DNA of 64,000 nt from NCBI GenBank assembly GCA_037127255.1, contig JBANSL010000009.1:37345475-37409474 (forward strand), written 5' to 3'. Below are positions 1 to 64,000 of the stretch, in pieces (positions within the stretch are counted from its first letter, which is position 1; the number at the start of each line of letters is the position of its first letter). The DNA is from Persicaria tinctoria. Taxonomy: Eukaryota > Streptophyta > Magnoliopsida > Caryophyllales > Polygonaceae. Position numbers and translations under genes: made by a program. The notes below the pieces were generated by a model that was given only the letters and a program-made list of their open reading frames with translations, made no database searches and had not been told where the DNA came from.

Positions 1-303
1 TTAGGGATAGAAGACAAATCGCATAAAAATCTGACCTTTATCGCATCGCCTCACATGGCCACCGTCGGGCTCACCCCAGCCCCAGAAGTGGGTGGACTAC
101 TCACTCCTCATCGCAATCGCAGACATTGAATTGATGAAAGAAACTTGCATAAAACTATATTCAAAGCCTTTTACAATCTTGGCAATCAACTTTCGCTGTA
201 AGCCAAAACCCTAAAAACCTTAGAACTCCTAAACTACTCTACTTGTGTCTCTGAAATTGAATCTAACTGAAATTGAATGATTGAAAAACCAGCCCCTAGG
301 GCC

Positions 304-312
304 TTATTTATA
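304..312 (-). promoter_or_regulatory. LTR TATA-like box
   Basis: The minus strand reads TATAAATAA within a block (TATAAATAAgg/cCCTAGGGGC) found in all five LTR copies of this family in the window. It lies about 1.1 kb into the LTR on the coding strand, a plausible U3/R boundary. Function is inferred from sequence and position only. Confidence 0.6.
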
Positions 313-514
313 GGCTTCATTCCCTAGCTAATCTAGGAAAGAAGATATCTATCTATATCTAAAATTATATCTACTTGCTTTAAAGATAAATAAAATGTTT
401 AATGGAATTAAATCCATAAGGGAAAAGATAAAACTAAATATGGAAATATGTCTTCATGTTGATAGATCTTGTCTCTTTGGATAGAACTTGATAGATCGGA
501 TAGAATCTTCGGCC

Positions 515-1175
515 AAGTCGAATCCTTCGCGCCCAAGGAATCCAAATCCTAGTCGAACAGCTCACGTCGAGAAGATTCTGGAACTGGCTCTAGTCGACTT
601 CGAGGAAGCTTCGTCGACCTCGACAAGGCTGGCTCGTCGAGTGGACTTCCTCGGGTTGGTGTGCTCGATGTGGCTCGGACTGGGCTCCTGGTGCTTGTCG
701 ACCTCGAGTAACCCTTGTCGATGTCGAGTAGACTGGCTCGCCGACTAGGGTTTCTCGAGCGTCTTTCCTCGATGGGCTTCGGATCTGGACTCAGGCTCGT
801 CGATCTCGACCAACTGCTCCTCGAGATCGACCAGGGTTCGTCGGAGATGGCTCTGGTGGGCTTGTCGAGGATTCCTCCCCGGACTTGCTCTGGTTCTCTT
901 GTCGATCTCGACAAAGGTTCGTCGAGATCGAGTAGATCTGGTGCTCGGCTTCTCGTCCTCGGCTTCTCGGGCAGCTCTTCTCCTCGTCGACTCCGGGCAT
1001 GACTTTGGGGTTTTTGTCGACCTCGACCATTGGCTCGTCGAGATCGAGTAAGGTCCCGGAGTCTGGGTTGTCTGGCTTGCTCGATCAGGTCTTGTCGATC
1101 AAGGTTGGTCGGCCAAGTCTTGTCTAGGTCGAGTAGACTTACTCGAGATCGAGTAGACCTGACTCCTAGACTTGT
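515..1175. repeat. TCGA-NN-TCGA motif cluster in the U3 of element 1
   Basis: About eleven copies of two TCGA palindromes separated by exactly two bases (for example GTCGACCTCGAC, CTCGAGATCGAG, GTCGATGTCGAG), plus many single TCGA sites. They are irregularly spaced and separated by GC-rich, non-repeated DNA. This is not a tandem array. The cluster lies upstream of the TATA-like box on the minus strand. Confidence 0.85.
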
Positions 1176-1413
1176 TCCGCTGCTTTGACCTTGGACTTCT
1201 GTAGTGGTTTTCCGAGCTTTTCCGACCTTCTGTAGAATTGCTGTAAAACGCCTCGATTTCTGCGATTTAAACAGAAACTGGTGTAGATTCCATAATTTGG
1301 CAAATAAACATAAATTACACAGATTCTGTACTATCTAATCCCCAAATGAATGCAATGTATACAGAAATCGATATAAAAGTTGCTGTAAAACATGGCAGAT
1401 TCCGCTCACAACA

Positions 1414-1430
1414 AACACCCCATACTTAAG
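1414..1430 (-). other. Polypurine tract region of Athila-like element 1
   Basis: On the minus strand CTTAAGTATGGGGTGTT directly precedes the 3' LTR start TGTTGTGAG. The same sequence is next to the LTR in element 2 (50024-50040), and with one change in element 3 (61595-61611). This is the expected position for priming plus-strand synthesis. Confidence 0.7.
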
Positions 1431-2881
1431 CTTGCTTGTCCTCAAGCAATACTTTTATTTGTCATTCAGGGGAAGAATTCAAACTCTCAACATCTTAGAT
1501 TCATTCTTATATGTCCCCTACAATCAATTACCATCCTCGAAAAGGTACTTATGTCACAGATCCATGCATGTGCAATTTAAAAAGCAACATCTACTCACAA
1601 AAGGAGGGTTATGCAAAAACATTCATAAGTGACAAAGCATTAATAATCAAGAGGACTTTAATTTAAGCTCAACAAGGAGTAGATTGGTAAAAGGCTAAAG
1701 GTGGGCAATTTTTGGCCATGTGGTGCTTTTATGATCCGGGGAAATGGATCACTTTCAAACTTGAATTTCCACATTCCTTCTTCCTTTGATTCATCACCTT
1801 TCATAATGCTTTTATTCATAATAATGCTTTTACCTCTCTAACCTCAACACTGCCTTCTCGTGAGTCGCAAACATGGGTGTCATGAATGGCCCCGGATACT
1901 TAGTGCGTCGGACTCCTCACAATGTGTCCCATCTCTCCAAACTATTATCTTAGAGAGCAGGGTCAATCTACCTTTATCTCCTGAGGTGATTGGATTTTCT
2001 TTCACTCATTAAATTTTCCATATATTTCAAATAATTTCCTTCCAAACTCCATAAACACCATATAACATCTCCATAATGTAACATCATTCTCAACATAATC
2101 CCCGGATAAGGTAAAGAATGGAAATATTTAGATCATGTGGAGCAATATTTGAAATAAGGCATATTATGGCTTTTGTGATGCATAAGCATAGGTAAGGCTA
2201 GGAATTAACAATGAGCATTATATGGAAATATTAAGTCCTCCATCATTTTATCATGCAACATGTCAAAAGCAAATTCAAATTTTACCTCCTTTCATGGTTT
2301 TCAAGAAAATAATGCACTTCATTGTGACTTCCCTTTACTAGGCAATTTCATGCTATATCTCTAATGAATCTAATTTTGCATCGTCGAGTTCCATATAAGC
2401 TTCCATGACTTTATTCAAAAAATTCAATGGGGGTCATTTTTCTTTAAATTTTGGAAAACATGTATATAAGCACATAAGGCAATAATGCATTCCAAAATAG
2501 CCATGTATCAATTCAAAGAAATAATGCACCAAGTCATGTCAAATATGATCAAATATGCACAAAGTAAGCTCTTCCCCCACCCCATACTTAAACATTACAG
2601 TGTCCTCACTGTATATAAAACAATGTAAAAGGGTAAAGAAAGAAACTCACAAGACAGATGTACAGAGCCGCATAATTTCGAATGGAGCACCTCCTGGGCC
2701 GATTATTAATGTAGCTTGGTTCCATCCATGGACCTGAAAAGTAGAAGACATATACCCATAATAGCAAAACTAAAAGTGTTCAAAACAAAAAAAAAAACAA
2801 AAAACAAAGTCTCAAATGTCCTAAAAAGTCTATGTACATGCTCTAGATTTTATAGTCGCTAGGCCGACTTTCCATTAATGC
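1431..2881 (-). other. Non-coding region between pol end and 3' LTR, element 1
   Basis: About 1.45 kb without a convincing ORF. It lies where Athila relatives carry an env-like region, but no env-like ORF is visible. It is collinear with 50041-51850 of element 2 and 61612-63251 of element 3. Shared blocks include the segment around 1850-2000 and the short block just after the pol stop at about 2845-2875. Conservation of a non-coding stretch in three copies could reflect common descent or packaging and 3'-end signals. Confidence 0.75.
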
Positions 2882-3019
2882 TCAAGGTGGCATCTGCAGG
2901 GCCCATGTAGCTTGGGCTTCAAATAGGACTCCATTCTTGTCCATCAGCTGTAATCCTCCAGAATGGATCTTGTTCACCACAAACGGTCCCATCCGCTTCT
3001 TGTTGAATTTGTTGGGAAA
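2882..3019 (-). pseudogene. Integrase C-terminal remnant
   Basis: Forty-five codons that stay in frame with the ORF upstream across a TAG at 3020-3022 and end at a TGA (2882-2884). The translation contains KKRMGPFVVNKIHSGGLQL, matching the 'W/M-GPF' C-terminal module of plant Ty3/gypsy integrases. The upstream VGDKLYVS segment fits the same module. The catalytic integrase core is missing, so this is the tail left by a large deletion of RT, RNase H and the integrase core. It might still contribute a chromatin-binding tail if the TAG is read through, but I treat it as non-functional. Confidence 0.75.
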
Positions 3020-3838
3020 CTAATGATCCTTTGACTTAGAGACATAGAGCTTGTCTCCAACTTCGTACTCCTTAGGCTCATCATTGGAAATCCTGCACAA
3101 TCGCACATACCAAGGCAGACCTCTCCCATGTATAGATAAATCTTTAATGGAAATAGGAGAAGAAAGATCCATACCTTGACTCACCTTTGCGGAAACGGAA
3201 TCGGGGACCACTGTGTTTGGTCGATCTCGACTAGGGCTAGTCGATCTCGACAAGTCTGCTGGTCCTGGTGGTGGTCTGGTCGAAGAGGCAGAAGTCGACG
3301 AAGAACAGGTCTTGTCGACCTCGAGTTGGCTGGTCGACCTCGACAAGGACTCTGCTCCTGGTGGTGGTGGCTTCATCGAGGACACAGGATCTGGTGGCGC
3401 CTGGAGGTGGTCGACCTCGACAAGGCTACTCGAGGTCGACGAGGGTTCTGGTCCTGGAGTCAGCGTCGTCGATGAAGGTGGCTCTGGTGGTGCTAAGTGT
3501 TGGTCGACCTCGACAAGGCTACTCGAGGTCGAGTAGCCTTCTCCTCCTGGTGGCTTGCTCGTCGAGGAGGGCGGCGCTGGGCTCTCCGAGGGGTGGTCGA
3601 GATCGACGAGAGTGTTGTCGACCTCGAGTAGACTCGGCTTGTCTGGTTCGCTGCTCGATGAAGCTGGCGCTGGTGGAGTCTCCGTGGTCTGGTCGAGATC
3701 GACTAGGGTTCTACTCGATGTCGAGGAGCCCTGGTCGATCTTGACCCCATACTTAGCTCCTTTGTTCTCTTTAAGGATTGCCATGATCTCCTCTACCTGG
3801 GCCTCCATGTCCCTCTTTTCCAGCTCCTCAGGGGTCAT
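3020..3838 (-). CDS. Low-complexity acidic/Ser-Thr polyprotein segment built from TCGA motifs
   Basis: A 272-residue ORF in frame with the protease ORF, separated from it by a TAG (3848-3850) and three codons. The N-terminus (MTPEELEKRDMEAQVEEIM) is a charged helix. The middle, about residues 35-205, is a degenerate repeat alternating VDLD/VEVD with STSS/SRSTS and Pro-rich spacers. The C-terminus (VGDKLYVSKSKDH) belongs to the integrase tail. The middle is encoded by the TCGA-NN-TCGA cluster at 3213-3745. It sits where RT, RNase H and the integrase core should be, so the repeat replaced or bridges the deletion. Opposite-strand ORFs here are shadows. Whether it is translated depends on readthrough of two TAG codons or on internal initiation. 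No enzyme domain is recognised. Confidence 0.6.
   Translation of the reverse strand: MTPEELEKRDMEAQVEEIMAILKENKGAKYGVKIDQGSSTSSRTLVDLDQTTETPPAPASSSSEPDKPSLLEVDNTLVDLDHPSESPAPPSSTSKPPGGEGYSTSSSLVEVDQHLAPPEPPSSTTLTPGPEPSSTSSSLVEVDHLQAPPDPVSSMKPPPPGAESLSRSTSQLEVDKTCSSSTSASSTRPPPGPADLSRSTSPSRDRPNTVVPDSVSAKVSQGMDLSSPISIKDLSIHGRGLPWYVRLCRISNDEPKEYEVGDKLYVSKSKDH
3213..3745. repeat. TCGA-NN-TCGA motif cluster inside the pol remnant
   Basis: About twelve copies of the spaced TCGA pair in 530 bp, with spacers CC, TC, GA, GG and TG. Because the unit is 6 bp and keeps frame, it encodes VDLD/VEVD in one frame and STS/SRS in another. A related smaller cluster lies at 4577-4775 in the gag-protease linker. 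Confidence 0.85.
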
Positions 3839-3847
3839 ATTCCTGAC

Positions 3848-5206
3848 CTAGGGTTCCCCGCAGGTGATGTAGCCAGCTGAGATAGATTTGACCTCTTCCA
3901 TCGGACCCGTATATCTTTCAGTTTTGTTGAAGGAATACTCAATCACTTCATCGCTGATGTTGAAAGTGAGCACTCCTTTCCGTACGCTTATGTTGGCATC
4001 CACCGTCGCCAAAAATGGCCTTCCTAAAATAATTGGACAAGCAGGATCTTCTTGCATATCAACTTTTAAGAAATTAGCATGAACGAAGAATTTACCTACT
4101 TGTACTGGGACATTTTCCACCATGCATGTTGGTATGACCACCGTGTTGTGGGCCATATAAAGTCTAGCATCCACAGGCTCCAGGGCACCTATCTTAATCT
4201 TGGACCAAATCGTTAAAGGCATAATACTGACACTAGCTCCAAGATCACATAGGGCATTAATTTTGTATGGACCAAATCCAATAGTTATAGCAAACTTACC
4301 TGGATCCGGCCTCTTCTCCAGTATGTCCAGATGGCTGCACTCCTCTCTGATTTCTGCCATCGATCGCTTTTTGCTCAGAATCTCTTTCAGGAACTTGACA
4401 TAGGACGGCATTTCATTGAGAGCTTCTGTGAAGGAGATGGTGACATTGAGCTTCTGAAGCATCTTGATGAAGCGCTGAAACGTTTTCTCCGCCGGGTCCT
4501 TTAGAGATTTTGTTGGGAAAGGCAGCTTCTTTTTCTGAGTCGGAGCCAGAACAGACGTCGGAGTTGCTGCAGATTTCTCTATGTCGACCAGGGGCTCCTC
4601 GATGTCGACTACAGGCTTGTCGACTTCGACCAGATTGGGCCCAGTCGATTTGCTGTTCGGCGCAGACGACGATTCTGGAGATTTCTCCTCGACCTCGAGT
4701 AGACCTTTGTCGAGGTCGACTAGGCTCTGGTCGAGATCGACGACGGGTTTGTCGACCTCGACTTGCTGTTCCTCGCTGTTCTGCTGCTTTCCAACTTCTG
4801 GCTCTTGAAGTTGATGGCCGCTTCTGAGTTTTACAACAGCTATGTGTCCAGTCTTTCCCTTAGGATTTGGTTCTGTTTGCCCAGGGAGCTTGCCGGACTG
4901 TCGTGGGATCTGTGCAGAAATCTGTCCTATCTGCGTCTCAATTCCCCTTTTCCAGATGTCCAGTTCTCCAAATTTGGTGGTGATGTTCTGGAACTGGTTG
5001 TTGATGGTCCCTTGATTTCGTCGCATCTCCTCAAGGATTAGCTGCAGATCATCTTTCTTTTGATCCCTTTCTGGATGTCCTGGAGCTCTGTAGGGTGGAG
5101 GATTCCTAGGGGGACCTTGGTTCCATTGCTGTTGATAATGCCTTTGATCCCCCATATAGCGATTAGGCCCTCCTGCGTAAGCTGCATCCTCATGATGTTC
5201 TGCCAT
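3848..5206 (-). CDS. Gag C-terminus plus retropepsin-like protease
   Basis: A 452-residue ORF in the same frame as gag, separated by one TAG (5252-5254). Order: a Gln/Pro-rich linker (to about residue 60), a helical segment with IETQIGQISAQIPRQSGKLPG, then a linker with VEVDK/VDLDQ repeats from a TCGA cluster (about residues 145-215). A conserved pre-protease segment follows (KKKLPFPTKSLKDPAEKTFQ), and then the aspartic protease (about 305-420) with ALCDLGASVSIMP and the IILGRPFL motif. DLGA rather than D-S/T-G is usual in Athila-type elements (established for the family). The enzyme would cleave the polyprotein in the virus-like particle. The ORF ends at TAG (3848-3850), but the frame stays open beyond it. 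The missing RT means it cannot act alone in transposition. Confidence 0.85.
   Translation of the reverse strand: MAEHHEDAAYAGGPNRYMGDQRHYQQQWNQGPPRNPPPYRAPGHPERDQKKDDLQLILEEMRRNQGTINNQFQNITTKFGELDIWKRGIETQIGQISAQIPRQSGKLPGQTEPNPKGKTGHIAVVKLRSGHQLQEPEVGKQQNSEEQQVEVDKPVVDLDQSLVDLDKGLLEVEEKSPESSSAPNSKSTGPNLVEVDKPVVDIEEPLVDIEKSAATPTSVLAPTQKKKLPFPTKSLKDPAEKTFQRFIKMLQKLNVTISFTEALNEMPSYVKFLKEILSKKRSMAEIREECSHLDILEKRPDPGKFAITIGFGPYKINALCDLGASVSIMPLTIWSKIKIGALEPVDARLYMAHNTVVIPTCMVENVPVQVGKFFVHANFLKVDMQEDPACPIILGRPFLATVDANISVRKGVLTFNISDEVIEYSFNKTERYTGPMEEVKSISAGYITCGEP
4577..4775. repeat. TCGA motif cluster in the gag-protease linker
   Basis: Six TCGA-NN-TCGA pairs in about 200 bp. On the minus strand they encode VEVDKPVVDLDQ-type repeats, with further VDIE variants. 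The acidic reading is the same as in the 3213-3745 cluster. Confidence 0.8.
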
Positions 5207-5251
5207 CCTGACTTGCTCTGTGTGTGGGCACTCAGTAGTGGTGTGCCTTTG

Positions 5252-6262
5252 CTATCCGCATTCTATGCAAGGCTGATTGACAGAGAGATACTTCACTTGT
5301 TTGAGGAGCTTCTTATTCTGGTCTCTGTAGTATTGCTCCCTGACATCAGGATCAATTTCCTTTGCTGGCTCATAGAGTGGCATAGATCGTGCTGGCCTGG
5401 CGTATGGGTTCTCTTCATAAGTTGCAGTAGACCCATATTTGTTGTCGTAGTTGGTGAGCTTTTCTAGCACACCCCATGCGTCACTTGGCGGCATCGTCAG
5501 ATACTCGTAGTGAGTATAATTGTTGATTCTGTCCTTAGTGACTTGGTCAAGAGAGTTGAAGAAGATCTCCTGAATGATGTAGGGTGGTTGTCCATGAGTA
5601 GGGCAAGATCGCAGAAGTTCCTTGTAGCGCTCCCATGCCCTTGCCAGCGGTTCCCCTTTCTGCTGTTTAAAGGCGGTGATTTTTTGGCGGAGATGTGCTG
5701 TTTTGGCCGGTGGGAAGAATTTGTTCAGAAACTCTTGCTCTACTTGGGCCCAGGTTGTGAGTGATCTTGCTTTCAGCCCTTCCAGCCATTTCAGTGCAGG
5801 CCCAGCGAGAGACCAGCGAAAAGATTTCATCTTGACATATTCCAAGGTTGTGCCTTCTGCAAGAGTACGACACATATCATGAAAATTAGTAATATGTTCA
5901 AGAGGACACTCATTAAATCTGCTGTAAAAGGCATTATTTTTAAGCTCTATAAGAAATTGAGTGCGAATTTCAAAAGAGTTTTCAGGGATTAGAATCGCCG
6001 ATTCAGGCACGACGAGCGTGGGATGCATATAATCTTCAGCAGTGGTTGGATATTGGGCAAGCTCAGCTTGTGCTTGTTCCTTTTCTGCTCTCTCAGCGGC
6101 GAGAGCAGCATCCCTGGCGGCTAGATCCCTGGTAAGCCTAGCGATCAGCTGCTCCTGTGTTTCAGCGTCCTCCATGGCTCTTTGAAGTCTATTTCTGATG
6201 TGTAGAAGGCGCTCTGGTTCATCTAAACCGTAGTACTCATGTGGGATACCAGAACGGCGCAT
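5252..6262 (-). CDS. Gag polyprotein (capsid) of Athila-like element 1
   Basis: A 336-residue ORF. Residues about 35-75 form an Ala/Glu/Arg-rich coiled coil (QLIARLTRDLAARDAALAAE). Residues about 105-235 match the plant retrotransposon gag capsid domain: LIELKNNAFYSRFN, ALKWLEGLKARSLTTWAQ, FLNKFFPPAKT and the FFNSLDQVTKDRIN end. The ORF stops at TAG (5252-5254) exactly inside a zinc knuckle. CIEC is before the stop, and an H and C at family spacing (QRHTTTEC) follow in the same frame. The ATG at 6262 is the first in frame after the primer site and 5' leader. Gag would form the virus-like particle and bind RNA. The stop could be decay or a leaky stop that separates Gag from Gag-Pro. Confidence 0.9.
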   Translation of the reverse strand: MRRSGIPHEYYGLDEPERLLHIRNRLQRAMEDAETQEQLIARLTRDLAARDAALAAERAEKEQAQAELAQYPTTAEDYMHPTLVVPESAILIPENSFEIRTQFLIELKNNAFYSRFNECPLEHITNFHDMCRTLAEGTTLEYVKMKSFRWSLAGPALKWLEGLKARSLTTWAQVEQEFLNKFFPPAKTAHLRQKITAFKQQKGEPLARAWERYKELLRSCPTHGQPPYIIQEIFFNSLDQVTKDRINNYTHYEYLTMPPSDAWGVLEKLTNYDNKYGSTATYEENPYARPARSMPLYEPAKEIDPDVREQYYRDQNKKLLKQVKYLSVNQPCIECG

Positions 6263-6324
6263 ACACCTGAAAAGTAACTCAAGAGAAAAGTGAGAACTGA
6301 CTACCTAAGGCGCGATTGATAGCT

Positions 6325-6342
6325 TCCCCGGCAACGGCGCCA
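6325..6342 (-). other. Primer-binding site for tRNA-Asp
   Basis: The minus strand reads TGGCGCCGTTGCCGGGGA, the perfect complement of the last 18 bases of plant tRNA-Asp including CCA. It lies three bases inside the 5' LTR. It fixes the element on the minus strand and fits the Athila/Tat group. Confidence 0.92.
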
Positions 6343-7360
6343 ATTTGTTGTTGCAGAAGGATGGTCAAGTATAGAATAGAATATGGTCTAGAACGACTCC
6401 CCTGTCTCAGCAAATAATTACAAGACTTCCTCCCGTTGTAGTAAGAGAAAAGTCAGGATCGAATCCACGAGGAAGCACGTCAGCAGTTCTTAGGTAGCTA
6501 TCAGATTCTCACAACAGCAGCAGAAAAACATAGAAACAAACACAGAAGCAGAAACAAATAATCCCGGCAAGGGCAACTAAGACAAAAGCAAATAAAAGAC
6601 AGAAATAAAAGCAAATAAAGCAAAGCAAGAACGAAAGCAAAGACAGAAAGTAACCAACTCGACTTAGACCAGCACTACTCGACTTCGACAAAGAACAACT
6701 CGAGATCGACAAAGGGCTAGTCTATGTCGACAAGAAATAGCAAAAGACAAAATCGCAGATTTTCGACAGAATGCAGAAATTTTAACAGAAATTTACTTCA
6801 ATATATAAAAAGACCTCCAAGGCTAGGGTTTTAACACCACAACGGTAACCATGCAAAACAACACATAAAGGCATAAAAGATCATGCTTTCCATCAAATAA
6901 CTTTCGTCATTAACAACTAGGCATATAGAGGCTCTCGCATAAACCCTAATTGTTACTAACCCTTTTTCACATAATTAATCCAAGTTGCATTAAGATCACT
7001 TTCGCTTCAATAACACAAACAAGGATCACCTTCAACTCTCGCAAAAGAATCATGCTCTTAGGGATAGAAGACAAATCGCATAAAAATCTGACCTTTATCG
7101 CATCGCCTCACATGGCCACCGTCGGGCTCACCCCAGCCCCAGAAGTGGGTGGACTACTCACTCCTCATCGCAATCGCAGACATTGAATTGATGAAAGAAA
7201 CTTGCATAAAACTATATTCAAAGCCTTTTACAATCTTGGCAATCAACTTTCGCTGTAAGCCAAAACCCTAAAAACCTTAGAACTCCTAAACTACTCTACT
7301 TGTGTCTCTGAAATTGAATCTAAATGAAATTGAATGATTGAAAAACCTGCCCCTAGGGCC

Positions 7361-7369
7361 TTATTTATA
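7361..7369 (-). promoter_or_regulatory. LTR TATA-like box (5' LTR of element 1)
   Basis: TATAAATAA on the minus strand. This copy lies in the 5' LTR, so it would drive the element's genomic RNA. Function is inferred. Confidence 0.6.
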
Positions 7370-7571
7370 GGCTTCATTCCCTAGCTAATCTAGGAAAGAA
7401 GATATCTATCTATATCTAAAATTATATCTACTTGCTTTAAAGATAAATAAAATGTTTAATGGAATTAAATCCATAAGGGAAAAGATAAAACTAAATATGG
7501 AAATATGTCTTCATGTTGATAGATCTTGTCTCTTTGGATAGAACTTGATAGATCGGATAGAATCTTCGGCC

Positions 7572-8232
7572 AAGTCGACTCCTTCGCGCCCAAGGAATCC
7601 AAATCCTAGTCGAACAGCTCACGTCGAGAAGATTCTGGAACTGGCTCTAGTCGACTTCGAGGAAGCTTCGTCGACCTCGACAAGGCTGGCTCGTCGAGTG
7701 GACTTCCTCGGGTTGGTGTGCTCGATGTGGCTCGGACTGGGCTCCTGGTGCTTGTCGACCTCGAGTAACCCTTGTCGATGTCGAGTAGACTGGCTCGCCG
7801 ACTAGGGTTTCTCGAGCGTCTTTCCTCGATGGGCTTCGGATCTGGACTCAGGCTCGTCGATCTCGACCAACTGCTCCTCGAGATCGACCAGGGTTCGTCG
7901 GAGATGGCTCTGGTGGGCTTGTCGAGGATTCCTCCCCGGACTTGCTCTGGTTCTCTTGTCGATCTCGACAAAGGTTCGTCGAGATCGAGTAGATCTGGTG
8001 CTCGGCTTCTCGTCCTCGGCTTCTCGGGCAGCTCTTCTCCTCGTCGACTCCGGGCATGACTTTGGGGTTTTTGTCGACCTCGACCATTGGCTCGTCGAGA
8101 TCGAGTAAGGTCCCGGAGTCTGGGTTGTCTGGCTTGCTCGATCAGGTCTTGTCGATCAAGGTTGGTCGGCCAAGTCTTGTCTAGGTCGAGTAGACTTACT
8201 CGAGATCGAGTAGACCTGACTCCTAGACTTGT
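7572..8232. repeat. TCGA-NN-TCGA motif cluster in the 5' LTR
   Basis: A duplicate of the 515-1175 cluster through the LTR pair. One difference lies at its edge, where this copy has an extra TCGA (GTCGACTCC against GTCGAATCC in the left LTR). Confidence 0.85.
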
Positions 8233-8470
8233 TCCGCTGCTTTGACCTTGGACTTCTGTAGTGGTTTTCCGAGCTTTTTCGACCTTCTGTAGAATTGCTG
8301 TAAAACGCCTCGATTTCTGCGATTTAAACAGAAACTGGTGTAGATTCCATAATTTGGCAAATAAACATAAATTACACAGATTCTGTACTATCTAATCCCC
8401 AAATGAATGCAATGTATACAGAAATCGATATAAAAGTTGCTGTAAAATATGGCAGATTCCGCTCACAACA

Positions 8471-10977
8471 ACATGCATTAGGGTTGCTAGATGATGAACG
8501 AGAGTACATTGATAGGGTCATTGAGGCAAGCTTTTGGGGATCTGCCCATTACTTGCGAACTTTATTTGTCATGTTGTTACTATCTGGTGTCATGTGTCAA
8601 CCCGAGCTTTTGTGGGATAAAACTTCGCATTTGTTGTCCGAAGATATTCTTATCCAACAAAGACATCACCTCAGGATGCCAGGTTTGCATTATCCTTTTT
8701 TTTTCATAACTATTGGTTTCCGTAATATCTTAATTTTATCATATAAATATCTACTAATATTTTTTCATTTCAATGTAATACCCACCCACGTTTTGGAAAG
8801 ATGAAAACTAAAGTACCCACCCACACACATTTTGTTTTTTTTTTATTCGGAAGTAACAACCCACGTTCTGTAAATATGAAATACACTACCCACCCATCCA
8901 CATTTTGTTTTTTTTTATTCGGAAGTAACAACCCACATTCTGTAAATATGAAATACACTACCCATCCACCCACATGTGTAAACATTAAAAAAACTACCCA
9001 CCCACCCCCCCATGTTTTGTAAAGATTAAAAAAAACTATCCACCCATGTTTTGTACAGCTTAAAAACAACTATCCACCATAATCAAAATAAAAAAGTGGA
9101 ACGTAGGTAACCACCACGTTTTTTGTTTCTTTTTACTTATCTTTTGAATTTATAATATTCTATAATTAATTTGTATGCTCATATATTACTTTCATGCAGA
9201 TTTACAACTATCCGAAGAACAATTGAAACATTACGCATTAGCAGAGGTTGAGATGTTGTTGCGAAGAAATGGTAGCTCTCTAAGGCGATATCCTTCCTTA
9301 CCGTCCCCAAATGATACCTTGATTGCTACTGGTAATAACATTCTTATTCAAGAGGAGTTGCGCCATAATGTTCCCGAGTTAAAGACAGAGCATTCACGAT
9401 TATTGTCCAGTTTCACAGAAGAACAACGGTGTGTTTATGATGAAATTATGGGTGCTACCAGAGCCGAGGGGGGGGGGGGGGGGGAGTTTTTTTTTTCTGT
9501 ATGGTTATGGAGGAACTGGGAAGACATATATTTGGAAAGCACTTACCGCTGCTATTCGAAGTGAAGGGCATATTGTTTTGAATGTGGCACTGAGTGGCAT
9601 TGCGACACTTCTACTTCCTGGGGGAAGGACTGCACATTCCAGGTTTGCCATTCCCTTACAAATACATGAGGACTCTATGTGTGAAATTCGTCCTGGTACT
9701 CCTTTGGCGGCATTAGTTGCAGCAGCGAAACTTATAATCTGGGATGAAGTACCTATGACTAATAGATTTTGTTTTGAAGCTTTGGATCGAAGCTTACGAG
9801 ATGTCCTCAAGTTTTCCAATCCTCACAGTGAAACATAACCATTCGGGGGGAAAGTTGTGGTCTTTGGTGGTGATTTTAGGCAAATATTGCCCGTTGTTGC
9901 ACGAGGAAGTAGACAGGACATTGTATCTGCTACAATAAACTCTTCCTATCTATGGCGTGATTGCAAGGTAAATACTTTTTTCATAGCTACTTACGTTCAT
10001 TTATTAATTTGGCCAAATGTTTCCTATTAGATGCACGATTCATCTAATAAAAGAAAGTGTTTTACAACTACGTAGGTACTCTAATTGACTAGGAATATGA
10101 GACTATCTTGTGGCCAAGTTGATTCTGATGTGGAAGAATTGAAGGAGTTCTCAGATTGGGTGCTACGAATTGGTGATGGAGTCGAGGGTAATGATAATGA
10201 TGGTGAAGCTATTGTTCATTTTCCACCTGATCTTCTTATTCCTTACACAAATGATCCAATTGGAGCCATTGTTGTTGCAGTATATCCAAATGTATCAGAT
10301 CATTTGATGGATTCTACTTACTTCCAAGAAAGAGCCATCCTAGCCCCAACACATGAAGTCGTGGATAAGGTAAATGGCTATGTACTCTCATTAATCCCTG
10401 GAGAGGAGAAGGTATTTTTGAGTTCAGATAGCCTTTGCAAGTCAGATGTTAATATAGAAGGACAAGGAGCTATTTACTCGGCCGAATATTTGAACACTAT
10501 CAAATGCTCAGGGATACCTAATCATAACATTACACTGAAGGTAGGGTTCATGTGATGTTACTTCGCAACTTGGATCAGTCTCTTGGCTTATGTAATGGAA
10601 CTCGGCTAATCATTACACGATTGGGAAATCATATATTGGAGGCAAAAATTATGTCTAGGACGCATGCTGGTCATAAGGTCCCTATACGGCGCATGGTATT
10701 ATCACCTTCGGACACATTGCTGCCATTCAAGTTTCAACGCCGACAGTTCCCATTGATGGTTTCATTTGCTATGACTATTAACAAGAGTCAGGGACAATCT
10801 CTTTCACAATTTGGTCTCTTCCTACCGAAGCCAGTGTTCACCCATGGACAATCATAGGTAGCTATGTCTAGAGTTACTAGCAGAGCTGGATTGAAAGTCT
10901 TAGTTTCTGACAATGAAGGTAATGCTTCATCTACTACCACTAATGTAGTGTATAAAGAAGTTTTTCAGAATGTATGA
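8471..10977 (+). pseudogene. Helitron PIF1-like helicase, decayed
   Basis: Recognisable exons are about 8471-8682, 9200-9967 and 10076-10977, with GT-AG introns at 8683-9199 and 9968-10075. Motifs in order: ALGLLDDEREY, EEQLKHYALAEVE, TEEQRCVYDEI, Walker A GYGGTGKT (about 9500-9525), Walker B WDEVPM, GGDFRQILPVV, then after intron 2 TRNMRL, MLLRNLDQSLGLCNGTRL and AMTINKSQGQ, ending with SRVTSRAGLKVLV. Damage: a long G run and T run before Walker A (about 9468-9495) shift the frame, a TAA follows GGDFRQ's exon start region at about 9836-9838, a stop follows intron 2, a one-base loss lies near 10540-10555, and a TAG replaces the codon before VAMSRV. The protein would have unwound DNA for rolling-circle transposition. 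Confidence 0.88.
8777..9090 (+). repeat. Degenerate minisatellite within Helitron intron 1
   Basis: Imperfect tandem copies built around CTACCCACCCA and TGTAAATATGAAA. Two longer units of about 75 bp contain a T run followed by ATTCGGAAGTAACAACCCA. It lies wholly between the splice sites at 8683 and 9199. Confidence 0.75.
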
Positions 10978-11304
10978 GGAGTAATATACAACCTTTTCAT
11001 CTCATGCTATGCCAACGATCATTTTCTATGTGATGGTTTTTGAATTGGCTAATTTATCGTGATTTTCTCCTCATCTTTATTTATATGACATTTCTTATTG
11101 ATTTTCTATTTATAATGCTTTAGGAATTGTTCTCGCTGTTGGGTTGAATTGCCGGTTGTGGTACTTTGTTTGAATATTCGACATTTCATAAATATTATAT
11201 CGTTTCAATTTTAATGGTCTAAAAAAAGGAATACAGATCGGACATAAAATATTGTATATATTTGTATAATATTATATTGTAGTATATAATCAAAATATTT
11301 CGTA

Positions 11305-11334
11305 CCCGTGCCTTAGGCACGGGCCTTACACTAG
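11305..11334 (+). other. Helitron 3' terminus (hairpin plus CTAG)
   Basis: A perfect 8-bp stem, CCCGTGCC/GGCACGGG, with a 3-base loop (11305-11323), then seven bases and CTAG (11331-11334) followed by T. This is the standard Helitron 3' structure. Confidence 0.88.
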
Positions 11335-12005
11335 TTAGTATTGATCCACTTATTTGAGAGGGGGGAAGTTAGGATTTTGGTAATTAGCAGGAGTATATTT
11401 TTCTAATGGTTGAGAATGTGAGGAGTTTGTTAGAAAAAAAACAATTATTTTAAGTTTATTAGAGTTGTTTTTCTCACTGTGATTGATTTAGGTTTATTGC
11501 TCATTGGTGTTACACATATGCATAATGCATATCTTTCAAAGATATTTTTGTTCTTAATCAACTGCTTTTATTCCTTAATGATTTTGTTAGAGCATCCACT
11601 AAGGACATCCTTTAGGTATCTTAAACTTAAAATATGCTAACGAAAACTGACATTATCATAGTATTAAATGAAAAGTCGGATATTTATTTGAACTGGTGTG
11701 ATTAAGGGGTTGGAAGAAGAAACTTTTTTTTTTAATGAAGTGCAATATCCTATTATTTCTATTTTTTTCAATAAAAAAGAGAATAAGACACCCAAATAGA
11801 GGACGGTTTTGGAGCTCTCATGGTAGTTTAAATTTCTACAAGATGCCGATTTGGATTCAATAATGCTTTGGATGCCAATCACGTTGCCAGGTGAAAATTC
11901 ATGATGAAGATTTGACTAGTAGACTAATAATTCCCCATGTAATCAATGCTGATATTTTCCCTAATAATTCTCCATGTAATCAATGCTGACCTTTTCCCTT
12001 TATTA
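11335..12005. other. AT-rich DNA without a recognised gene
   Basis: No convincing ORF or element. The only structure I see is a two-copy 37-bp tandem repeat at 11924-11997 (CTAATAATTCCCCATGTAAT in copy 1, with two or three differences in copy 2). The TTA at 12003-12005 is the TSD of the next element. Confidence 0.6.
11924..11997 (+). repeat. Two-copy 37-bp tandem repeat
   Basis: Units 11924-11960 and 11961-11997 share the core TGTAATCAATGCTGA and differ at a few bases. Confidence 0.8.
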
Positions 12006-12421
12006 GGGCTCGTTTGGTTAGCTTTGTACTTTCCAGAAAGTCCAAAATCCTAGGAAGTAAGCTTCAATACATGTGTTTGGTATGATTTTTGAAAATAGAA
12101 AAACATAGGAATTAATTCATGAGAATTTCAATTCCTATGAAATGACGGAAGTTAGCTTACCATTAGAGGGGTAGGTAAGATTTACTTCCTGCATTCACTT
12201 ATCCCAAATCTTCTATAATTTTTATTTTTCATTAAAAAAATCTCCAATTACTATGAAAATTCCATGTTTAACCAAACAAAACATAGGAATTGAATTCATG
12301 GGAAACTATTTTCAACCAAACACTTTTTCACATTTCCCATGAAATAGAATTCATGGGAATTACATATCCTGAGAAGTTACTTCCCGGGAAGTCTATTTCC
12401 CGTGTTTAACCAAACGAGCGC
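12006..12421. mobile_element. Tourist-like MITE (PIF/Harbinger type)
   Basis: A 416-bp segment with inverted ends GGGCTCGTTTGGTTA and (reverse complement) GCGCTCGTTTGGTTA, flanked by TTA at 12003-12005 and 12422-12424. The TTA duplication and GGGC...GTTTGG ends are known marks of Tourist/Harbinger MITEs. It has no coding capacity. Subterminal repeats such as GGAAGT and CATGGGAA occur on both sides. Confidence 0.82.
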
Positions 12422-12887
12422 TTAGTTACGTAGTATTACACAGACCGGATTTGTTGTTCCGAACCCTGTACCCTATCCCAATCCACTAAACTCGTTACCT
12501 CTTTCTTTTTTTCAAAATTTATTTTTTTAAAAAAAAAATTGGGCGGTGAGGAGTTACATGCAGAAGACAGATGGTTTTGGACACAGGTGATCTCAATAGT
12601 TTATTCCATACAAATATTTTTCTAAAAAATATGGAGTAAATTGTTAATAATTCTCTATCCATCTTGAAACCCGCTTTTAAGGATTTGAAAATTATGTAAA
12701 ATATTATTATTTTTCATATAATTTTATAATAATAAGCATAATACAAAATTGTATTTAAAAAGTTAATATTTTATAACGTGTATAGCTTTTAAAAAATGTA
12801 TCGAAAAGTTAAACGATCTGAATTATATGATGTCAGAGTAATAATGTTTGTCAAAGAAATTCCATGCTATGAACGAAAGATATGAAC
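12422..12887. other. Unassigned AT-rich spacer
   Basis: About 460 bp between the MITE and the LINE fragment. It has A- and T-runs near 12510-12545, and I see no gene or element. The exact 5' break of the LINE is uncertain by tens of bases. Confidence 0.5.
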
Positions 12888-14437
12888 AAGGCGTTGCAGA
12901 TGAAACTACTATGGAAAATTCTTGCTGAACCACAAAATGAATGGGTTAAAATTGTTAGAGAAAAATATCTTAAGGACAATGAAATCTGAAACTATGTTAG
13001 GCAAAAGAATACTTCATGGCAATGGGCAAAATTGATGGAGATAAATGAAGAATTTTGCGAAGGATTAATTTGGCAAGTTGGTAATGGGAAAACTATTAAA
13101 TTGTGGAAGGATAAATGGGTTAACTCAGATGTTAGCCTTCGAGAAAAAAGATTGCACAACCAAATTGAAGAACATGAGACGGTTACATAAAACCAGATAA
13201 GAGATGGAATAGAGAAAAACTAACAGAAAACCTCCCACCAGATGTGGTGGACCAAATCTGCCATGAATTTATTCCTTCCAATGAAATCGAAGATAGACTG
13301 TACTGGAAACCTAGTAAAAATGGGTGGTTCTCCAGTGCCAGTGCCCTAGACAATATCACATGAGCAAGAAGGACAAACTCAGATAGACTAGAATGGATAT
13401 GGAAAATCAATTGTCCACCAAAGATACAAAATTTCCTTTGGAAGAATCTGCTAAACGGTACGCCCACGAAGATCAGACTGCGAAACAAAGGAGTGCATGT
13501 TCCTCTGGATTGCCCGCTCTGTAACCACAACGAAGAAGACTCGACTCATTTATTTACTGAATGTCAGGTTACTTTGAGAATTGTGGGAAGAATGGATAAA
13601 CAGATTGAGCGAATAGTGCAAAAAACAGATAAAATAGACAAAACATACAAAGACATAATTTCAGAAATCTTTGCCAAGCTGTCTCCTGAGCAAAGCTCAA
13701 CTCTGGCTTTCTCCCTTTGGGGAGTATGGTCCTTCAGAAACAAAATTGTGTTTGACAACAACGATACCAGAAATTCAGAAGATTGGATAAAACACATTGA
13801 ACAATTACGAAAAAGTTGGAAAAAAGCTCAAAATGAGATTCTTGATGAAGATATGGTTACCGAAAAACCACCCACCCACCAGATAAACAGAAGAAAACAA
13901 AAGCTTGTGAAATGGAAAAAACCTAAAGATGGGTTTGTGAAGCTTAATTTTGATGGAGCAAAAGTCGACTCTGGCCTAGCTGCCTCGGGTTTTGTCAGCC
14001 GTGACTGCCATGGTAGGGTTCTTGCTTGTGGTGCCCAAGGTCACGGCAAGGCCTCAGTCTTACAGGCCGAGTGCTTCGGTCTCCATGCCGGTCTTCGTGA
14101 ATCCATTAGGATGGGTTGCTCGCACTTGGAAGTAGAGGGTGACTCTTTGTCAATTATCAACGCTTGCAAAGGTATTTGGAAGGTTCCATGGGAGATCGAG
14201 ATGTTGGTTTCAGACGCCCTTGGATTATGCAGGACCTTCGCCGATGCCTCATTTTCTCACATTTACAGGGAAAGAAACAGTGTGGCTGATAGGATGGCTC
14301 ATATCGGACTTTCGTCTACACTTTTCGCTTCGTCCCCCCCTGTTGAGATCGATTCTCTCGTCCATCAGGACGCCCTTGGGCGCTGTTTCAACCGAGGTTG
14401 ACCAAGCCCAAATATTTGCCTTGTATCAAAAAAAAAA
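12888..14437 (+). pseudogene. 5'-truncated LINE ORF2 C-terminus (zinc-binding RVT region plus RNase H) with poly(A)
   Basis: The first part translates to ALQMKLLWKILAEPQ and later VGNGKTIKLWKDKWV, typical of the region after the reverse transcriptase in plant LINEs. Stops occur near 12988 and 13188. From 13493 to 14401 one ORF remains open: a zinc-binding RVT segment (CPLCNHNEEDSTHLFTEC), a linker, then an RNase H domain (about residues 140-270). All four catalytic positions can be placed: D in LNFDGAK, E in LQAECFG, D in VEGDSLS and D in NSVADRMA. After the stop comes a 3' tail ending in ten A at 14428-14437. The reverse transcriptase and endonuclease are missing through 5' truncation, usual for LINE insertions. 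It is related to, but separate from, the LINE at 15149. Confidence 0.85.
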
Positions 14438-14939
14438 TCATAACATATTTTATACTCTCTTCGTTAATTAAAACATACTCCCTCTATTCTAAATATAATT
14501 CGTTTCACTTTTTGTCACGTTTTATAAGGAGCTAAAAAACTATATATATAAAATATTTAATTTTTTTTATTAATTTTTAAAAATAATATAATACTTATTA
14601 ATACTAAGTATAATATTATTTAAAAAATTAATAAAAAAAAATATAATTTATTAATTATACTTATTAATTTCAAACTTATTAATATGATAAAATTTGACTA
14701 TATTTGTATAAAATCATATCTAATAAAAATATAAATAATGCACGAGAGAATTTTTTTTGTTTAAATTATATTCATGTTATCAGGCCTAAATTTTCAAAGT
14801 GTATGCTTTAAAAACAATACAAAATATCGAAAAAATTACAATCTCATATTTATTAGTAATAACTGTGATAATATATATATATATATATGTATGTATCGAA
14901 AAAAATACAATCTCATATTTATTGACTATATATATATAT
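14438..14939. other. AT-rich spacer with a Stowaway-like end
   Basis: At about 14478 the sequence CTCCCTCTATTCTAAAT after TA resembles the Stowaway/Mariner MITE end, but I find no matching right end, so it may be a truncated copy. Short AT dinucleotide runs occur at about 14870-14888 and 14927-14939. Confidence 0.4.
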
Positions 14940-15148
14940 GGTGAGGTTCCAGTGAAACAGATTATAGGGTGTAACGTGTAACACTATAATAAGCGTTCGA
15001 TTAAAACAAAATCAATGGGTGATAATGATTAGAAAATAGAAACACACTCTTTGTGATGAGTGTGTTGTATAGTAGCAAAATTAGATGACGCAGTAAATGA
15101 CCGGTATTAAAGGCAAATCTAAAATTAACTCCAGCCTAGTTAAATGGT

Positions 15149-16908
15149 AATGAATTAATAGGATAAAATTGGAGAACATTCTACCTAGACTCATCAATCC
15201 TTTCCAAGGAGCTTTTGTGGAAGGACGATCCATACAGGATAACATGCTAATCGCACATGAAATATTCCACAGTTTTCACAAGCGAAAGGGAACAAAAGGT
15301 TGGATGGCACTAAAGCTTGATATGGAAAAAGCTTATGATAAGATTAATTGGGATTACATTAAAGCCACACTCATCAAGTTTGGTTTTGACTCACGCTGGA
15401 TTAGATGGGTAATGAGCTGCTTAACAACCACAACATTTTCGGTTCTTGTTAACAACCGACTGGGTCCTCAATTTAGACCAGAAAAGGGGCATTAGACAAG
15501 GGGATCCAATAGCACCGTACATTTTCATCCTTGTAATGGAGAACCTAGCAGCAGAACTACAAGAGGGAGCAAGATTAGATGATGCCCTAGTAGGGATCAA
15601 GATTGCTAAAAATGGTACGCCTATTCCCTTCTTGACCTTTGCCGACGACACTATAATCTTTGCACCAACATCCCACAAAAGCATCCATACTATTCGGAAC
15701 ATGCTCAATAAATTCTCTAACCTTTCTGGTCTTACAATAAACTACAACAAGAGTTCTCTCCAAGTTTCGGGAAACATTAGCCCCTCTCTAGCAAACTCTC
15801 TAGCTAATGAAATGCATATTCCGGTCTCTAGAACTCTGGAAAAATATCTGGGGATTCCACTACTCCGCGGACGAATCAAGAATGAGATGTTCTAAGATGC
15901 CATACAAAATCTAAATGGAAAGCTTCGTCCTTAATGGCTGGTCGTGTAACCCTTATTACTGCAAATCTCAGCTCGAAAACTAACTATCTTATGCAGAATT
16001 TTTTACCTCTCCAAAGGGGTGCTCCACCAGATTGATCAAGTTAACAAGAATTTTTTCTGGAACAAATTAGAATCAGAACGTTATTACCCGCTAATAAGCT
16101 CGAATAAAATCTGTAAACCAAAAGACCAAGGTGGCCTAGGCATAAGATTAGCTGAAGATCTCAATATTAGCCTTCAGATGAAACTCTTATGGAAATTATA
16201 CACTAATAATGACAATATATGGGTTAAAGTTATTAAAGAAAAGTACTTTCAAGACCAAAATATAATGGAAGCAACTCCTACAAATCCCTCATGGCAATTC
16301 GGTCGCCTACTACAACTTCGTAACCAATTTTTGCAAGGTTTACATTGGATAGTCGGAAATGGGAATACCATAAACGTCTGGAATGATCCTTGGGTGGTAG
16401 GATGTAATCTTCAAAACTATCAACTTTCACATGATCCTAACCTAAAAGTTTATCAGCTAATCAACCAAAATAAACAATGGAATTTACAAATCCTTCAACA
16501 TCTCTTTCCAAATAATATTGTCGCCCAGATTCTAAAAATCAAAATTCCCTCTTGGGAGGCCAGTGATAGACTGATTTGGAAACTTAATGTGGACGGTCAC
16601 TTCACGAGCAAATCGGTCAAACATTTTATAAACAATCGCAACCAAAATGAGGAAAAAGGAAAATGGATCTGGAATCTAAATCTCCCTCCCCGGATCAAGA
16701 ACCTTGTTTGGAAAATAGCACAGGATGGAATCGCAACAAAAGAAAGACTAAATCATTTGTTCAATAGAGTTCCGTCCCAATGTTGTCTTTGCAATGACAA
16801 AGATGAAGATAGTGATAATATTTTCCAGCATTGCACCATCACCAAAAGAATCATAGCGGCCTATGAACAACTAACTGGTAAATCTATAAGCTACAATAAT
16901 AACCAGGT
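15149..16908 (+). pseudogene. LINE ORF2, reverse transcriptase part (left half, split by LARD B)
   Basis: A truncated non-LTR reverse transcriptase. Visible motifs: INPFQGAFVEGRSIQDN, motif A LKLDMEKAYDKINWDYI, motif B RQGDPIAPYIFILVMENLA (after a frame change near 15480-15490), motif C FADDTIIFA, then the thumb and the LINE-specific C-terminal region with LQMKLLWKLYTNNDNIWVK and WKLNVDGHFTSKS. A zinc-binding segment (CCLCNDKDEDSDN) follows. Stops or shifts occur near 15485, 15893 and 15930-16020. At 16904-16908 (CAGGT) the element is broken by LARD B. The reading continues at 42516, where the second CAGGT keeps the phase. It would have copied LINE RNA by target-primed reverse transcription. 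Confidence 0.88.
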
Positions 16909-19132
16909 TGTAACGGCCCAGAATTATGATTTCCGGGTTACGTTTCAAGGGATGAAAACCCTTGTTCGGATCTTGCAATCCAGGTACGGGTCGAGGTTTC
17001 AAACTCATTTTTAAGGTCAGTAATAAACAGGGATTTCGAACCCTAAAAGTATCGTAGGGTCGTTAGGTACCCTTAACCTGTCCTAAGACTATGTCACGAA
17101 ATTCAGTTCAAATGAAAGTAAAGTGGAAACAAAGTTAAGATACAAAGTGTCACGGCAGAGCCGGGTCAAAACCAAAACGTAAGCGAATGATTACTATTTA
17201 TACCAAGTTAGAGAATTAGCTAGGTTCTTCAATTCGCCAAAAGGAAACCCCGTCATATAGACATCGAGTACTCAAAATCTGCAGATAATACCTTAAAAAA
17301 TAGAACGGGGAAAGGAGTCAGATCGAGCCACTCACGCGGGACCGGCAGTCCTCGCTGAGGCCACATAGTATGTGCTATACCTAATAAAGATGCTCTAATG
17401 CAGTACGAAAGTCAAACACACTAGCATGCTCCTAGTTATAATAATGTGCAGAAATACTGTACGTAAAGGGGCCCAAGACAATCCAAATGGCATATCCCTC
17501 TCCTACCTCCACCCCCTTTCGATAGGGCGGAGACTGTCCAGCTCGTGAATGCATTCCATCATAATCGGGGGGCACGCACGCCTAACCCGCTCCACAATAA
17601 AGCTCGCAGGCATCTCATAATATAAGGAAGTTCATGACTCGATTGACTCAGGGTTCCCGATGAGGCTGGGCTACCCTATGACCCTAGCAAAGACTCTAGG
17701 ACTATCACAGATAACGGCCGTTCTGTTTCAAACGCATAAAGTAAGCAGATGCTCATTCAATTAGTGCAACCTAAACAGGATACTACATGGCATACTTTTA
17801 TGCATATGCAACACCTAACATAAAATGCAACAACAGGCATGAATGTCCAACCTGAGTAAGGCCCCTAGGGAACTTACCTGAAGATGCAGAACAACAAGAT
17901 ACCACAAGCAATGGCCCAAATGCAAATCCAAAGCAACCCCAAAAGCAATACTCACCTATCATCAAGTCATTTTCATAAGCTACCGGTCCATCATTCACAC
18001 ATACAAAACCCAAGTTCGCAACATTCTCAAAATCAATCGATAATAACACCATTTTCCCAAACTTTTCCGATACGATAAACATCAACCAAAATCATTCTTC
18101 CAATCAAACCCATTGATAAAATCGTACAAACCATACTTTCCAAACTCTTAAATCCCAAATTGAGTCAACTCATATTCAAAATAATTTCTCAAATCATACT
18201 TGGCCAAATTCCGACGTTTATGATTTAAATCCTTAACAAGTCCCCAAAATCATATTATTAACACAATCCCGGCATGTTTATTTCCAAAATCATTACATAA
18301 ATAAATTTCGACATTAAACCACCAAAACAATTCTATTTTCACAACCATATTTATAATTTAAAGCCCACAATTCGTTTCAATTTCTAAAATCACAATTAAA
18401 AACATCACTATGTATTCTAATTAATCACACTTGTAAATAATTTTATAATAGAATAGTAATTTTCAGAGAATATTTTATCACAAAAACAGAATAATACCTT
18501 AATAATAAAAATCTAGCAAATAAAAATTATATGAAACTATATACTAACATAACCACATAAATAATACATAATCAATAAAATCTGAATTTAAAACACCCAA
18601 AAGCCCAACTCCTCTCACATTAATCCGGATCCGGCCCAGAAGAGGAAGAAAAGGCCCAAGGTCTGAAAGGGGAACCCGGTTCCCTGACCCGATACCCGGC
18701 CCAAAGAAGAAAAGAAAGAAAAGGATACCCGACCCATCAAAGTTTCTTCCCCAAACCCAGAAAAAAGCTCTGCGGTTTTTTTTACGGAAGGAGAACGGAA
18801 GAGAGAGGAGGAAACCAGGGCCGGCCGGCGACCTCTTCTCCGACTCAAACCCAGATCGATCGAAACCCTTCCCTGACCCCAACAACACCATAGAGACGAA
18901 ACCAGAGCAAGGAGGAGGAAATCGAGACATTACCGAAGGTCTTCGAAAAGCGGCCCCGAGGGTGCTCCGACTGCGACTCCGGCTGAAATCGACGGGGAAG
19001 ACTGTCTTGCTCAAGCCTAGGAAGGGATAGGGTATGAGTACGAACTTGATTGAACGAGATTTGAATCAAAACGAGAGTGAAAAATGAAGTGAACCTCCAC
19101 GGAAAACAGGGCGCTCGCGGTTCCGACAGGGC

Positions 19133-22100
19133 TGTAACGGCCCGGGATTATGATTCCCGAGTTACGTTTCGAGGGATGAAACCCCTCGTTAGGATCTTGC
19201 ACTCCGAGTACAGGTTGAAGGTTTGAAACCGAAGGGTTGTAGTTTAAAGCGGGATTTCGCACCCAAACCTGGAAGGTCCGTTGGAGACCCCATGGTAAAC
19301 CCCTGTACCTGTCTTAAGTCTACAACGCGAGAAATCCTTTATCATGCAAAGGGCATAAGTTCTGAAAATGATACAACCAGTGCCACGGCAGAGCCGGGTC
19401 AAAACAGAGTATAAGTAGGGAGAATCCCAAAACCATGAATCTAGTGAAGTCAAATTTCAACACTCACTCTCCGCCATATGAATAGACCCCGTCATAACAG
19501 CACAAAATCAAGTAGTGTATCGGGTACCTGAAACTATACCACCAAGTCAGGCCAAGAGTCCGCCCGCGGGTCCTCTGACCGCGCTGAGGACATATAATAC
19601 ACCTATACCTAGAATAAAGGATGCCTTCATGCATTACTGGAATATTAACCACACTATCATGTTCCTAATTCATATGTGCATAATATTAAGTAAGGCCTTA
19701 ACAAAGAATACCAAGTGGTATATCCCTCTTCTACCACCACCCCCCTTACAGATAGGGTGGAGACTGGCCAGTTCGATGTTATAATCATATCGAATCTCAT
19801 CATCATATCATATCTCATCATCATATCATATCTCATGCCCATCTCGTATCTCGTGATATATATAAATGACTCGAGGAGGACAACACCCGATGAAGCTGGG
19901 CTGCCCTATGACCCTAGCAAGGACTCTAGGACTCACAGATAACGGCCGTTCTGTATTCAAACGCATACAGAATAAGGATGCTCATTCGTAAATGCAATTC
20001 CTAAGCATGATACTACATGAGATGCTCTTATGCATATGCAACACCTACATACTATATGACACATCAGGCAGGAGGTACTGGTTACTGAGTAAGCCCCGGA
20101 GGTACTTACCTGGCTAGCAGATCGGCAATAGAAGGATCCAGCACATAGTAGTCACAATCACAGAGTATCACCTAGTACGTAATGGAATATACATAAGTCT
20201 ACATCCAACTATTAAGAATTCAAGCACACCTCAATCAATAGAACAAGTAACATATTATGAAAGTCCTTTTATCGCATCATCCGCTCCCCAAGACCACATC
20301 GTTCTCCATAAATCATTCAACCGATTCCGCATGTTCATGTACATCAATTCCGCATATACCTCAACGGTTCATCAAAATCATAAGACATAATTTGTGTGAT
20401 ATAAAATCCAACTAGATCGTCATAATTATATTATCCAACATTTAATCTCATATAATAATTCATCACAAGTCATGCTATTAGTCATACATATCATACTGTT
20501 AGTCAAACGATCATAATATCATGCTAGTTAGTCATCGAATAAGTCTTATTCCCAAGTTAGTTTAAAAACCGTTTCAAATCCCAGTTAAATAGCTAAGTAT
20601 TCCGACCATTTAAAATACTCGCCAAATTCCCTTTTAAATTTATTTATTAGATTACTTTCCAACCTTGAAATCCGTTTCCAAATTCTTTACAAATCTTTAA
20701 GTCCCAATAATATATTTTAAATCTCAATTAGTATTACATGATATTTTAAATACCATTTATTTAACACTTTTATAAATTATTTTCAAATCCCCTAAAATCC
20801 CGATCATTTTTATTTAAGAAATAAACCCTTATAATTCTCCCAAAATATAATAATATATATTTTAATTACCGCTAATTAGTTCAATAATAAACGAATAACC
20901 CGAACCGAACCGAACCCGCTAAATAATCCCAACCCGGTTTATTATAAAACACAATCCAAAGAGGCCAAGGGCCCACATGAGCCACGTCCGCCATCCTCTT
21001 CCTCCTAATTCAAAAGAAGGAATCTGCTCCCGCTTGCTACTCGCCGGAGGTCTCGACGTCGCGCCGGCCTGCCAGGCGCCAGCGTCCACGCCTTGCCGCC
21101 TGCCAGCGTTCACGCCTCGCCCAGCTCGCATCGTGCCCTCTGCTGCTTGCTCTCTCTCTCTCTCTCTCGGCCACGACTATGCCTCGTGATCGCCCTGCCT
21201 CGCCTCGCTGTTCGGCCGCGTCTCGTTCATCGCCAATCCCGAGGTCGTCGGAGCTCTCGTCGGAGGTCTCGAGCCCACCCAAATGTCCCGCACTCAGCCC
21301 ACGCTCACCCCCCAGTTAGTCTAAGCATCGAAAAGGACTAAAAACAAATCGAAACAAGGATGAATTCGGAGCTCACCGAGATGGATTTTTCGCGACTTCG
21401 GAGCTCTCGATCGGAGTTCTGGGCTTCGTCGGTGGCTCGCGATGGCTCTTCGGACCTGCACCGAACATGGGTGAGTGTGATGAAGGAGCTCGGGGGTGAT
21501 TTGGATCGGAAACGGAGGAGAATGCCTTACCGGAACGAGGCTTTGCAAAACAGAGGAGGGAGGATCTTCGTGGCTCGACGGTGGCTCCGGCGACTTCTGG
21601 CGGCGTCGGGGTGCTGTTGCTGATGCTCTTGAAGGAATAAAGAGGGACAAAGGTTGGTGGTGCTGATGAAGATGGTGATGCCGAGAGCAAGTGACGGTGG
21701 TGGCGTTTGGAGCTCGGATGATGAGGAACAGGAATTGGTGATGGCGTGAAGGAGTAAGGGAGCGGGAATGGGGATGGGTTCCGACGGGAGCGGAAATGAT
21801 GGTAATGAATGAGTGAATGACATGGTAGGGTGATTTGAAGGAGGTATGGTGAGGGTAGTGTGTTGAATTGGATAAACAATACCTGAAATGGAACCCGAAT
21901 ACGCGAATTTTGAATCCCGTAATTAGTTTCTGAATGTTAGTTTTCCCGACTCTTGCTTTCTCGATCAATTAGATTTTTAAAATAGACAAGGATATCGTTA
22001 TCTGATAATTATTTTCAATTTTCGAGGTGAAAGGATGGAAATCGTTCGTTAAATTTTATATTACGGTCGGAATCTGCTAAACGAGCTTTTAATTCGATTT

Positions 22101-22161
22101 AAATTCATTTTTAATTTCCTTTTTCCGAAAAAAAAAGGATTTGAAAATCCGAGCCTTTACA
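19133..22161 (-). repeat. Left (3') LTR of LARD A
   Basis: Starts TGTAACGGCCCGGG and ends GAGCCTTTACA. A CT dinucleotide run at about 21151-21169 is longer than in the right LTR. The GC-rich block at 20930-21660 contains overlapping ORFs on both strands (up to 215 aa). These lack known domains and repeat in the other LTR only because the LTRs are copies. Confidence 0.92.
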
Positions 22162-25100
22162 TCATCCACCTCTAAAAACAAGTCTCGTCCCCGAGACTAA
22201 AATTATTTTAAAATAGGGGATGAAGTTTGAAATTGTTGAGTTCAAGGATCATGTCATTGATCCCGTAAGTATCTCATAAGTGCCCCTATGAGATCCTCAC
22301 AGTAGCGTTGTCATGATCATAATATCCCCATTAGACCGTAGTAAGAATTTGATATGGGCCCCTACCACATCCTTACTCCGACTCCTCGGTCATATCATAA
22401 TTCAAAATATCACAACGTCCTCCTTAAAACACCGTTCAAAATTTCAAGTTCGGCATTAGTTAAAAGCATTCCTAACCTCTCTATTCATCCTACCATCCAA
22501 TTCTAAAGGCTAATCCCATATTCTCTTCCTAGGTTCTAAGACATAATCAAATTCCAATACTTCAGCTTCCATCATTTCTATCATCAAGGATCGTATATAT
22601 AATAGCAATCATATCTCACGTTTAACAACATCACATAAACACGTCAAGTACAGTCGTATAATATAATATATCTAGCATCGTATCGTCCATGGTAGGATTT
22701 ATCACATCATCTCACATAAGTGACACACCATATCAATCAGATAAACCCGTCATATGAAACAGATAAGCACATCATATCAATCAGGTAAGCACATCATACT
22801 CACGCTACTGCCAAGCGTCATCACATTAGAGACAAACAAGTACTTCCGTACACTAGCATTCCATCGAGTTCAGGGGATAACTATGTTAGTACTAATAGTT
22901 CACTATTGTCAACGACAATACATCATAGAATCAACATCGTCTATAACATAGAATTCGCACCACATTTGGCCCCAAGTAAAGCGTACGCTAGATCACATCC
23001 TCAAGAGAACCTGCCTATAACTATCAATCATGGCAAGACACAACCACTACCCATCAACTCTTGCATTAAGATCAAATTCACCGAGGTCTACCAGCCCAAA
23101 CCACTATTAGTTCTACACACCATTGCATCCTGCTCACATATTCTAGTCTCATAACTATTTGCAATCAAGGCCGAATACCCCAACCAACTACTAGGTATCC
23201 CAACTCCTATGCCATCAAGCCTTCTAAGAGCCAATCCATTTCGACATCCCAATCTCAAGTCTTACCTTTCACTCGACTATCATCTCCTAAAGAGACATCG
23301 TGAATCACCTTGCTAACTTAATCATACTCCCCACGCCACTAACCACTCCCACTAACCATCCACCTCTAGGGACCCAACTCATGCTGACCATCTCACACCT
23401 GACACTCCCGACCAATTCCAATGTAAAACTCAACTAGTGGTACTCCCAATCACGAATCACCATGACCATCAAGCCGACCTACTCTAGATCATTTTCCCAG
23501 CATTATCTGAATTTACCTCATGTTACCATTCCTTAACCACGACCATTATCCCCAACGAAACCTTATGTCACCCTAACTCGAATTACCCATAACATCGCAA
23601 CTTGACTAATTCTCCCACGATTTTCGAACCGATAGAATTCCCACTAAACTCCTATGACATCCTCGTCCGAATTTCCTAAGCACCGCAACTTCCCCATCCT
23701 TCTAAAATATCTTATCCTCTAGCATCCTCAATGCCTTCTTCTTTGCATAATTACAAATCCATGCTCATAATCTCCTTATCTCAACCTTAAGCCCACAATC
23801 TTACTATAAATCTCAATTACCTCCTGGCCTAGCTACCAGCCTTCCATCGAAGATTCATCTCACATCCTCAAATACCTCAATAGCCACAATAACATCCACT
23901 CGTAAATCCCGATTCATTCCCTATGCCAAAATCCTCCAACAACGATATAGAAATCATTCACTCATAATTTCCTCAAGTAGTACCAATCCCATCTAAACAA
24001 CCCCAAATACTCATCACACGAACAACCCTGATGTGAACAACCTAATATCCCCGATCGATAATTTTCCAAGCAACCTCATACTACTCTTCCTTGGCAAATC
24101 CTCAACCTTATCCCTTACCGAAAACGCTCCCCACTCACAGCACACATCACCTAGTCCCAATTTATACGATTTCTCAGACGTTCCTTAATCGATCATCCTT
24201 GACATCGCCCACGATCCGCTCATAGACTATCTAGACACTTTCCTTAACACACCAATCTACCTCACAACAACTCCTCTCAAGAATCCCCCAATCAACTCCT
24301 AGCTCTCCCATCTGCTTCTAGAACTATCCTAACTACCTCTACCCAGACTCGATCTCAAGATCACCCTAAAGAAGCTAGTCTAGACCTCACCCAACCACTA
24401 TCTTATACTACCCGCACACACTACCTGCCTAGACTACCACTTCTCACTAGGACATTTCTCTCAAAATCTCGACATACTAGCCTCACTCCCCACCTAAGAC
24501 CTACCTGGAACCTCATCTATACATACGAACCACGATCTTCGACACATCCCAACTCACTCGGCTCTACTCAAGCTAAAACATCATTCATGCACCCCATTTC
24601 ACACGACCAAAGACCTAATCCGAATACCTTAATCCACCTGCCACTTTCCAACCCGTCTCACTGAAGAATCTCACAACTCATGCCCAAGAAGAAGCACTAC
24701 CAGACATATAACCCATAACCTACTCACCAGCAAGTCAGTATACCAAGCACCAAGGCACATCGTCATAGAAACAAGTTAGTTAGGCAATCATTGCTACCAA
24801 TTCAGCACATCCGTCATCACACATTCAATTATGTCAATTCTAGGCCTATCGCAAAACATCAATTCCGATTAGTATAGAAGAATCCACGATTTGAATTAAG
24901 AACGTCCTTCCTTGAGTCATCTAAGAGAATCACGTACACGTCTACCATCTTTCAAATGTGTTCGTCCTTTGTATACTTCTGGCGACGTCAGTCCTGTGGT
25001 CTATGGGTCATGGACCCATCACACTTCCGTTACGCTGCTATGGTGCCACTTGGTCGTCGGTCCTTTCTTGCATGTCGGCGCTCATCGAAGGATTGTAAGG

Positions 25101-27078
25101 GTTAGAAGTTATGGAGATAGGGGAGAGACAAAGGCGGACGACATAACTTCCTTAAGAGTTCAGACATGGACCAGGACTAGGGACGACGAGACCAAGGAGA
25201 AGATCATAACCCGAGAGTTACAACGATGCCCTTATAATTGTGGCACGTAACTACCCAAGCACATAAAAATCAAGAGATATCATCACATTATTTCACACTA
25301 GTATGCACCTATCTCAAGGGATATCGATTTATGCATTCATAACATGTTCATATAATCATCTTTATGTGTGCGCAGAACAACCTAGCAACCTATCATTTCA
25401 TTCACCAATCATACTTGAGAGACTAGGAACATGTATGCACAGACTGACATGGGACATATATGGCATAAGTTATGCAAGACCTAGCAAACATCACAGGATA
25501 TCATATGAATGACTTATCACTCAATTTAGATACACACATAAGCAAGTCATAATATTGTGAGATTGAGGCAAGCATGCTAACATGCACCCTAAAAATCATG
25601 CTGAGGGTATGGGCAGTTCATGCAGGGTTGGTATAGCAACTATCTCATCACATACATCCATATTCACATAGTAAGACTAAGACGTCACACAATCATATGA
25701 GGGCTTATAACTGGGAGGCATATATCCTACATGATACTAGCAATACTTATTAAACATGTACACAAAGTCATGAGGTCCAATGAGGTTCATCTGGCATGCT
25801 AAGTCATCCAATTCACGTTTTAACATACAACGAGAGTTGAGCACACTATCATGAACCTAGTTCATAGGGAGACGGTAATCATGGGGATTCAATACATACG
25901 ACACATACATCTACTCATAAGTGCAACCATGCAAGGTACCAGGCAATTCATGCTGAATTATACCAATATACAATTTCATGAAATCACAAGGAGACTATCA
26001 TTATAACTTGACAGAATTATCTAAGGGCAATCACCGACTCACCACCCCGTTTTCCCGTGGGACGCTTGTATGACTTGCTGGGTAGGACACAAGGACATTC
26101 ACGCTGTTTCTGATAGATGAGGGTAGAACTCGTGTTTAGACTCTTGTGACAAGAAGACATGATTGGCCATTACGATGATCGAAAGGGATGACTCCATAAG
26201 ACAACTCACTTCTATCTCGAAACGATTTAAATCCTCACTCCCACTAACATACTCAGGTAACCCTCACACCTGACACGATTTCCGAAGGTATTTAGTTGAC
26301 CGACCCAAATTCCCCGTGAAAGACCCCAATCACAGGTACGAGACTCGATAGAAGCATCGATGGTGGGATACGAAACAAGACTCTAAACAGGGGAGAGGAT
26401 GCTTCTCGACCCTTGCTAACATGCCTAGATTTTTTGGTTGGGCGGATGACAGAGTCAGAACCATCAGGGGGTTTGAATTATGAAAGGGCTATTTCGACAA
26501 AACAGGAATTCCGATTACATAAGAACAAGTTTTTCTCCCACTATCCCGTTTGCACGGTTATTCAACACATGATTCAAGTCAAGACATATCGATTAGTTTG
26601 CTATCCTACGCACAATAGCACTCAACACGAAAGCAATCAACAAGATTAATATGATCCTCTTCGAGGAGGATCGCCCTCGGGTCCAATTGCATATATGTAC
26701 ATATATAAACATAAGCATAGAGACGATCTATGCCGTCCTTCGAGGGACGACTGACCGGAGGGGCAAAACCTCACGGCCTCCTAACTCAACACTCCAACCT
26801 CCGTGGTGTTCCTTGGAGTCTTCTAGGCCCATCTGTAAATAAAAGCTAGTATTTTGCCTACCGTTCCCCGAATTCTACATCCATAAGGGAAGTCTACCGC
26901 TTGGGTCTCTACCCACGAGATTATTTCCCCTTTATTCATTTTAGGTTTTAAGTCCAAGTAAATTCATTTTGCCCTTTATAAAATATTTTCCAAAACCATT
27001 TGAAAACATTGGGCGATTTTCAAAACCTCTTCAACCTATTGTACTCGGATTGCATAACCTCAGCTCTGATACCACCTT
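22162..27078 (-). other. LARD A internal domain, non-coding
   Basis: About 4.9 kb with no ORF longer than about 110 codons and no retroviral motif. On the minus strand it begins with the iMet primer site and ends with TTAGAGGTGGATGA (polypurine tract) next to the LTR. Several blocks are collinear with LARD B: 22162-22330 with 31128-31300, 24995-25060 with 36640-36705, 25110-25240 with 36755-36885, 26030-26085 with 38495-38555, 26290-26360 with 38710-38780, and 27030-27078 with 39215-39264. Confidence 0.85.
27063..27074 (-). other. Primer-binding site for initiator tRNA-Met, LARD A
   Basis: The minus strand reads TGGTATCAGAGC, complementary to the 3' end of plant initiator tRNA-Met, four bases from the right LTR. 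It shows that the right LTR is the 5' LTR. Confidence 0.9.
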
Positions 27079-30000
27079 TGTAACGGCCCGGGATTATGAT
27101 TCCCGAGTTACGTTTCGAGGGATGAAACCCCTCGTTAGGATCTTGCGCTCCGAGTACAGGTTGAAGGTTTGAAACCGAAGGGTTGTAGTTTAAAGCGGGA
27201 TTTCGCACCCAAATCTGGAAGGTCCGTTGGAGACCCCATGGTAAACCCCTGTACCTGTCCTAAGTCTACAATGCGAGAAATCCTTTATCATGCAAAGGGC
27301 ATAAGTTCTGAAAATGATACAACCAGTGCCACGGCAGAGCCGGGTCAAAACAGAGTATAAGTAGGGAGAATCCCAAAAGCATGAATCTAGTGAAGTCAAA
27401 TTTCAACACTCACTCTCCGCCATATGAATAGACCCCGTCATAACAGCACAAAATCAAGTAGTGTATCGGGTACCTAAAACTATACCACCAAGTCAGGCCA
27501 AGAGTCCGCCCGCGGGTCCTCTGACCACGCTGAGGACATATAATACACCTATACCTAGAATAAAGGATGCCTTCATGCATTACTGGAATATTAACCACAC
27601 TATCATGTTCCTAATTCATATGTGCATAATATTAAGTAAGGCCTTAACAAAGAATACCAAGTGGTATATCCCTCTTCTACCCCCCCCCCCCCTTACAGAT
27701 AGGGTGGAGACTGGCCAGTTCGATGTTATAATCATATCGAATCTCATCATCATATCATATCTCATCATCATATCATATCTCATGCCCATCTCGTATCTCG
27801 TGATATATATAAATGACTCGAGGAGAACAACACCCGATGAAGCTGGGCTGCCCTATGACCCTAGCAAGGACTCTAGGACTCACAGATAACGGCCGTTCTG
27901 TATTCAAACGCATACAGAATAAGGATGCTCATTCATAAATGCAATTCCTAAGCATGATACTACATGAGATGCTCTTATGCATATGCAACACCTACATACT
28001 ATATGACACATCAGGCAGGAGGTACTGGTTACTAAGTAAGCCCCGGAGGTACTTACCTGGCTAGCAGATCGGCAATAGAAGGATCCAGCACATAGTAGTC
28101 ACAATCACAGAGTATCACCTAGTACGTAATGGAATATACATAAGTCTACATCCAACTATTAAGCATTCAAGCACACCTCAATAAATAGAACAAGTAACAT
28201 ATTATGAAAGTCCTTTTATCGCATCATCCGCTCCCCAAGACCACATCGTTCTCCATAAATCATTCAACCAATTCCGCATGTTCATGTACATCAATTCCGC
28301 ATATACCTCAACGGTTCATCAAAATCATAAGACATAATTTGTGTGATATAAAATCCTACTAGATCGTCATAATTATATTATCCAACATTTAATCTCATAT
28401 AATAATTCATCACAAGTCATGCTATTAGTCATACATATCATACTGTTAGTCAAACGATCATAATATCATGCTAGTTAGTCATCGAATAAGTCTTATTCCC
28501 AAGTTAGTTTAAAAACCGTTTCAAATCCCAGTTAAATAGCTAAGTATTCCGACCATTTAAAATACTCGCCAAATTCCCTTTTAAATTTATTTATTAGATT
28601 ACTTTCCAACCTTGAAATCCGTTTCCAAATTCTTTACAAATCTTTAAGTCCCAATAATATATTTTAAATCTCAATTAGTATTACATAATATTTTAAATAC
28701 CATTTATTTAACACTTTTATAAATTATTTTCAAATCCCCTAAAATCCCGATCATTTTTATTTAAGAAATCAATCCTTATAATTCTCCCAAAATATAATAA
28801 TATATATTTTAATTACCGCTAATTAGTTCAATAATAAACGAATAACCCGAACCGAACCGAACCCGCTAAATAATCCCAACCCGGTTTATTATAAAACACA
28901 ATCCAAAGAGGCCAAGGGCCCACATGAGCCACGTCCGCCATCCTCTTCCTCCTAATTCAAAAGAAGGAATCTGCTCCCGCTTGCTACTCGCCGGAGGTCT
29001 CGACGTCGCGCCGGCCTACCAGGCGCCAGCGTCCACGCCTTGCCGCCTGCCAGCGTTCACGCCTCGCCCAGCTCGCATCGTGCCCTCTTCTGCTTGCTCT
29101 CTCTCTCTCTCGGCCACGACTATGCCTCGTGATCGCCCTGCCTCGCTGTTCGGCCGCGTCTCGTTCATCGCCAATCCCGAGGTCGTCGGAGCTCTCGTCG
29201 GAGGTCTCGAGCCCACCCAAATGTCCCGCACTCAGCCCACGCTCACCCCCCAGTTAGTCTAAGCATCGAAAAGGACTAAAAACAAATCGAAACAAGGATG
29301 AATTCGGAGCTCACCGAGATGGATTTTTCGCGACTTCGGAGCTCTCGATCGGAGTTCTGGGCTTCGTCGGTGGCTCGCGATGGCTCTTCGGACCTGCACC
29401 GAACATGGGTGAGTGTGATGAAGGAGCTCGGGGGTGATTTGGATCGGAAACGGAGGAGAATGCCTTACCGGAACGAGGCTTTGCAAAACAGAGGAGGGAG
29501 GATCTTCGTGGCTCGACGGTGGCTCCGGCGACTTCTGGCGGCGTCGGGGTGCTGTTGCTGATGCTCTTGAAGGAATAAAGAGGGACAAAGGTTGGTGGTG
29601 CTGATGAAGATGGTGATGCCGAGAGCAAGTGACGGTGGTGGCGTTTGGAGCTCGGATGATGAGGAACAGGAATTGGTGATGGCGTGAAGGAGTAAGGGAG
29701 CGGGAATGGGGATGGGTTCCGACGGGAGCGGAAATGATGGTAATGAACGAGTGAATGACATGGTAGGGTGATTTGAAGGAGGTATGGTGAGGGTAGTGTG
29801 TTGAATTGGATAAACAATACTCGGAATGGAACCCGAATACGCGAATTTTGAATCCCGTAATTAGTTTCTGAATGTTAGTTTTCCCGACTCTTGCTTTCTC
29901 GATCAATTAGATTTTTAAAATAGACAAGGATATCGTTATCTGATAATTATTTTCAATTTTCGAGGTGAAAGGATGGAAATCGTTCGTTAAATTTTATATT

Positions 30001-30099
30001 ACGGCCGGAATCTGCTAAACGAGCTTTTAATTCGATTTAAATTCATTTTTAATTTCCTTTTTCCGAAAAAAAAAGGATTTGAAAATCCGAGCCTTTACA
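27079..30099 (-). repeat. Right (5') LTR of LARD A
   Basis: Collinear with 19133-22161. Differences include a C-run at about 27681-27692, a shorter CT run near 29098-29110, a missing CGCCT repeat near 29140, and scattered transitions. It ends GAGCCTTTACA, followed by the TSD AGGGC. Confidence 0.92.
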
Positions 30100-31127
30100 A
30101 GGGCTCCCGACTTCGATGGAGACTCCTCGCTGCTGCTGCTGCTACTTGAAGGGAAGAGCAAGAGAGAGAGATGCTGCTGCTCGAAGAGGAAGGCGAGGAA
30201 AGAAGGGCTCGGCTGGCCTGCTGGTGGTTTCTGGCAGCTCCGGGAAGGTGAGGAGATGTTGTTGGGTGCTGCTCGATGGTGTTCTCGGCGGAGAGAAGAG
30301 GTGGAGTGAGGCGTTTTGTGTAGGGTTGGTTTGGATTCGAACCAAGGAGGGGGAAGTAGGCTGGAGGTAAACCAAGCAAGGAGGAGATGGAGTGGGCTTC
30401 CATTAGACAGGAAATTGGCATGGGTTTGGTTTCAATCTCTGAAATGGGGGGCTGAGTCGAAGAAGGGGGAGGGGGTCTGAAATAGGCGTGCAGTTTCAAA
30501 ACAAGGGTTGGTTTGACCCTTGCTATAAGATGGGAAACAAGAGATAGGGGGAAGAGGGGGTGTGGGAGATGTTTAATTAAAATGGGAAAGGGTGAGCTAG
30601 AAGACAAGGGGAAGGAGAGAGAGTATGAACTGTTAGTCACTTGTTCTGTCCAAAATTCAATTGGGAGAGGGGGGGATAAAAGGTGGTCAAATTTTTCTCT
30701 AATTGCCCAAACATTACAATGATCCTTTTCCAAATCATACCACAATTGATAATAACTTAAAATTGAAATAGGGATAAAAGAGCGAGACATTTGAGGTGGA
30801 AGACATAAGGAATATGATCCCAAGGAAAATACCCGGAAAAGAAATAGAGTAGAACAAAATAAATCATGAAACCCGCTCACTCGACTTTAACCCGACTCAA
30901 AAGATATAAAGCTTAAAACTTCAAATTCAAATCGAATTCTCGAACTGAATATAATTATATTATATTTTTGAATTTTAGCAAGCGAAAGCGAAAATAAATC
31001 TGAATGAAAGTCCATTTAAAATAATCATATGCCGGAATTCATTTTAAGAGATTTTAGTTAACCCGATTTAAATTCATATTTAATCTCTTTTTCCGAGAAT
31101 TAGGATTTAAAAATCCGGGCCTTTACA

Positions 31128-31525
31128 TCATCCACCTCTAAAAATAAGTCTCGTCCTCGAGACTAAAATCACTCTAAAACATGGGGATGAAGTTTTAAAT
31201 TGGTGAGTCCAAGGATCATGCCATTGATTCTGTAAGCATCTCATAGGGGCCCGTATGAGATCCTCACAGCACCCTTGATGTGATCATAACATTCTCAAAT
31301 GGTCGTAGCAAGTATGTGATATGGGCCCCTATCACACCCTTACCCTGACCTTTCGGTCACATTATAACTCAAAAAGCAATCATAGCGTCTCTACTAGGTC
31401 TTAGCAAGCATTCTATGTGCGCCCCTATAAAATGCTTGTATCCACTTCGTGAGGCGTTATAATATAAGCCCGGGTGTGAAAATTCTCAAAAAGGGATTCT
31501 GCAATTGGAAAAGATTGGCCTCAAA
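31128..31525 (-). other. LARD B internal domain, left part
   Basis: The 3' end of LARD B's interior next to its left LTR. The minus strand has the same TTAGAGGTGGATGA tract as LARD A. It contains AAGTCTCGTCCTCGAGACT, a near-palindrome also present in LARD A (22180-22200). TCAAA at 31521-31525 is the TSD of the solo LTR. No ORF. Confidence 0.8.
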
Positions 31526-34500
31526 TGTAACGGCCCAGGATTATGATTCCCGAGTTACGTTTCGAGGGATAAAACCCCTCGTTAGGATCTTGCGCTCCGA
31601 GTACAAGTTGAAGGTTTGAAATCGAAGATCTGTAGTTTAAAGCGGGATTTCGCACCCAAATTCGTAAGGTCCGTTGGAGACCCCGGGGTAAACCCCTGTG
31701 CCTGTCCTAAGTCTACAACGTGGAAAATCCATTTAGGCATACAACCAACATAAGTGAAGTTAAAGCAAAATACAATCCCAAAGGTGCCACAGCAGAGCCG
31801 GGACAACACAACGTAAAAGAGTATAAAAGAGAGGGAGTCTAGTGGTCTCTCGAGCTCTCAATCTAACGCCCAAAAGTCTGAACCCGCCAAGCATCCATAT
31901 AAGCAAAGATAGTGGCTAGCGGTTACCTGAATCTAAAAAAAATAAGGGGGATCTGGGTCAATCATCAGGCCACTCATGTGCGTGTGTAAACACACTCTGA
32001 GAGGCATATAATAAGCATCATATTCCTAAGATGAAATGCGTAATGTAAGGCGGAACTTAAACAGACAAGCATACGAATAATTAAGTGCGGACATAAATAA
32101 AGAGGCGCGCAGTCACTAAAATGCCAAATAGCATGTCCCTCTAGGCTCCTAAGGAATCCTCTAGCAACTCCCTTCGAAGGGAACTACCTCACCCACGGTG
32201 CAGGCAATCCCTACGTAAAGAGCCTACTATAACTATGATGGAAAGGCAAACAACGACACCCATAAAAGGCCTAATGCTCTAAGAGTCCTATGGCGACTTA
32301 TTACCAAAAAGCCTACCTCACTCATCAAGTGCAAGCAACTTTCTATAATAAGCCCCACTAAGATGACAAGAATAGAGAAAAATGTCACATCCAATAAACA
32401 CCTATAATGACCGTTTTCTAGCAAAGACATATAGCAAGTCATATGGTTTCCATTTTAGATCCTAAGCGTGATTCTAAGTCGTATGGTGCATGAACACTAG
32501 CCTACTATATAACATCCAGTGCATAGAGCGCCCATCATGAGTAAGTTCAAAGAACTTACCTGGAGAAGCGCGGAATCCAAGCAATACAACAATTAAGCAA
32601 GTCCAGGCAGATTAGAGCTCACCTAGAAGATAGGCAACATAATAAGTCTAAGTCTAACTTACACAAAGCATATCAAACAACACACACAAGATTCAACAAC
32701 ATTTATGTCTCAATTCAATTTCTCACCTCGTTTCATCATCTCATATCGTATTCAACATATATAATCCGCCGTCTCATCTGCTTAAGATAGCATCCATATC
32801 ATAATTAGCCAAATTCGCATACTATTATTTTATACTCAATACTTTGCATACGAATATATATCATCATCATCATCATAGTTAACTAACCTTTAATCTCATA
32901 TATAATTCACCACAAGTCATGCTATTAGTCACACATATCATGATGTTAGTCAAACGATTATTTTATCATGCTAGTTAGTCATCGAATAAGTCGGATTCCC
33001 AAGTTAGTCCCAAATCCATTTCAAAATTCAAATTAAACAGTTACGAATTTCGACTCTTGAAAATACTCGCTAAATTCATTTTTAATCTCTAAGTCCAAAT
33101 AATATTATATGATATTTTAAATACCCCTTTATTAACCACTTTTCATAAAATATATTCCAAATCCTTTAAAATTCCAACCATTTTTATTTAATAAAACCAA
33201 CCCTTTAGAAAATCTCCAAAATAATATTTTTCCTTTTAAATCCTCAAATAATATTAATTAGCTAAATAAATAATTAAATAAGTAAACGGTTAAACCCGAA
33301 CCGAACCGAACCCATTTAAATCCAACCGAACCGAACCCACGAATAAAACCCAACTGGAATAAATAATATAAAGAGCATGGAGGTGGCCCCACAATTCATC
33401 TTCTTCTTCGTTTCAAGCCGGAGGTTCTCGCCCCGCCATGGTTGCCACTGCTCCGCCGAGGAATTTCGCCGGTGAGCCTGAGCTCCACCTCCCGACCTCC
33501 TTCGCTGGCGTTGCTCTGCGCTCAGCTCCACCTCGCCTCGCTAGCTCGCTCGTCGTTCGCACTCCCGGCCTCGTTCCCTTGCAGCGCTCTCAAGCTTGCC
33601 TCGCCCTCTCGGACACACTCTCGAGCTCGTCGGAGCTCTCGAGCCCATCCGATCGACCCGCACTCAGCCCTCACTCACTCTTTACTAATCTAAACATCGA
33701 AGGAAACATGGATTCGAATTGAGGAAGGAAAGAAACGGCGGAAGCTCACCGAGATGATTCGCGACTTCGGAGCTCTAGATCGGAGGTCTGGGCGTCGTCG
33801 GTGGGTCGCGATAGCTTATCGGACCTGCGTCGAACATGGGGGAGTGTGATGAAGGAGCTCGGGGGTAATTTGGATCGGAAACGAAGGAGGACGGCTTACC
33901 GGAAGATTGTTCGCGCTCGAACGGGGCGACGGGGTTTCGGTGGCCTTCGGCGGCGCTGGGGAGCTTCTGGGCTGCTCCGGCTGCTGGTGATGGCTCTGAG
34001 GGGTGCGTGGGACCTTCTGCTGGTGGCTCGAGGTGGAAGGAGGGAAGAAGGAGGAGGAGACGGTGGTGATGGAATGGTGGCGACGATGATGTTGGTAAAA
34101 ATGGTGATGGTGACGATGTGTGATGTAGATGAATCAAAATGGAGCGGGAATGGTCCACCGATGGGAGCGGGAGAGTGAGGGAGGGAGTCGGTGAAGGTGA
34201 TGGTGAAGAACGATGATGATGACAGTGATGGTGAGAAGGTGAATGTAATGGGTGAAATAGGCAGGGGGATGGGTTCGGGTTGCAGGGTAAGGTAGGAGGG
34301 AGTGGGTGGGCGTAGAGTGTGAAATTGGTTAAAACAATACCCGGAATAAATCCCGAATATGTGAATTTTGAAGCCCGTAATCAGTTCTCAAATGTTAGTT
34401 TTCGTGACTCTCGCTCTCTCGATTAATTAGATTTTTTTTAAATCGACAAGGATGTCGCCATCCGATAATTATTTTGAATTTTCGAGGTAAAAGAATGGAA

Positions 34501-34620
34501 ATTATTTGTCAAATTTTATATTCCGGTCGGAATCCGCTAAACGAGTTTTAAAACCGATTAAATTTCATTTTTAATTCTCTTTTTCCGAAAAAATAGGATT
34601 TGAAAATCCGAGCCTTTACA
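31526..34620 (-). repeat. Solo LTR (LARD C) inside LARD B
   Basis: A 3095-bp single LTR starting TGTAACGGCCCAGG and ending GAGCCTTTACA, flanked by TCAAA at 31521-31525 and 34621-34625. Its GC-rich core (about 33330-34200) resembles the LARD A core rather than that of LARD B, but it is more diverged and lacks the AACGGCCGTT palindrome. A solo LTR with matching TSDs is the usual product of recombination between the two LTRs of one element. The ORFs on both strands near 33438-34178 are not considered genes. Confidence 0.9.
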
Positions 34621-37600
34621 TCAAAATCGTTGAAATTCTTGGTAACATTTATTCTTTAAAATTTCAAGTAAGATCTTTTCAAACCGCTCAAAATCTTCAA
34701 ATAAGACGTTTAACCAAGCGACTTTACACCAAAACAAGTAAAATCTTTTTGACCAAAATTTTGTCAAAATCCTCAAAAACCAAATCAGTTTCTTGCATAC
34801 CAAACAATCAAATTCAGAAGCTGGGAGATGGAATCATCCACCTCTAAGGGCTAATCCCATATTCTCTTCCTAGTTTCCATAATCAAATCAATCTATCAGT
34901 CTCAATTCAAGCAAGATTCACGAGCCATAGGCAATGCATAACCACATAACCAATATATCCTCAACTAGTATATCATATGACAAGTCTCAAACATATGCCA
35001 GCACATTTCCACAAGATCACATCAATGTCTCCACATCATACTAAAGGCCATAATATGCATCTATGCTCGAATCATAACACACATCTCGATATCACACCAA
35101 GTTCATAACAGGTACATCCTCATCATAAAGTCAACGAATCAATCTCATTGTCAACACAGCAACACAACAAGTCATGTTATTATGATTCCGTGAAAGGGGA
35201 GGTCAAACAGTATATCAGTCATCGAATGTCAGCATATTCAACAAACATCATCTTAACTCAACAGAATGTCATATAACGATTATTTAGAAATCTGGTGTCA
35301 CTATCTCATATATACAAATCATATTCATCCTCAAAGTCATATTCATCATTTAACATACCCATAATCATGCTTAACGATCATATAACCTAACATCATGCTT
35401 TATCACCCCATAATATCATATCATGTTTTCACATAGCAACACGTCATTATCTCATGATTCATATAACACATCGTAACATGCTTCTAAAATGCATACAGGG
35501 TAGTATTGCTTCAATATATCATGATAACACTAGTCACTACCAATTAGATTTCAGCATTGCATAATAACATGTAATATCATTCTGTATCAGATTCATCATA
35601 GTTGCTATCTAACATCATGCCAGCAATTATAAATAAATCACATAATCAAGAAAATTCTCACGTCATACCAGTCAAAATAAAATACAATCCCCACTCGCAA
35701 GCCAAGATTAATCCTCTTCTAGACTCAACAACGTCAACTCAGATAAAAATTCTCCAAAGAAATCCCAATTCATCTCGATGCTCAAATCTTACCCCTCCTT
35801 CCGCCAATCACTACCACACCATCCACCTCTAAAAATCCAACTCCTATCTATAACGTCACACCCAAGTACCTCTAATACCCTGTCCTCAATATTCACGAGC
35901 CCTTCCTTACACTTCTCGTACTACCCGAAGCATCACCAACATCACCTAGAAGCTCATCAGAACCACCAACATTGCCTCCCAAAAATCCCAAAGCTCACTC
36001 AGTCTTACTTAAGCCATCATCCCTCTCTCGCAACTCACCTTCTAGTACCATCGATCATCCCAACCACCTAAAATTCTTTCACCACTCTCCAACCACGCTA
36101 CCAAGTGACCTCCCCCACATGTTGAAGGAAGAAGCAATCATGAAAATCATCAAACATAAGGTCTACATCATATCAACTAGCATTTATAACATAACATCAT
36201 GGATTCAACAAGTCTCAGTTAAACATCATGCTCAATAACCATCGCAACCATCATATATGAACATAATCAAGTCAAGCTAGCATGTTGCATTATAACCTTA
36301 TCAGATACAATCCAGGCTTCTTCGCATATGTAGTTCACATTTTACAGGCAAAGGAATTCAAATCATGCTTAGCAACTCAGCGTAGCAACAAGTCAAGACA
36401 TCATGGTATATGAGATCTACAAGTCATCAAATCATATCATCATAGGCAACGGGCAATCAAGTAAAAGTCAACACCAGGTCAGCACATCAACACGTAATCT
36501 CATCGTCAGGTTAGTGCAATATCATTGTCAATAAATTCAAAAGGGTTAGCAATTTGAACAGAGAACATTCTCGCTTGCAAGCCATATCTTACTAGTAACC
36601 ATAATTCTTGATGCGTGCCCGTTCCGTCGACATCATTGATCCTGAGGCCCATGGGTTATGGGCCCACACTTCCGTTGCGCTATTCTATCACTATCCAACT
36701 CCTCATTCTTTTTTCCCATGCGGTCGCTCGTCTAATGTATCGCGCAGGAGTCCAAGTTAGTGAAGATAGGGGAGTGACAAGAGTGGACAACCCAAATTCC
36801 CTTCGGGGACAAAAATGGACCACAACTAAAGACGACAACTAGAGACGAAATTCCGACTCGAGAATAGCAACGATGCCCTTATGGAAGTCTATTTAGGTGA
36901 TAATTTGTGACAAGTAGCAAGAGTTCATCACAAGCAAACCAACCATATCAATCCACACTAACATGTACCTATCTCAAGGAACAACAACATGCATGTACAT
37001 TTCTAAAAACACGATTGAGGCCTATATCGATGCATGCGAAGCAAAATAACAGTCTATTATTCCATGAAAGCCATAATGCCTAGTTGCCCTAAACGAGATA
37101 TGCAGGATTTAACAAAAGAGCAAGTATCACATATACGGACAATGCATGAGCAAGATATACACACTAACAAGTGAAGTCAAATATAGCATGGCGAGGTATA
37201 ACCAGATTACGTGTTGGACGAGAACACATAGGAACATCATAAAAATTATCACTTATGGAAGCAATGATCATGTGATAGTTCAAGGATGGCATGTAATCAT
37301 GTGAAGAGGTGCATTTAGAAGGCATATAAAAGGATAACTATCTATGGAACAAGTACAGCATGTAATCATTGTGGAAAGCAGACGCCCTACAAGATACTAC
37401 TATCACATATCAAAACGTGACTACAATCAAAGCAATTCGACTAGATTCATTCGAACATTCATGCATCCTACGTATGTGAAGACATGATATAGTGTGGTGA
37501 GTGATCATACGAGGTGCCAAGTCATACATCTATGCAAGCACGAGAGGATATCATAGAGTAATAGGGAACACTACCAAACGATAACATGACAGCGTACTAG

Positions 37601-39264
37601 GATTTACCATTATAAAAAGCAAGTTGATCATCATATTCAACATCAATCTATTCAGGATGAGTGAAACATGTTAAGAGAACAGAAGGGTGGGAGAACCACA
37701 CTATCAGGGACCTAGTTCAAGAGAGAATCAGCAATAATGTAGACAAGGTATTCACACAAGTCACAGCCAAGGGTTCTACATGATACTAATGGCTCAACAT
37801 AACATATAATACATATAAACATTTAATTGATCATTACAACGGTACGCAAGAAATCAATCACTCATATTCCACGATATAGGAGCATGAGAAAAGTTAAATG
37901 ATGCATAATACAAGTCTAAGTAATGGGCAATATGATTAGAATACGGGGCATGAGTGCAGATCAACACATACTGGGATGAAACATGCATTTTCCAAGACTC
38001 AATTATACCACATATTTTCCATTCAACACAAGTAACACACAACAATATTATGTGTAAAATAATCAACAATAGCTAATCTGGCAAATACAAAATAGATGGG
38101 CATGATATGGATTCTTGTCACAAAAAGGATAATAAGCATTGACATGTCGTCATCCAACTTGCTAAAGCGATAATCTACAAGCATTCCTGCAAAGAGGAGT
38201 TGATCACACTATCATGAACCTAATCTAGGAGGAAATAACGATCATGCATGTTCTTATCATATGGTTCATGCTTCCAATCAATGATACAATCAATAGGTCA
38301 AGTAAACATGCTATAACAACATACAATCATAATAGAAGGCAAGACACAACACGAGACTCAAGCAATATAATCAATCACATATGTAATAGCAGGAGCAGCC
38401 TGTACTAATGGTCATTCGCAAAGTATATGCAGGAGGCTATAAAATCATGTCATGCAATTCAGAGAGAGCCACCATTACAACCAGACAGAGATCCCTAAGG
38501 GCAACCATTGACCTTCCCAACCGACTCATCACCTCTCTTCCCGTGGGACTCCGACATGACTCTTTATGGCAAGAAGACATTGGTCGATCATCATAAGGAT
38601 TGAGAAAGACAGCCTCAGAAACACCTTACTCTTGACTCAAAATGACATCAAGAACTACCTTCCAATACTCACTCAAACCACCTTCATGTACATACATGAG
38701 TTTCCGACACAATGTGTTTACCAACCCGATTCCCCGTGAAAGACACTGACAACCAGGAGAAAGATTTGGTAGAACCAGAAAGGGTTTAACATAGTGGAAG
38801 AGGCCGTTCCACACAAGTTGTGCTTGACCATATAGAAATAAAGGTACTCCCGCTATCCCGTTTGCACAGACAAGTCAGTACACATTTCATTGTTAGGCAT
38901 ACAAATCAGACATCAGCATATCAAGCACTCAGCATAGAAACAGTCAATGACAATCATAATGATCTCCTTGGAGTCTCCCAACCCATCTGTAAAGAACAAG
39001 CTGATATTTGGCCTACCGTTCCCAACTACACCCAATAGGGGTAGTCTAGTGCCTTTACTACCCACTCGCGTCCCCGTTTGGTCGGTTTTCCTCTTTTATT
39101 ACAAGTCAAGTTCAATACTTAGTCCAATTTCGGTTAGGCATCTTAAGTTCATTTTTCCCCTTTAAATCCGTTTCAAAAGTCGTTGAAATTCATGGGCGGT
39201 TTCTAAAACATACACTCGACCCTTGTGTACCCGAATTGCACAACCTCAGCTCTGATACCATCTT
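34621..39264 (-). other. LARD B internal domain, right part
   Basis: About 4.6 kb of AT-rich, non-coding sequence ending in the iMet primer site. The longest ORFs are under 100 codons and have no known motif. It carries the blocks shared with LARD A. No sign of gag or pol. Confidence 0.85.
39249..39260 (-). other. Primer-binding site for initiator tRNA-Met, LARD B
   Basis: TGGTATCAGAGC on the minus strand, four bases from the LTR that starts at 39265. Confidence 0.9.
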
Positions 39265-42200
39265 TGTAACGGCCTAGAATTATGATTTCCGGGTTACGTT
39301 TCAAGGGATGAAAACCCTTGTTCGGATCTTGCAATCCAGGTACGGGTCGATGTCTCAAACTCATTTTTAAGGTCAGTAATAAACAGGGATTTCGAACCCT
39401 AAAAGTATCGTAGGGCCGTTGGGTACCCTTAACATGTCCTAAGACTATGTCGCGAAATTCAGTTCAAATGAAAGTAAAGCGGAAACAAAGTTAGGATACA
39501 AAGTGTCACGGCAGAGCCGGGTCAAAACCAAAACGTAAGCGAATGATTACTATTTATACCAAGTTAGAGAATTAGCCAGGTTCTTCAATTCGCCAAAAGG
39601 AAACCCCGTCATATAGACATCGAGTACTCAAAATCTGCAGATAATACCTTAAAAAAAAGAACGGGGAAAGGAGTCAGATCAAGCCACTCACGCGGGACCG
39701 GCAGTCCTCGTTGAGGCCACATAGTATGTGCTATACCTAATAAAGATGCTCTAATGCAGTACAAAAGTCAAACACACTAGCATGCTCCTAGTTATAATAA
39801 TGTGCAGAAATACTGTACGTAAAGGGGCCCAAGACAATGCCAAATGGCATATCCCTCTCCTACCTCCACCCCCTTCCGATAGGGCGGAGACTGGCCAGCT
39901 CGTGAATGCATTCCATCATAATCGGGGGGCACGCATGCCTAACCCGCTCCACAATAAAGCCCGCATGCATCTCATAATATAAGGAAGTTCATGACTCGAT
40001 TGACTCAGGGTACCCGATGAGGCTGGGCTACCCTATGACCCTAGCAAAGACTCTAGGACTATCACAGATAACGGCCGTTCTGTTTCAAACGCATAAAGTA
40101 AGCAGATGCTCATTCAATTAGTGCAACCTAAACAGGATACTACATGGCATGCTTTTATGCATATGCAACACCTAACATAAAATGCAACAACAGGCATGAA
40201 TGTCCAACCTGAGTAAGCCCCCTAGGGAACTTACCTGAAGATGCAGAACAGCAAGATACCACATGCAATGGCCCAAATGCAAATCCAAAGCAACCCCAAA
40301 AGCAATACTCACCTATCATCAAGTCATTTTCATAAGCTACCGGTCCATCATTCATACATACAAAACCCAAGTTCGCAACATTCTCAAAATCAATCGATAA
40401 TAACACCATTTTCCAAAACTTTTCCGATACGATAAACATCAACCAAAATCATTCTTCCAATCAAACCCATTGATAAAATCGTACCAACCATACTTTCCAA
40501 ACTCTTAAATCCCAAATTGAGTCAACTCATATTCAAAATAATTTCTCAAATCATACTTGGCCAAATTCCGACGTTTATCATTTAAATCCTTAACAAGTCC
40601 CCAAAATCATATTATTAACACAATCCCGGCATGTTTATTTCCAAAATCATTACATAAATAAATTTCGACATTAAACCACCAAAACAATTCTATTTTCACA
40701 ACCATATTTATAATTTAAAGCCCACAATTCGTTTCAATTTCTAAAATCACAATTTAAAACATCACTAAATACATATTCTAATTAATCACACTTGTAAATA
40801 ATTTTATAATATAATAGTAATTTTCAGAGAATATTTTAACACAAAAACAGAATAATACCTTAATAATAACAATCTAGCAAATAAAAATTATATGAAACTA
40901 TATACTAACATAACCACATAAATAATACATAATCAATAAAATCTGAATTTAAAACACCCAAAAGCCCAACTCCTCTCACAAGAATCCGGATCCGGCCCAG
41001 AAGAGGAAGAAAAGGCCCAAGGTCTGAAAGGGGAACCCGTTTCCCTGACCCGATACCCGGCCCAAAGAAGAAAAGAAAGAAAAGGATACCCGACCCATCA
41101 AACTTTCTTCCCCAAACCCAGAAAAGAGCTCCGCGGTTTTTTTGACGGAAGGAGAACGGAAGAGAGAGGAGGAAACCAGAGCCGGCCGGCGACCTCTTCT
41201 CTGACTCAAACCCAGATCGATCGAAACCCTTCCCTGACCCCAACAACACCATAGAGACGAAACCAGAGCAAGGAGGAGGAAATCGAGACATTACCGAAGG
41301 TCTTCGAAAAGCGACGCCGAGGGTGCTCCGACTGCGACTCCGGCTGAAATCGACGGGGAAGACTGCCTGGCTCAAGCCTAGGAAGGGATAGGGTAAGAGT
41401 ACGAACTTGATTGAACGAGATTTGAATCAAAACGAGAGTGAAAAATGAAGTGAACCTCCACGGAAAACAGGGCGCTCGCGGCTCCGACAGGCCTCCCGAC
41501 TTCGATGGAGACTCCTCGCTGTTGCTGCTGCTACTTGAAGGGAAGAGCAAGAGAGAGAGATGCTGCTGCTCGAAGAGGAAGGCGGGGAAAGAAGGGCTCG
41601 GCTGCGCTGCTGGTGGTTTCTGGCAGCTCCGGGAAGGTGAGGAGATGCTGGTGGGTGCTGCTCGATGGTGTTCTCGGCGGTGAGAAGAGGTGGAGTGAGG
41701 TGTTTTGTGTAGGGTTGGTTTGGATTCGAATCAAGGAGGGGGAAGTAGGCTGGAGGTAAACCAAGCAAGGAGGAGATGGAGTGGGCTTCCATTAGACAGG
41801 AAATTGGCATGGGTTTGGTTTCAATCTCTGAAATAAGGGGCTGAGTCAAAGAAGGGGGAGGGGGTCTGAAATAGGCGTGCAGTTTCAAAACAAGGGTTGG
41901 TTTGACCCTTGCTATAAGATGGGAAACAAGAGATAGGGGGAAGAGGGGGTGTGGGAGATGTTTAATTAAAATGGGAAAGGGTGAGCTAGAAGACAAGGGG
42001 AAGGAGAGAGAGTATGAACTGTTAGTCACTTGTTCTGTCCAAAATTCAATTGGGAGAGGGGGGATAAAAGGTGGTCAATTTTTTCTCTAATTGCCCAAAC
42101 ATTACAATGATCCTTATCCAAATCATACCACAATTGATAATAACTTAAAATTGAAATAGGGATAAAAGACCGAGACATTTGAGGTGGAAGACATAAGGAA

Positions 42201-42515
42201 TATGATCCCAAGGAAAATACCCGGAAAAGAAATAGAGTAGAATAAAATAAATCATGAAACCCGCTCACTCGACTTTAACCCGACTCAAAAGATATAAAGC
42301 TTAAAACTTCAAATTCAAATCGAATTCTCGAACTGAATAAAATTATATTATACTTTCGAATTTTAGCAAGCGAAAGCGAAAATAAATCTGAATGAAAGTC
42401 CATTTAAAATAATCATATGCCGGAATTCATTTTAAGAGATTTTAGTTAACCCGATTTAAATTCATATTTAATCTCTTTTTCCGAGAATTAGGATTTAAAA
42501 ATCCGGGCCTTTACA
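39265..42515 (-). repeat. Right (5') LTR of LARD B
   Basis: A 3251-bp uninterrupted copy that starts TGTAACGGCC and ends GGGCCTTTACA, followed by the TSD CAGGT. It shows the LTR before LARD A entered the other copy: around 41490 the sequence reads straight through the interrupted site. It contains the AACGGCCGTT palindrome near 40070 and the GC-rich core at 40970-41860 with spurious ORFs on both strands. Confidence 0.92.
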
Positions 42516-43263
42516 CAGGTTATAACCATTAAAGAAATTCTACATTCTAAACCATCTATTCTGAATTTTGAGGACCTTTGTTTTATTTGGCAATCAATAT
42601 GGGAAACCAGGAATAACATAATTTTCGAAAGTAAAAACATCCAGTCTATCTCACAAATTGCGATTCGATCTTATGTGCAGGTGAGAGATTGGTTGAATGC
42701 CAATCTCAATAGAAGTCCGAAATAAGACAGACGAAGGTATGTGATCAGATGGAAAAAACCGCCTAGGGCCACCTACAAAATTAATGTAGATGGCTCAACT
42801 AAACCTACTGGTTTCTGCCAGGTAGGTGGGATACTTAGGGATTGTGAGGGAACTGTGATGGATACTTTTCAGCAGCAGGTAGATAGTGGCTCCGCTATCC
42901 AAACCGAAGCAGCTGCATTTTGTGCAGGTACGAAAATGGCTTGGCAAAAAGGCTTACGCAGAGTAATAATAGAAGGTCACTGTTTGGAAGTAATCAAGGT
43001 TGTCAACGATAATGCAAGGCGCAGATGGGAGATATAGTGGCAAATTGAGCTAATCAAGAAGATGCAATCGGAATTTGAGCACATAGAGATTAAACATTGT
43101 TTCCGTGGAGCTAATGTAGGAGCAGATTTCATAGCTAGATCTAATGACAGTTGTAATATGGATACTCTCCCTTTGAATATGGAATTTTGTAACATCATCC
43201 GAAAGGATGATCAGGGTTGTGTTCTGGCTTAAGAACCGCCCCCTTTTTGCCTACTAAAAAAAA
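42516..43263 (+). pseudogene. LINE ORF2 C-terminus (RNase H) after LARD B, with poly(A)
   Basis: The continuation of the LINE at 15149-16908. The frame resumes directly after the CAGGT duplication with EILHSKPSILNFEDLCFIWQ, then a stop at about 42724. An RNase H domain follows (42741-43037 and beyond): D in INVDGSTK, E in IQTEAAAF, but H in place of the third Asp (IIEGHCLEV), and D in GADFIARS. A stop at about 43036 and the missing Asp make it inactive. The tail ends in eight or nine A at about 43255-43263. It is paralogous to the LINE fragment at 12888-14437. Confidence 0.87.
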
Positions 43264-45087
43264 GGCTAAAATTGGAAATTAAAATTTAGTTTGAAAAATC
43301 AGATTTTGAATACACAAAACTCCATGAATATAAATCTATATTAACGTTCGTTAAATTAATGAATATTTACTTTGTTAAATTAATACAACAATATGATAAT
43401 ATATATGAATATTTTCTTTGGTTGAAATGAATATTAAGTATATGATAATATGAATATTTCTTTGTTTAAAATGAATATTAAGTATGTATAGATTAATTGT
43501 ATATAAAAAAAACGTGTGTAACTTCAAATTCTTATCAAGGGTATAGTAATGAATACAACAGTGTAACGAAACGAATATCTACTTTGTTTGAAATGAATAT
43601 TAAGTATATATGGTATTGGAGATGCATGTATCATTGTACCCACTTATTAATAATGTAAGGGTTTTAAATTTTAAACTCATTTACAAATTTATCATTTATA
43701 TTATCTCTCACCTGATCAATATGAATGGAAAAAAAAATATTAGAACATGAAGGTTAAGAAGAAATTCTAGCTCTCCCCAAATCCTAAAACTATTTTATTC
43801 AAAAAAGAAAGGTTACGCATTTTGCCATAATTCCTAAAAAAAGAAAGGCTCACCATTTGTTGTACTAGCCAATTATTCATAATTGATGTCTAAAACAAAC
43901 ACACATTTGAATATTCCATTAAGTCTGGTGTCTATTAATGTATAAATAGTGTATACTATATATTAAATAATCTGGTGAAGATGTTCGATCACATCATATT
44001 CACTTTTATATAACATCATATTCACATGAATTTAACACCATATTCATGTTTATAATTTATATATATAGTATCGTTATCGACGTTCATGGCTAAAGATAAG
44101 TATGAGTTAAAATTACTACATTATGGCCACAAATGACACTAATTATGCATATTCAATATTCGATCATTTTAAAAAAAAATTATTCGATCATTTGAGTACT
44201 AAAGAATTATAAATTGAATGAATTTCAATCAATTAAACAAAATTATGAATAAATGAGTATTGCAAAAAACAATTTCGATTCATCTAACAAGGCTATAGGA
44301 CCATAGGTACAATATGAGTCTGATTTCAAACTTCAAAATTATGAATAAATGAGTACTAACAAAAATACAAATTGAATTCTTACATAGAGATGACAATAGA
44401 TGACGAGATTAATAATTTAAATACGGTTTTTCTATCCTAAGCATAGGATAAGATTCTAAATTGGAAAAGATCCCCTATCAAAAATGTAAGCGACCCTAAA
44501 AATCAAATTAAAAAAGGCTAAACTAATTAAACAAATTTTTTTTTAAAAAAAACAAACTCAGAGTCTTATCCTATATACCAAGGGGATAGAATAGAAAAAA
44601 TCGATTTAAATAATGGTTAAAATGAATGTATAATTTGAGGATTTATTTCAATGCTCAAACACTCTTGTTTGATCGACGAACTTCTTCATCATCACCTACG
44701 TGCAAAGAATAGTAAATCAAAATGTAAAACGTATATTACTATTGATACAGAAATAATTGAAATTCTGACCTATAATTCCATTGATGTATTTTTCACATAA
44801 ATCCTTGTATTCGTCGACGGTGAAAATCAATTCTCTTCTCAACACATCCAATAAGAAGCCGAAAATGGTTATTTGCATACAAATGAATTTGACCATTGCT
44901 ATATTGATTTGGATGAAATAATTAATCATTCCATGATTTACTCTCAAATTTATTCAAGGCATGTAATAAAATGAATAAATCACAAATTTCCTCTTCAATT
45001 AGTCTAGTATATCTAATCTAGTACGGTAGAGTTCATATAAACCTAAATCCCAACCATCCATTCCATCCTAATCCAACGCATATAAAT
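43264..45087. other. AT-rich region without genes
   Basis: No recognisable ORF. It holds degenerate tandem copies of a unit with TGAATATTAAGTATAT at 43340-43615 and a shorter repeat with AATTATGAATAAATGAGTA at about 44245 and 44335. If the surrounding inverted ends are real, this is the interior of the non-autonomous TIR element at 14940-45133. Confidence 0.55.
43340..43615 (+). repeat. Degenerate AT-rich tandem repeat
   Basis: Three to four imperfect copies of GAATAT-T-CTTTGTTTGAAATGAATATTAAGTAT-type units of uneven length. Confidence 0.65.
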
Positions 45088-45202
45088 AGGTCTCATGTTA
45101 CACCCTATTTCATGTTTCACTAGAACCTTTACCTATATATATAATTTATTAATTAAGAAACCTCGAAATTAGTGGGTAATAAAACTAGTAGTTATATGTA
45201 AA

Positions 45203-45366
45203 GGGTGTTGTTAGATACACCGCAAATCCCCCATCAAAAGTGCACGTCGGAATTAACGTGCATACATTCTCAATTAATTAGCACGCTAAAAAAAATTAAT
45301 TAAGCCACTTCAACCCTGCACGTCAATTCCGACGTGCAGGATTTGGGGTGTGTATTTAGTCTGCAC
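45203..45366. mobile_element. Foldback/MITE-like inverted-repeat element
   Basis: The left arm has TTAGATACACCGCAAATCC and TGCACGTCGGAATTAACGTGC-like sequence. The right arm has their inverses (GCACGTCAATTCCGACGTGC then GGATTTGGGGTGTGTATTTA). The arms fold into a long imperfect hairpin around an AT-rich centre with TTAATTAA-type sequence. The TSD is not clear, so the class is unassigned. Confidence 0.6.
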
Positions 45367-45716
45367 TTATATAAAGATAGATTGGTTGCTAAAAAAAAAA
45401 ATTAAAATATTTTAAACTTAAAAAAAAGGTTTTTAATTAATCCCATTGGTTAATAATGTGACAATTTTTCATTCATTACTTGAAAATTTATGTGGATTAG
45501 TTTATTGAGTCAATTGTAAAATTAAGGTAGTTAATTATGACATCTAAGCAAAAGTTCTCATAAGCAGCAATTGTGGCACTCTGACACTGCATGAAGATGA
45601 TTTTAGTAAATGAATTGAATTTGGGGGAAAAAAATAAAATAATAAAAAAGGAAAGAAAAGGAAATAATGGAATTGGATGAGAGACCTAAAATTAAAGATT
45701 GTGCTTCTCTTTTAAT

Positions 45717-45949
45717 TAGGGGTGGGCACGGGACGGGACGGGATTAAGCCGGGATGGGACTCGTCCCGTGAAATTTTTACGGGACGGGATGGTGTCTGAA
45801 CGGGACGGGATCGGGGCGGGACGGGCCTTGTCCCGCATATAAAAATAATAAAATATTATATAAATTTGCAAAGTGAAAAATGCTTTCATAATTCATTATT
45901 TTGTATAATATGTTGAATACGGTATTCTTCTCAACTATATTATTCAATG

Positions 45950-46021
<72 letters not shown>

Positions 46022-46273
46022 TACAATTATTAATTGATACGATGATTGTATAATTAATTATAATATTCAACATATTTGGCTACATTATCTTACTAGATCA
46101 GGACGAAAAGGAATTGAGACGGGATTCACCAAATATTGTCTCATTATCGATTGATAGTTGGGAAGAATATATACCGTATTTAGCTATTTGCCTCTTCTAA
46201 CTCTAAATGAAATGCGGGGCTCAGCTTGTTAGCCAGCTCCGATCCAATTTTATTTAGAAACTTTTATTATTAT

Positions 46274-46312
<39 letters not shown>

Positions 46313-46866
46313 CCCACATTATAATTAAAAATAAAATAAAATAATATTACTTATTTTTATTTCTATTATTATAAAATAATTATACTTTACAAGAAAAAAT
46401 ATAATATAATATAATAATAATAATATAATAATAATAATAATAATAATAATTTTATCATAAATTAATATTATTTTTAAATTATATTATAATAATATTATTA
46501 TTATTATAAATTGAAAATTATTATTATAGTTATAAATAATATTTTCTCAAATAATAATAATAATATTATTATAAATAAATATTATTATTATTATAAATGG
46601 AAGATTATGATTATAATTATAATTATAATATTTGCTCAGAATAATAATACTAATAATATATTATTATTATTCTATAATATTATTATTATTATAAAAATTA
46701 TTATTATTATTATTATATGCGGGACGGGACGGGATTCGCGGGATCCCACCGGGATCGTCCCGCATAATTTTTGCGGGACATGATTCGCTATTTTGTCCTA
46801 AATCCCACCGGGATCGGGACGGGACCGGGACGGGCTCGGAATTTGCGGGATTTGTGCCCACCCCTA
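45717..46866. mobile_element. Non-autonomous hAT-like element with ATT microsatellites
   Basis: An 1150-bp segment with inverted ends TAGGGGTGGGCAC and an exact 8-bp TSD, CTTTTAAT (45709-45716, 46867-46874). Both features are diagnostic of hAT elements. Subterminal regions are packed with GGGACGGGAC/CGGGAT repeats. The centre is mostly ATT/AAT microsatellite (for example 45948-46020, 46272-46310, 46420-46450) with a short unrelated patch at 46170-46260. ORFs here are homopolymer-like translations of the microsatellite. No transposase. Confidence 0.88.
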
Positions 46867-46917
46867 CTTTTAATATATAGTTATAGATTATAGATTATAT
46901 AGATATACAATTATAGA

Positions 46918-47376
46918 TAGACATGTTAAACGGGTCATTCGGGTCGGGTTTAGGTCGGGTCACTTCGGATCTCGGGTAAAACGGATTTCGGGTAAAATGG
47001 GTTCCGAGTGTTTCCGGGTTGACTTGAACCCGAATTTGATTGGGTTTTGGGTCATTTCGGGTCGATTTCGGGTTTGTCAATTTTTTCTTTTTTAAATTAA
47101 AAAAATCATGATTTGATAATTTTGAGATAAATTTTAATTATATATATTAAAAAATTAATTATATATAATTATAAATCAACCGGGTAAATCGGGTCACCGG
47201 ATCAATCGGGTAAATCGGGTCAAAATTAACGGGTCACCGGGTCGAAACCCAGATTACCCGAAAAATTTCTGATTTTTCGGGTTCGGGTTGGAAAAAAAAA
47301 AATTCGGGTCAAAATTTTCGGGTTCGGGTCGGAAATTTTTCGGGCATTCGGGTCGGGTTGTGTTTTGACAAGTCTA
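46918..47376. mobile_element. Second non-autonomous hAT-like element
   Basis: A 459-bp segment with inverted ends TAGACATGTTAAA and (reverse complement) TAGACTTGTCAAA and an exact 8-bp TSD, ATTATAGA (46910-46917, 47377-47384). Subterminal CGGGTCGGGT/TTCGGGT repeats face inward from both ends. It lies only 43 bp from the TSD of the previous hAT-like element. Confidence 0.88.
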
Positions 47377-47668
47377 ATTATAGATGGTCATACTATCACC
47401 ACACAAGATTAGTCATCGCTTCACAATACCATTTTTTTTTTTTGAATACAAGGAAAGTAATTAATTACCAGAAAAAATCTCTCTTGAAAAAGTGTCCGTA
47501 CTGGCGACTGCTAGGAACACAACGTCTGCGAGCGCGTGCGAGGACCATCTCCGGCTCCACCCTCACGGTGGCCGTGCAGGCGGTCTTCAAACGACGGTGA
47601 GGAAGTTGGTGGTGTGAGGTCCGCTGTCTCAACCACGGAGATTTGAGGGTATCGAGGGTTCGAGAAAG

Positions 47669-47988
47669 ATGAACAGTACAAACCCTAACAAGATCGAAAT
47701 TAATGGCGAAGTTGATTTGAAGGGAAAGAAAGTGGCTGAGGAGACGCCATTGAATGTTGGGAATGCAAATCTAGTCCAAATGGTGGGTAAAGCCATAAAT
47801 GCGGAAGAAGGTCATGTATTTAAGGAATCTGTGGGAATGAATTTCTCCCAAGCCGTCAAAAGTAGGCCAGCGACCAAATTTGAGGGGGCTAGATCAGTTC
47901 CGGTGAGTCCGTTTGCTGATAATCGGAATATCCAGAGGGTGGAGAAGCTCACACTGTTTGAGGATGTCGAGAAAGGTAAGCTTAAAAT
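47669..47988 (+). pseudogene. LINE ORF1-like protein, N-terminal part (split by Athila-like element 2)
   Basis: ATG at 47669 opens an ORF (MNSTNPNKIEINGEVDLKGK...) leading into MNFSQAVKSRPATKFEGA and a VSPFADNRNIQRVEKLTLFE segment, typical of the start of plant LINE ORF1 proteins just ahead of a DUF4283 domain. About 190 bp upstream (47478-47668) is GC-rich and could be the LINE 5' leader. The ORF is broken after GKLKI by element 2 at TSD AAAAT (47984-47988). The residues after that point come from the inserted LTR. Such proteins bind LINE RNA. The remainder is at 53901. Confidence 0.65.
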
Positions 47989-48985
47989 TGTTGTTGCAGG
48001 AGGTAATCGAGTATGAAATAAATTTAAAGTATAAATCAGAATGACTTCCCTGTCTCAGCAAATAATACAAGACTTCCTCCCGTTGTAGTAAGAGAAAATC
48101 AGGATCGAATCCACGAGGAAGCACGTCAGCAGTTCTTAGATAGCTGTAGATTCTCACAGAAGCAGAGCAACAGAAAGACAGAAACACAAAAACATAAATA
48201 AACCCGGCAAGAGCAACTAAAACAAAAGCAAAGATCTAACTAAAGATAGAAAGTAAAGCAAAGGAAGTAAAGAACAAAGCAAAACAGAAGCAAATCAACT
48301 CGACCTAGACGAAGCCCTCCTCGAGATCGACCAGATCTCCTCTATGTCGAGTAAAAACAGTAAAAGACAGAAACTTTAAAATTGCAGAATTCAAACCGAA
48401 ACTCAGATTTTCGACTGAAATAAACTTCAATATATTAAAAGACTTCCAAGGCCAGGGTTTCAACACCACAACGATAACCATGCAAAGTAACACATAAAGG
48501 CATAAAAGATCATTCTTTCCATCAAATAACTTTCGTCATTAACACATAGGCATATAGAGGCTCTCGCATAAACCCTAATTGTTACTAACCCTTTTTCACA
48601 TAATTAATCCAAGTTGCATTAAGATCACTTTCGCTTCAATAACACAAACAAGGATCACCTTCAACTCTCGCAAAAGAATCATGCTCATAGGGATAGAAGA
48701 TGAATCGCACAAAAAGATCTGATCTTTATCGCATTGCCTCACATGGCCACCGTCGGGCTCACCCCAGCCCCAGAAGTGGGTGGACTACTCACACCTCATC
48801 GTAGTAACAGACATTGATTGATGAAAAGAAACTTGCATTAAAACTAAATTCAAAAGCCTTTACAATCTTGGCAATCAACTTTCGCTGAAAGCCAAAACCC
48901 TAAAAACTTTAGAACTCCTAAACTTCTCTATGCATCTAACTAATTGTCTCTTGAATTGAATGAATAAAACTGAGCCCCTAGGGCC

Positions 48986-48994
48986 TTATTTATA
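48986..48994 (-). promoter_or_regulatory. LTR TATA-like box (element 2, 3' LTR)
   Basis: Minus-strand TATAAATAA in the same context as in element 1. Confidence 0.55.
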
Positions 48995-49261
48995 GCCTTC
49001 ATTCCCTAGCTAATCTAGGAAAGAAGATATCTATCTCTATCTAAAATTATATCTAAAACTTGAAAGGATAAATAAATTTTTTATGGAAATAAATCTAAAA
49101 GGGAAAGATAAAACTAAATAGGGTAAGTCTTCATGATGTTGATAGATCTCGTCTCCCATGGATAGACTTGATCAACTTTGGATAGATCTTCGGCCATTCT
49201 TGGATTCCTTCACGCCGAAGTAAAGCTAAACCGAGTAGGACTCGTCACGACGACGCGTTTC

Positions 49262-49645
49262 TGGAAACTGGGTCTACTCGACCTCGACCACGGCCTTGTC
49301 GATCTCGAGTAGCCCTCGTCTATCTCTAGTAGCCCTCGTCTGTCTCGAGTAGCCGGTGCTCGACAAGGCTCGGACATGGCTCGGAGGTCTAGTCGATCTC
49401 GAGTAGCCCTACTCTGTCTCGAGTAGAGGTGGTCTGCGTCTTCGTCTTCGGCTTCTCGGCTCGGCACCGCTCATCGACTCCGGACATGGCTCGTCGATCT
49501 CGACCAAGTCTACTCGAGATCGAGTAGGGTTCCGGGAGTCGGGTTGTCTCTGACTCAGTGTCCTCGACCAGCCCTACTCGACCAGGTGTGGTCGAACAGT
49601 TCTTGTCGAGATCGAGTAGAGGCTTGTCGATCTCGAGTAGAGTTC
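49262..49645. repeat. TCGA motif cluster, element 2 LTR
   Basis: Pairs such as CTCGACCTCGAC, GTCGATCTCGAG and GTCGAGATCGAG, mixed with decayed variants (TCTATCTCTAG, TCTGTCTCGAG) that keep the spacing but lose the CG. This suggests that the motif erodes with age. Confidence 0.8.
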
Positions 49646-50023
49646 TCTCAGCTTTCTGTTCTGTTCTTGAAATGCACTTTACCGAGTCCTCGTTTGTCGG
49701 ATTGACGCATATGACCATGCGTTGGAAAGCTCTTTCCGAGGGCTACAACTCTCATGAAGACATCAAAGCTTGATTCAGAACGAAGAATGGTGAAAATGGC
49801 CTTTTCTCCAGCTGCACCATTCTTGGCTTCTCCATGAGTTTCCTTTAAGCTCCAAAGTGCGTCCGATTTCTGCGAAATATAACCAAAACTTGTGTAGACC
49901 TCCATATATTGCAAATAAGTGTAAACTACACAGATTCTGTATTGTTCTAACCCAAATGTATGCGATGTATGCAGAAATCGATATAAAAGTAAATGTAAAA
50001 CATGGCGAATTAGGCTCACAACA

Positions 50024-51850
50024 AACACCCCATACTTAAGCTTGCTTGTCCTCAAGCAATACTTTTAATTGTCATTCAGGGGAAGAATTCAAAACTCTCA
50101 ACATCTTAGATTCATTCTCATATGTCCCTGCAATCAATTACCATCCTCGAAAAGGTCCTAGTGTCACAGATTCATGCATGTGCAATTTAAAAAGCAACAT
50201 CTACTCACAAAAGAAGGGTTATTCAAAAACAATATAAGTGACAAAGCATTGATAATCAAGAAGACTTTAATTTAAGCTCATGAAGGAGTAGATTGGTAAA
50301 AGGCTTAAGGGTGGGCAATTTTTGGCAATGTGGTGCTTTTGATCCGGGGAAATGGAGTATTTCCAAACTTTGAGTTTCATTCCACATTCTTTCTCCATAT
50401 AATTCATCACCTTTCATATTGCTTTTCTCAATAATAATGCTTTTACCTCTCTAACCTCAGCACTGCCTTCTCGCGAGTCGCAAACATGGGTGTCATGAAT
50501 GGCCCCGGATACTTAGTGCTTTGGACTCCTCACAATGTGTCCCATCTCTCCAAACTATTATCTCAGAGAGCAGGGTCAATCTACCTTTATCTCCTGAGGT
50601 CATTGGATTTTCTTTCACTCATTAAATTTTTCATATAATTCAAACAATTTCCTTCCAAACCCCAATAATGATAAACACAACAACCATATAACAATCTCCA
50701 TAATGTAACATCATTCTCAACATAATCCCCGGATAAGGTAAAGAATGACCATATTTAGATCATGTGGAGCAATAATTGAAATAAGGCATATTTTGGCTTT
50801 TGTGATGCATAAGCATGGGTAAGGCTAGGATTATAACAATATGAGCATTATATGGAAATATAAAGTCCTCCTTTTATGGGTAAGACTATTATCTCAGAGA
50901 GCAGGGTCAATCTACCTTTATCTCCTGAGGTGATTGGATTTTCTTTCACTCATTAAATTTTTCATATAATTCAAACAATTTCCTTCCAAACCCCAATAAT
51001 GATAAACACAACAACCATATAACAATCTCCATAATGTAACATCATTCTCAACATAATCCCCGGATAAGGTAAAGAATGACCATATTTAGATCATGTGGAG
51101 CAATAATTGAAATAAGGCATATTTTGGCTTTTGTGATGCATAAGCATGGGTAAGGCTAGGATTATAACAATATGAGCATTATATGGAAATATAAAGTCCT
51201 CCATCCTTTTATCATGCTACATGTCAAAAGCAACTTCAAATTTTACCTCCTTTTATGGTTTTCAAGAAATAATGCACTTCATCATGACTTCCCTTTACTA
51301 GGTAATTTCATGCTATATCTCTAATGAATCCAATTTTGCATCGTCGAGTTCAATATAAGCTTTCATGACATTATTCAAAAATTTCAATGGGGGTCATTTT
51401 TCTTAACTTTGGAAAACATGCATATAAAGCATATAAATCAATAATGCATTCCAAAATAGCCATGTAGCAATCCAAAGCAATAATGTACATATATGTCAAA
51501 TATGCTCAAATATAGCAAATATGCACAAAGTAAGCCCTTCCCCCACCCCATACTTAAACATTACAGTGTCCTCACTGTATAAAAAACAATGTAAAGGGTA
51601 AAGAAAGAAACTCACAAGACATGAGTGCAGAGCCGCAAAATTTCGAATGGAGCACCTCCTAGTCCGAGTATTAATGTAGCTTGGTTCCATCCATTGACCT
51701 GAAAAGTAGAAGACATATACCTATAATAGAAAAAACCAAAATGTTCAAAACCAAAAACAAAAACAAAAACAATGTCCAAAAAGAATGTCCTAAAAAGTCT
51801 ATGTACAAGCTCTAGATTTTATAGTCGCTAGGCCGACTTTCCATTTAGCA
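50024..51850 (-). other. Non-coding 3' region of element 2
   Basis: Collinear with 1414-2881 of element 1, including the polypurine tract at 50024-50040. It contains a roughly 330-bp direct duplication at 50554-51215. No ORF. The TCGA cluster that element 3 has at 62930-63085 is absent here. Confidence 0.75.
50554..51215 (+). repeat. Tandem duplication of about 331 bp inside element 2
   Basis: Positions 50554-50871 recur at 50885-51202 (offset 331) and are almost identical, beginning ACTATTATCTCAGAGAGCAG and ending AAAGTCCTCC. Elements 1 and 3 have a single copy, so the duplication is specific to this insertion. Confidence 0.85.
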
Positions 51851-52578
51851 TTAGCCTAGCTCATCTTTGTCCGGAGGTATAGGTGGATCTGGTGGTTCCT
51901 CCGGTGGTGGGAAGCGTGGGATGTCATCCGGGTGCATCATGTGAAGAAGCTTGAACCTCCCTGAGTGGATGCTGCATGGCTCCTTCCATCCATCTTCCTG
52001 GGCTCCAGCTGGCATGCATAAAGGAATATATAAAGGAAATTTGCATATCTCATCATCATAGCTCTTCCGTTCCATTGGTTGATTTGTTTGCATGTCTCCA
52101 TCACAGCAAAACAGTGGAGTGGGAAGAGATATTTCCACCTCATCATGCGGAGCAGCATGCCACTTTGCGAGGAGCCCATACTTGAATATGAACATCGGTT
52201 GCTCAAAATTGTCAGGAATAGCTTTCACCATATAAGGCAAAAGTGACTTTGAAGCACCATGGGCAACGACGTCCGGATTTTGCGTTGGTGGCTCTTCTTC
52301 TTCTTGGGATCCTTCCAAAGATTCTTCAAAGAAAGATAGTGAAATAGAAATAGAGGAAGGACATACTTGGGTTTCTGTGGTACAGACGATTTCGGCTAGT
52401 GTTTCTGGATCAGTTCCTCCAGAATGTGTATATGTCGAGTCCAGGTAATGTTCCCATCTACGCAACACAAGCTTAGCTTCTGCCTGCCTCGCACGCTCAA
52501 CTGCTTGTTCCCTCGCTGTCCTTTCATTGGCGATAGTGGCATCCTTTGCAGCTAGCTCCCTGGTAAGCCTTGCGATCA
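51851..52578 (-). CDS. Element 2 ORF: gag-like N-terminus joined to an unrecognised conserved region (5' truncated)
   Basis: About 242 codons open from the deletion junction to TAA (51851-51853). The first 30 or so residues (IARLTRELAAKDATIANERT) match the gag coiled coil of element 1. The rest is unlike gag: an acidic stretch (EGSQEEEEPPTQN), FEQPMFIFKYGLLAKW, a cysteine pair (LFCCDGD), ICKFPLYIPLCMP, and a C-terminus FKLLHMMHPDDIP followed by a Pro/Asp-rich tail. Element 3 encodes the same protein with about three quarters identity by eye and no internal stop. The true start codon was lost with the deletion; an in-frame GTG at the junction is not taken as a start. No enzymatic motif is recognised. 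Confidence 0.65.
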
Positions 52579-52582
52579 CACA
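52572..52582. other. Deletion junction with microhomology, element 2
   Basis: The codon-side sequence GCGATCA(GCTG in element 1) is joined to the LTR-side sequence (GAATCA)CACAAAA seen in element 3. ATCA is shared by both sides. A clean deletion removed the ORF start, leader, primer site and 719 bp of LTR, consistent with end joining or template switching at microhomology. Confidence 0.7.
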
Positions 52583-53895
52583 AAAAGATCTGATCTTTAT
52601 CGCATTGCCTCACATGGCCACCGTCGGGCTCACCCCAGCCCCAGAAGTGGGTGGACTACTCACACCTCATCGCAGTAACAGACATTGATTGATGAAAAGA
52701 AACTTGCATTAAAACTAAATTCAAAAGCCTTTACAATCTTGGCAATCAACTTTCGCTGAAAGCCAAAACCCTAAAAACTTTAGAACTCCTAAACTTCTCT
52801 GTGCAACTAACTAATTGTCTCTTGAATTGAATGAATAAAACTGAGCCCCTAGGGCCTTATTTATAGCCTTCATTCCCTAGCTAATCTAGGAAAGAAGATA
52901 TCTATCTCTATCTAAAATTATATCTAAAACTTGAAAGGATAAATAAATTTTTTATGGAAATAAATCTAAAAGGGAAAGATAAAACTAAATAGGGTAAGTC
53001 TTCATGATGTTGATAGATCTCGTCTCCCATGGATAGACTTGATCAACTTTGGATAGATCTTCGGCCATTCTCGGATTCCTTCACGCCCAAGTAAAGCTAA
53101 ACCGAGTAGGACTCGTCACGACGACGCGTTTCTGGAAACTGGGTCTACTCGACCTCGACCACGGCCTTGTCGATCTCGAGTAGCCCTCGTCTATCTCTAG
53201 TAGCCCTCGTCTGTCTCGAGTAGCCGGTGCTCGACAAGGCTCGGACATGGCTCGGAGGTCTAGTCGATCTCGAGTAGCCCTACTCTGTCTCGAGTAGAGG
53301 TGGTCTGCGTCTTCGTCTTCGGCTTCTCGGCTCGGCACCGCTCGTCGACTCCGGACATGGCTCGTCGATCTCGACCAAGTCTACTCGAGATCGAGTAGGG
53401 TTCCGGGAGTCGGGTTGTCTCTGACTCAGTGTCCTCGACCAGCCCTACTCGACCAGGTGTGGTCGAACAACCCTTGTCGAGATCGAGTAGAGGCTTGTCG
53501 ATCTCGAGTAGAGTTCTCTCAGCTTTCTGTTCTGTTCTTGAAACGCACTTTACCGAGTCCTCGTTTGTCGGATTGACGCATATGACCATGCGTTGGAAAG
53601 CTCTTTCCGAGGGATACAACTCTCGTGAAGACATCAAAGCTTGATTCAGAACGAAGAATGGTGAAAAATGGCCTTTTCTCCAGCTGCACCATTCTTGGCT
53701 TCTCCATGAGTTTCCTTTAAGCTCCAAAGTGCGTCCGATTTCTGCGAAATATAACCAAAACTTGTGTAGACCTCCATATATTGCAAATAAGTGTAAACTA
53801 CACAGATTCTGTATTGTTCTAACCCAAATGTATGCGATGTATGCAGAAATCGATATAAAAGTAAATGTAAAACATGGCGAATTAGGCTCACAACA
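52579..53895 (-). repeat. Right (5') LTR of element 2, truncated
   Basis: Aligns with 48708-50023 of the left LTR and ends CTCACAACA before TSD AAAAT. It keeps the TATA-like box (52857-52865) and the TCGA cluster at about 53141-53520, so it retains the U3 half but not the R/U5 half. Confidence 0.9.
52857..52865 (-). promoter_or_regulatory. LTR TATA-like box (element 2, truncated 5' LTR)
   Basis: Minus-strand TATAAATAA. Transcription from here would run into the deletion junction and could still cover the ORF at 51851-52578. Confidence 0.5.
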
Positions 53896-53900
53896 AAAAT

Positions 53901-54145
53901 CAGGGAAGAAGATGTGCAGGAATCGAAGAGAATCTGGGGTGCCACTTTGATTGGCGTCGTCACTGGAGGGTGTGTGCCTTATGCTGCTATGAGATACTTG
54001 GTAGAGAATGAGTGGAAGGCACAGTGCCCTAAAATGTTCCAAAAGAACAACGATGTCTATGTTTTCAGGTTCCACTCGGAGAAGGACCTTAATTGGGTTC
54101 TCACTTCTCAGTAGCGGGCCTTGGAGCGTTCAAGGTACAAGACCG
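53901..54145 (+). pseudogene. LINE ORF1-like protein, DUF4283 segment after element 2
   Basis: The continuation of 47669-47988. It reads SKRIWGATLIGVVTGGCVPY, AAMRYLVENEWKAQCPKMF, NDVYVFRFHSEKDLNWVL, then after a frame change near 54112 GPWSVQGTRPVI. This order matches the DUF4283 domain of plant LINE ORF1 and related nucleic-acid-binding proteins. Similarity stops at about 54145, where the sequence passes into minus-strand LTR-element DNA. No zinc knuckle is left. Confidence 0.65.
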
Positions 54146-55010
54146 GTGATCCAGAAGAGGGGGATGTCGGGGATGCAGATTACCTGCTACAGGAACTACA
54201 CTTGTACACGACATCAACAATGTCGATGGCTCAAGCGCATTTGGTGATGAATTCGGCTGGATTTGCGCCTCTTCCTCATCCATTCCGTGTCCTTCAAGAA
54301 TTCTTTGATTCGTGGTTTCGATTTCGCTAGCCATGTCCTTCCCTGGCAAATTGCTTTGGGTGTCAAGATCAGCTATGAACTTGTCATCTAGAAAGGGCTC
54401 GTCGCTTTTCTTAAGCGAAGCAGCCTCTGAAATGAACGAAGCGTCAATTTCTTGATTAGCGTTTGCAAGCGACGCTTCAACCTCTTCTTGGAAATCTTGA
54501 AATTTGCCGTCGGTATCGAAACTTGGTGCTTTCATCCCCTGTTTCTCCACTTCAATGTCTGTCAGAGTTGGCTGAATCGGAGTTTCGATCTTGCTTTCCC
54601 CGTCGTCGATCTCGGCTTCAAGAAACAACTCCAATTGACAACATCCGTCATAGATGTCTCTGTGATTGAATGACTCGAAGGCTCTGAAAGCCGATTTCTT
54701 TCTGTTGGAAGTGAATCCTTGAGTGATACTGCTCTCCAGGGCAAAAAACTTATATGCATTCGATCCTCCCAAACCTACAGAACAAGCAATCCAGCTCTTC
54801 CCGTGAAATCGAATACCTCAGTAGATGAATCTTGAGGAGAAGGGTTCGACCCTTCGATTCTTGTAGCGAAGCGGCCCCTTGTGAACTCAAATCGACTGGA
54901 TCAATTGTCGATTTCTCCTTCGATCCCAACCAGCGCATAATTTCTTCGAATTGTATCCTCCAATCATCACCTGTTGAAGCATTTGAAAGTGAAGAAACCA
55001 CGGCCGCCAT
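54146..55010 (-). pseudogene. Gag-like ORF with an RRM-like segment, minus-strand LTR element
   Basis: Starts at the ATG about 55010 (MAAVVSSLSNASTGDDW), 86 bp from a minus-strand iMet primer site, the position expected for gag. The first frame runs to about 54750 (TLLLKIHLLRYSISREELDC then LFCRFGRIECI). After one frame shift it continues as KSAFRAFESFNHRDIYDGCC, then an acidic tail to about 54146. The order beta-helix-beta ... helix, with N/H-RDIYDGCCQL, resembles an RRM of polypyrimidine-tract-binding proteins. That likeness is from memory of the family and needs a profile search. It is not a standard copia gag. The 3' part and left LTR are missing. Confidence 0.45.
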
Positions 55011-55095
55011 TGTCTTCCTTTCGAGTTGCGAATTCCAGTACAAAATCGAAAAAAATTGAAGACAAAAATCTTAGTTATAGGTCAGAAGATCTACT

Positions 55096-55107
55096 GCTCT
55101 GATACCA
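55096..55107 (-). other. Primer-binding site for initiator tRNA-Met
   Basis: TGGTATCAGAGC on the minus strand, one base from the LTR beginning at 55109. Confidence 0.88.
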
Positions 55108-55108
55108 C

Positions 55109-55351
55109 TGTTATGATTCGAACGGATGCACAGGTCAAGCTCCCATGGAAGCTTATGGAAAGATTGATGAACAGAAGGAAGGGGGTGAGAAATTAGACAG
55201 AGAAGGGAGAGAGGGAGAATAGAGATTAGGAGAGAGATAGGTTATATGTCTGATTCTTACTTGGATAACTCGTCATTACAACCAATAGGATATTTATACC
55301 CTAACCCTAATACCTAATATCTAATAAGGACATTACAATAGGATCATAACA
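55109..55351 (-). repeat. 5' LTR of a minus-strand LTR element
   Basis: A 243-bp LTR with inverted ends TGTTATGAT...ATCATAACA. A minus-strand TATAAATA lies at about 55291-55298. Only this LTR is present; no second copy is seen in the window. The adjoining TTGTC (55352-55356) is the expected TSD position. Confidence 0.8.
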
Positions 55352-56940
55352 TTGTCACCATGGTATATCTTGGAAATATGGACCTTTCAGTGCTTTTTGT
55401 TTCCTGGTTCATGGTTATTTCATATTTGATCTACGTGACATTTCTGTTGCCAAATTAAAGGATTGAAATGTTGAATTGGATGTTGATTTTAAGGATTGGC
55501 TGTTGATTTTAAGGATTTGCCTTTCATATTCCATCTTGGAAATGTTGAATTGGCCGTTGATTTTAAGGATTTGCCTTTCATGTGTGATGTGGTTGAATTT
55601 TAGCTCTTACTTAGCATTATCGGTTGCCTCATACACCAGCACCGTTTTCTGCAGCCTCCTATGTCGGCCTTGTAATAGGCCGGATAATAGCTGAAGAGGC
55701 AATCTAATTATCCTTCCATACATTGATCGATCGACCATCCCCAATTTGACATTGCAACCCTTTCCGAAGGAGCAACCAACCAGCCAAGTGTTGCATTCAT
55801 GAACTCACCGCGCAATGACACTTGATGCAATAGTCACAACCGACTACTAGGTGTCACCTTTGCTTTGCCAACATTGCAAGGGTAAATGCTTCAAAATCGT
55901 GAAATCCATATATGTCCTAGATCCTTCAAATTTTGCAATGACATGTTTTTCGTCCAATGCATTGCTCTCAATTTCCCCTTCTTGCTCCCAACCAGAATCG
56001 ATCAACTATTGCATTGAACTCTTTGGATATTCAGCCTGCAGGAAACATGACATCGCATATATCGGGATGGATTGTAGTACTGACTTGACTATAATCAAGA
56101 AGAATGTGAGATGAATTGTGAAGATACTACATATAATGTAATGTGGTATTTTTAACCAAGTTTTGAAACACAAACTGAAAATTACAAGCCAAGATTGAAA
56201 CTAATATCATCTCCATATAAATTATTTTCCAATAGACAATAATTTAGCACATATTGAAAGAATTCAGCATGATTCATATTTCCATGTAATGCAGCAGCAG
56301 CACAACAGACTCAAAATTAGTAACCCAGCATTCAGTAGTAAGGGAATTTGTGATAGTGAAATAAACAACACATAGCAAGCAAGTGAATTTCTAATTGTAA
56401 ACAGAAATAAACAACTACAGAGGAAACATCCATAATCTAAATGAAACATGTAACACTTACTTGGTCAATAAGCAGGCACGGAACCAGCAATGAAAATCGG
56501 GGTGGGCTAAAATCGCCTTATACAATGAACAAATTTCGAAGAGTTATTTTTTTGGTTAAATTTTTTGAAGAGTTATTAATATCACATGTATACCACATAT
56601 ATACATACCTAGAAGAAAAAAAAACTAATAAAGAGAAAAATAAAATATATAATGAACAAATTTTTCAGAGTTATCACATATATAAACACCTAGATAAAAA
56701 CAATGATTGAAGAAAAAAATAAAAATATATAAGTATGTTGTTGTTTGTATAAAATTATTTTATAGGACACTAAACTAGTTTCATTAATATAAGAATTTAA
56801 CAAACAACTTATTTCTTCTTTTAACTCAATTGCAAATACAAAACAAAAACAAAAAAAAACTAATACTGGGCAGATTAACAATCTGGACTTGCGCATGACA
56901 TATTTAAAAAATAAATAAAAAACTTGGGCAAATGGGTTGG
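55352..56940. other. Unassigned region
   Basis: About 1.6 kb without a convincing gene. At 55465-55580 a unit with TTGATTTTAAGGATTTGCCT repeats two to three times, partly with GGAAATGTTGAATTGG. The segment near 56515-56680 has two copies of a TATACAATGAACAAATTT-type sequence. Short ORFs (up to about 90 codons) have no recognised similarity. Confidence 0.5.
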
Positions 56941-57096
56941 TGTTAAGTGTGAATTAGCTTGCTTAAGAAGTTATTAGAGTTAGTTAGATCAGTCTAGATT
57001 CCCTTCAATGTACATCAACTCTATATAAGCTGAATTGGACTTCATTTTGTACACATTACATTTTACAGAAATAATACAGATAAAAACACTCTCTTC

Positions 57097-57150
<54 letters not shown>

Positions 57151-57239
57151 GCCTGTTACTTTTCTGTTAGCTTCCGCCATTGTTGATCTATGGCCAAGCT
57201 CCATTTCTGATCAACATCTTCACCTCTGTCTTCGTATCA
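56941..57239 (+). repeat. 5' LTR of the copia element
   Basis: About 299 bp from TGTTAAGTGTG to TATCA, placed by the primer site that follows directly. It has a TATA box (CTATATAAG at about 57020) and a CT microsatellite at 57100-57146. The left boundary is inferred from TG only, since no second LTR is in the window. Confidence 0.7.
57100..57146 (+). repeat. CT microsatellite in copia LTR/leader
   Basis: An almost pure CT run of about 47 bp, probably in the R-U5 part downstream of the TATA box. Confidence 0.9.
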
Positions 57240-57251
57240 TGGTATCAGAGC
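57240..57251 (+). other. Primer-binding site for initiator tRNA-Met, copia element
   Basis: TGGTATCAGAGC directly after the LTR end TATCA. Confidence 0.92.
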
Positions 57252-57391
57252 AGCGCATACGATCCTCCATTGTTGAGCACTGATTCTCGTTGAGATCCTG
57301 GAGAGAATCGAGTGCCAATTCTGCAGCAATTTGATCGAATCTCGCTTTGCCTCTTTACCTTTGTACGTGCTGTCCCGCGCAAATCAAAGAA

Positions 57392-59346
57392 ATGTCTGGA
57401 TCTGTTGAACGAAGGCGCGATGTGATCACGAACACTGATCTGATGAATCCGTTGTTCATCCATCCGTCAGATAACTCAGGTATGGTTCCTTCCACCATTC
57501 AATTGATTGGAGAGAACTATAGAAGGTGGAAGAAATCGACGATGAAGGCCTTGTCGGTCAAAAATAAATTGTGGACCATAGATGGTTCAATTGCAAGAAA
57601 CGCTGAAAATGCTGCACAGTGGGATAGGTGTAACGACATGGTGTGTTCATGGATCTTGAACACAGTGTCGAAGGAGATTTACAGCATAATAGATGAATAT
57701 GATACAGTCCAAGAGATCTAGCAAGATCTGGAGGAAAGTTATGGTCAAAAGAATGGACCACTGATCTATCAGGTGAAAAGAGAAATCCAAGAATGCAATC
57801 AATGAGCTATGTCGGTCACAAATTACTTCACAAAGCTGAAAGGATTGTGGCAACGCCTTGCAGTCATCTCGAATCCAATCAAGTGCACTTGTGGAAAGTG
57901 TGAGTGCAACCTGCCGAAAAAGGTTGAGGAAGCCGATCTGGAGAACAAACTGATAAAGTTTCTGCTTGGATTGGATGAGAAATATGATAGTGCAAGACGC
58001 CAGATCCTGATGACAACACATCTGCCTTCACCAAGCCTTGCACATGCTATGCTGCTGCAAGATGAGGGAATGACAAACGACAGCAAAAGCTCTAAGAAAG
58101 GGAAAGAGGTTCCTGCTACTCCCTTGGCTGCAAATGCAAGAAATGATGATCAACAACAGCCAAGAAAGGAGAAGTGCACTCACTATGGAGGCAATCACAA
58201 GATGGAGAGATGTTGGGAAGTGATAGGATACCCGAGCTGGCACTACAAGAGCAAGACAAAGCCACAAGCTCAAAATGAGAAAGGCAATGAGATCAGGAAG
58301 CCTGATAACAAGCCTTACTCCAAAGCCAATGCTGTAGGAAGCTCCAACAACAGTCAAATGGATGCTCAGACTCAGAACTTCATGTATGGACCAAGTTCTA
58401 GGAGCTCTCACCAGCAACTCACCAATGATCAACAACAGTTGGTATCAAACTTCATATCATTCCTGGCAAAATCAACTCCTACTATACATGAGTCACATCT
58501 TGTAGGTATCCTTTGTACAAATGCTTCTATTAAATCTCATTTATGGATAATGGATAGTGGTGCTACTGATCACATGGTATGTGACATCTCATTCTTAAAT
58601 GATCTACTTTCAATCCCAAATGTAAATGTTATACATCTCCCTGATGGTAGCAGCAAAGCCATCACCCAATTTGGTTCTGTAAGCCTTCCAAATACCAAAC
58701 TTACAAATGTTTTGTGTGTTTCAAGTTTTAAATACAACCTACTGTCTCTCACCAAACCCGTCAAAGACCATAAGTTTTATGTCTACCTTATTGATAACTA
58801 CTGCTTTGTCCAGGACCCTGCAAGGATGAGGACAATTGCAGTTGGTAAGCTTCTTGGAGACCTGTACTACATGGATCCAAGTGACTCTAGGGAGGCCTAC
58901 ACCTGTGAACAACTTCCAAAGTATAAACACCTATCTTGTTCAGCAAACACTACTCCTTTTCTTACTACTTTACCTATGTTTTTGCCTAAGGAATCAATTG
59001 TGATTCCCAATAATAGTGCATTGTGGCACTTAAGATTGGGCCATGTCCCTTTTGCTAAACTCAAACACATTTCTTGTTTACAAAATGACATTGTGAATGA
59101 TCATATATGCACTGTCTGTCCTCTTGCTAAGCAAACTCAAAACATTTTTTCTATGTGCTCTTTGTTTGCTGATCATGTCTTTGAGTTGTTGCATTGTAAT
59201 GTGTGGGGGCCGTATGATACTCGCACACATGGTGGCTACAGATTCTTCTTGACTGTGGTAGATGACAAGAGCATAGAGGTGTGGGCTTTTCTTCTCAAAC
59301 ACAAGAATGAAGTGAGTCAGTACATTCAAGATTTTATCTTGCTTGT
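57392..59346 (+). pseudogene. Copia gag-pol (gag, zinc knuckle, protease, GAG-pre-integrase, start of integrase)
   Basis: ATG at 57392. Gag has LIGENYRRWKKSTMKALSVK, then a TAG at about 57719 (EI-stop-QDLEE) and a TGA at about 57803. It continues with MSVTNYFTKLKGLWQRL and LLGLDEKYDSARRQIL. The zinc knuckle reads CTHYGGNHKMERC, with Tyr in place of the second Cys. Protease motif: WIMDSGATDHMV. The pre-integrase zinc finger is complete (H and H in WHLRLGH, CTVC). In the integrase core the first catalytic Asp is Asn (LHCNVWGPY; HCD-type is usual), while VDD of the second is present. The break by element 3 follows QDFILL. The zinc-knuckle and integrase changes, and a tryptophan codon read as the TAG, would fit G-to-A mutation. 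The element is inactive. Confidence 0.9.
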
Positions 59347-60538
59347 TGTTGTTGCAGGAGTAAGTCAAGTATAGAATAGAATATGGTTTAGAACGACTCC
59401 CCTGTCTCGGCAAATAAATACAAGACTTCCTCCCGTTGTAGTAAGAGAAAAGTCAGGATCGAATCCACGAGGAAGCACGTCAGCAGTTCTTAGGTAGCTA
59501 TCAGATTCTCACAGAAGCAGCAGAAAGACAGAAACACAAGCAGAAACAGAAATAAAACAGAAACAAATAATCCCGGCAAGGGCAACTAAAGCAAATAAAA
59601 GCAAAGCAAAGACGAAAACAACAGAAACTAAAAGCAAAGTAACAGTCTTGTCGATCTCGACAAACTCTTACTCGAGATCGACCACGGCAATCGACAACAG
59701 CAAGTCGACAATCACAGCAGACAAGAAATCCCGGCAAGGGCAACTCGACCTCGACAAGAGGTACTCGACTTCGACGAAGAAAGGCAAAGACAGAAACTTG
59801 AAAATCGACAAGAGACAGAAACTTCAACTCGACCTAGACTGGTCCTACTCGATCTCGACTAAGGCCAACTCGAGATCGACGAAACTCTACTCTATGTCGA
59901 CAAGAACAGAAATTTAAAGGAAATTAAATTGCAATTGCTCAAAACCCAAACTCAGCTGTTTGACAGAAAATAAACTCAATATATAAAAGGACCTCCAAGG
60001 CTAGGGTTTCAACACCACAACGATAATCATGCAAAACAACACATAAAGGCATAAAAGATCATGCTTTCCATCAAATAACTTTCGTCATTAACAAATAGGC
60101 ATATAGAGGCTTTCGCATAAACCCTAATTGTTACTAACCCTTTTTCACATAATTAATCCAAGTTGCATTAAGATCACTTTCGCTTCAATAACACAAACAA
60201 GGATCACCTTCAACTCTCGCAAAAGAATCATGCTCATAGGGATAGAAGATGAATCACACAAAAGATCTGACCTTTATCGCATTGCCTCACATGGCCACCG
60301 TCGGGCTCACCCCAGCCCCAGAAGTGGGTGGACTACTCACGCCTCATTGCAATCGCAGACATTGAATAAAAAGAACTAACTTGCATAAAAATAAACCAAA
60401 GTTTACAACCGCTCGAAGCCAATCTCCGCTCTCGCTTCACAACTCCAACCGGCTGCTCACTCTCTCTCTACTTCTCCTACTTACTTCTCTCTCCAATTGA
60501 ATCTAGAATTGAACGAATAAAACTGAGCCCCTAGGGCT

Positions 60539-60547
60539 TTATTTATA
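60539..60547 (-). promoter_or_regulatory. LTR TATA-like box (element 3)
   Basis: Minus-strand TATAAATAA, with one base changed in the downstream GGCCC context. Confidence 0.55.
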
Positions 60548-60789
60548 GTGATCTATTCCTTGCTAGTCTAGGAAAGAAGATATCTATCTATATCTAAAAT
60601 TATATCTACTTGCTTTAAAGATAAATAAATGTTTTAATGGAATTAAATCCATAAGGAAAAGATAAAACTAATTAGGTAACATGTCTCCATCTTGATAGAT
60701 TCCGCCTTCCATGGATAGACTTGATAGATCGGATAGATTTCAGCAACTTCGGATAGAATCTTCCGCCTTTGGCGTCAAGGAACTCCAAT

Positions 60790-61350
60790 CCTACTCGGAC
60801 AAGGCTACGTCGAGCAGCTTCTGGAATCTGGGTCTAGTCGATTTCGACAAGGTCTCGTCGACCTCGACCACGATGGTTTCGTCGACTGGACCTGGCTGGC
60901 TTCTCTACTCGATGTGGCTCGTTTTGGTTCACTGGGCTCTTGTCGACTTCGATTTGGCCTCGTCGACTTCGACAAGGGCTAGGGCCATCGACTAGACCTC
61001 CTCGGGTTGCTCAGACATGGCTCAGGGCGGCTCGTCGATCTCGACAAAGGTTAGTCGAGATCGAGTAGAGGTGGCTCGGACAAGGACTCAGGCGCTCGTC
61101 GACTTCGACAAGCCCTAGTCGACTTCGAGTACGGTGGCTCGCCAACTAGGGTTTCTCGAGCAGCTCTCCTCGAGGGACTCCGGATCTGGTGATGTGGCTT
61201 CGTCGACCTCGAGTAACGGTCCTCGAGATCGTGTTGGCTTCGGAGCTCGGGGAGCTTGGTTCTCGATCATGGCTTTGTCGACTAGGCTGTGCCCGGACAT
61301 GCTCGTCTAGGTCGAGTAGGCTTACTCGAGATCGAGTAGCCTCGACTCTC
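60790..61350. repeat. TCGA motif cluster, element 3 LTR (U3 side)
   Basis: Many TCGA-NN-TCGA pairs (GTCGATTTCGAC, GTCGACCTCGAC, GTCGACTTCGAC, CTCGAGATCGAG). Several sit at sites where element 1 has a different pair or none, so the motifs turn over between copies. Confidence 0.8.
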
Positions 61351-61594
61351 AGACTTGTTCGCTGCTTTGACCTTGGACTTCTGTAGTGGTTTTCCGAGCA
61401 TTTCCGACCTTCTGTAGAATTGCTGTAGATGCCTCGATTTCTGCGATTTAAACAGAAACTGGTGTAGATTCCATAATTTTGGCAAATAAACATAAACTAC
61501 ACAGATTCTGTACTATCTTAACCCAAATGCATGAAATGTATACAGAAATTGATATAAAAGTTACTGTAAAACATGGCAGATTCCGCTCACAACA

Positions 61595-63251
61595 AACACC
61601 CCAGACTTAAGCTTGCTTGTCCTCAAGCAATACTTTTATTTGTCATTCAGGGGAAGAATTTAAACTCTCAACATATCAGATTCATTTTTATATAACCCTG
61701 CAATCAATTACCATCCTCGAAAAGGTACTAGTGTCACAAATCCATGCATGTGCAAATATGTAAGAGAAACATCTACTCACAAAATGAGGGTTATGCACAA
61801 ATAATTCATACGTGACAAAGCATTGATAATCAAGAAGACTTTAATTTAAGCTCATGAAGGAGTAGATTGGTAAAAGGCTAAAAGGTGGGCAATTTCTGGC
61901 AATGTGGTGCTTTTTTGATCCGGGGAAATGGAGTACTTTCCAAATTTTGAGTTTCATTCCACATTCTTTCTTTCTTTGATTCATCACCTTTCATATTGCT
62001 TTTTTCAATAATAATGCCTTTACCTCTCTGACCTTAGCACTGCCTTCTCACGAGTCGCAAACATGGGTGTCATGAATGGCCCCGGATATTTAGTGCTTTG
62101 GACTCCTCACAATGTGTCCCATCTCTCCAAACTATTATCTCAGAGAGCAGGGTCAATCTACCTTTATCTCCTGAGGTGATTGGATTTTCTTTCACTCATT
62201 AAATTTTCCATACAATTCAAACAATTTCCTTCCAAACTTCATATAAGATAATAATCACAACAACCATATAACAATCTCCATAATGTAACATCATTCTCAA
62301 CATAATCCCCGGATAAGGTAAAGAATGGCAATATTTTAGAACGTGTGGAGCAATATATGAAATAAGGCATATTATGGCTTTTGTGATGCATAAGCATAGG
62401 TAAGGCTAGGATTACAAAGCATATGAGCATTATATGGAAATATAAAGTCCTCCATCATCTTATCATGCAACATGTCAAAATCAACTTCAAATTTTACCTC
62501 CTTTCATGGTTTTCAAGAAATAATGCACTTCATTGTGACTTCCCCTTACTAGGCAATTTCATGCTATATCTCTAATGAATCCAATTTTGCATCGTCGAGT
62601 CCAATATAAGCTTCCATGACATTATTTCAAAATTTCAATGGGGGTCATTTTTTTCGGGGTCATTTTTTCAAGATTTTTGGAAAACATGCATATAAGCACA
62701 TAAATGAATAATGCATTCCAAACTAGCCATGTATAAGAAATTTCAAGAAATAAACCTTAAAAATGCACACATAATGTCAAATAAAATCAAATATGCATAA
62801 AGTAAGCCCTTTCCCCACCCCATACTTAAAATTTACAGTGTCCTCACTGTATATAAAACAATGTAAAGGGTAAAGAAAGAAACTCACAAGACATGAGTGC
62901 AGATCGTCGGAAATCGAGTGAAGAAGTGCTGCAGTGCTTGTCGATCTCGACAATTCTAGTCGATCTCGAGAACTTGTCGATGTCGACAACATCTCTTCGA
63001 CATCGAGTAACTTGGCTGCCTCCAGGGTGATCTTCTCGACAGAGGCTAACTCGATGTGGTTTTGTCGACGTCGAGTTCTTTTCCTCATGTCGACAAGACT
63101 GTAGCCATTCCTGCAAGATTCGATAGAAAAAATATCCACAATAGTATAACCCTAAAAAACAAACAAACAATGTCCAAAAAGTCCCAAAATAAAAAGTCTA
63201 TTTACAAGCTCTAGATTTTATAGTCGCTAGGCCGACTTTCTCCATTTAGCA
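61595..63251 (-). other. Non-coding 3' region of element 3, with a TCGA cluster
   Basis: Collinear with 1414-2881 and 50024-51850. At 62930-63085, just downstream of the ORF on the minus strand, there are at least five TCGA-NN-TCGA pairs. Small ORFs there on the minus strand (up to 120 codons) read as SRDR/STS strings and are probably shadows. Confidence 0.75.
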
Positions 63252-63938
63252 TTAGCCTGGCTCATCTTTGTCCGGAGGTATAGGTGGATCTGGTGGTTCC
63301 TCCGGTGGTGGGAAGCTTGGAATGTCATCCGGGGGCATCATGTGAAGAAGCTTAAACCTCCCCGAGTGAATGCTCCATGGCTTCACCCATCCATCTTCAT
63401 GTGTTCCAGATGGCATGCATAAAGGAATATATAAAGGAAATTTGCATACCTCATCATCATACCTCTTCCGCTTTATTGGTTGATTTGTTTGCACATCTCC
63501 ACTACAGCAAACCGGTGGAGTTGGAAGAGATGCTTCCACCTTATCTTGTGGAGCTTCATACCACTTTGCGAGGACCCCATACTTGAATATGAACATCGGT
63601 TGCTCAAAATCGTCGGGGATAGCCTTCACCTCATAAGGCAAAAGCGACTTTGAAACATCATGGGCAACGACGTCCGACTTCTTCGTTGGTGGCTCTTCTT
63701 CTTTTTGGGATCCTTCAAATGGTTTTTCAAAGATAGGTAGCAAAGTTGGAATTGAGATCGTGGAGGGACATACCTGGGTATCAACGGGTTCATAGAATGG
63801 GTATTCCCGTCTAAGCAACGCAAGCTTAGCTTGTACTTGTTTCTTTGCTGCTCTCTCAGTGGCGATAGCAGCATCTTTTTCGGCCAGTTCTCTTGTAAGC
63901 CTCTGTATCAGCTGTTCTGGTGTTTCTGCGGCCACCAT
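63252..63938 (-). CDS. Element 3 ORF: gag coiled-coil start joined to an unrecognised conserved region
   Basis: A 228-residue ORF ending at TAA (63252-63254). The ATG at 63938 corresponds to an internal Met codon of gag in element 1 (MEDAETQEQ). Upstream of it a small indel breaks the gag frame, so initiation here is plausible. Residues 1-42 are the gag-type coiled coil (LIQRLTRELAEKDAAIATER). The remainder matches the element 2 ORF: acidic EGSQKEEEPPT, SLLPYEVKAIPDDFEQPMFI, PVCCSGDVQTNQP, VCKFPLYIPLCMPSG, SIHSGRFKLLHMM, and a Pro/Asp-rich tail. There is no capsid, protease or nucleic-acid enzyme motif. Possible roles are an accessory protein or a Gag-interacting factor that lets a non-autonomous element use partner particles; this is speculation. 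Confidence 0.65.
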   Translation of the reverse strand: MVAAETPEQLIQRLTRELAEKDAAIATERAAKKQVQAKLALLRREYPFYEPVDTQVCPSTISIPTLLPIFEKPFEGSQKEEEPPTKKSDVVAHDVSKSLLPYEVKAIPDDFEQPMFIFKYGVLAKWYEAPQDKVEASLPTPPVCCSGDVQTNQPIKRKRYDDEVCKFPLYIPLCMPSGTHEDGWVKPWSIHSGRFKLLHMMPPDDIPSFPPPEEPPDPPIPPDKDEPG

Positions 63939-64000
63939 GGCTCTCTTTTTAGTTTAGAGTGGATGTGTATAAGACATTCCGGATCATCTAAGGTGTCAAA

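What the first reader, a model, noticed from the sequence alone, without database searches (positions are those of the whole stretch)
515..8232. Dense TCGA-NN-TCGA motif shared by LTRs and coding regions of one retroelement family
Pairs of the TCGA palindrome with an exact 2-bp gap cluster in the U3, U5, gag-protease linker and pol remnant of element 1, and in elements 2 and 3, but not in neighbouring LARDs, LINEs or the copia element. Spacing is constant while the middle bases vary (CC, TC, GA, GG, TG, CT), and copies are dispersed rather than tandem. Possible roles are a protein-binding site, symmetric CG methylation targets, RNA dimerisation or packaging signals, or a self-spreading short repeat.
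Basis: seen in the sequence. Interest (0 to 1): 0.78.

Follow-up and report, generated by a model that had tools for sequence, protein, structure and literature searches.

The report
Paired TCGA palindromes in plant retroelements
A family of plant retroelements is studded with a strictly spaced DNA motif whose outer letters hardly change while its two middle letters differ from subfamily to subfamily, which looks like an array of docking sites for a DNA-binding protein that switches the element on or protects it from silencing.

Summary
TCGA-N2-TCGA occurs 78 times in the window, all in three related LTR elements (19.0 kb), none in the other 45.0 kb; shuffles average 0.3. The unit is an 18-bp palindrome, YTNS-TCGA-NN-TCGA-SNAR, usually paired at 19-21 bp (two helical turns), with pairs recurring about every 90-125 bp. 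In the 1.68-Gb host genome the 20-bp-spaced pair occurs 110,830 times, the reversed control 4 times. Across 11 U3 arrays the core is 97% conserved, spacers 63%, NN 58%. NN is not free: it labels subfamilies (GA/TC with CC/GG, TA, or TG/CA). Coding copies sit in three frames and ignore synonymous codons. Best reading: sites for a dimeric DNA-binding protein upstream of the LTR TATA box, possibly a VANC-like element-encoded activator or anti-silencer. It resembles Sirevirus palindromic repeats but lies in a Ty3/gypsy, probably Athila-like, gag-protease element without pol. RNA hairpins, protein-level selection and neutral repeats fit less well. The binder is unknown; no binding or methylation data were available.

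The parts
6346..8470 (-). 5' LTR of element 1 (E1), TG...CA, ~2.1 kb; the window starts inside its 3' LTR (1-1413)
   Evidence: LTR end words and PBS found on the minus strand; LTR copies 99.65% identical over 1414 bp
7651..8209 (.). E1 U3 array: 11 units in 6 clusters, upstream of the TATA box; its duplicate in the 3' LTR is 594-1152
   Evidence: all 11 units identical between the two LTRs
7362..7369 (-). TATAAATA box of the 5' LTR
   Evidence: the nearest unit starts 269-299 bp upstream in 11 of 12 arrays listed, in the twelfth 217 (the 12 come from 11 of 17 loci, and L202 and L209 are pieces of one element)
6679..6709 (.). E1 R-U5 pair, two units 21 bp apart
6323..6342 (-). Primer binding site TGGCGCCGTTGCCGGGGAAG next to the LTR end
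   Evidence: match to tRNA-Asp type recalled, not tested
5252..6304 (-). gag frame (Retrotrans_gag PF03732, E 9.4e-17)
3848..5251 (-). gag end, linker and protease-like region; no Pfam match of its own at E 0.01, but many listed relatives carry aspartyl protease domains
4599..4761 (.). six units in the gag-protease linker, all in one reading frame, 21-bp steps within the two groups (peptides VDLD, VEVD, LEVE, VDIE)
3221..3724 (.). twelve units in the linker after the protease, six pairs every 93-96 bp, in three reading frames
3020..3847 (-). linker plus a conserved C-terminal segment (WYVRLCRIS...), no Pfam match
48321..48330 (.). E2 R-U5 unit
49278..49636 (.). E2 U3 array, 7 units; duplicate in its second LTR at 53149-53507
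59651..59879 (.). E3 R-U5 units, three pairs
60838..61335 (.). E3 U3 array, 10 units
62941..63074 (.). E3 internal non-coding units, five

Best explanation
Each unit is a double-stranded DNA site for a symmetric (dimeric) sequence-specific protein. Each half reads TCGA-SNAR, inverted around a 2-bp centre. Two dimers sit side by side on one face of the helix (20-21 bp, two turns). Such pairs are repeated about every 9-10 turns in the U3 upstream of the LTR TATA box, and also lie in R-U5 and in coding linkers that tolerate them. Bound cooperatively, the protein raises transcription of the element or keeps it free of silent chromatin. The middle NN is the part by which a subfamily's units match that subfamily's own binder. 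Shown here: motif, palindrome, spacing, position, core conservation, subfamily-specific NN. Inferred: that a protein binds, that it is a dimer, that binding activates or protects. The binder is unidentified; subfamily-specific NN favours an element-encoded one over a single host factor.
For: k=2 pairs 78 in the family, 0 elsewhere. 110,830 paired units genome-wide against 4 reversed controls. 18-bp palindromic consensus over 60 units. Steps of 19, 20 or 21 in 119 of 126 neighbours within 40 bp in 16 loci. Cluster-to-cluster distances over all arrays show a period of 10.0-10.3 bp (76 distances p 0.002, 136 distances p 0.0065, against jittered clusters). E1 against E3: core 87/88, NN 14/22, spacers 197/326, LTR outside the array 359/418; control windows of the same shape fully conserved 17 of 312. 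Eleven U3 rows: core 0.973, flank 0.726, spacer 0.634, NN 0.579. NN homogeneous within loci: entropy 1.41 against permuted 2.12, minimum 2.01 of 2000. At an aligned U3 pair four elements keep the core while NN reads TT/TA, TG/CA, TC/GA and TC/GA. Coding copies in three frames; in 13 VDLD-type peptides 25 of 26 V/L/I codons end in TC, against 59 of 183 elsewhere. Nearest unit at a near-constant distance from the TATA box.
Against: No binding, expression, methylation or small-RNA data. No DNA-binding protein was found; the E2/E3 ORF has no Pfam domain and its model has mean pLDDT 52. Alignment can pull motifs into register and inflate core identity. E1 against E2 is weaker: core 70/88, 6 of 11 units in place, CpGs in units kept 16 of 22. 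Helical phasing is not significant in the E1 U3 or E2 U3 arrays alone. NN complementarity within pairs (11 of 29 exact reverse complements, 4.4 expected) is not predicted by independent dimers. Loci for the NN test come from one contig (C1) and the window, were chosen because they hold pairs, and share ancestry.
Confidence: 0.68

Rival explanations
1. RNA hairpins: paired units fold back into 11-bp stems in the transcript and serve packaging, dimerisation or stability.
For: Six of 8 folded stretches fold better than shuffles (z -2.6 to -5.8). Middle NN of paired units are complementary more often than expected (28 Watson-Crick cells, 17.2 expected, p 0.0016). A-C mismatches are rarer than expected (2, expected 5.9).
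Against: TCGA is its own complement, so stems come free and shuffles do not allow for that. Of the six other position pairs that a stem would join none is enriched in the full set and four are lower (for example -1/10: 12 against 15.4; 10/-1: 12 against 16.3). G-U is not raised (4, expected 5.5). Two of 8 stretches are near the shuffles (z -0.4, -1.2). Single units without a partner also occur.
Confidence: 0.08
2. Neutral tandem-repeat decay or self-spreading repeat: an old ~93-105 bp satellite inside the element, with the motif kept by recent copying and no function.
For: 93-bp tandem array at 3314-3607; masked spacers agree at lag 93 (0.466, mean 0.282); some units share flanks (pairs at 0.6 identity or more: 2 of 276 in L204, 18 of 703 in L203, 8 of 703 in L205, 4 of 465 in E1, shuffled 0); whole elements in an array with ~6.67 kb period.
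Against: Copying would carry NN and spacers along; both diverge while the core does not. Mean flank identity of units within one locus is 0.31-0.36, shuffled 0.28-0.30. Exact units outnumber all single-change neighbours 267 to 83.
Confidence: 0.12
3. Protein-level selection: the units encode VDLD/VEVD/VDIE peptides, resembling SUMO-interacting motifs (recalled), and the DNA pattern is a by-product.
For: Twelve of 18 coding units, and six of six in the gag-protease linker, are in that frame. Of five relatives of the E3 ORF, P0121 and P0124 carry 3 and 7 such peptides at steps that are multiples of 7 residues.
Against: Six of 18 coding units are in other frames; 42 of 60 non-redundant units lie outside the frame; synonymous codons are hardly used. 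P0122, P0123 and P0125 have no such peptide, and the 3 of P0121 are not above the shuffle maximum of 4.
Confidence: 0.04
4. The CpGs themselves matter: a CpG island or methylation target without a specific binder.
For: U3 CpG o/e 1.14 against 0.76-0.83 for the three elements and the middle of the window.
Against: A CpG island needs neither an exact 2-bp gap, nor TCGA rather than any CG, nor two-turn pairing. Other CpGs in the array are lost freely.
Confidence: 0.08

Closest known systems
Sirevirus palindromic repeated motifs (RM), Bousios et al. 2010, PMC2829016 (sections 9 and 10 and passages read)
   Same: Short palindromes, 8-32 copies per element, mostly in the LTR upstream of the TATA box, with clusters that define CpG islands, and extra copies in the internal region; the motif differs between elements while a core signature stays.
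   Different: Those are Ty1/copia with a CGG-CCG core (except Tnd-1, ACAATCGATTGT); this is a Ty3/gypsy-type gag-protease element with TCGA-NN-TCGA, paired at two helical turns, with copies inside the gag-protease frame and an NN that labels subfamilies.
VANC target motifs of VANDAL DNA transposons, Hosaka et al. 2017, PMC5735166 (passages read); Sasaki et al. 2023, PMC10398659 (abstract and section list read)
   Same: Dense, family-specific short motifs; tandem-repeat layer; units within a copy diverge together; specificity differs between related families.
   Different: The VANC21 motif YAGTATTAY is arrayed in one orientation and mainly non-coding; the VANC protein is known and element-encoded. 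Here no binder is known and the host element is a retrotransposon.
Athila non-autonomous families, Marco and Marin 2008, PMC2410132 (passages read)
   Same: LTRs plus gag without pol, multiplying as families.
   Different: The passages seen mention no such motif; here gag is followed in frame by protease, linker and a C-terminal segment.

Membership tests
Sirevirus RM system | Host element is a Ty1/copia Sirevirus | tested here: not met
   gag matches Retrotrans_gag PF03732 and relatives are plant gag/DDI1-protease proteins; no copia pol found in E1
Sirevirus RM system | CGG-CCG core | tested here: not met
   the units were picked by TCGA-NN-TCGA; neighbouring columns show no CGG-CCG
Sirevirus RM system | Palindromic motif in many copies upstream of the LTR TATA box | tested here: met
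Sirevirus RM system | Cluster coincides with CpG-rich stretch | tested here: met
   CpG o/e 1.14 in the E1 U3 (7400-8471), 0.77 in E1 as a whole; one stretch only, islands not predicted
VANC-type anti-silencing | Dense family-specific motif arrays, units diverging together | tested here: met
VANC-type anti-silencing | Element-encoded protein that binds the motif | tested here: inconclusive
   no candidate DNA-binding domain in the ORFs scanned; no autonomous partner seen
VANC-type anti-silencing | Loss of DNA methylation over the array | not testable with these tools
   no bisulfite data
Athila lineage (Ty3/gypsy) | Reverse transcriptase phylogeny | not testable with these tools
   no RT found in the ORFs scanned
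Athila lineage (Ty3/gypsy) | gag type, tRNA-Asp-like PBS, long LTRs | tested here: inconclusive
   PF03732 gag and ~2.1 kb LTR; PBS type recalled, not tested

The most novel reading that the evidence does not exclude
An LTR retrotransposon has evolved a self-recognition code: an invariant TCGA scaffold read by a dimeric, element-encoded DNA-binding protein, with a 2-bp centre that acts as a subfamily key (GA/CC, TA or TG), so that each subfamily activates or unsilences only its own copies. Binder and key coevolve, VANC-like, but in retroelements and with a palindromic paired-site architecture that reaches into coding sequence.
Probability: 0.3. Interest if true: 0.88.

Novelty: new variant of a known kind. 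Interest (0 to 1): 0.74.

Why it matters
Over 100,000 exact paired sites in one plant genome are a large natural experiment in the coevolution of a DNA-binding specificity and its targets. If the binder is element-encoded, this would extend sequence-specific anti-silencing from DNA transposons to LTR retrotransposons and give a two-letter specificity code that can be tested directly. If it is a host factor, the arrays would offer it binding sites through much of the genome.

Tried and rejected
RNA hairpin test: covariation only at NN. Protein-level constraint disfavoured by frames and codons. Structure of the E3 ORF: low confidence, so no fold search was made. Homologues of the 3023-3847 frame: none at E 0.001 among the 7988 candidates scored. 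In the 63 bacterial loci k=2 is also raised (222), but so are k=5, 8 and 11 (128, 136, 197), as codon phase would give; in the plant loci k=5 and k=8 are near zero (3 and 2 against 267). A PDB sequence search with the L205 frame gave nothing useful (one match, E 0.21). A paper search for the motif letters found 343 papers; none of the 20 titles listed is on retroelements. Searches on Athila with palindromic motifs listed no description of this motif. Set aside from memory only: heat-shock, auxin-response and other host sites; the consensus does not match what I recall of them.

Full report
Check of the observation. TCGA-N2-TCGA is found 78 times, all inside three related elements: E1 1-8471, E2 47988-53897 and E3 59346-64000 (19.0 kb). 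It is absent from the other 45.0 kb. Dinucleotide shuffles give a mean of 0.34 and a maximum of 3 in 200. Among 256 four-letter words and gaps 0-12 this is the most frequent self-pair. For later counts I dropped 18 units that lie in second LTR copies (11 in E1, 7 in E2), leaving 60.

The unit. Over the 60 units the neighbouring bases are also fixed: C or T at -4 (56 of 60), T at -3 (57), G or C at -1 (59), G or C at +10 (59), A at +12 (56), A or G at +13 (49). The consensus YTNS-TCGA-NN-TCGA-SNAR is an 18-bp palindrome. Left and right flanks vary independently, as expected of two half-sites. NN is YY or RR in 54, YR in 6 and RY in 0 of 60, where 10.8 RY were expected.

Arrangement. Twenty-nine neighbouring pairs have steps of 17-22 bp, 23 of them 20 or 21. 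In 16 loci from the window and the host genome 119 of 126 steps up to 40 bp are 19, 20 or 21. Clusters recur at 93-96 bp in the linker after the protease, at 102-126 bp in the E1 U3 and at 64-124 bp elsewhere. The array after the protease is a recognisable 93-bp tandem repeat, so 'dispersed rather than tandem' is only partly right. Distances between clusters over all arrays show a period of 10.0-10.3 bp (p 0.002 for 76 distances, 0.0065 for 136, against jittered clusters). Taken alone, E3 is significant on all three measures (peak 10.4), the linker after the protease on one (cosine at 10.5, p 0.0175), and the E1 U3 and E2 U3 arrays on none.

Anatomy. E1 lies on the minus strand. Its 5' LTR runs from 8470 to 6346 and is followed by the primer binding site TGGCGCCGTTGCCGGGGAAG. 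The TATA box is at 7369-7362 and the U3 array stands upstream of it. In the 12 arrays listed, from 11 of 17 loci, the nearest unit starts 269-299 bp upstream of the TATA box in 11 and 217 in one (L202 and L209 are pieces of one element; six loci showed no array with this TATA word). 28 of the 60 non-redundant units are in U3, 18 in the coding frame, the rest in R-U5 or internal non-coding DNA. gag matches PF03732; the protease region has plant gag-protease relatives. In E1, L203 and L205 the protease region is followed directly by the same linker and C-terminal segment and then the 3' region. P0001, a protein from a public contig of unnamed origin, shares that layout. None of the ORFs scanned matched a reverse transcriptase (of the L203 frame only the last 300 codons were scanned). 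So gag-protease-linker-C-term appears to be a family architecture. I call it Athila-like from LTR length, gag and PBS (recalled traits); the lineage was not tested by phylogeny. The E1 LTRs differ at 5 of 1414 positions, so the insertion is young.

Constraint. In the U3 alignment of E1 and E3 the eight core bases agree in 87 of 88 cells, NN in 14 of 22, other array positions in 197 of 326, and the LTR outside the array in 359 of 418. Ten of 11 E1 units are intact in place in E3; among non-motif windows of the same shape 17 of 312 are fully conserved. Against E2, 6 of 11 units match in place, with core 70 of 88; E2 against E3 has core 51 of 56 and NN 5 of 14. So units are also lost or gained. 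CpGs in units are kept 22 of 22 from E1 to E3 and 16 of 22 from E1 to E2; other CpGs in the array 15 of 31 and 8 of 31. In eleven U3 rows (110 ordered pairs, rows related) core is 0.973, flank 0.726, spacer 0.634, NN 0.579. MAFFT can bring non-homologous motifs into register, which would raise the core figure.

Coding copies. Eighteen units lie in the 3020-6304 frame: 12 in the V-[DE]-[VLI]-[DE] phase, 5 in a second and 1 in a third. Of 13 peptides of that type in the frame, 12 use the exact core, and 25 of their 26 V/L/I codons end in TC against 59 of 183 elsewhere. The variable residues are just those that NN touches. Selection therefore appears to act on the nucleic acid. Of five relatives of the E3 ORF, P0121 and P0124 carry 3 and 7 such peptides at steps of 7, 14 or 21 residues; the other three carry none, and only P0124 exceeds its shuffles (7 against a maximum of 5; P0121 3 against 4). 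This suggests the same 21-bp lattice in other copies or genomes; their DNA was not seen and their source organisms are not named.

Genome. The host genome has 1,680,257,829 bases in 221 contigs. The 20-bp-spaced pair occurs 110,830 times, the reversed pattern 4 times. The stricter extended pattern has 47 strand-counted matches in the window and 63 stretches in the 257-Gb prokaryote collection. Fetched loci show that NN is a subfamily label. In E1, E2, E3, L199, L205, L207, L208, L209 and L214, GA/TC and CC/GG make up 131 of 161 units (E3 and L199 are the most mixed, 12 of 21 and 7 of 11). L204, L206, L210 and L211 are TA in 48 of 53. In L203 and L213 TG/CA is the largest class, 27 of 50. L212 has only three units. 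Within-locus entropy is 1.41 bits against 2.12 permuted (2000 permutations, minimum 2.01; 267 units, 16 loci, L202 dropped as overlapping L209). At one aligned U3 pair the TA-type, TG-type and GA-type elements keep the core and differ in NN. Units within one locus have nearly unrelated flanks (mean 0.31-0.36 against 0.28-0.30 shuffled), though a few pairs share them, most in L203 (18 of 703). So the common NN is not explained by very recent copying of one unit alone. These loci are all from contig C1 plus the window and were picked because they hold pairs.

Mechanism. The simplest account is a dimeric DNA-binding protein, two dimers per pair on one helical face, with arrays upstream of the LTR promoter. 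Parallel change of NN at many separate units within an element while the core stays is what coevolution with a changing binder would give; the VANC motif work in Arabidopsis describes units that diverged together (PMC5735166, passages). A 2026 sunflower study reports an Athila clade with a drop in methylation in the LTRs in all contexts (PMC12844716, passages), which is compatible but is not about this motif. Steps not shown: the binder, the binding, the effect.

RNA. Six of eight folded stretches fold clearly better than shuffles. The NN of paired units are complementary more often than expected (28 cells against 17.2, p 0.0016), and A-C mismatches are few (2 against 5.9). But none of the six other position pairs that a stem would join is enriched in the full set, four are lower, and G-U is not raised (4 against 5.5). 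The NN symmetry remains unexplained; two dimers facing each other could cause it.

Comparison. Sirevirus repeats (PMC2829016) are the nearest in layout; membership fails on element type and core. VANC targets are nearest in evolutionary behaviour; membership cannot be claimed without a binder.

Verdict. Real, not chance, and not described in the papers my searches listed (listings and the passages named, not whole texts). A new variant of the palindromic-repeat kind, with an unusual subfamily code.

Noticed in passing
51854-52609 (-) and 63255-63938 (-): E2 and E3 carry a conserved ORF without Pfam domain; five public relatives, two with VDLD-type peptides in 7-residue steps.
   Followed up: partly
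L203 (G000:C1:1794000-1803999) and onward: Gag-protease elements in a head-to-tail array with a period of about 6.67 kb; one pair recurs at that step at 1796393, 1803063, 1809733 and 1816416.
   Followed up: partly
52575-53897: Second LTR of E2 is truncated: the ORF ending at 51851 begins where the LTR match starts, with U5 and primer site missing.
   Followed up: no
50554-50871 and 50885-51202: 318-bp direct duplication, 99.7% identical, inside E2.
   Followed up: no
59346-59374: E3's left end lies against the end of a copia-like frame (57806-59374), suggesting insertion into a copia element.
   Followed up: no
L058: A viral contig piece holds 39 TCGA-N2-TCGA units, many at 6-bp steps; no link to the plant elements was looked for.
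   Followed up: no
4599-4761, 3221-3724: In-frame units encode hydrophobic-acidic peptides (LVDLD, VVDIE) that resemble SUMO-interacting motifs (recalled).
   Followed up: no
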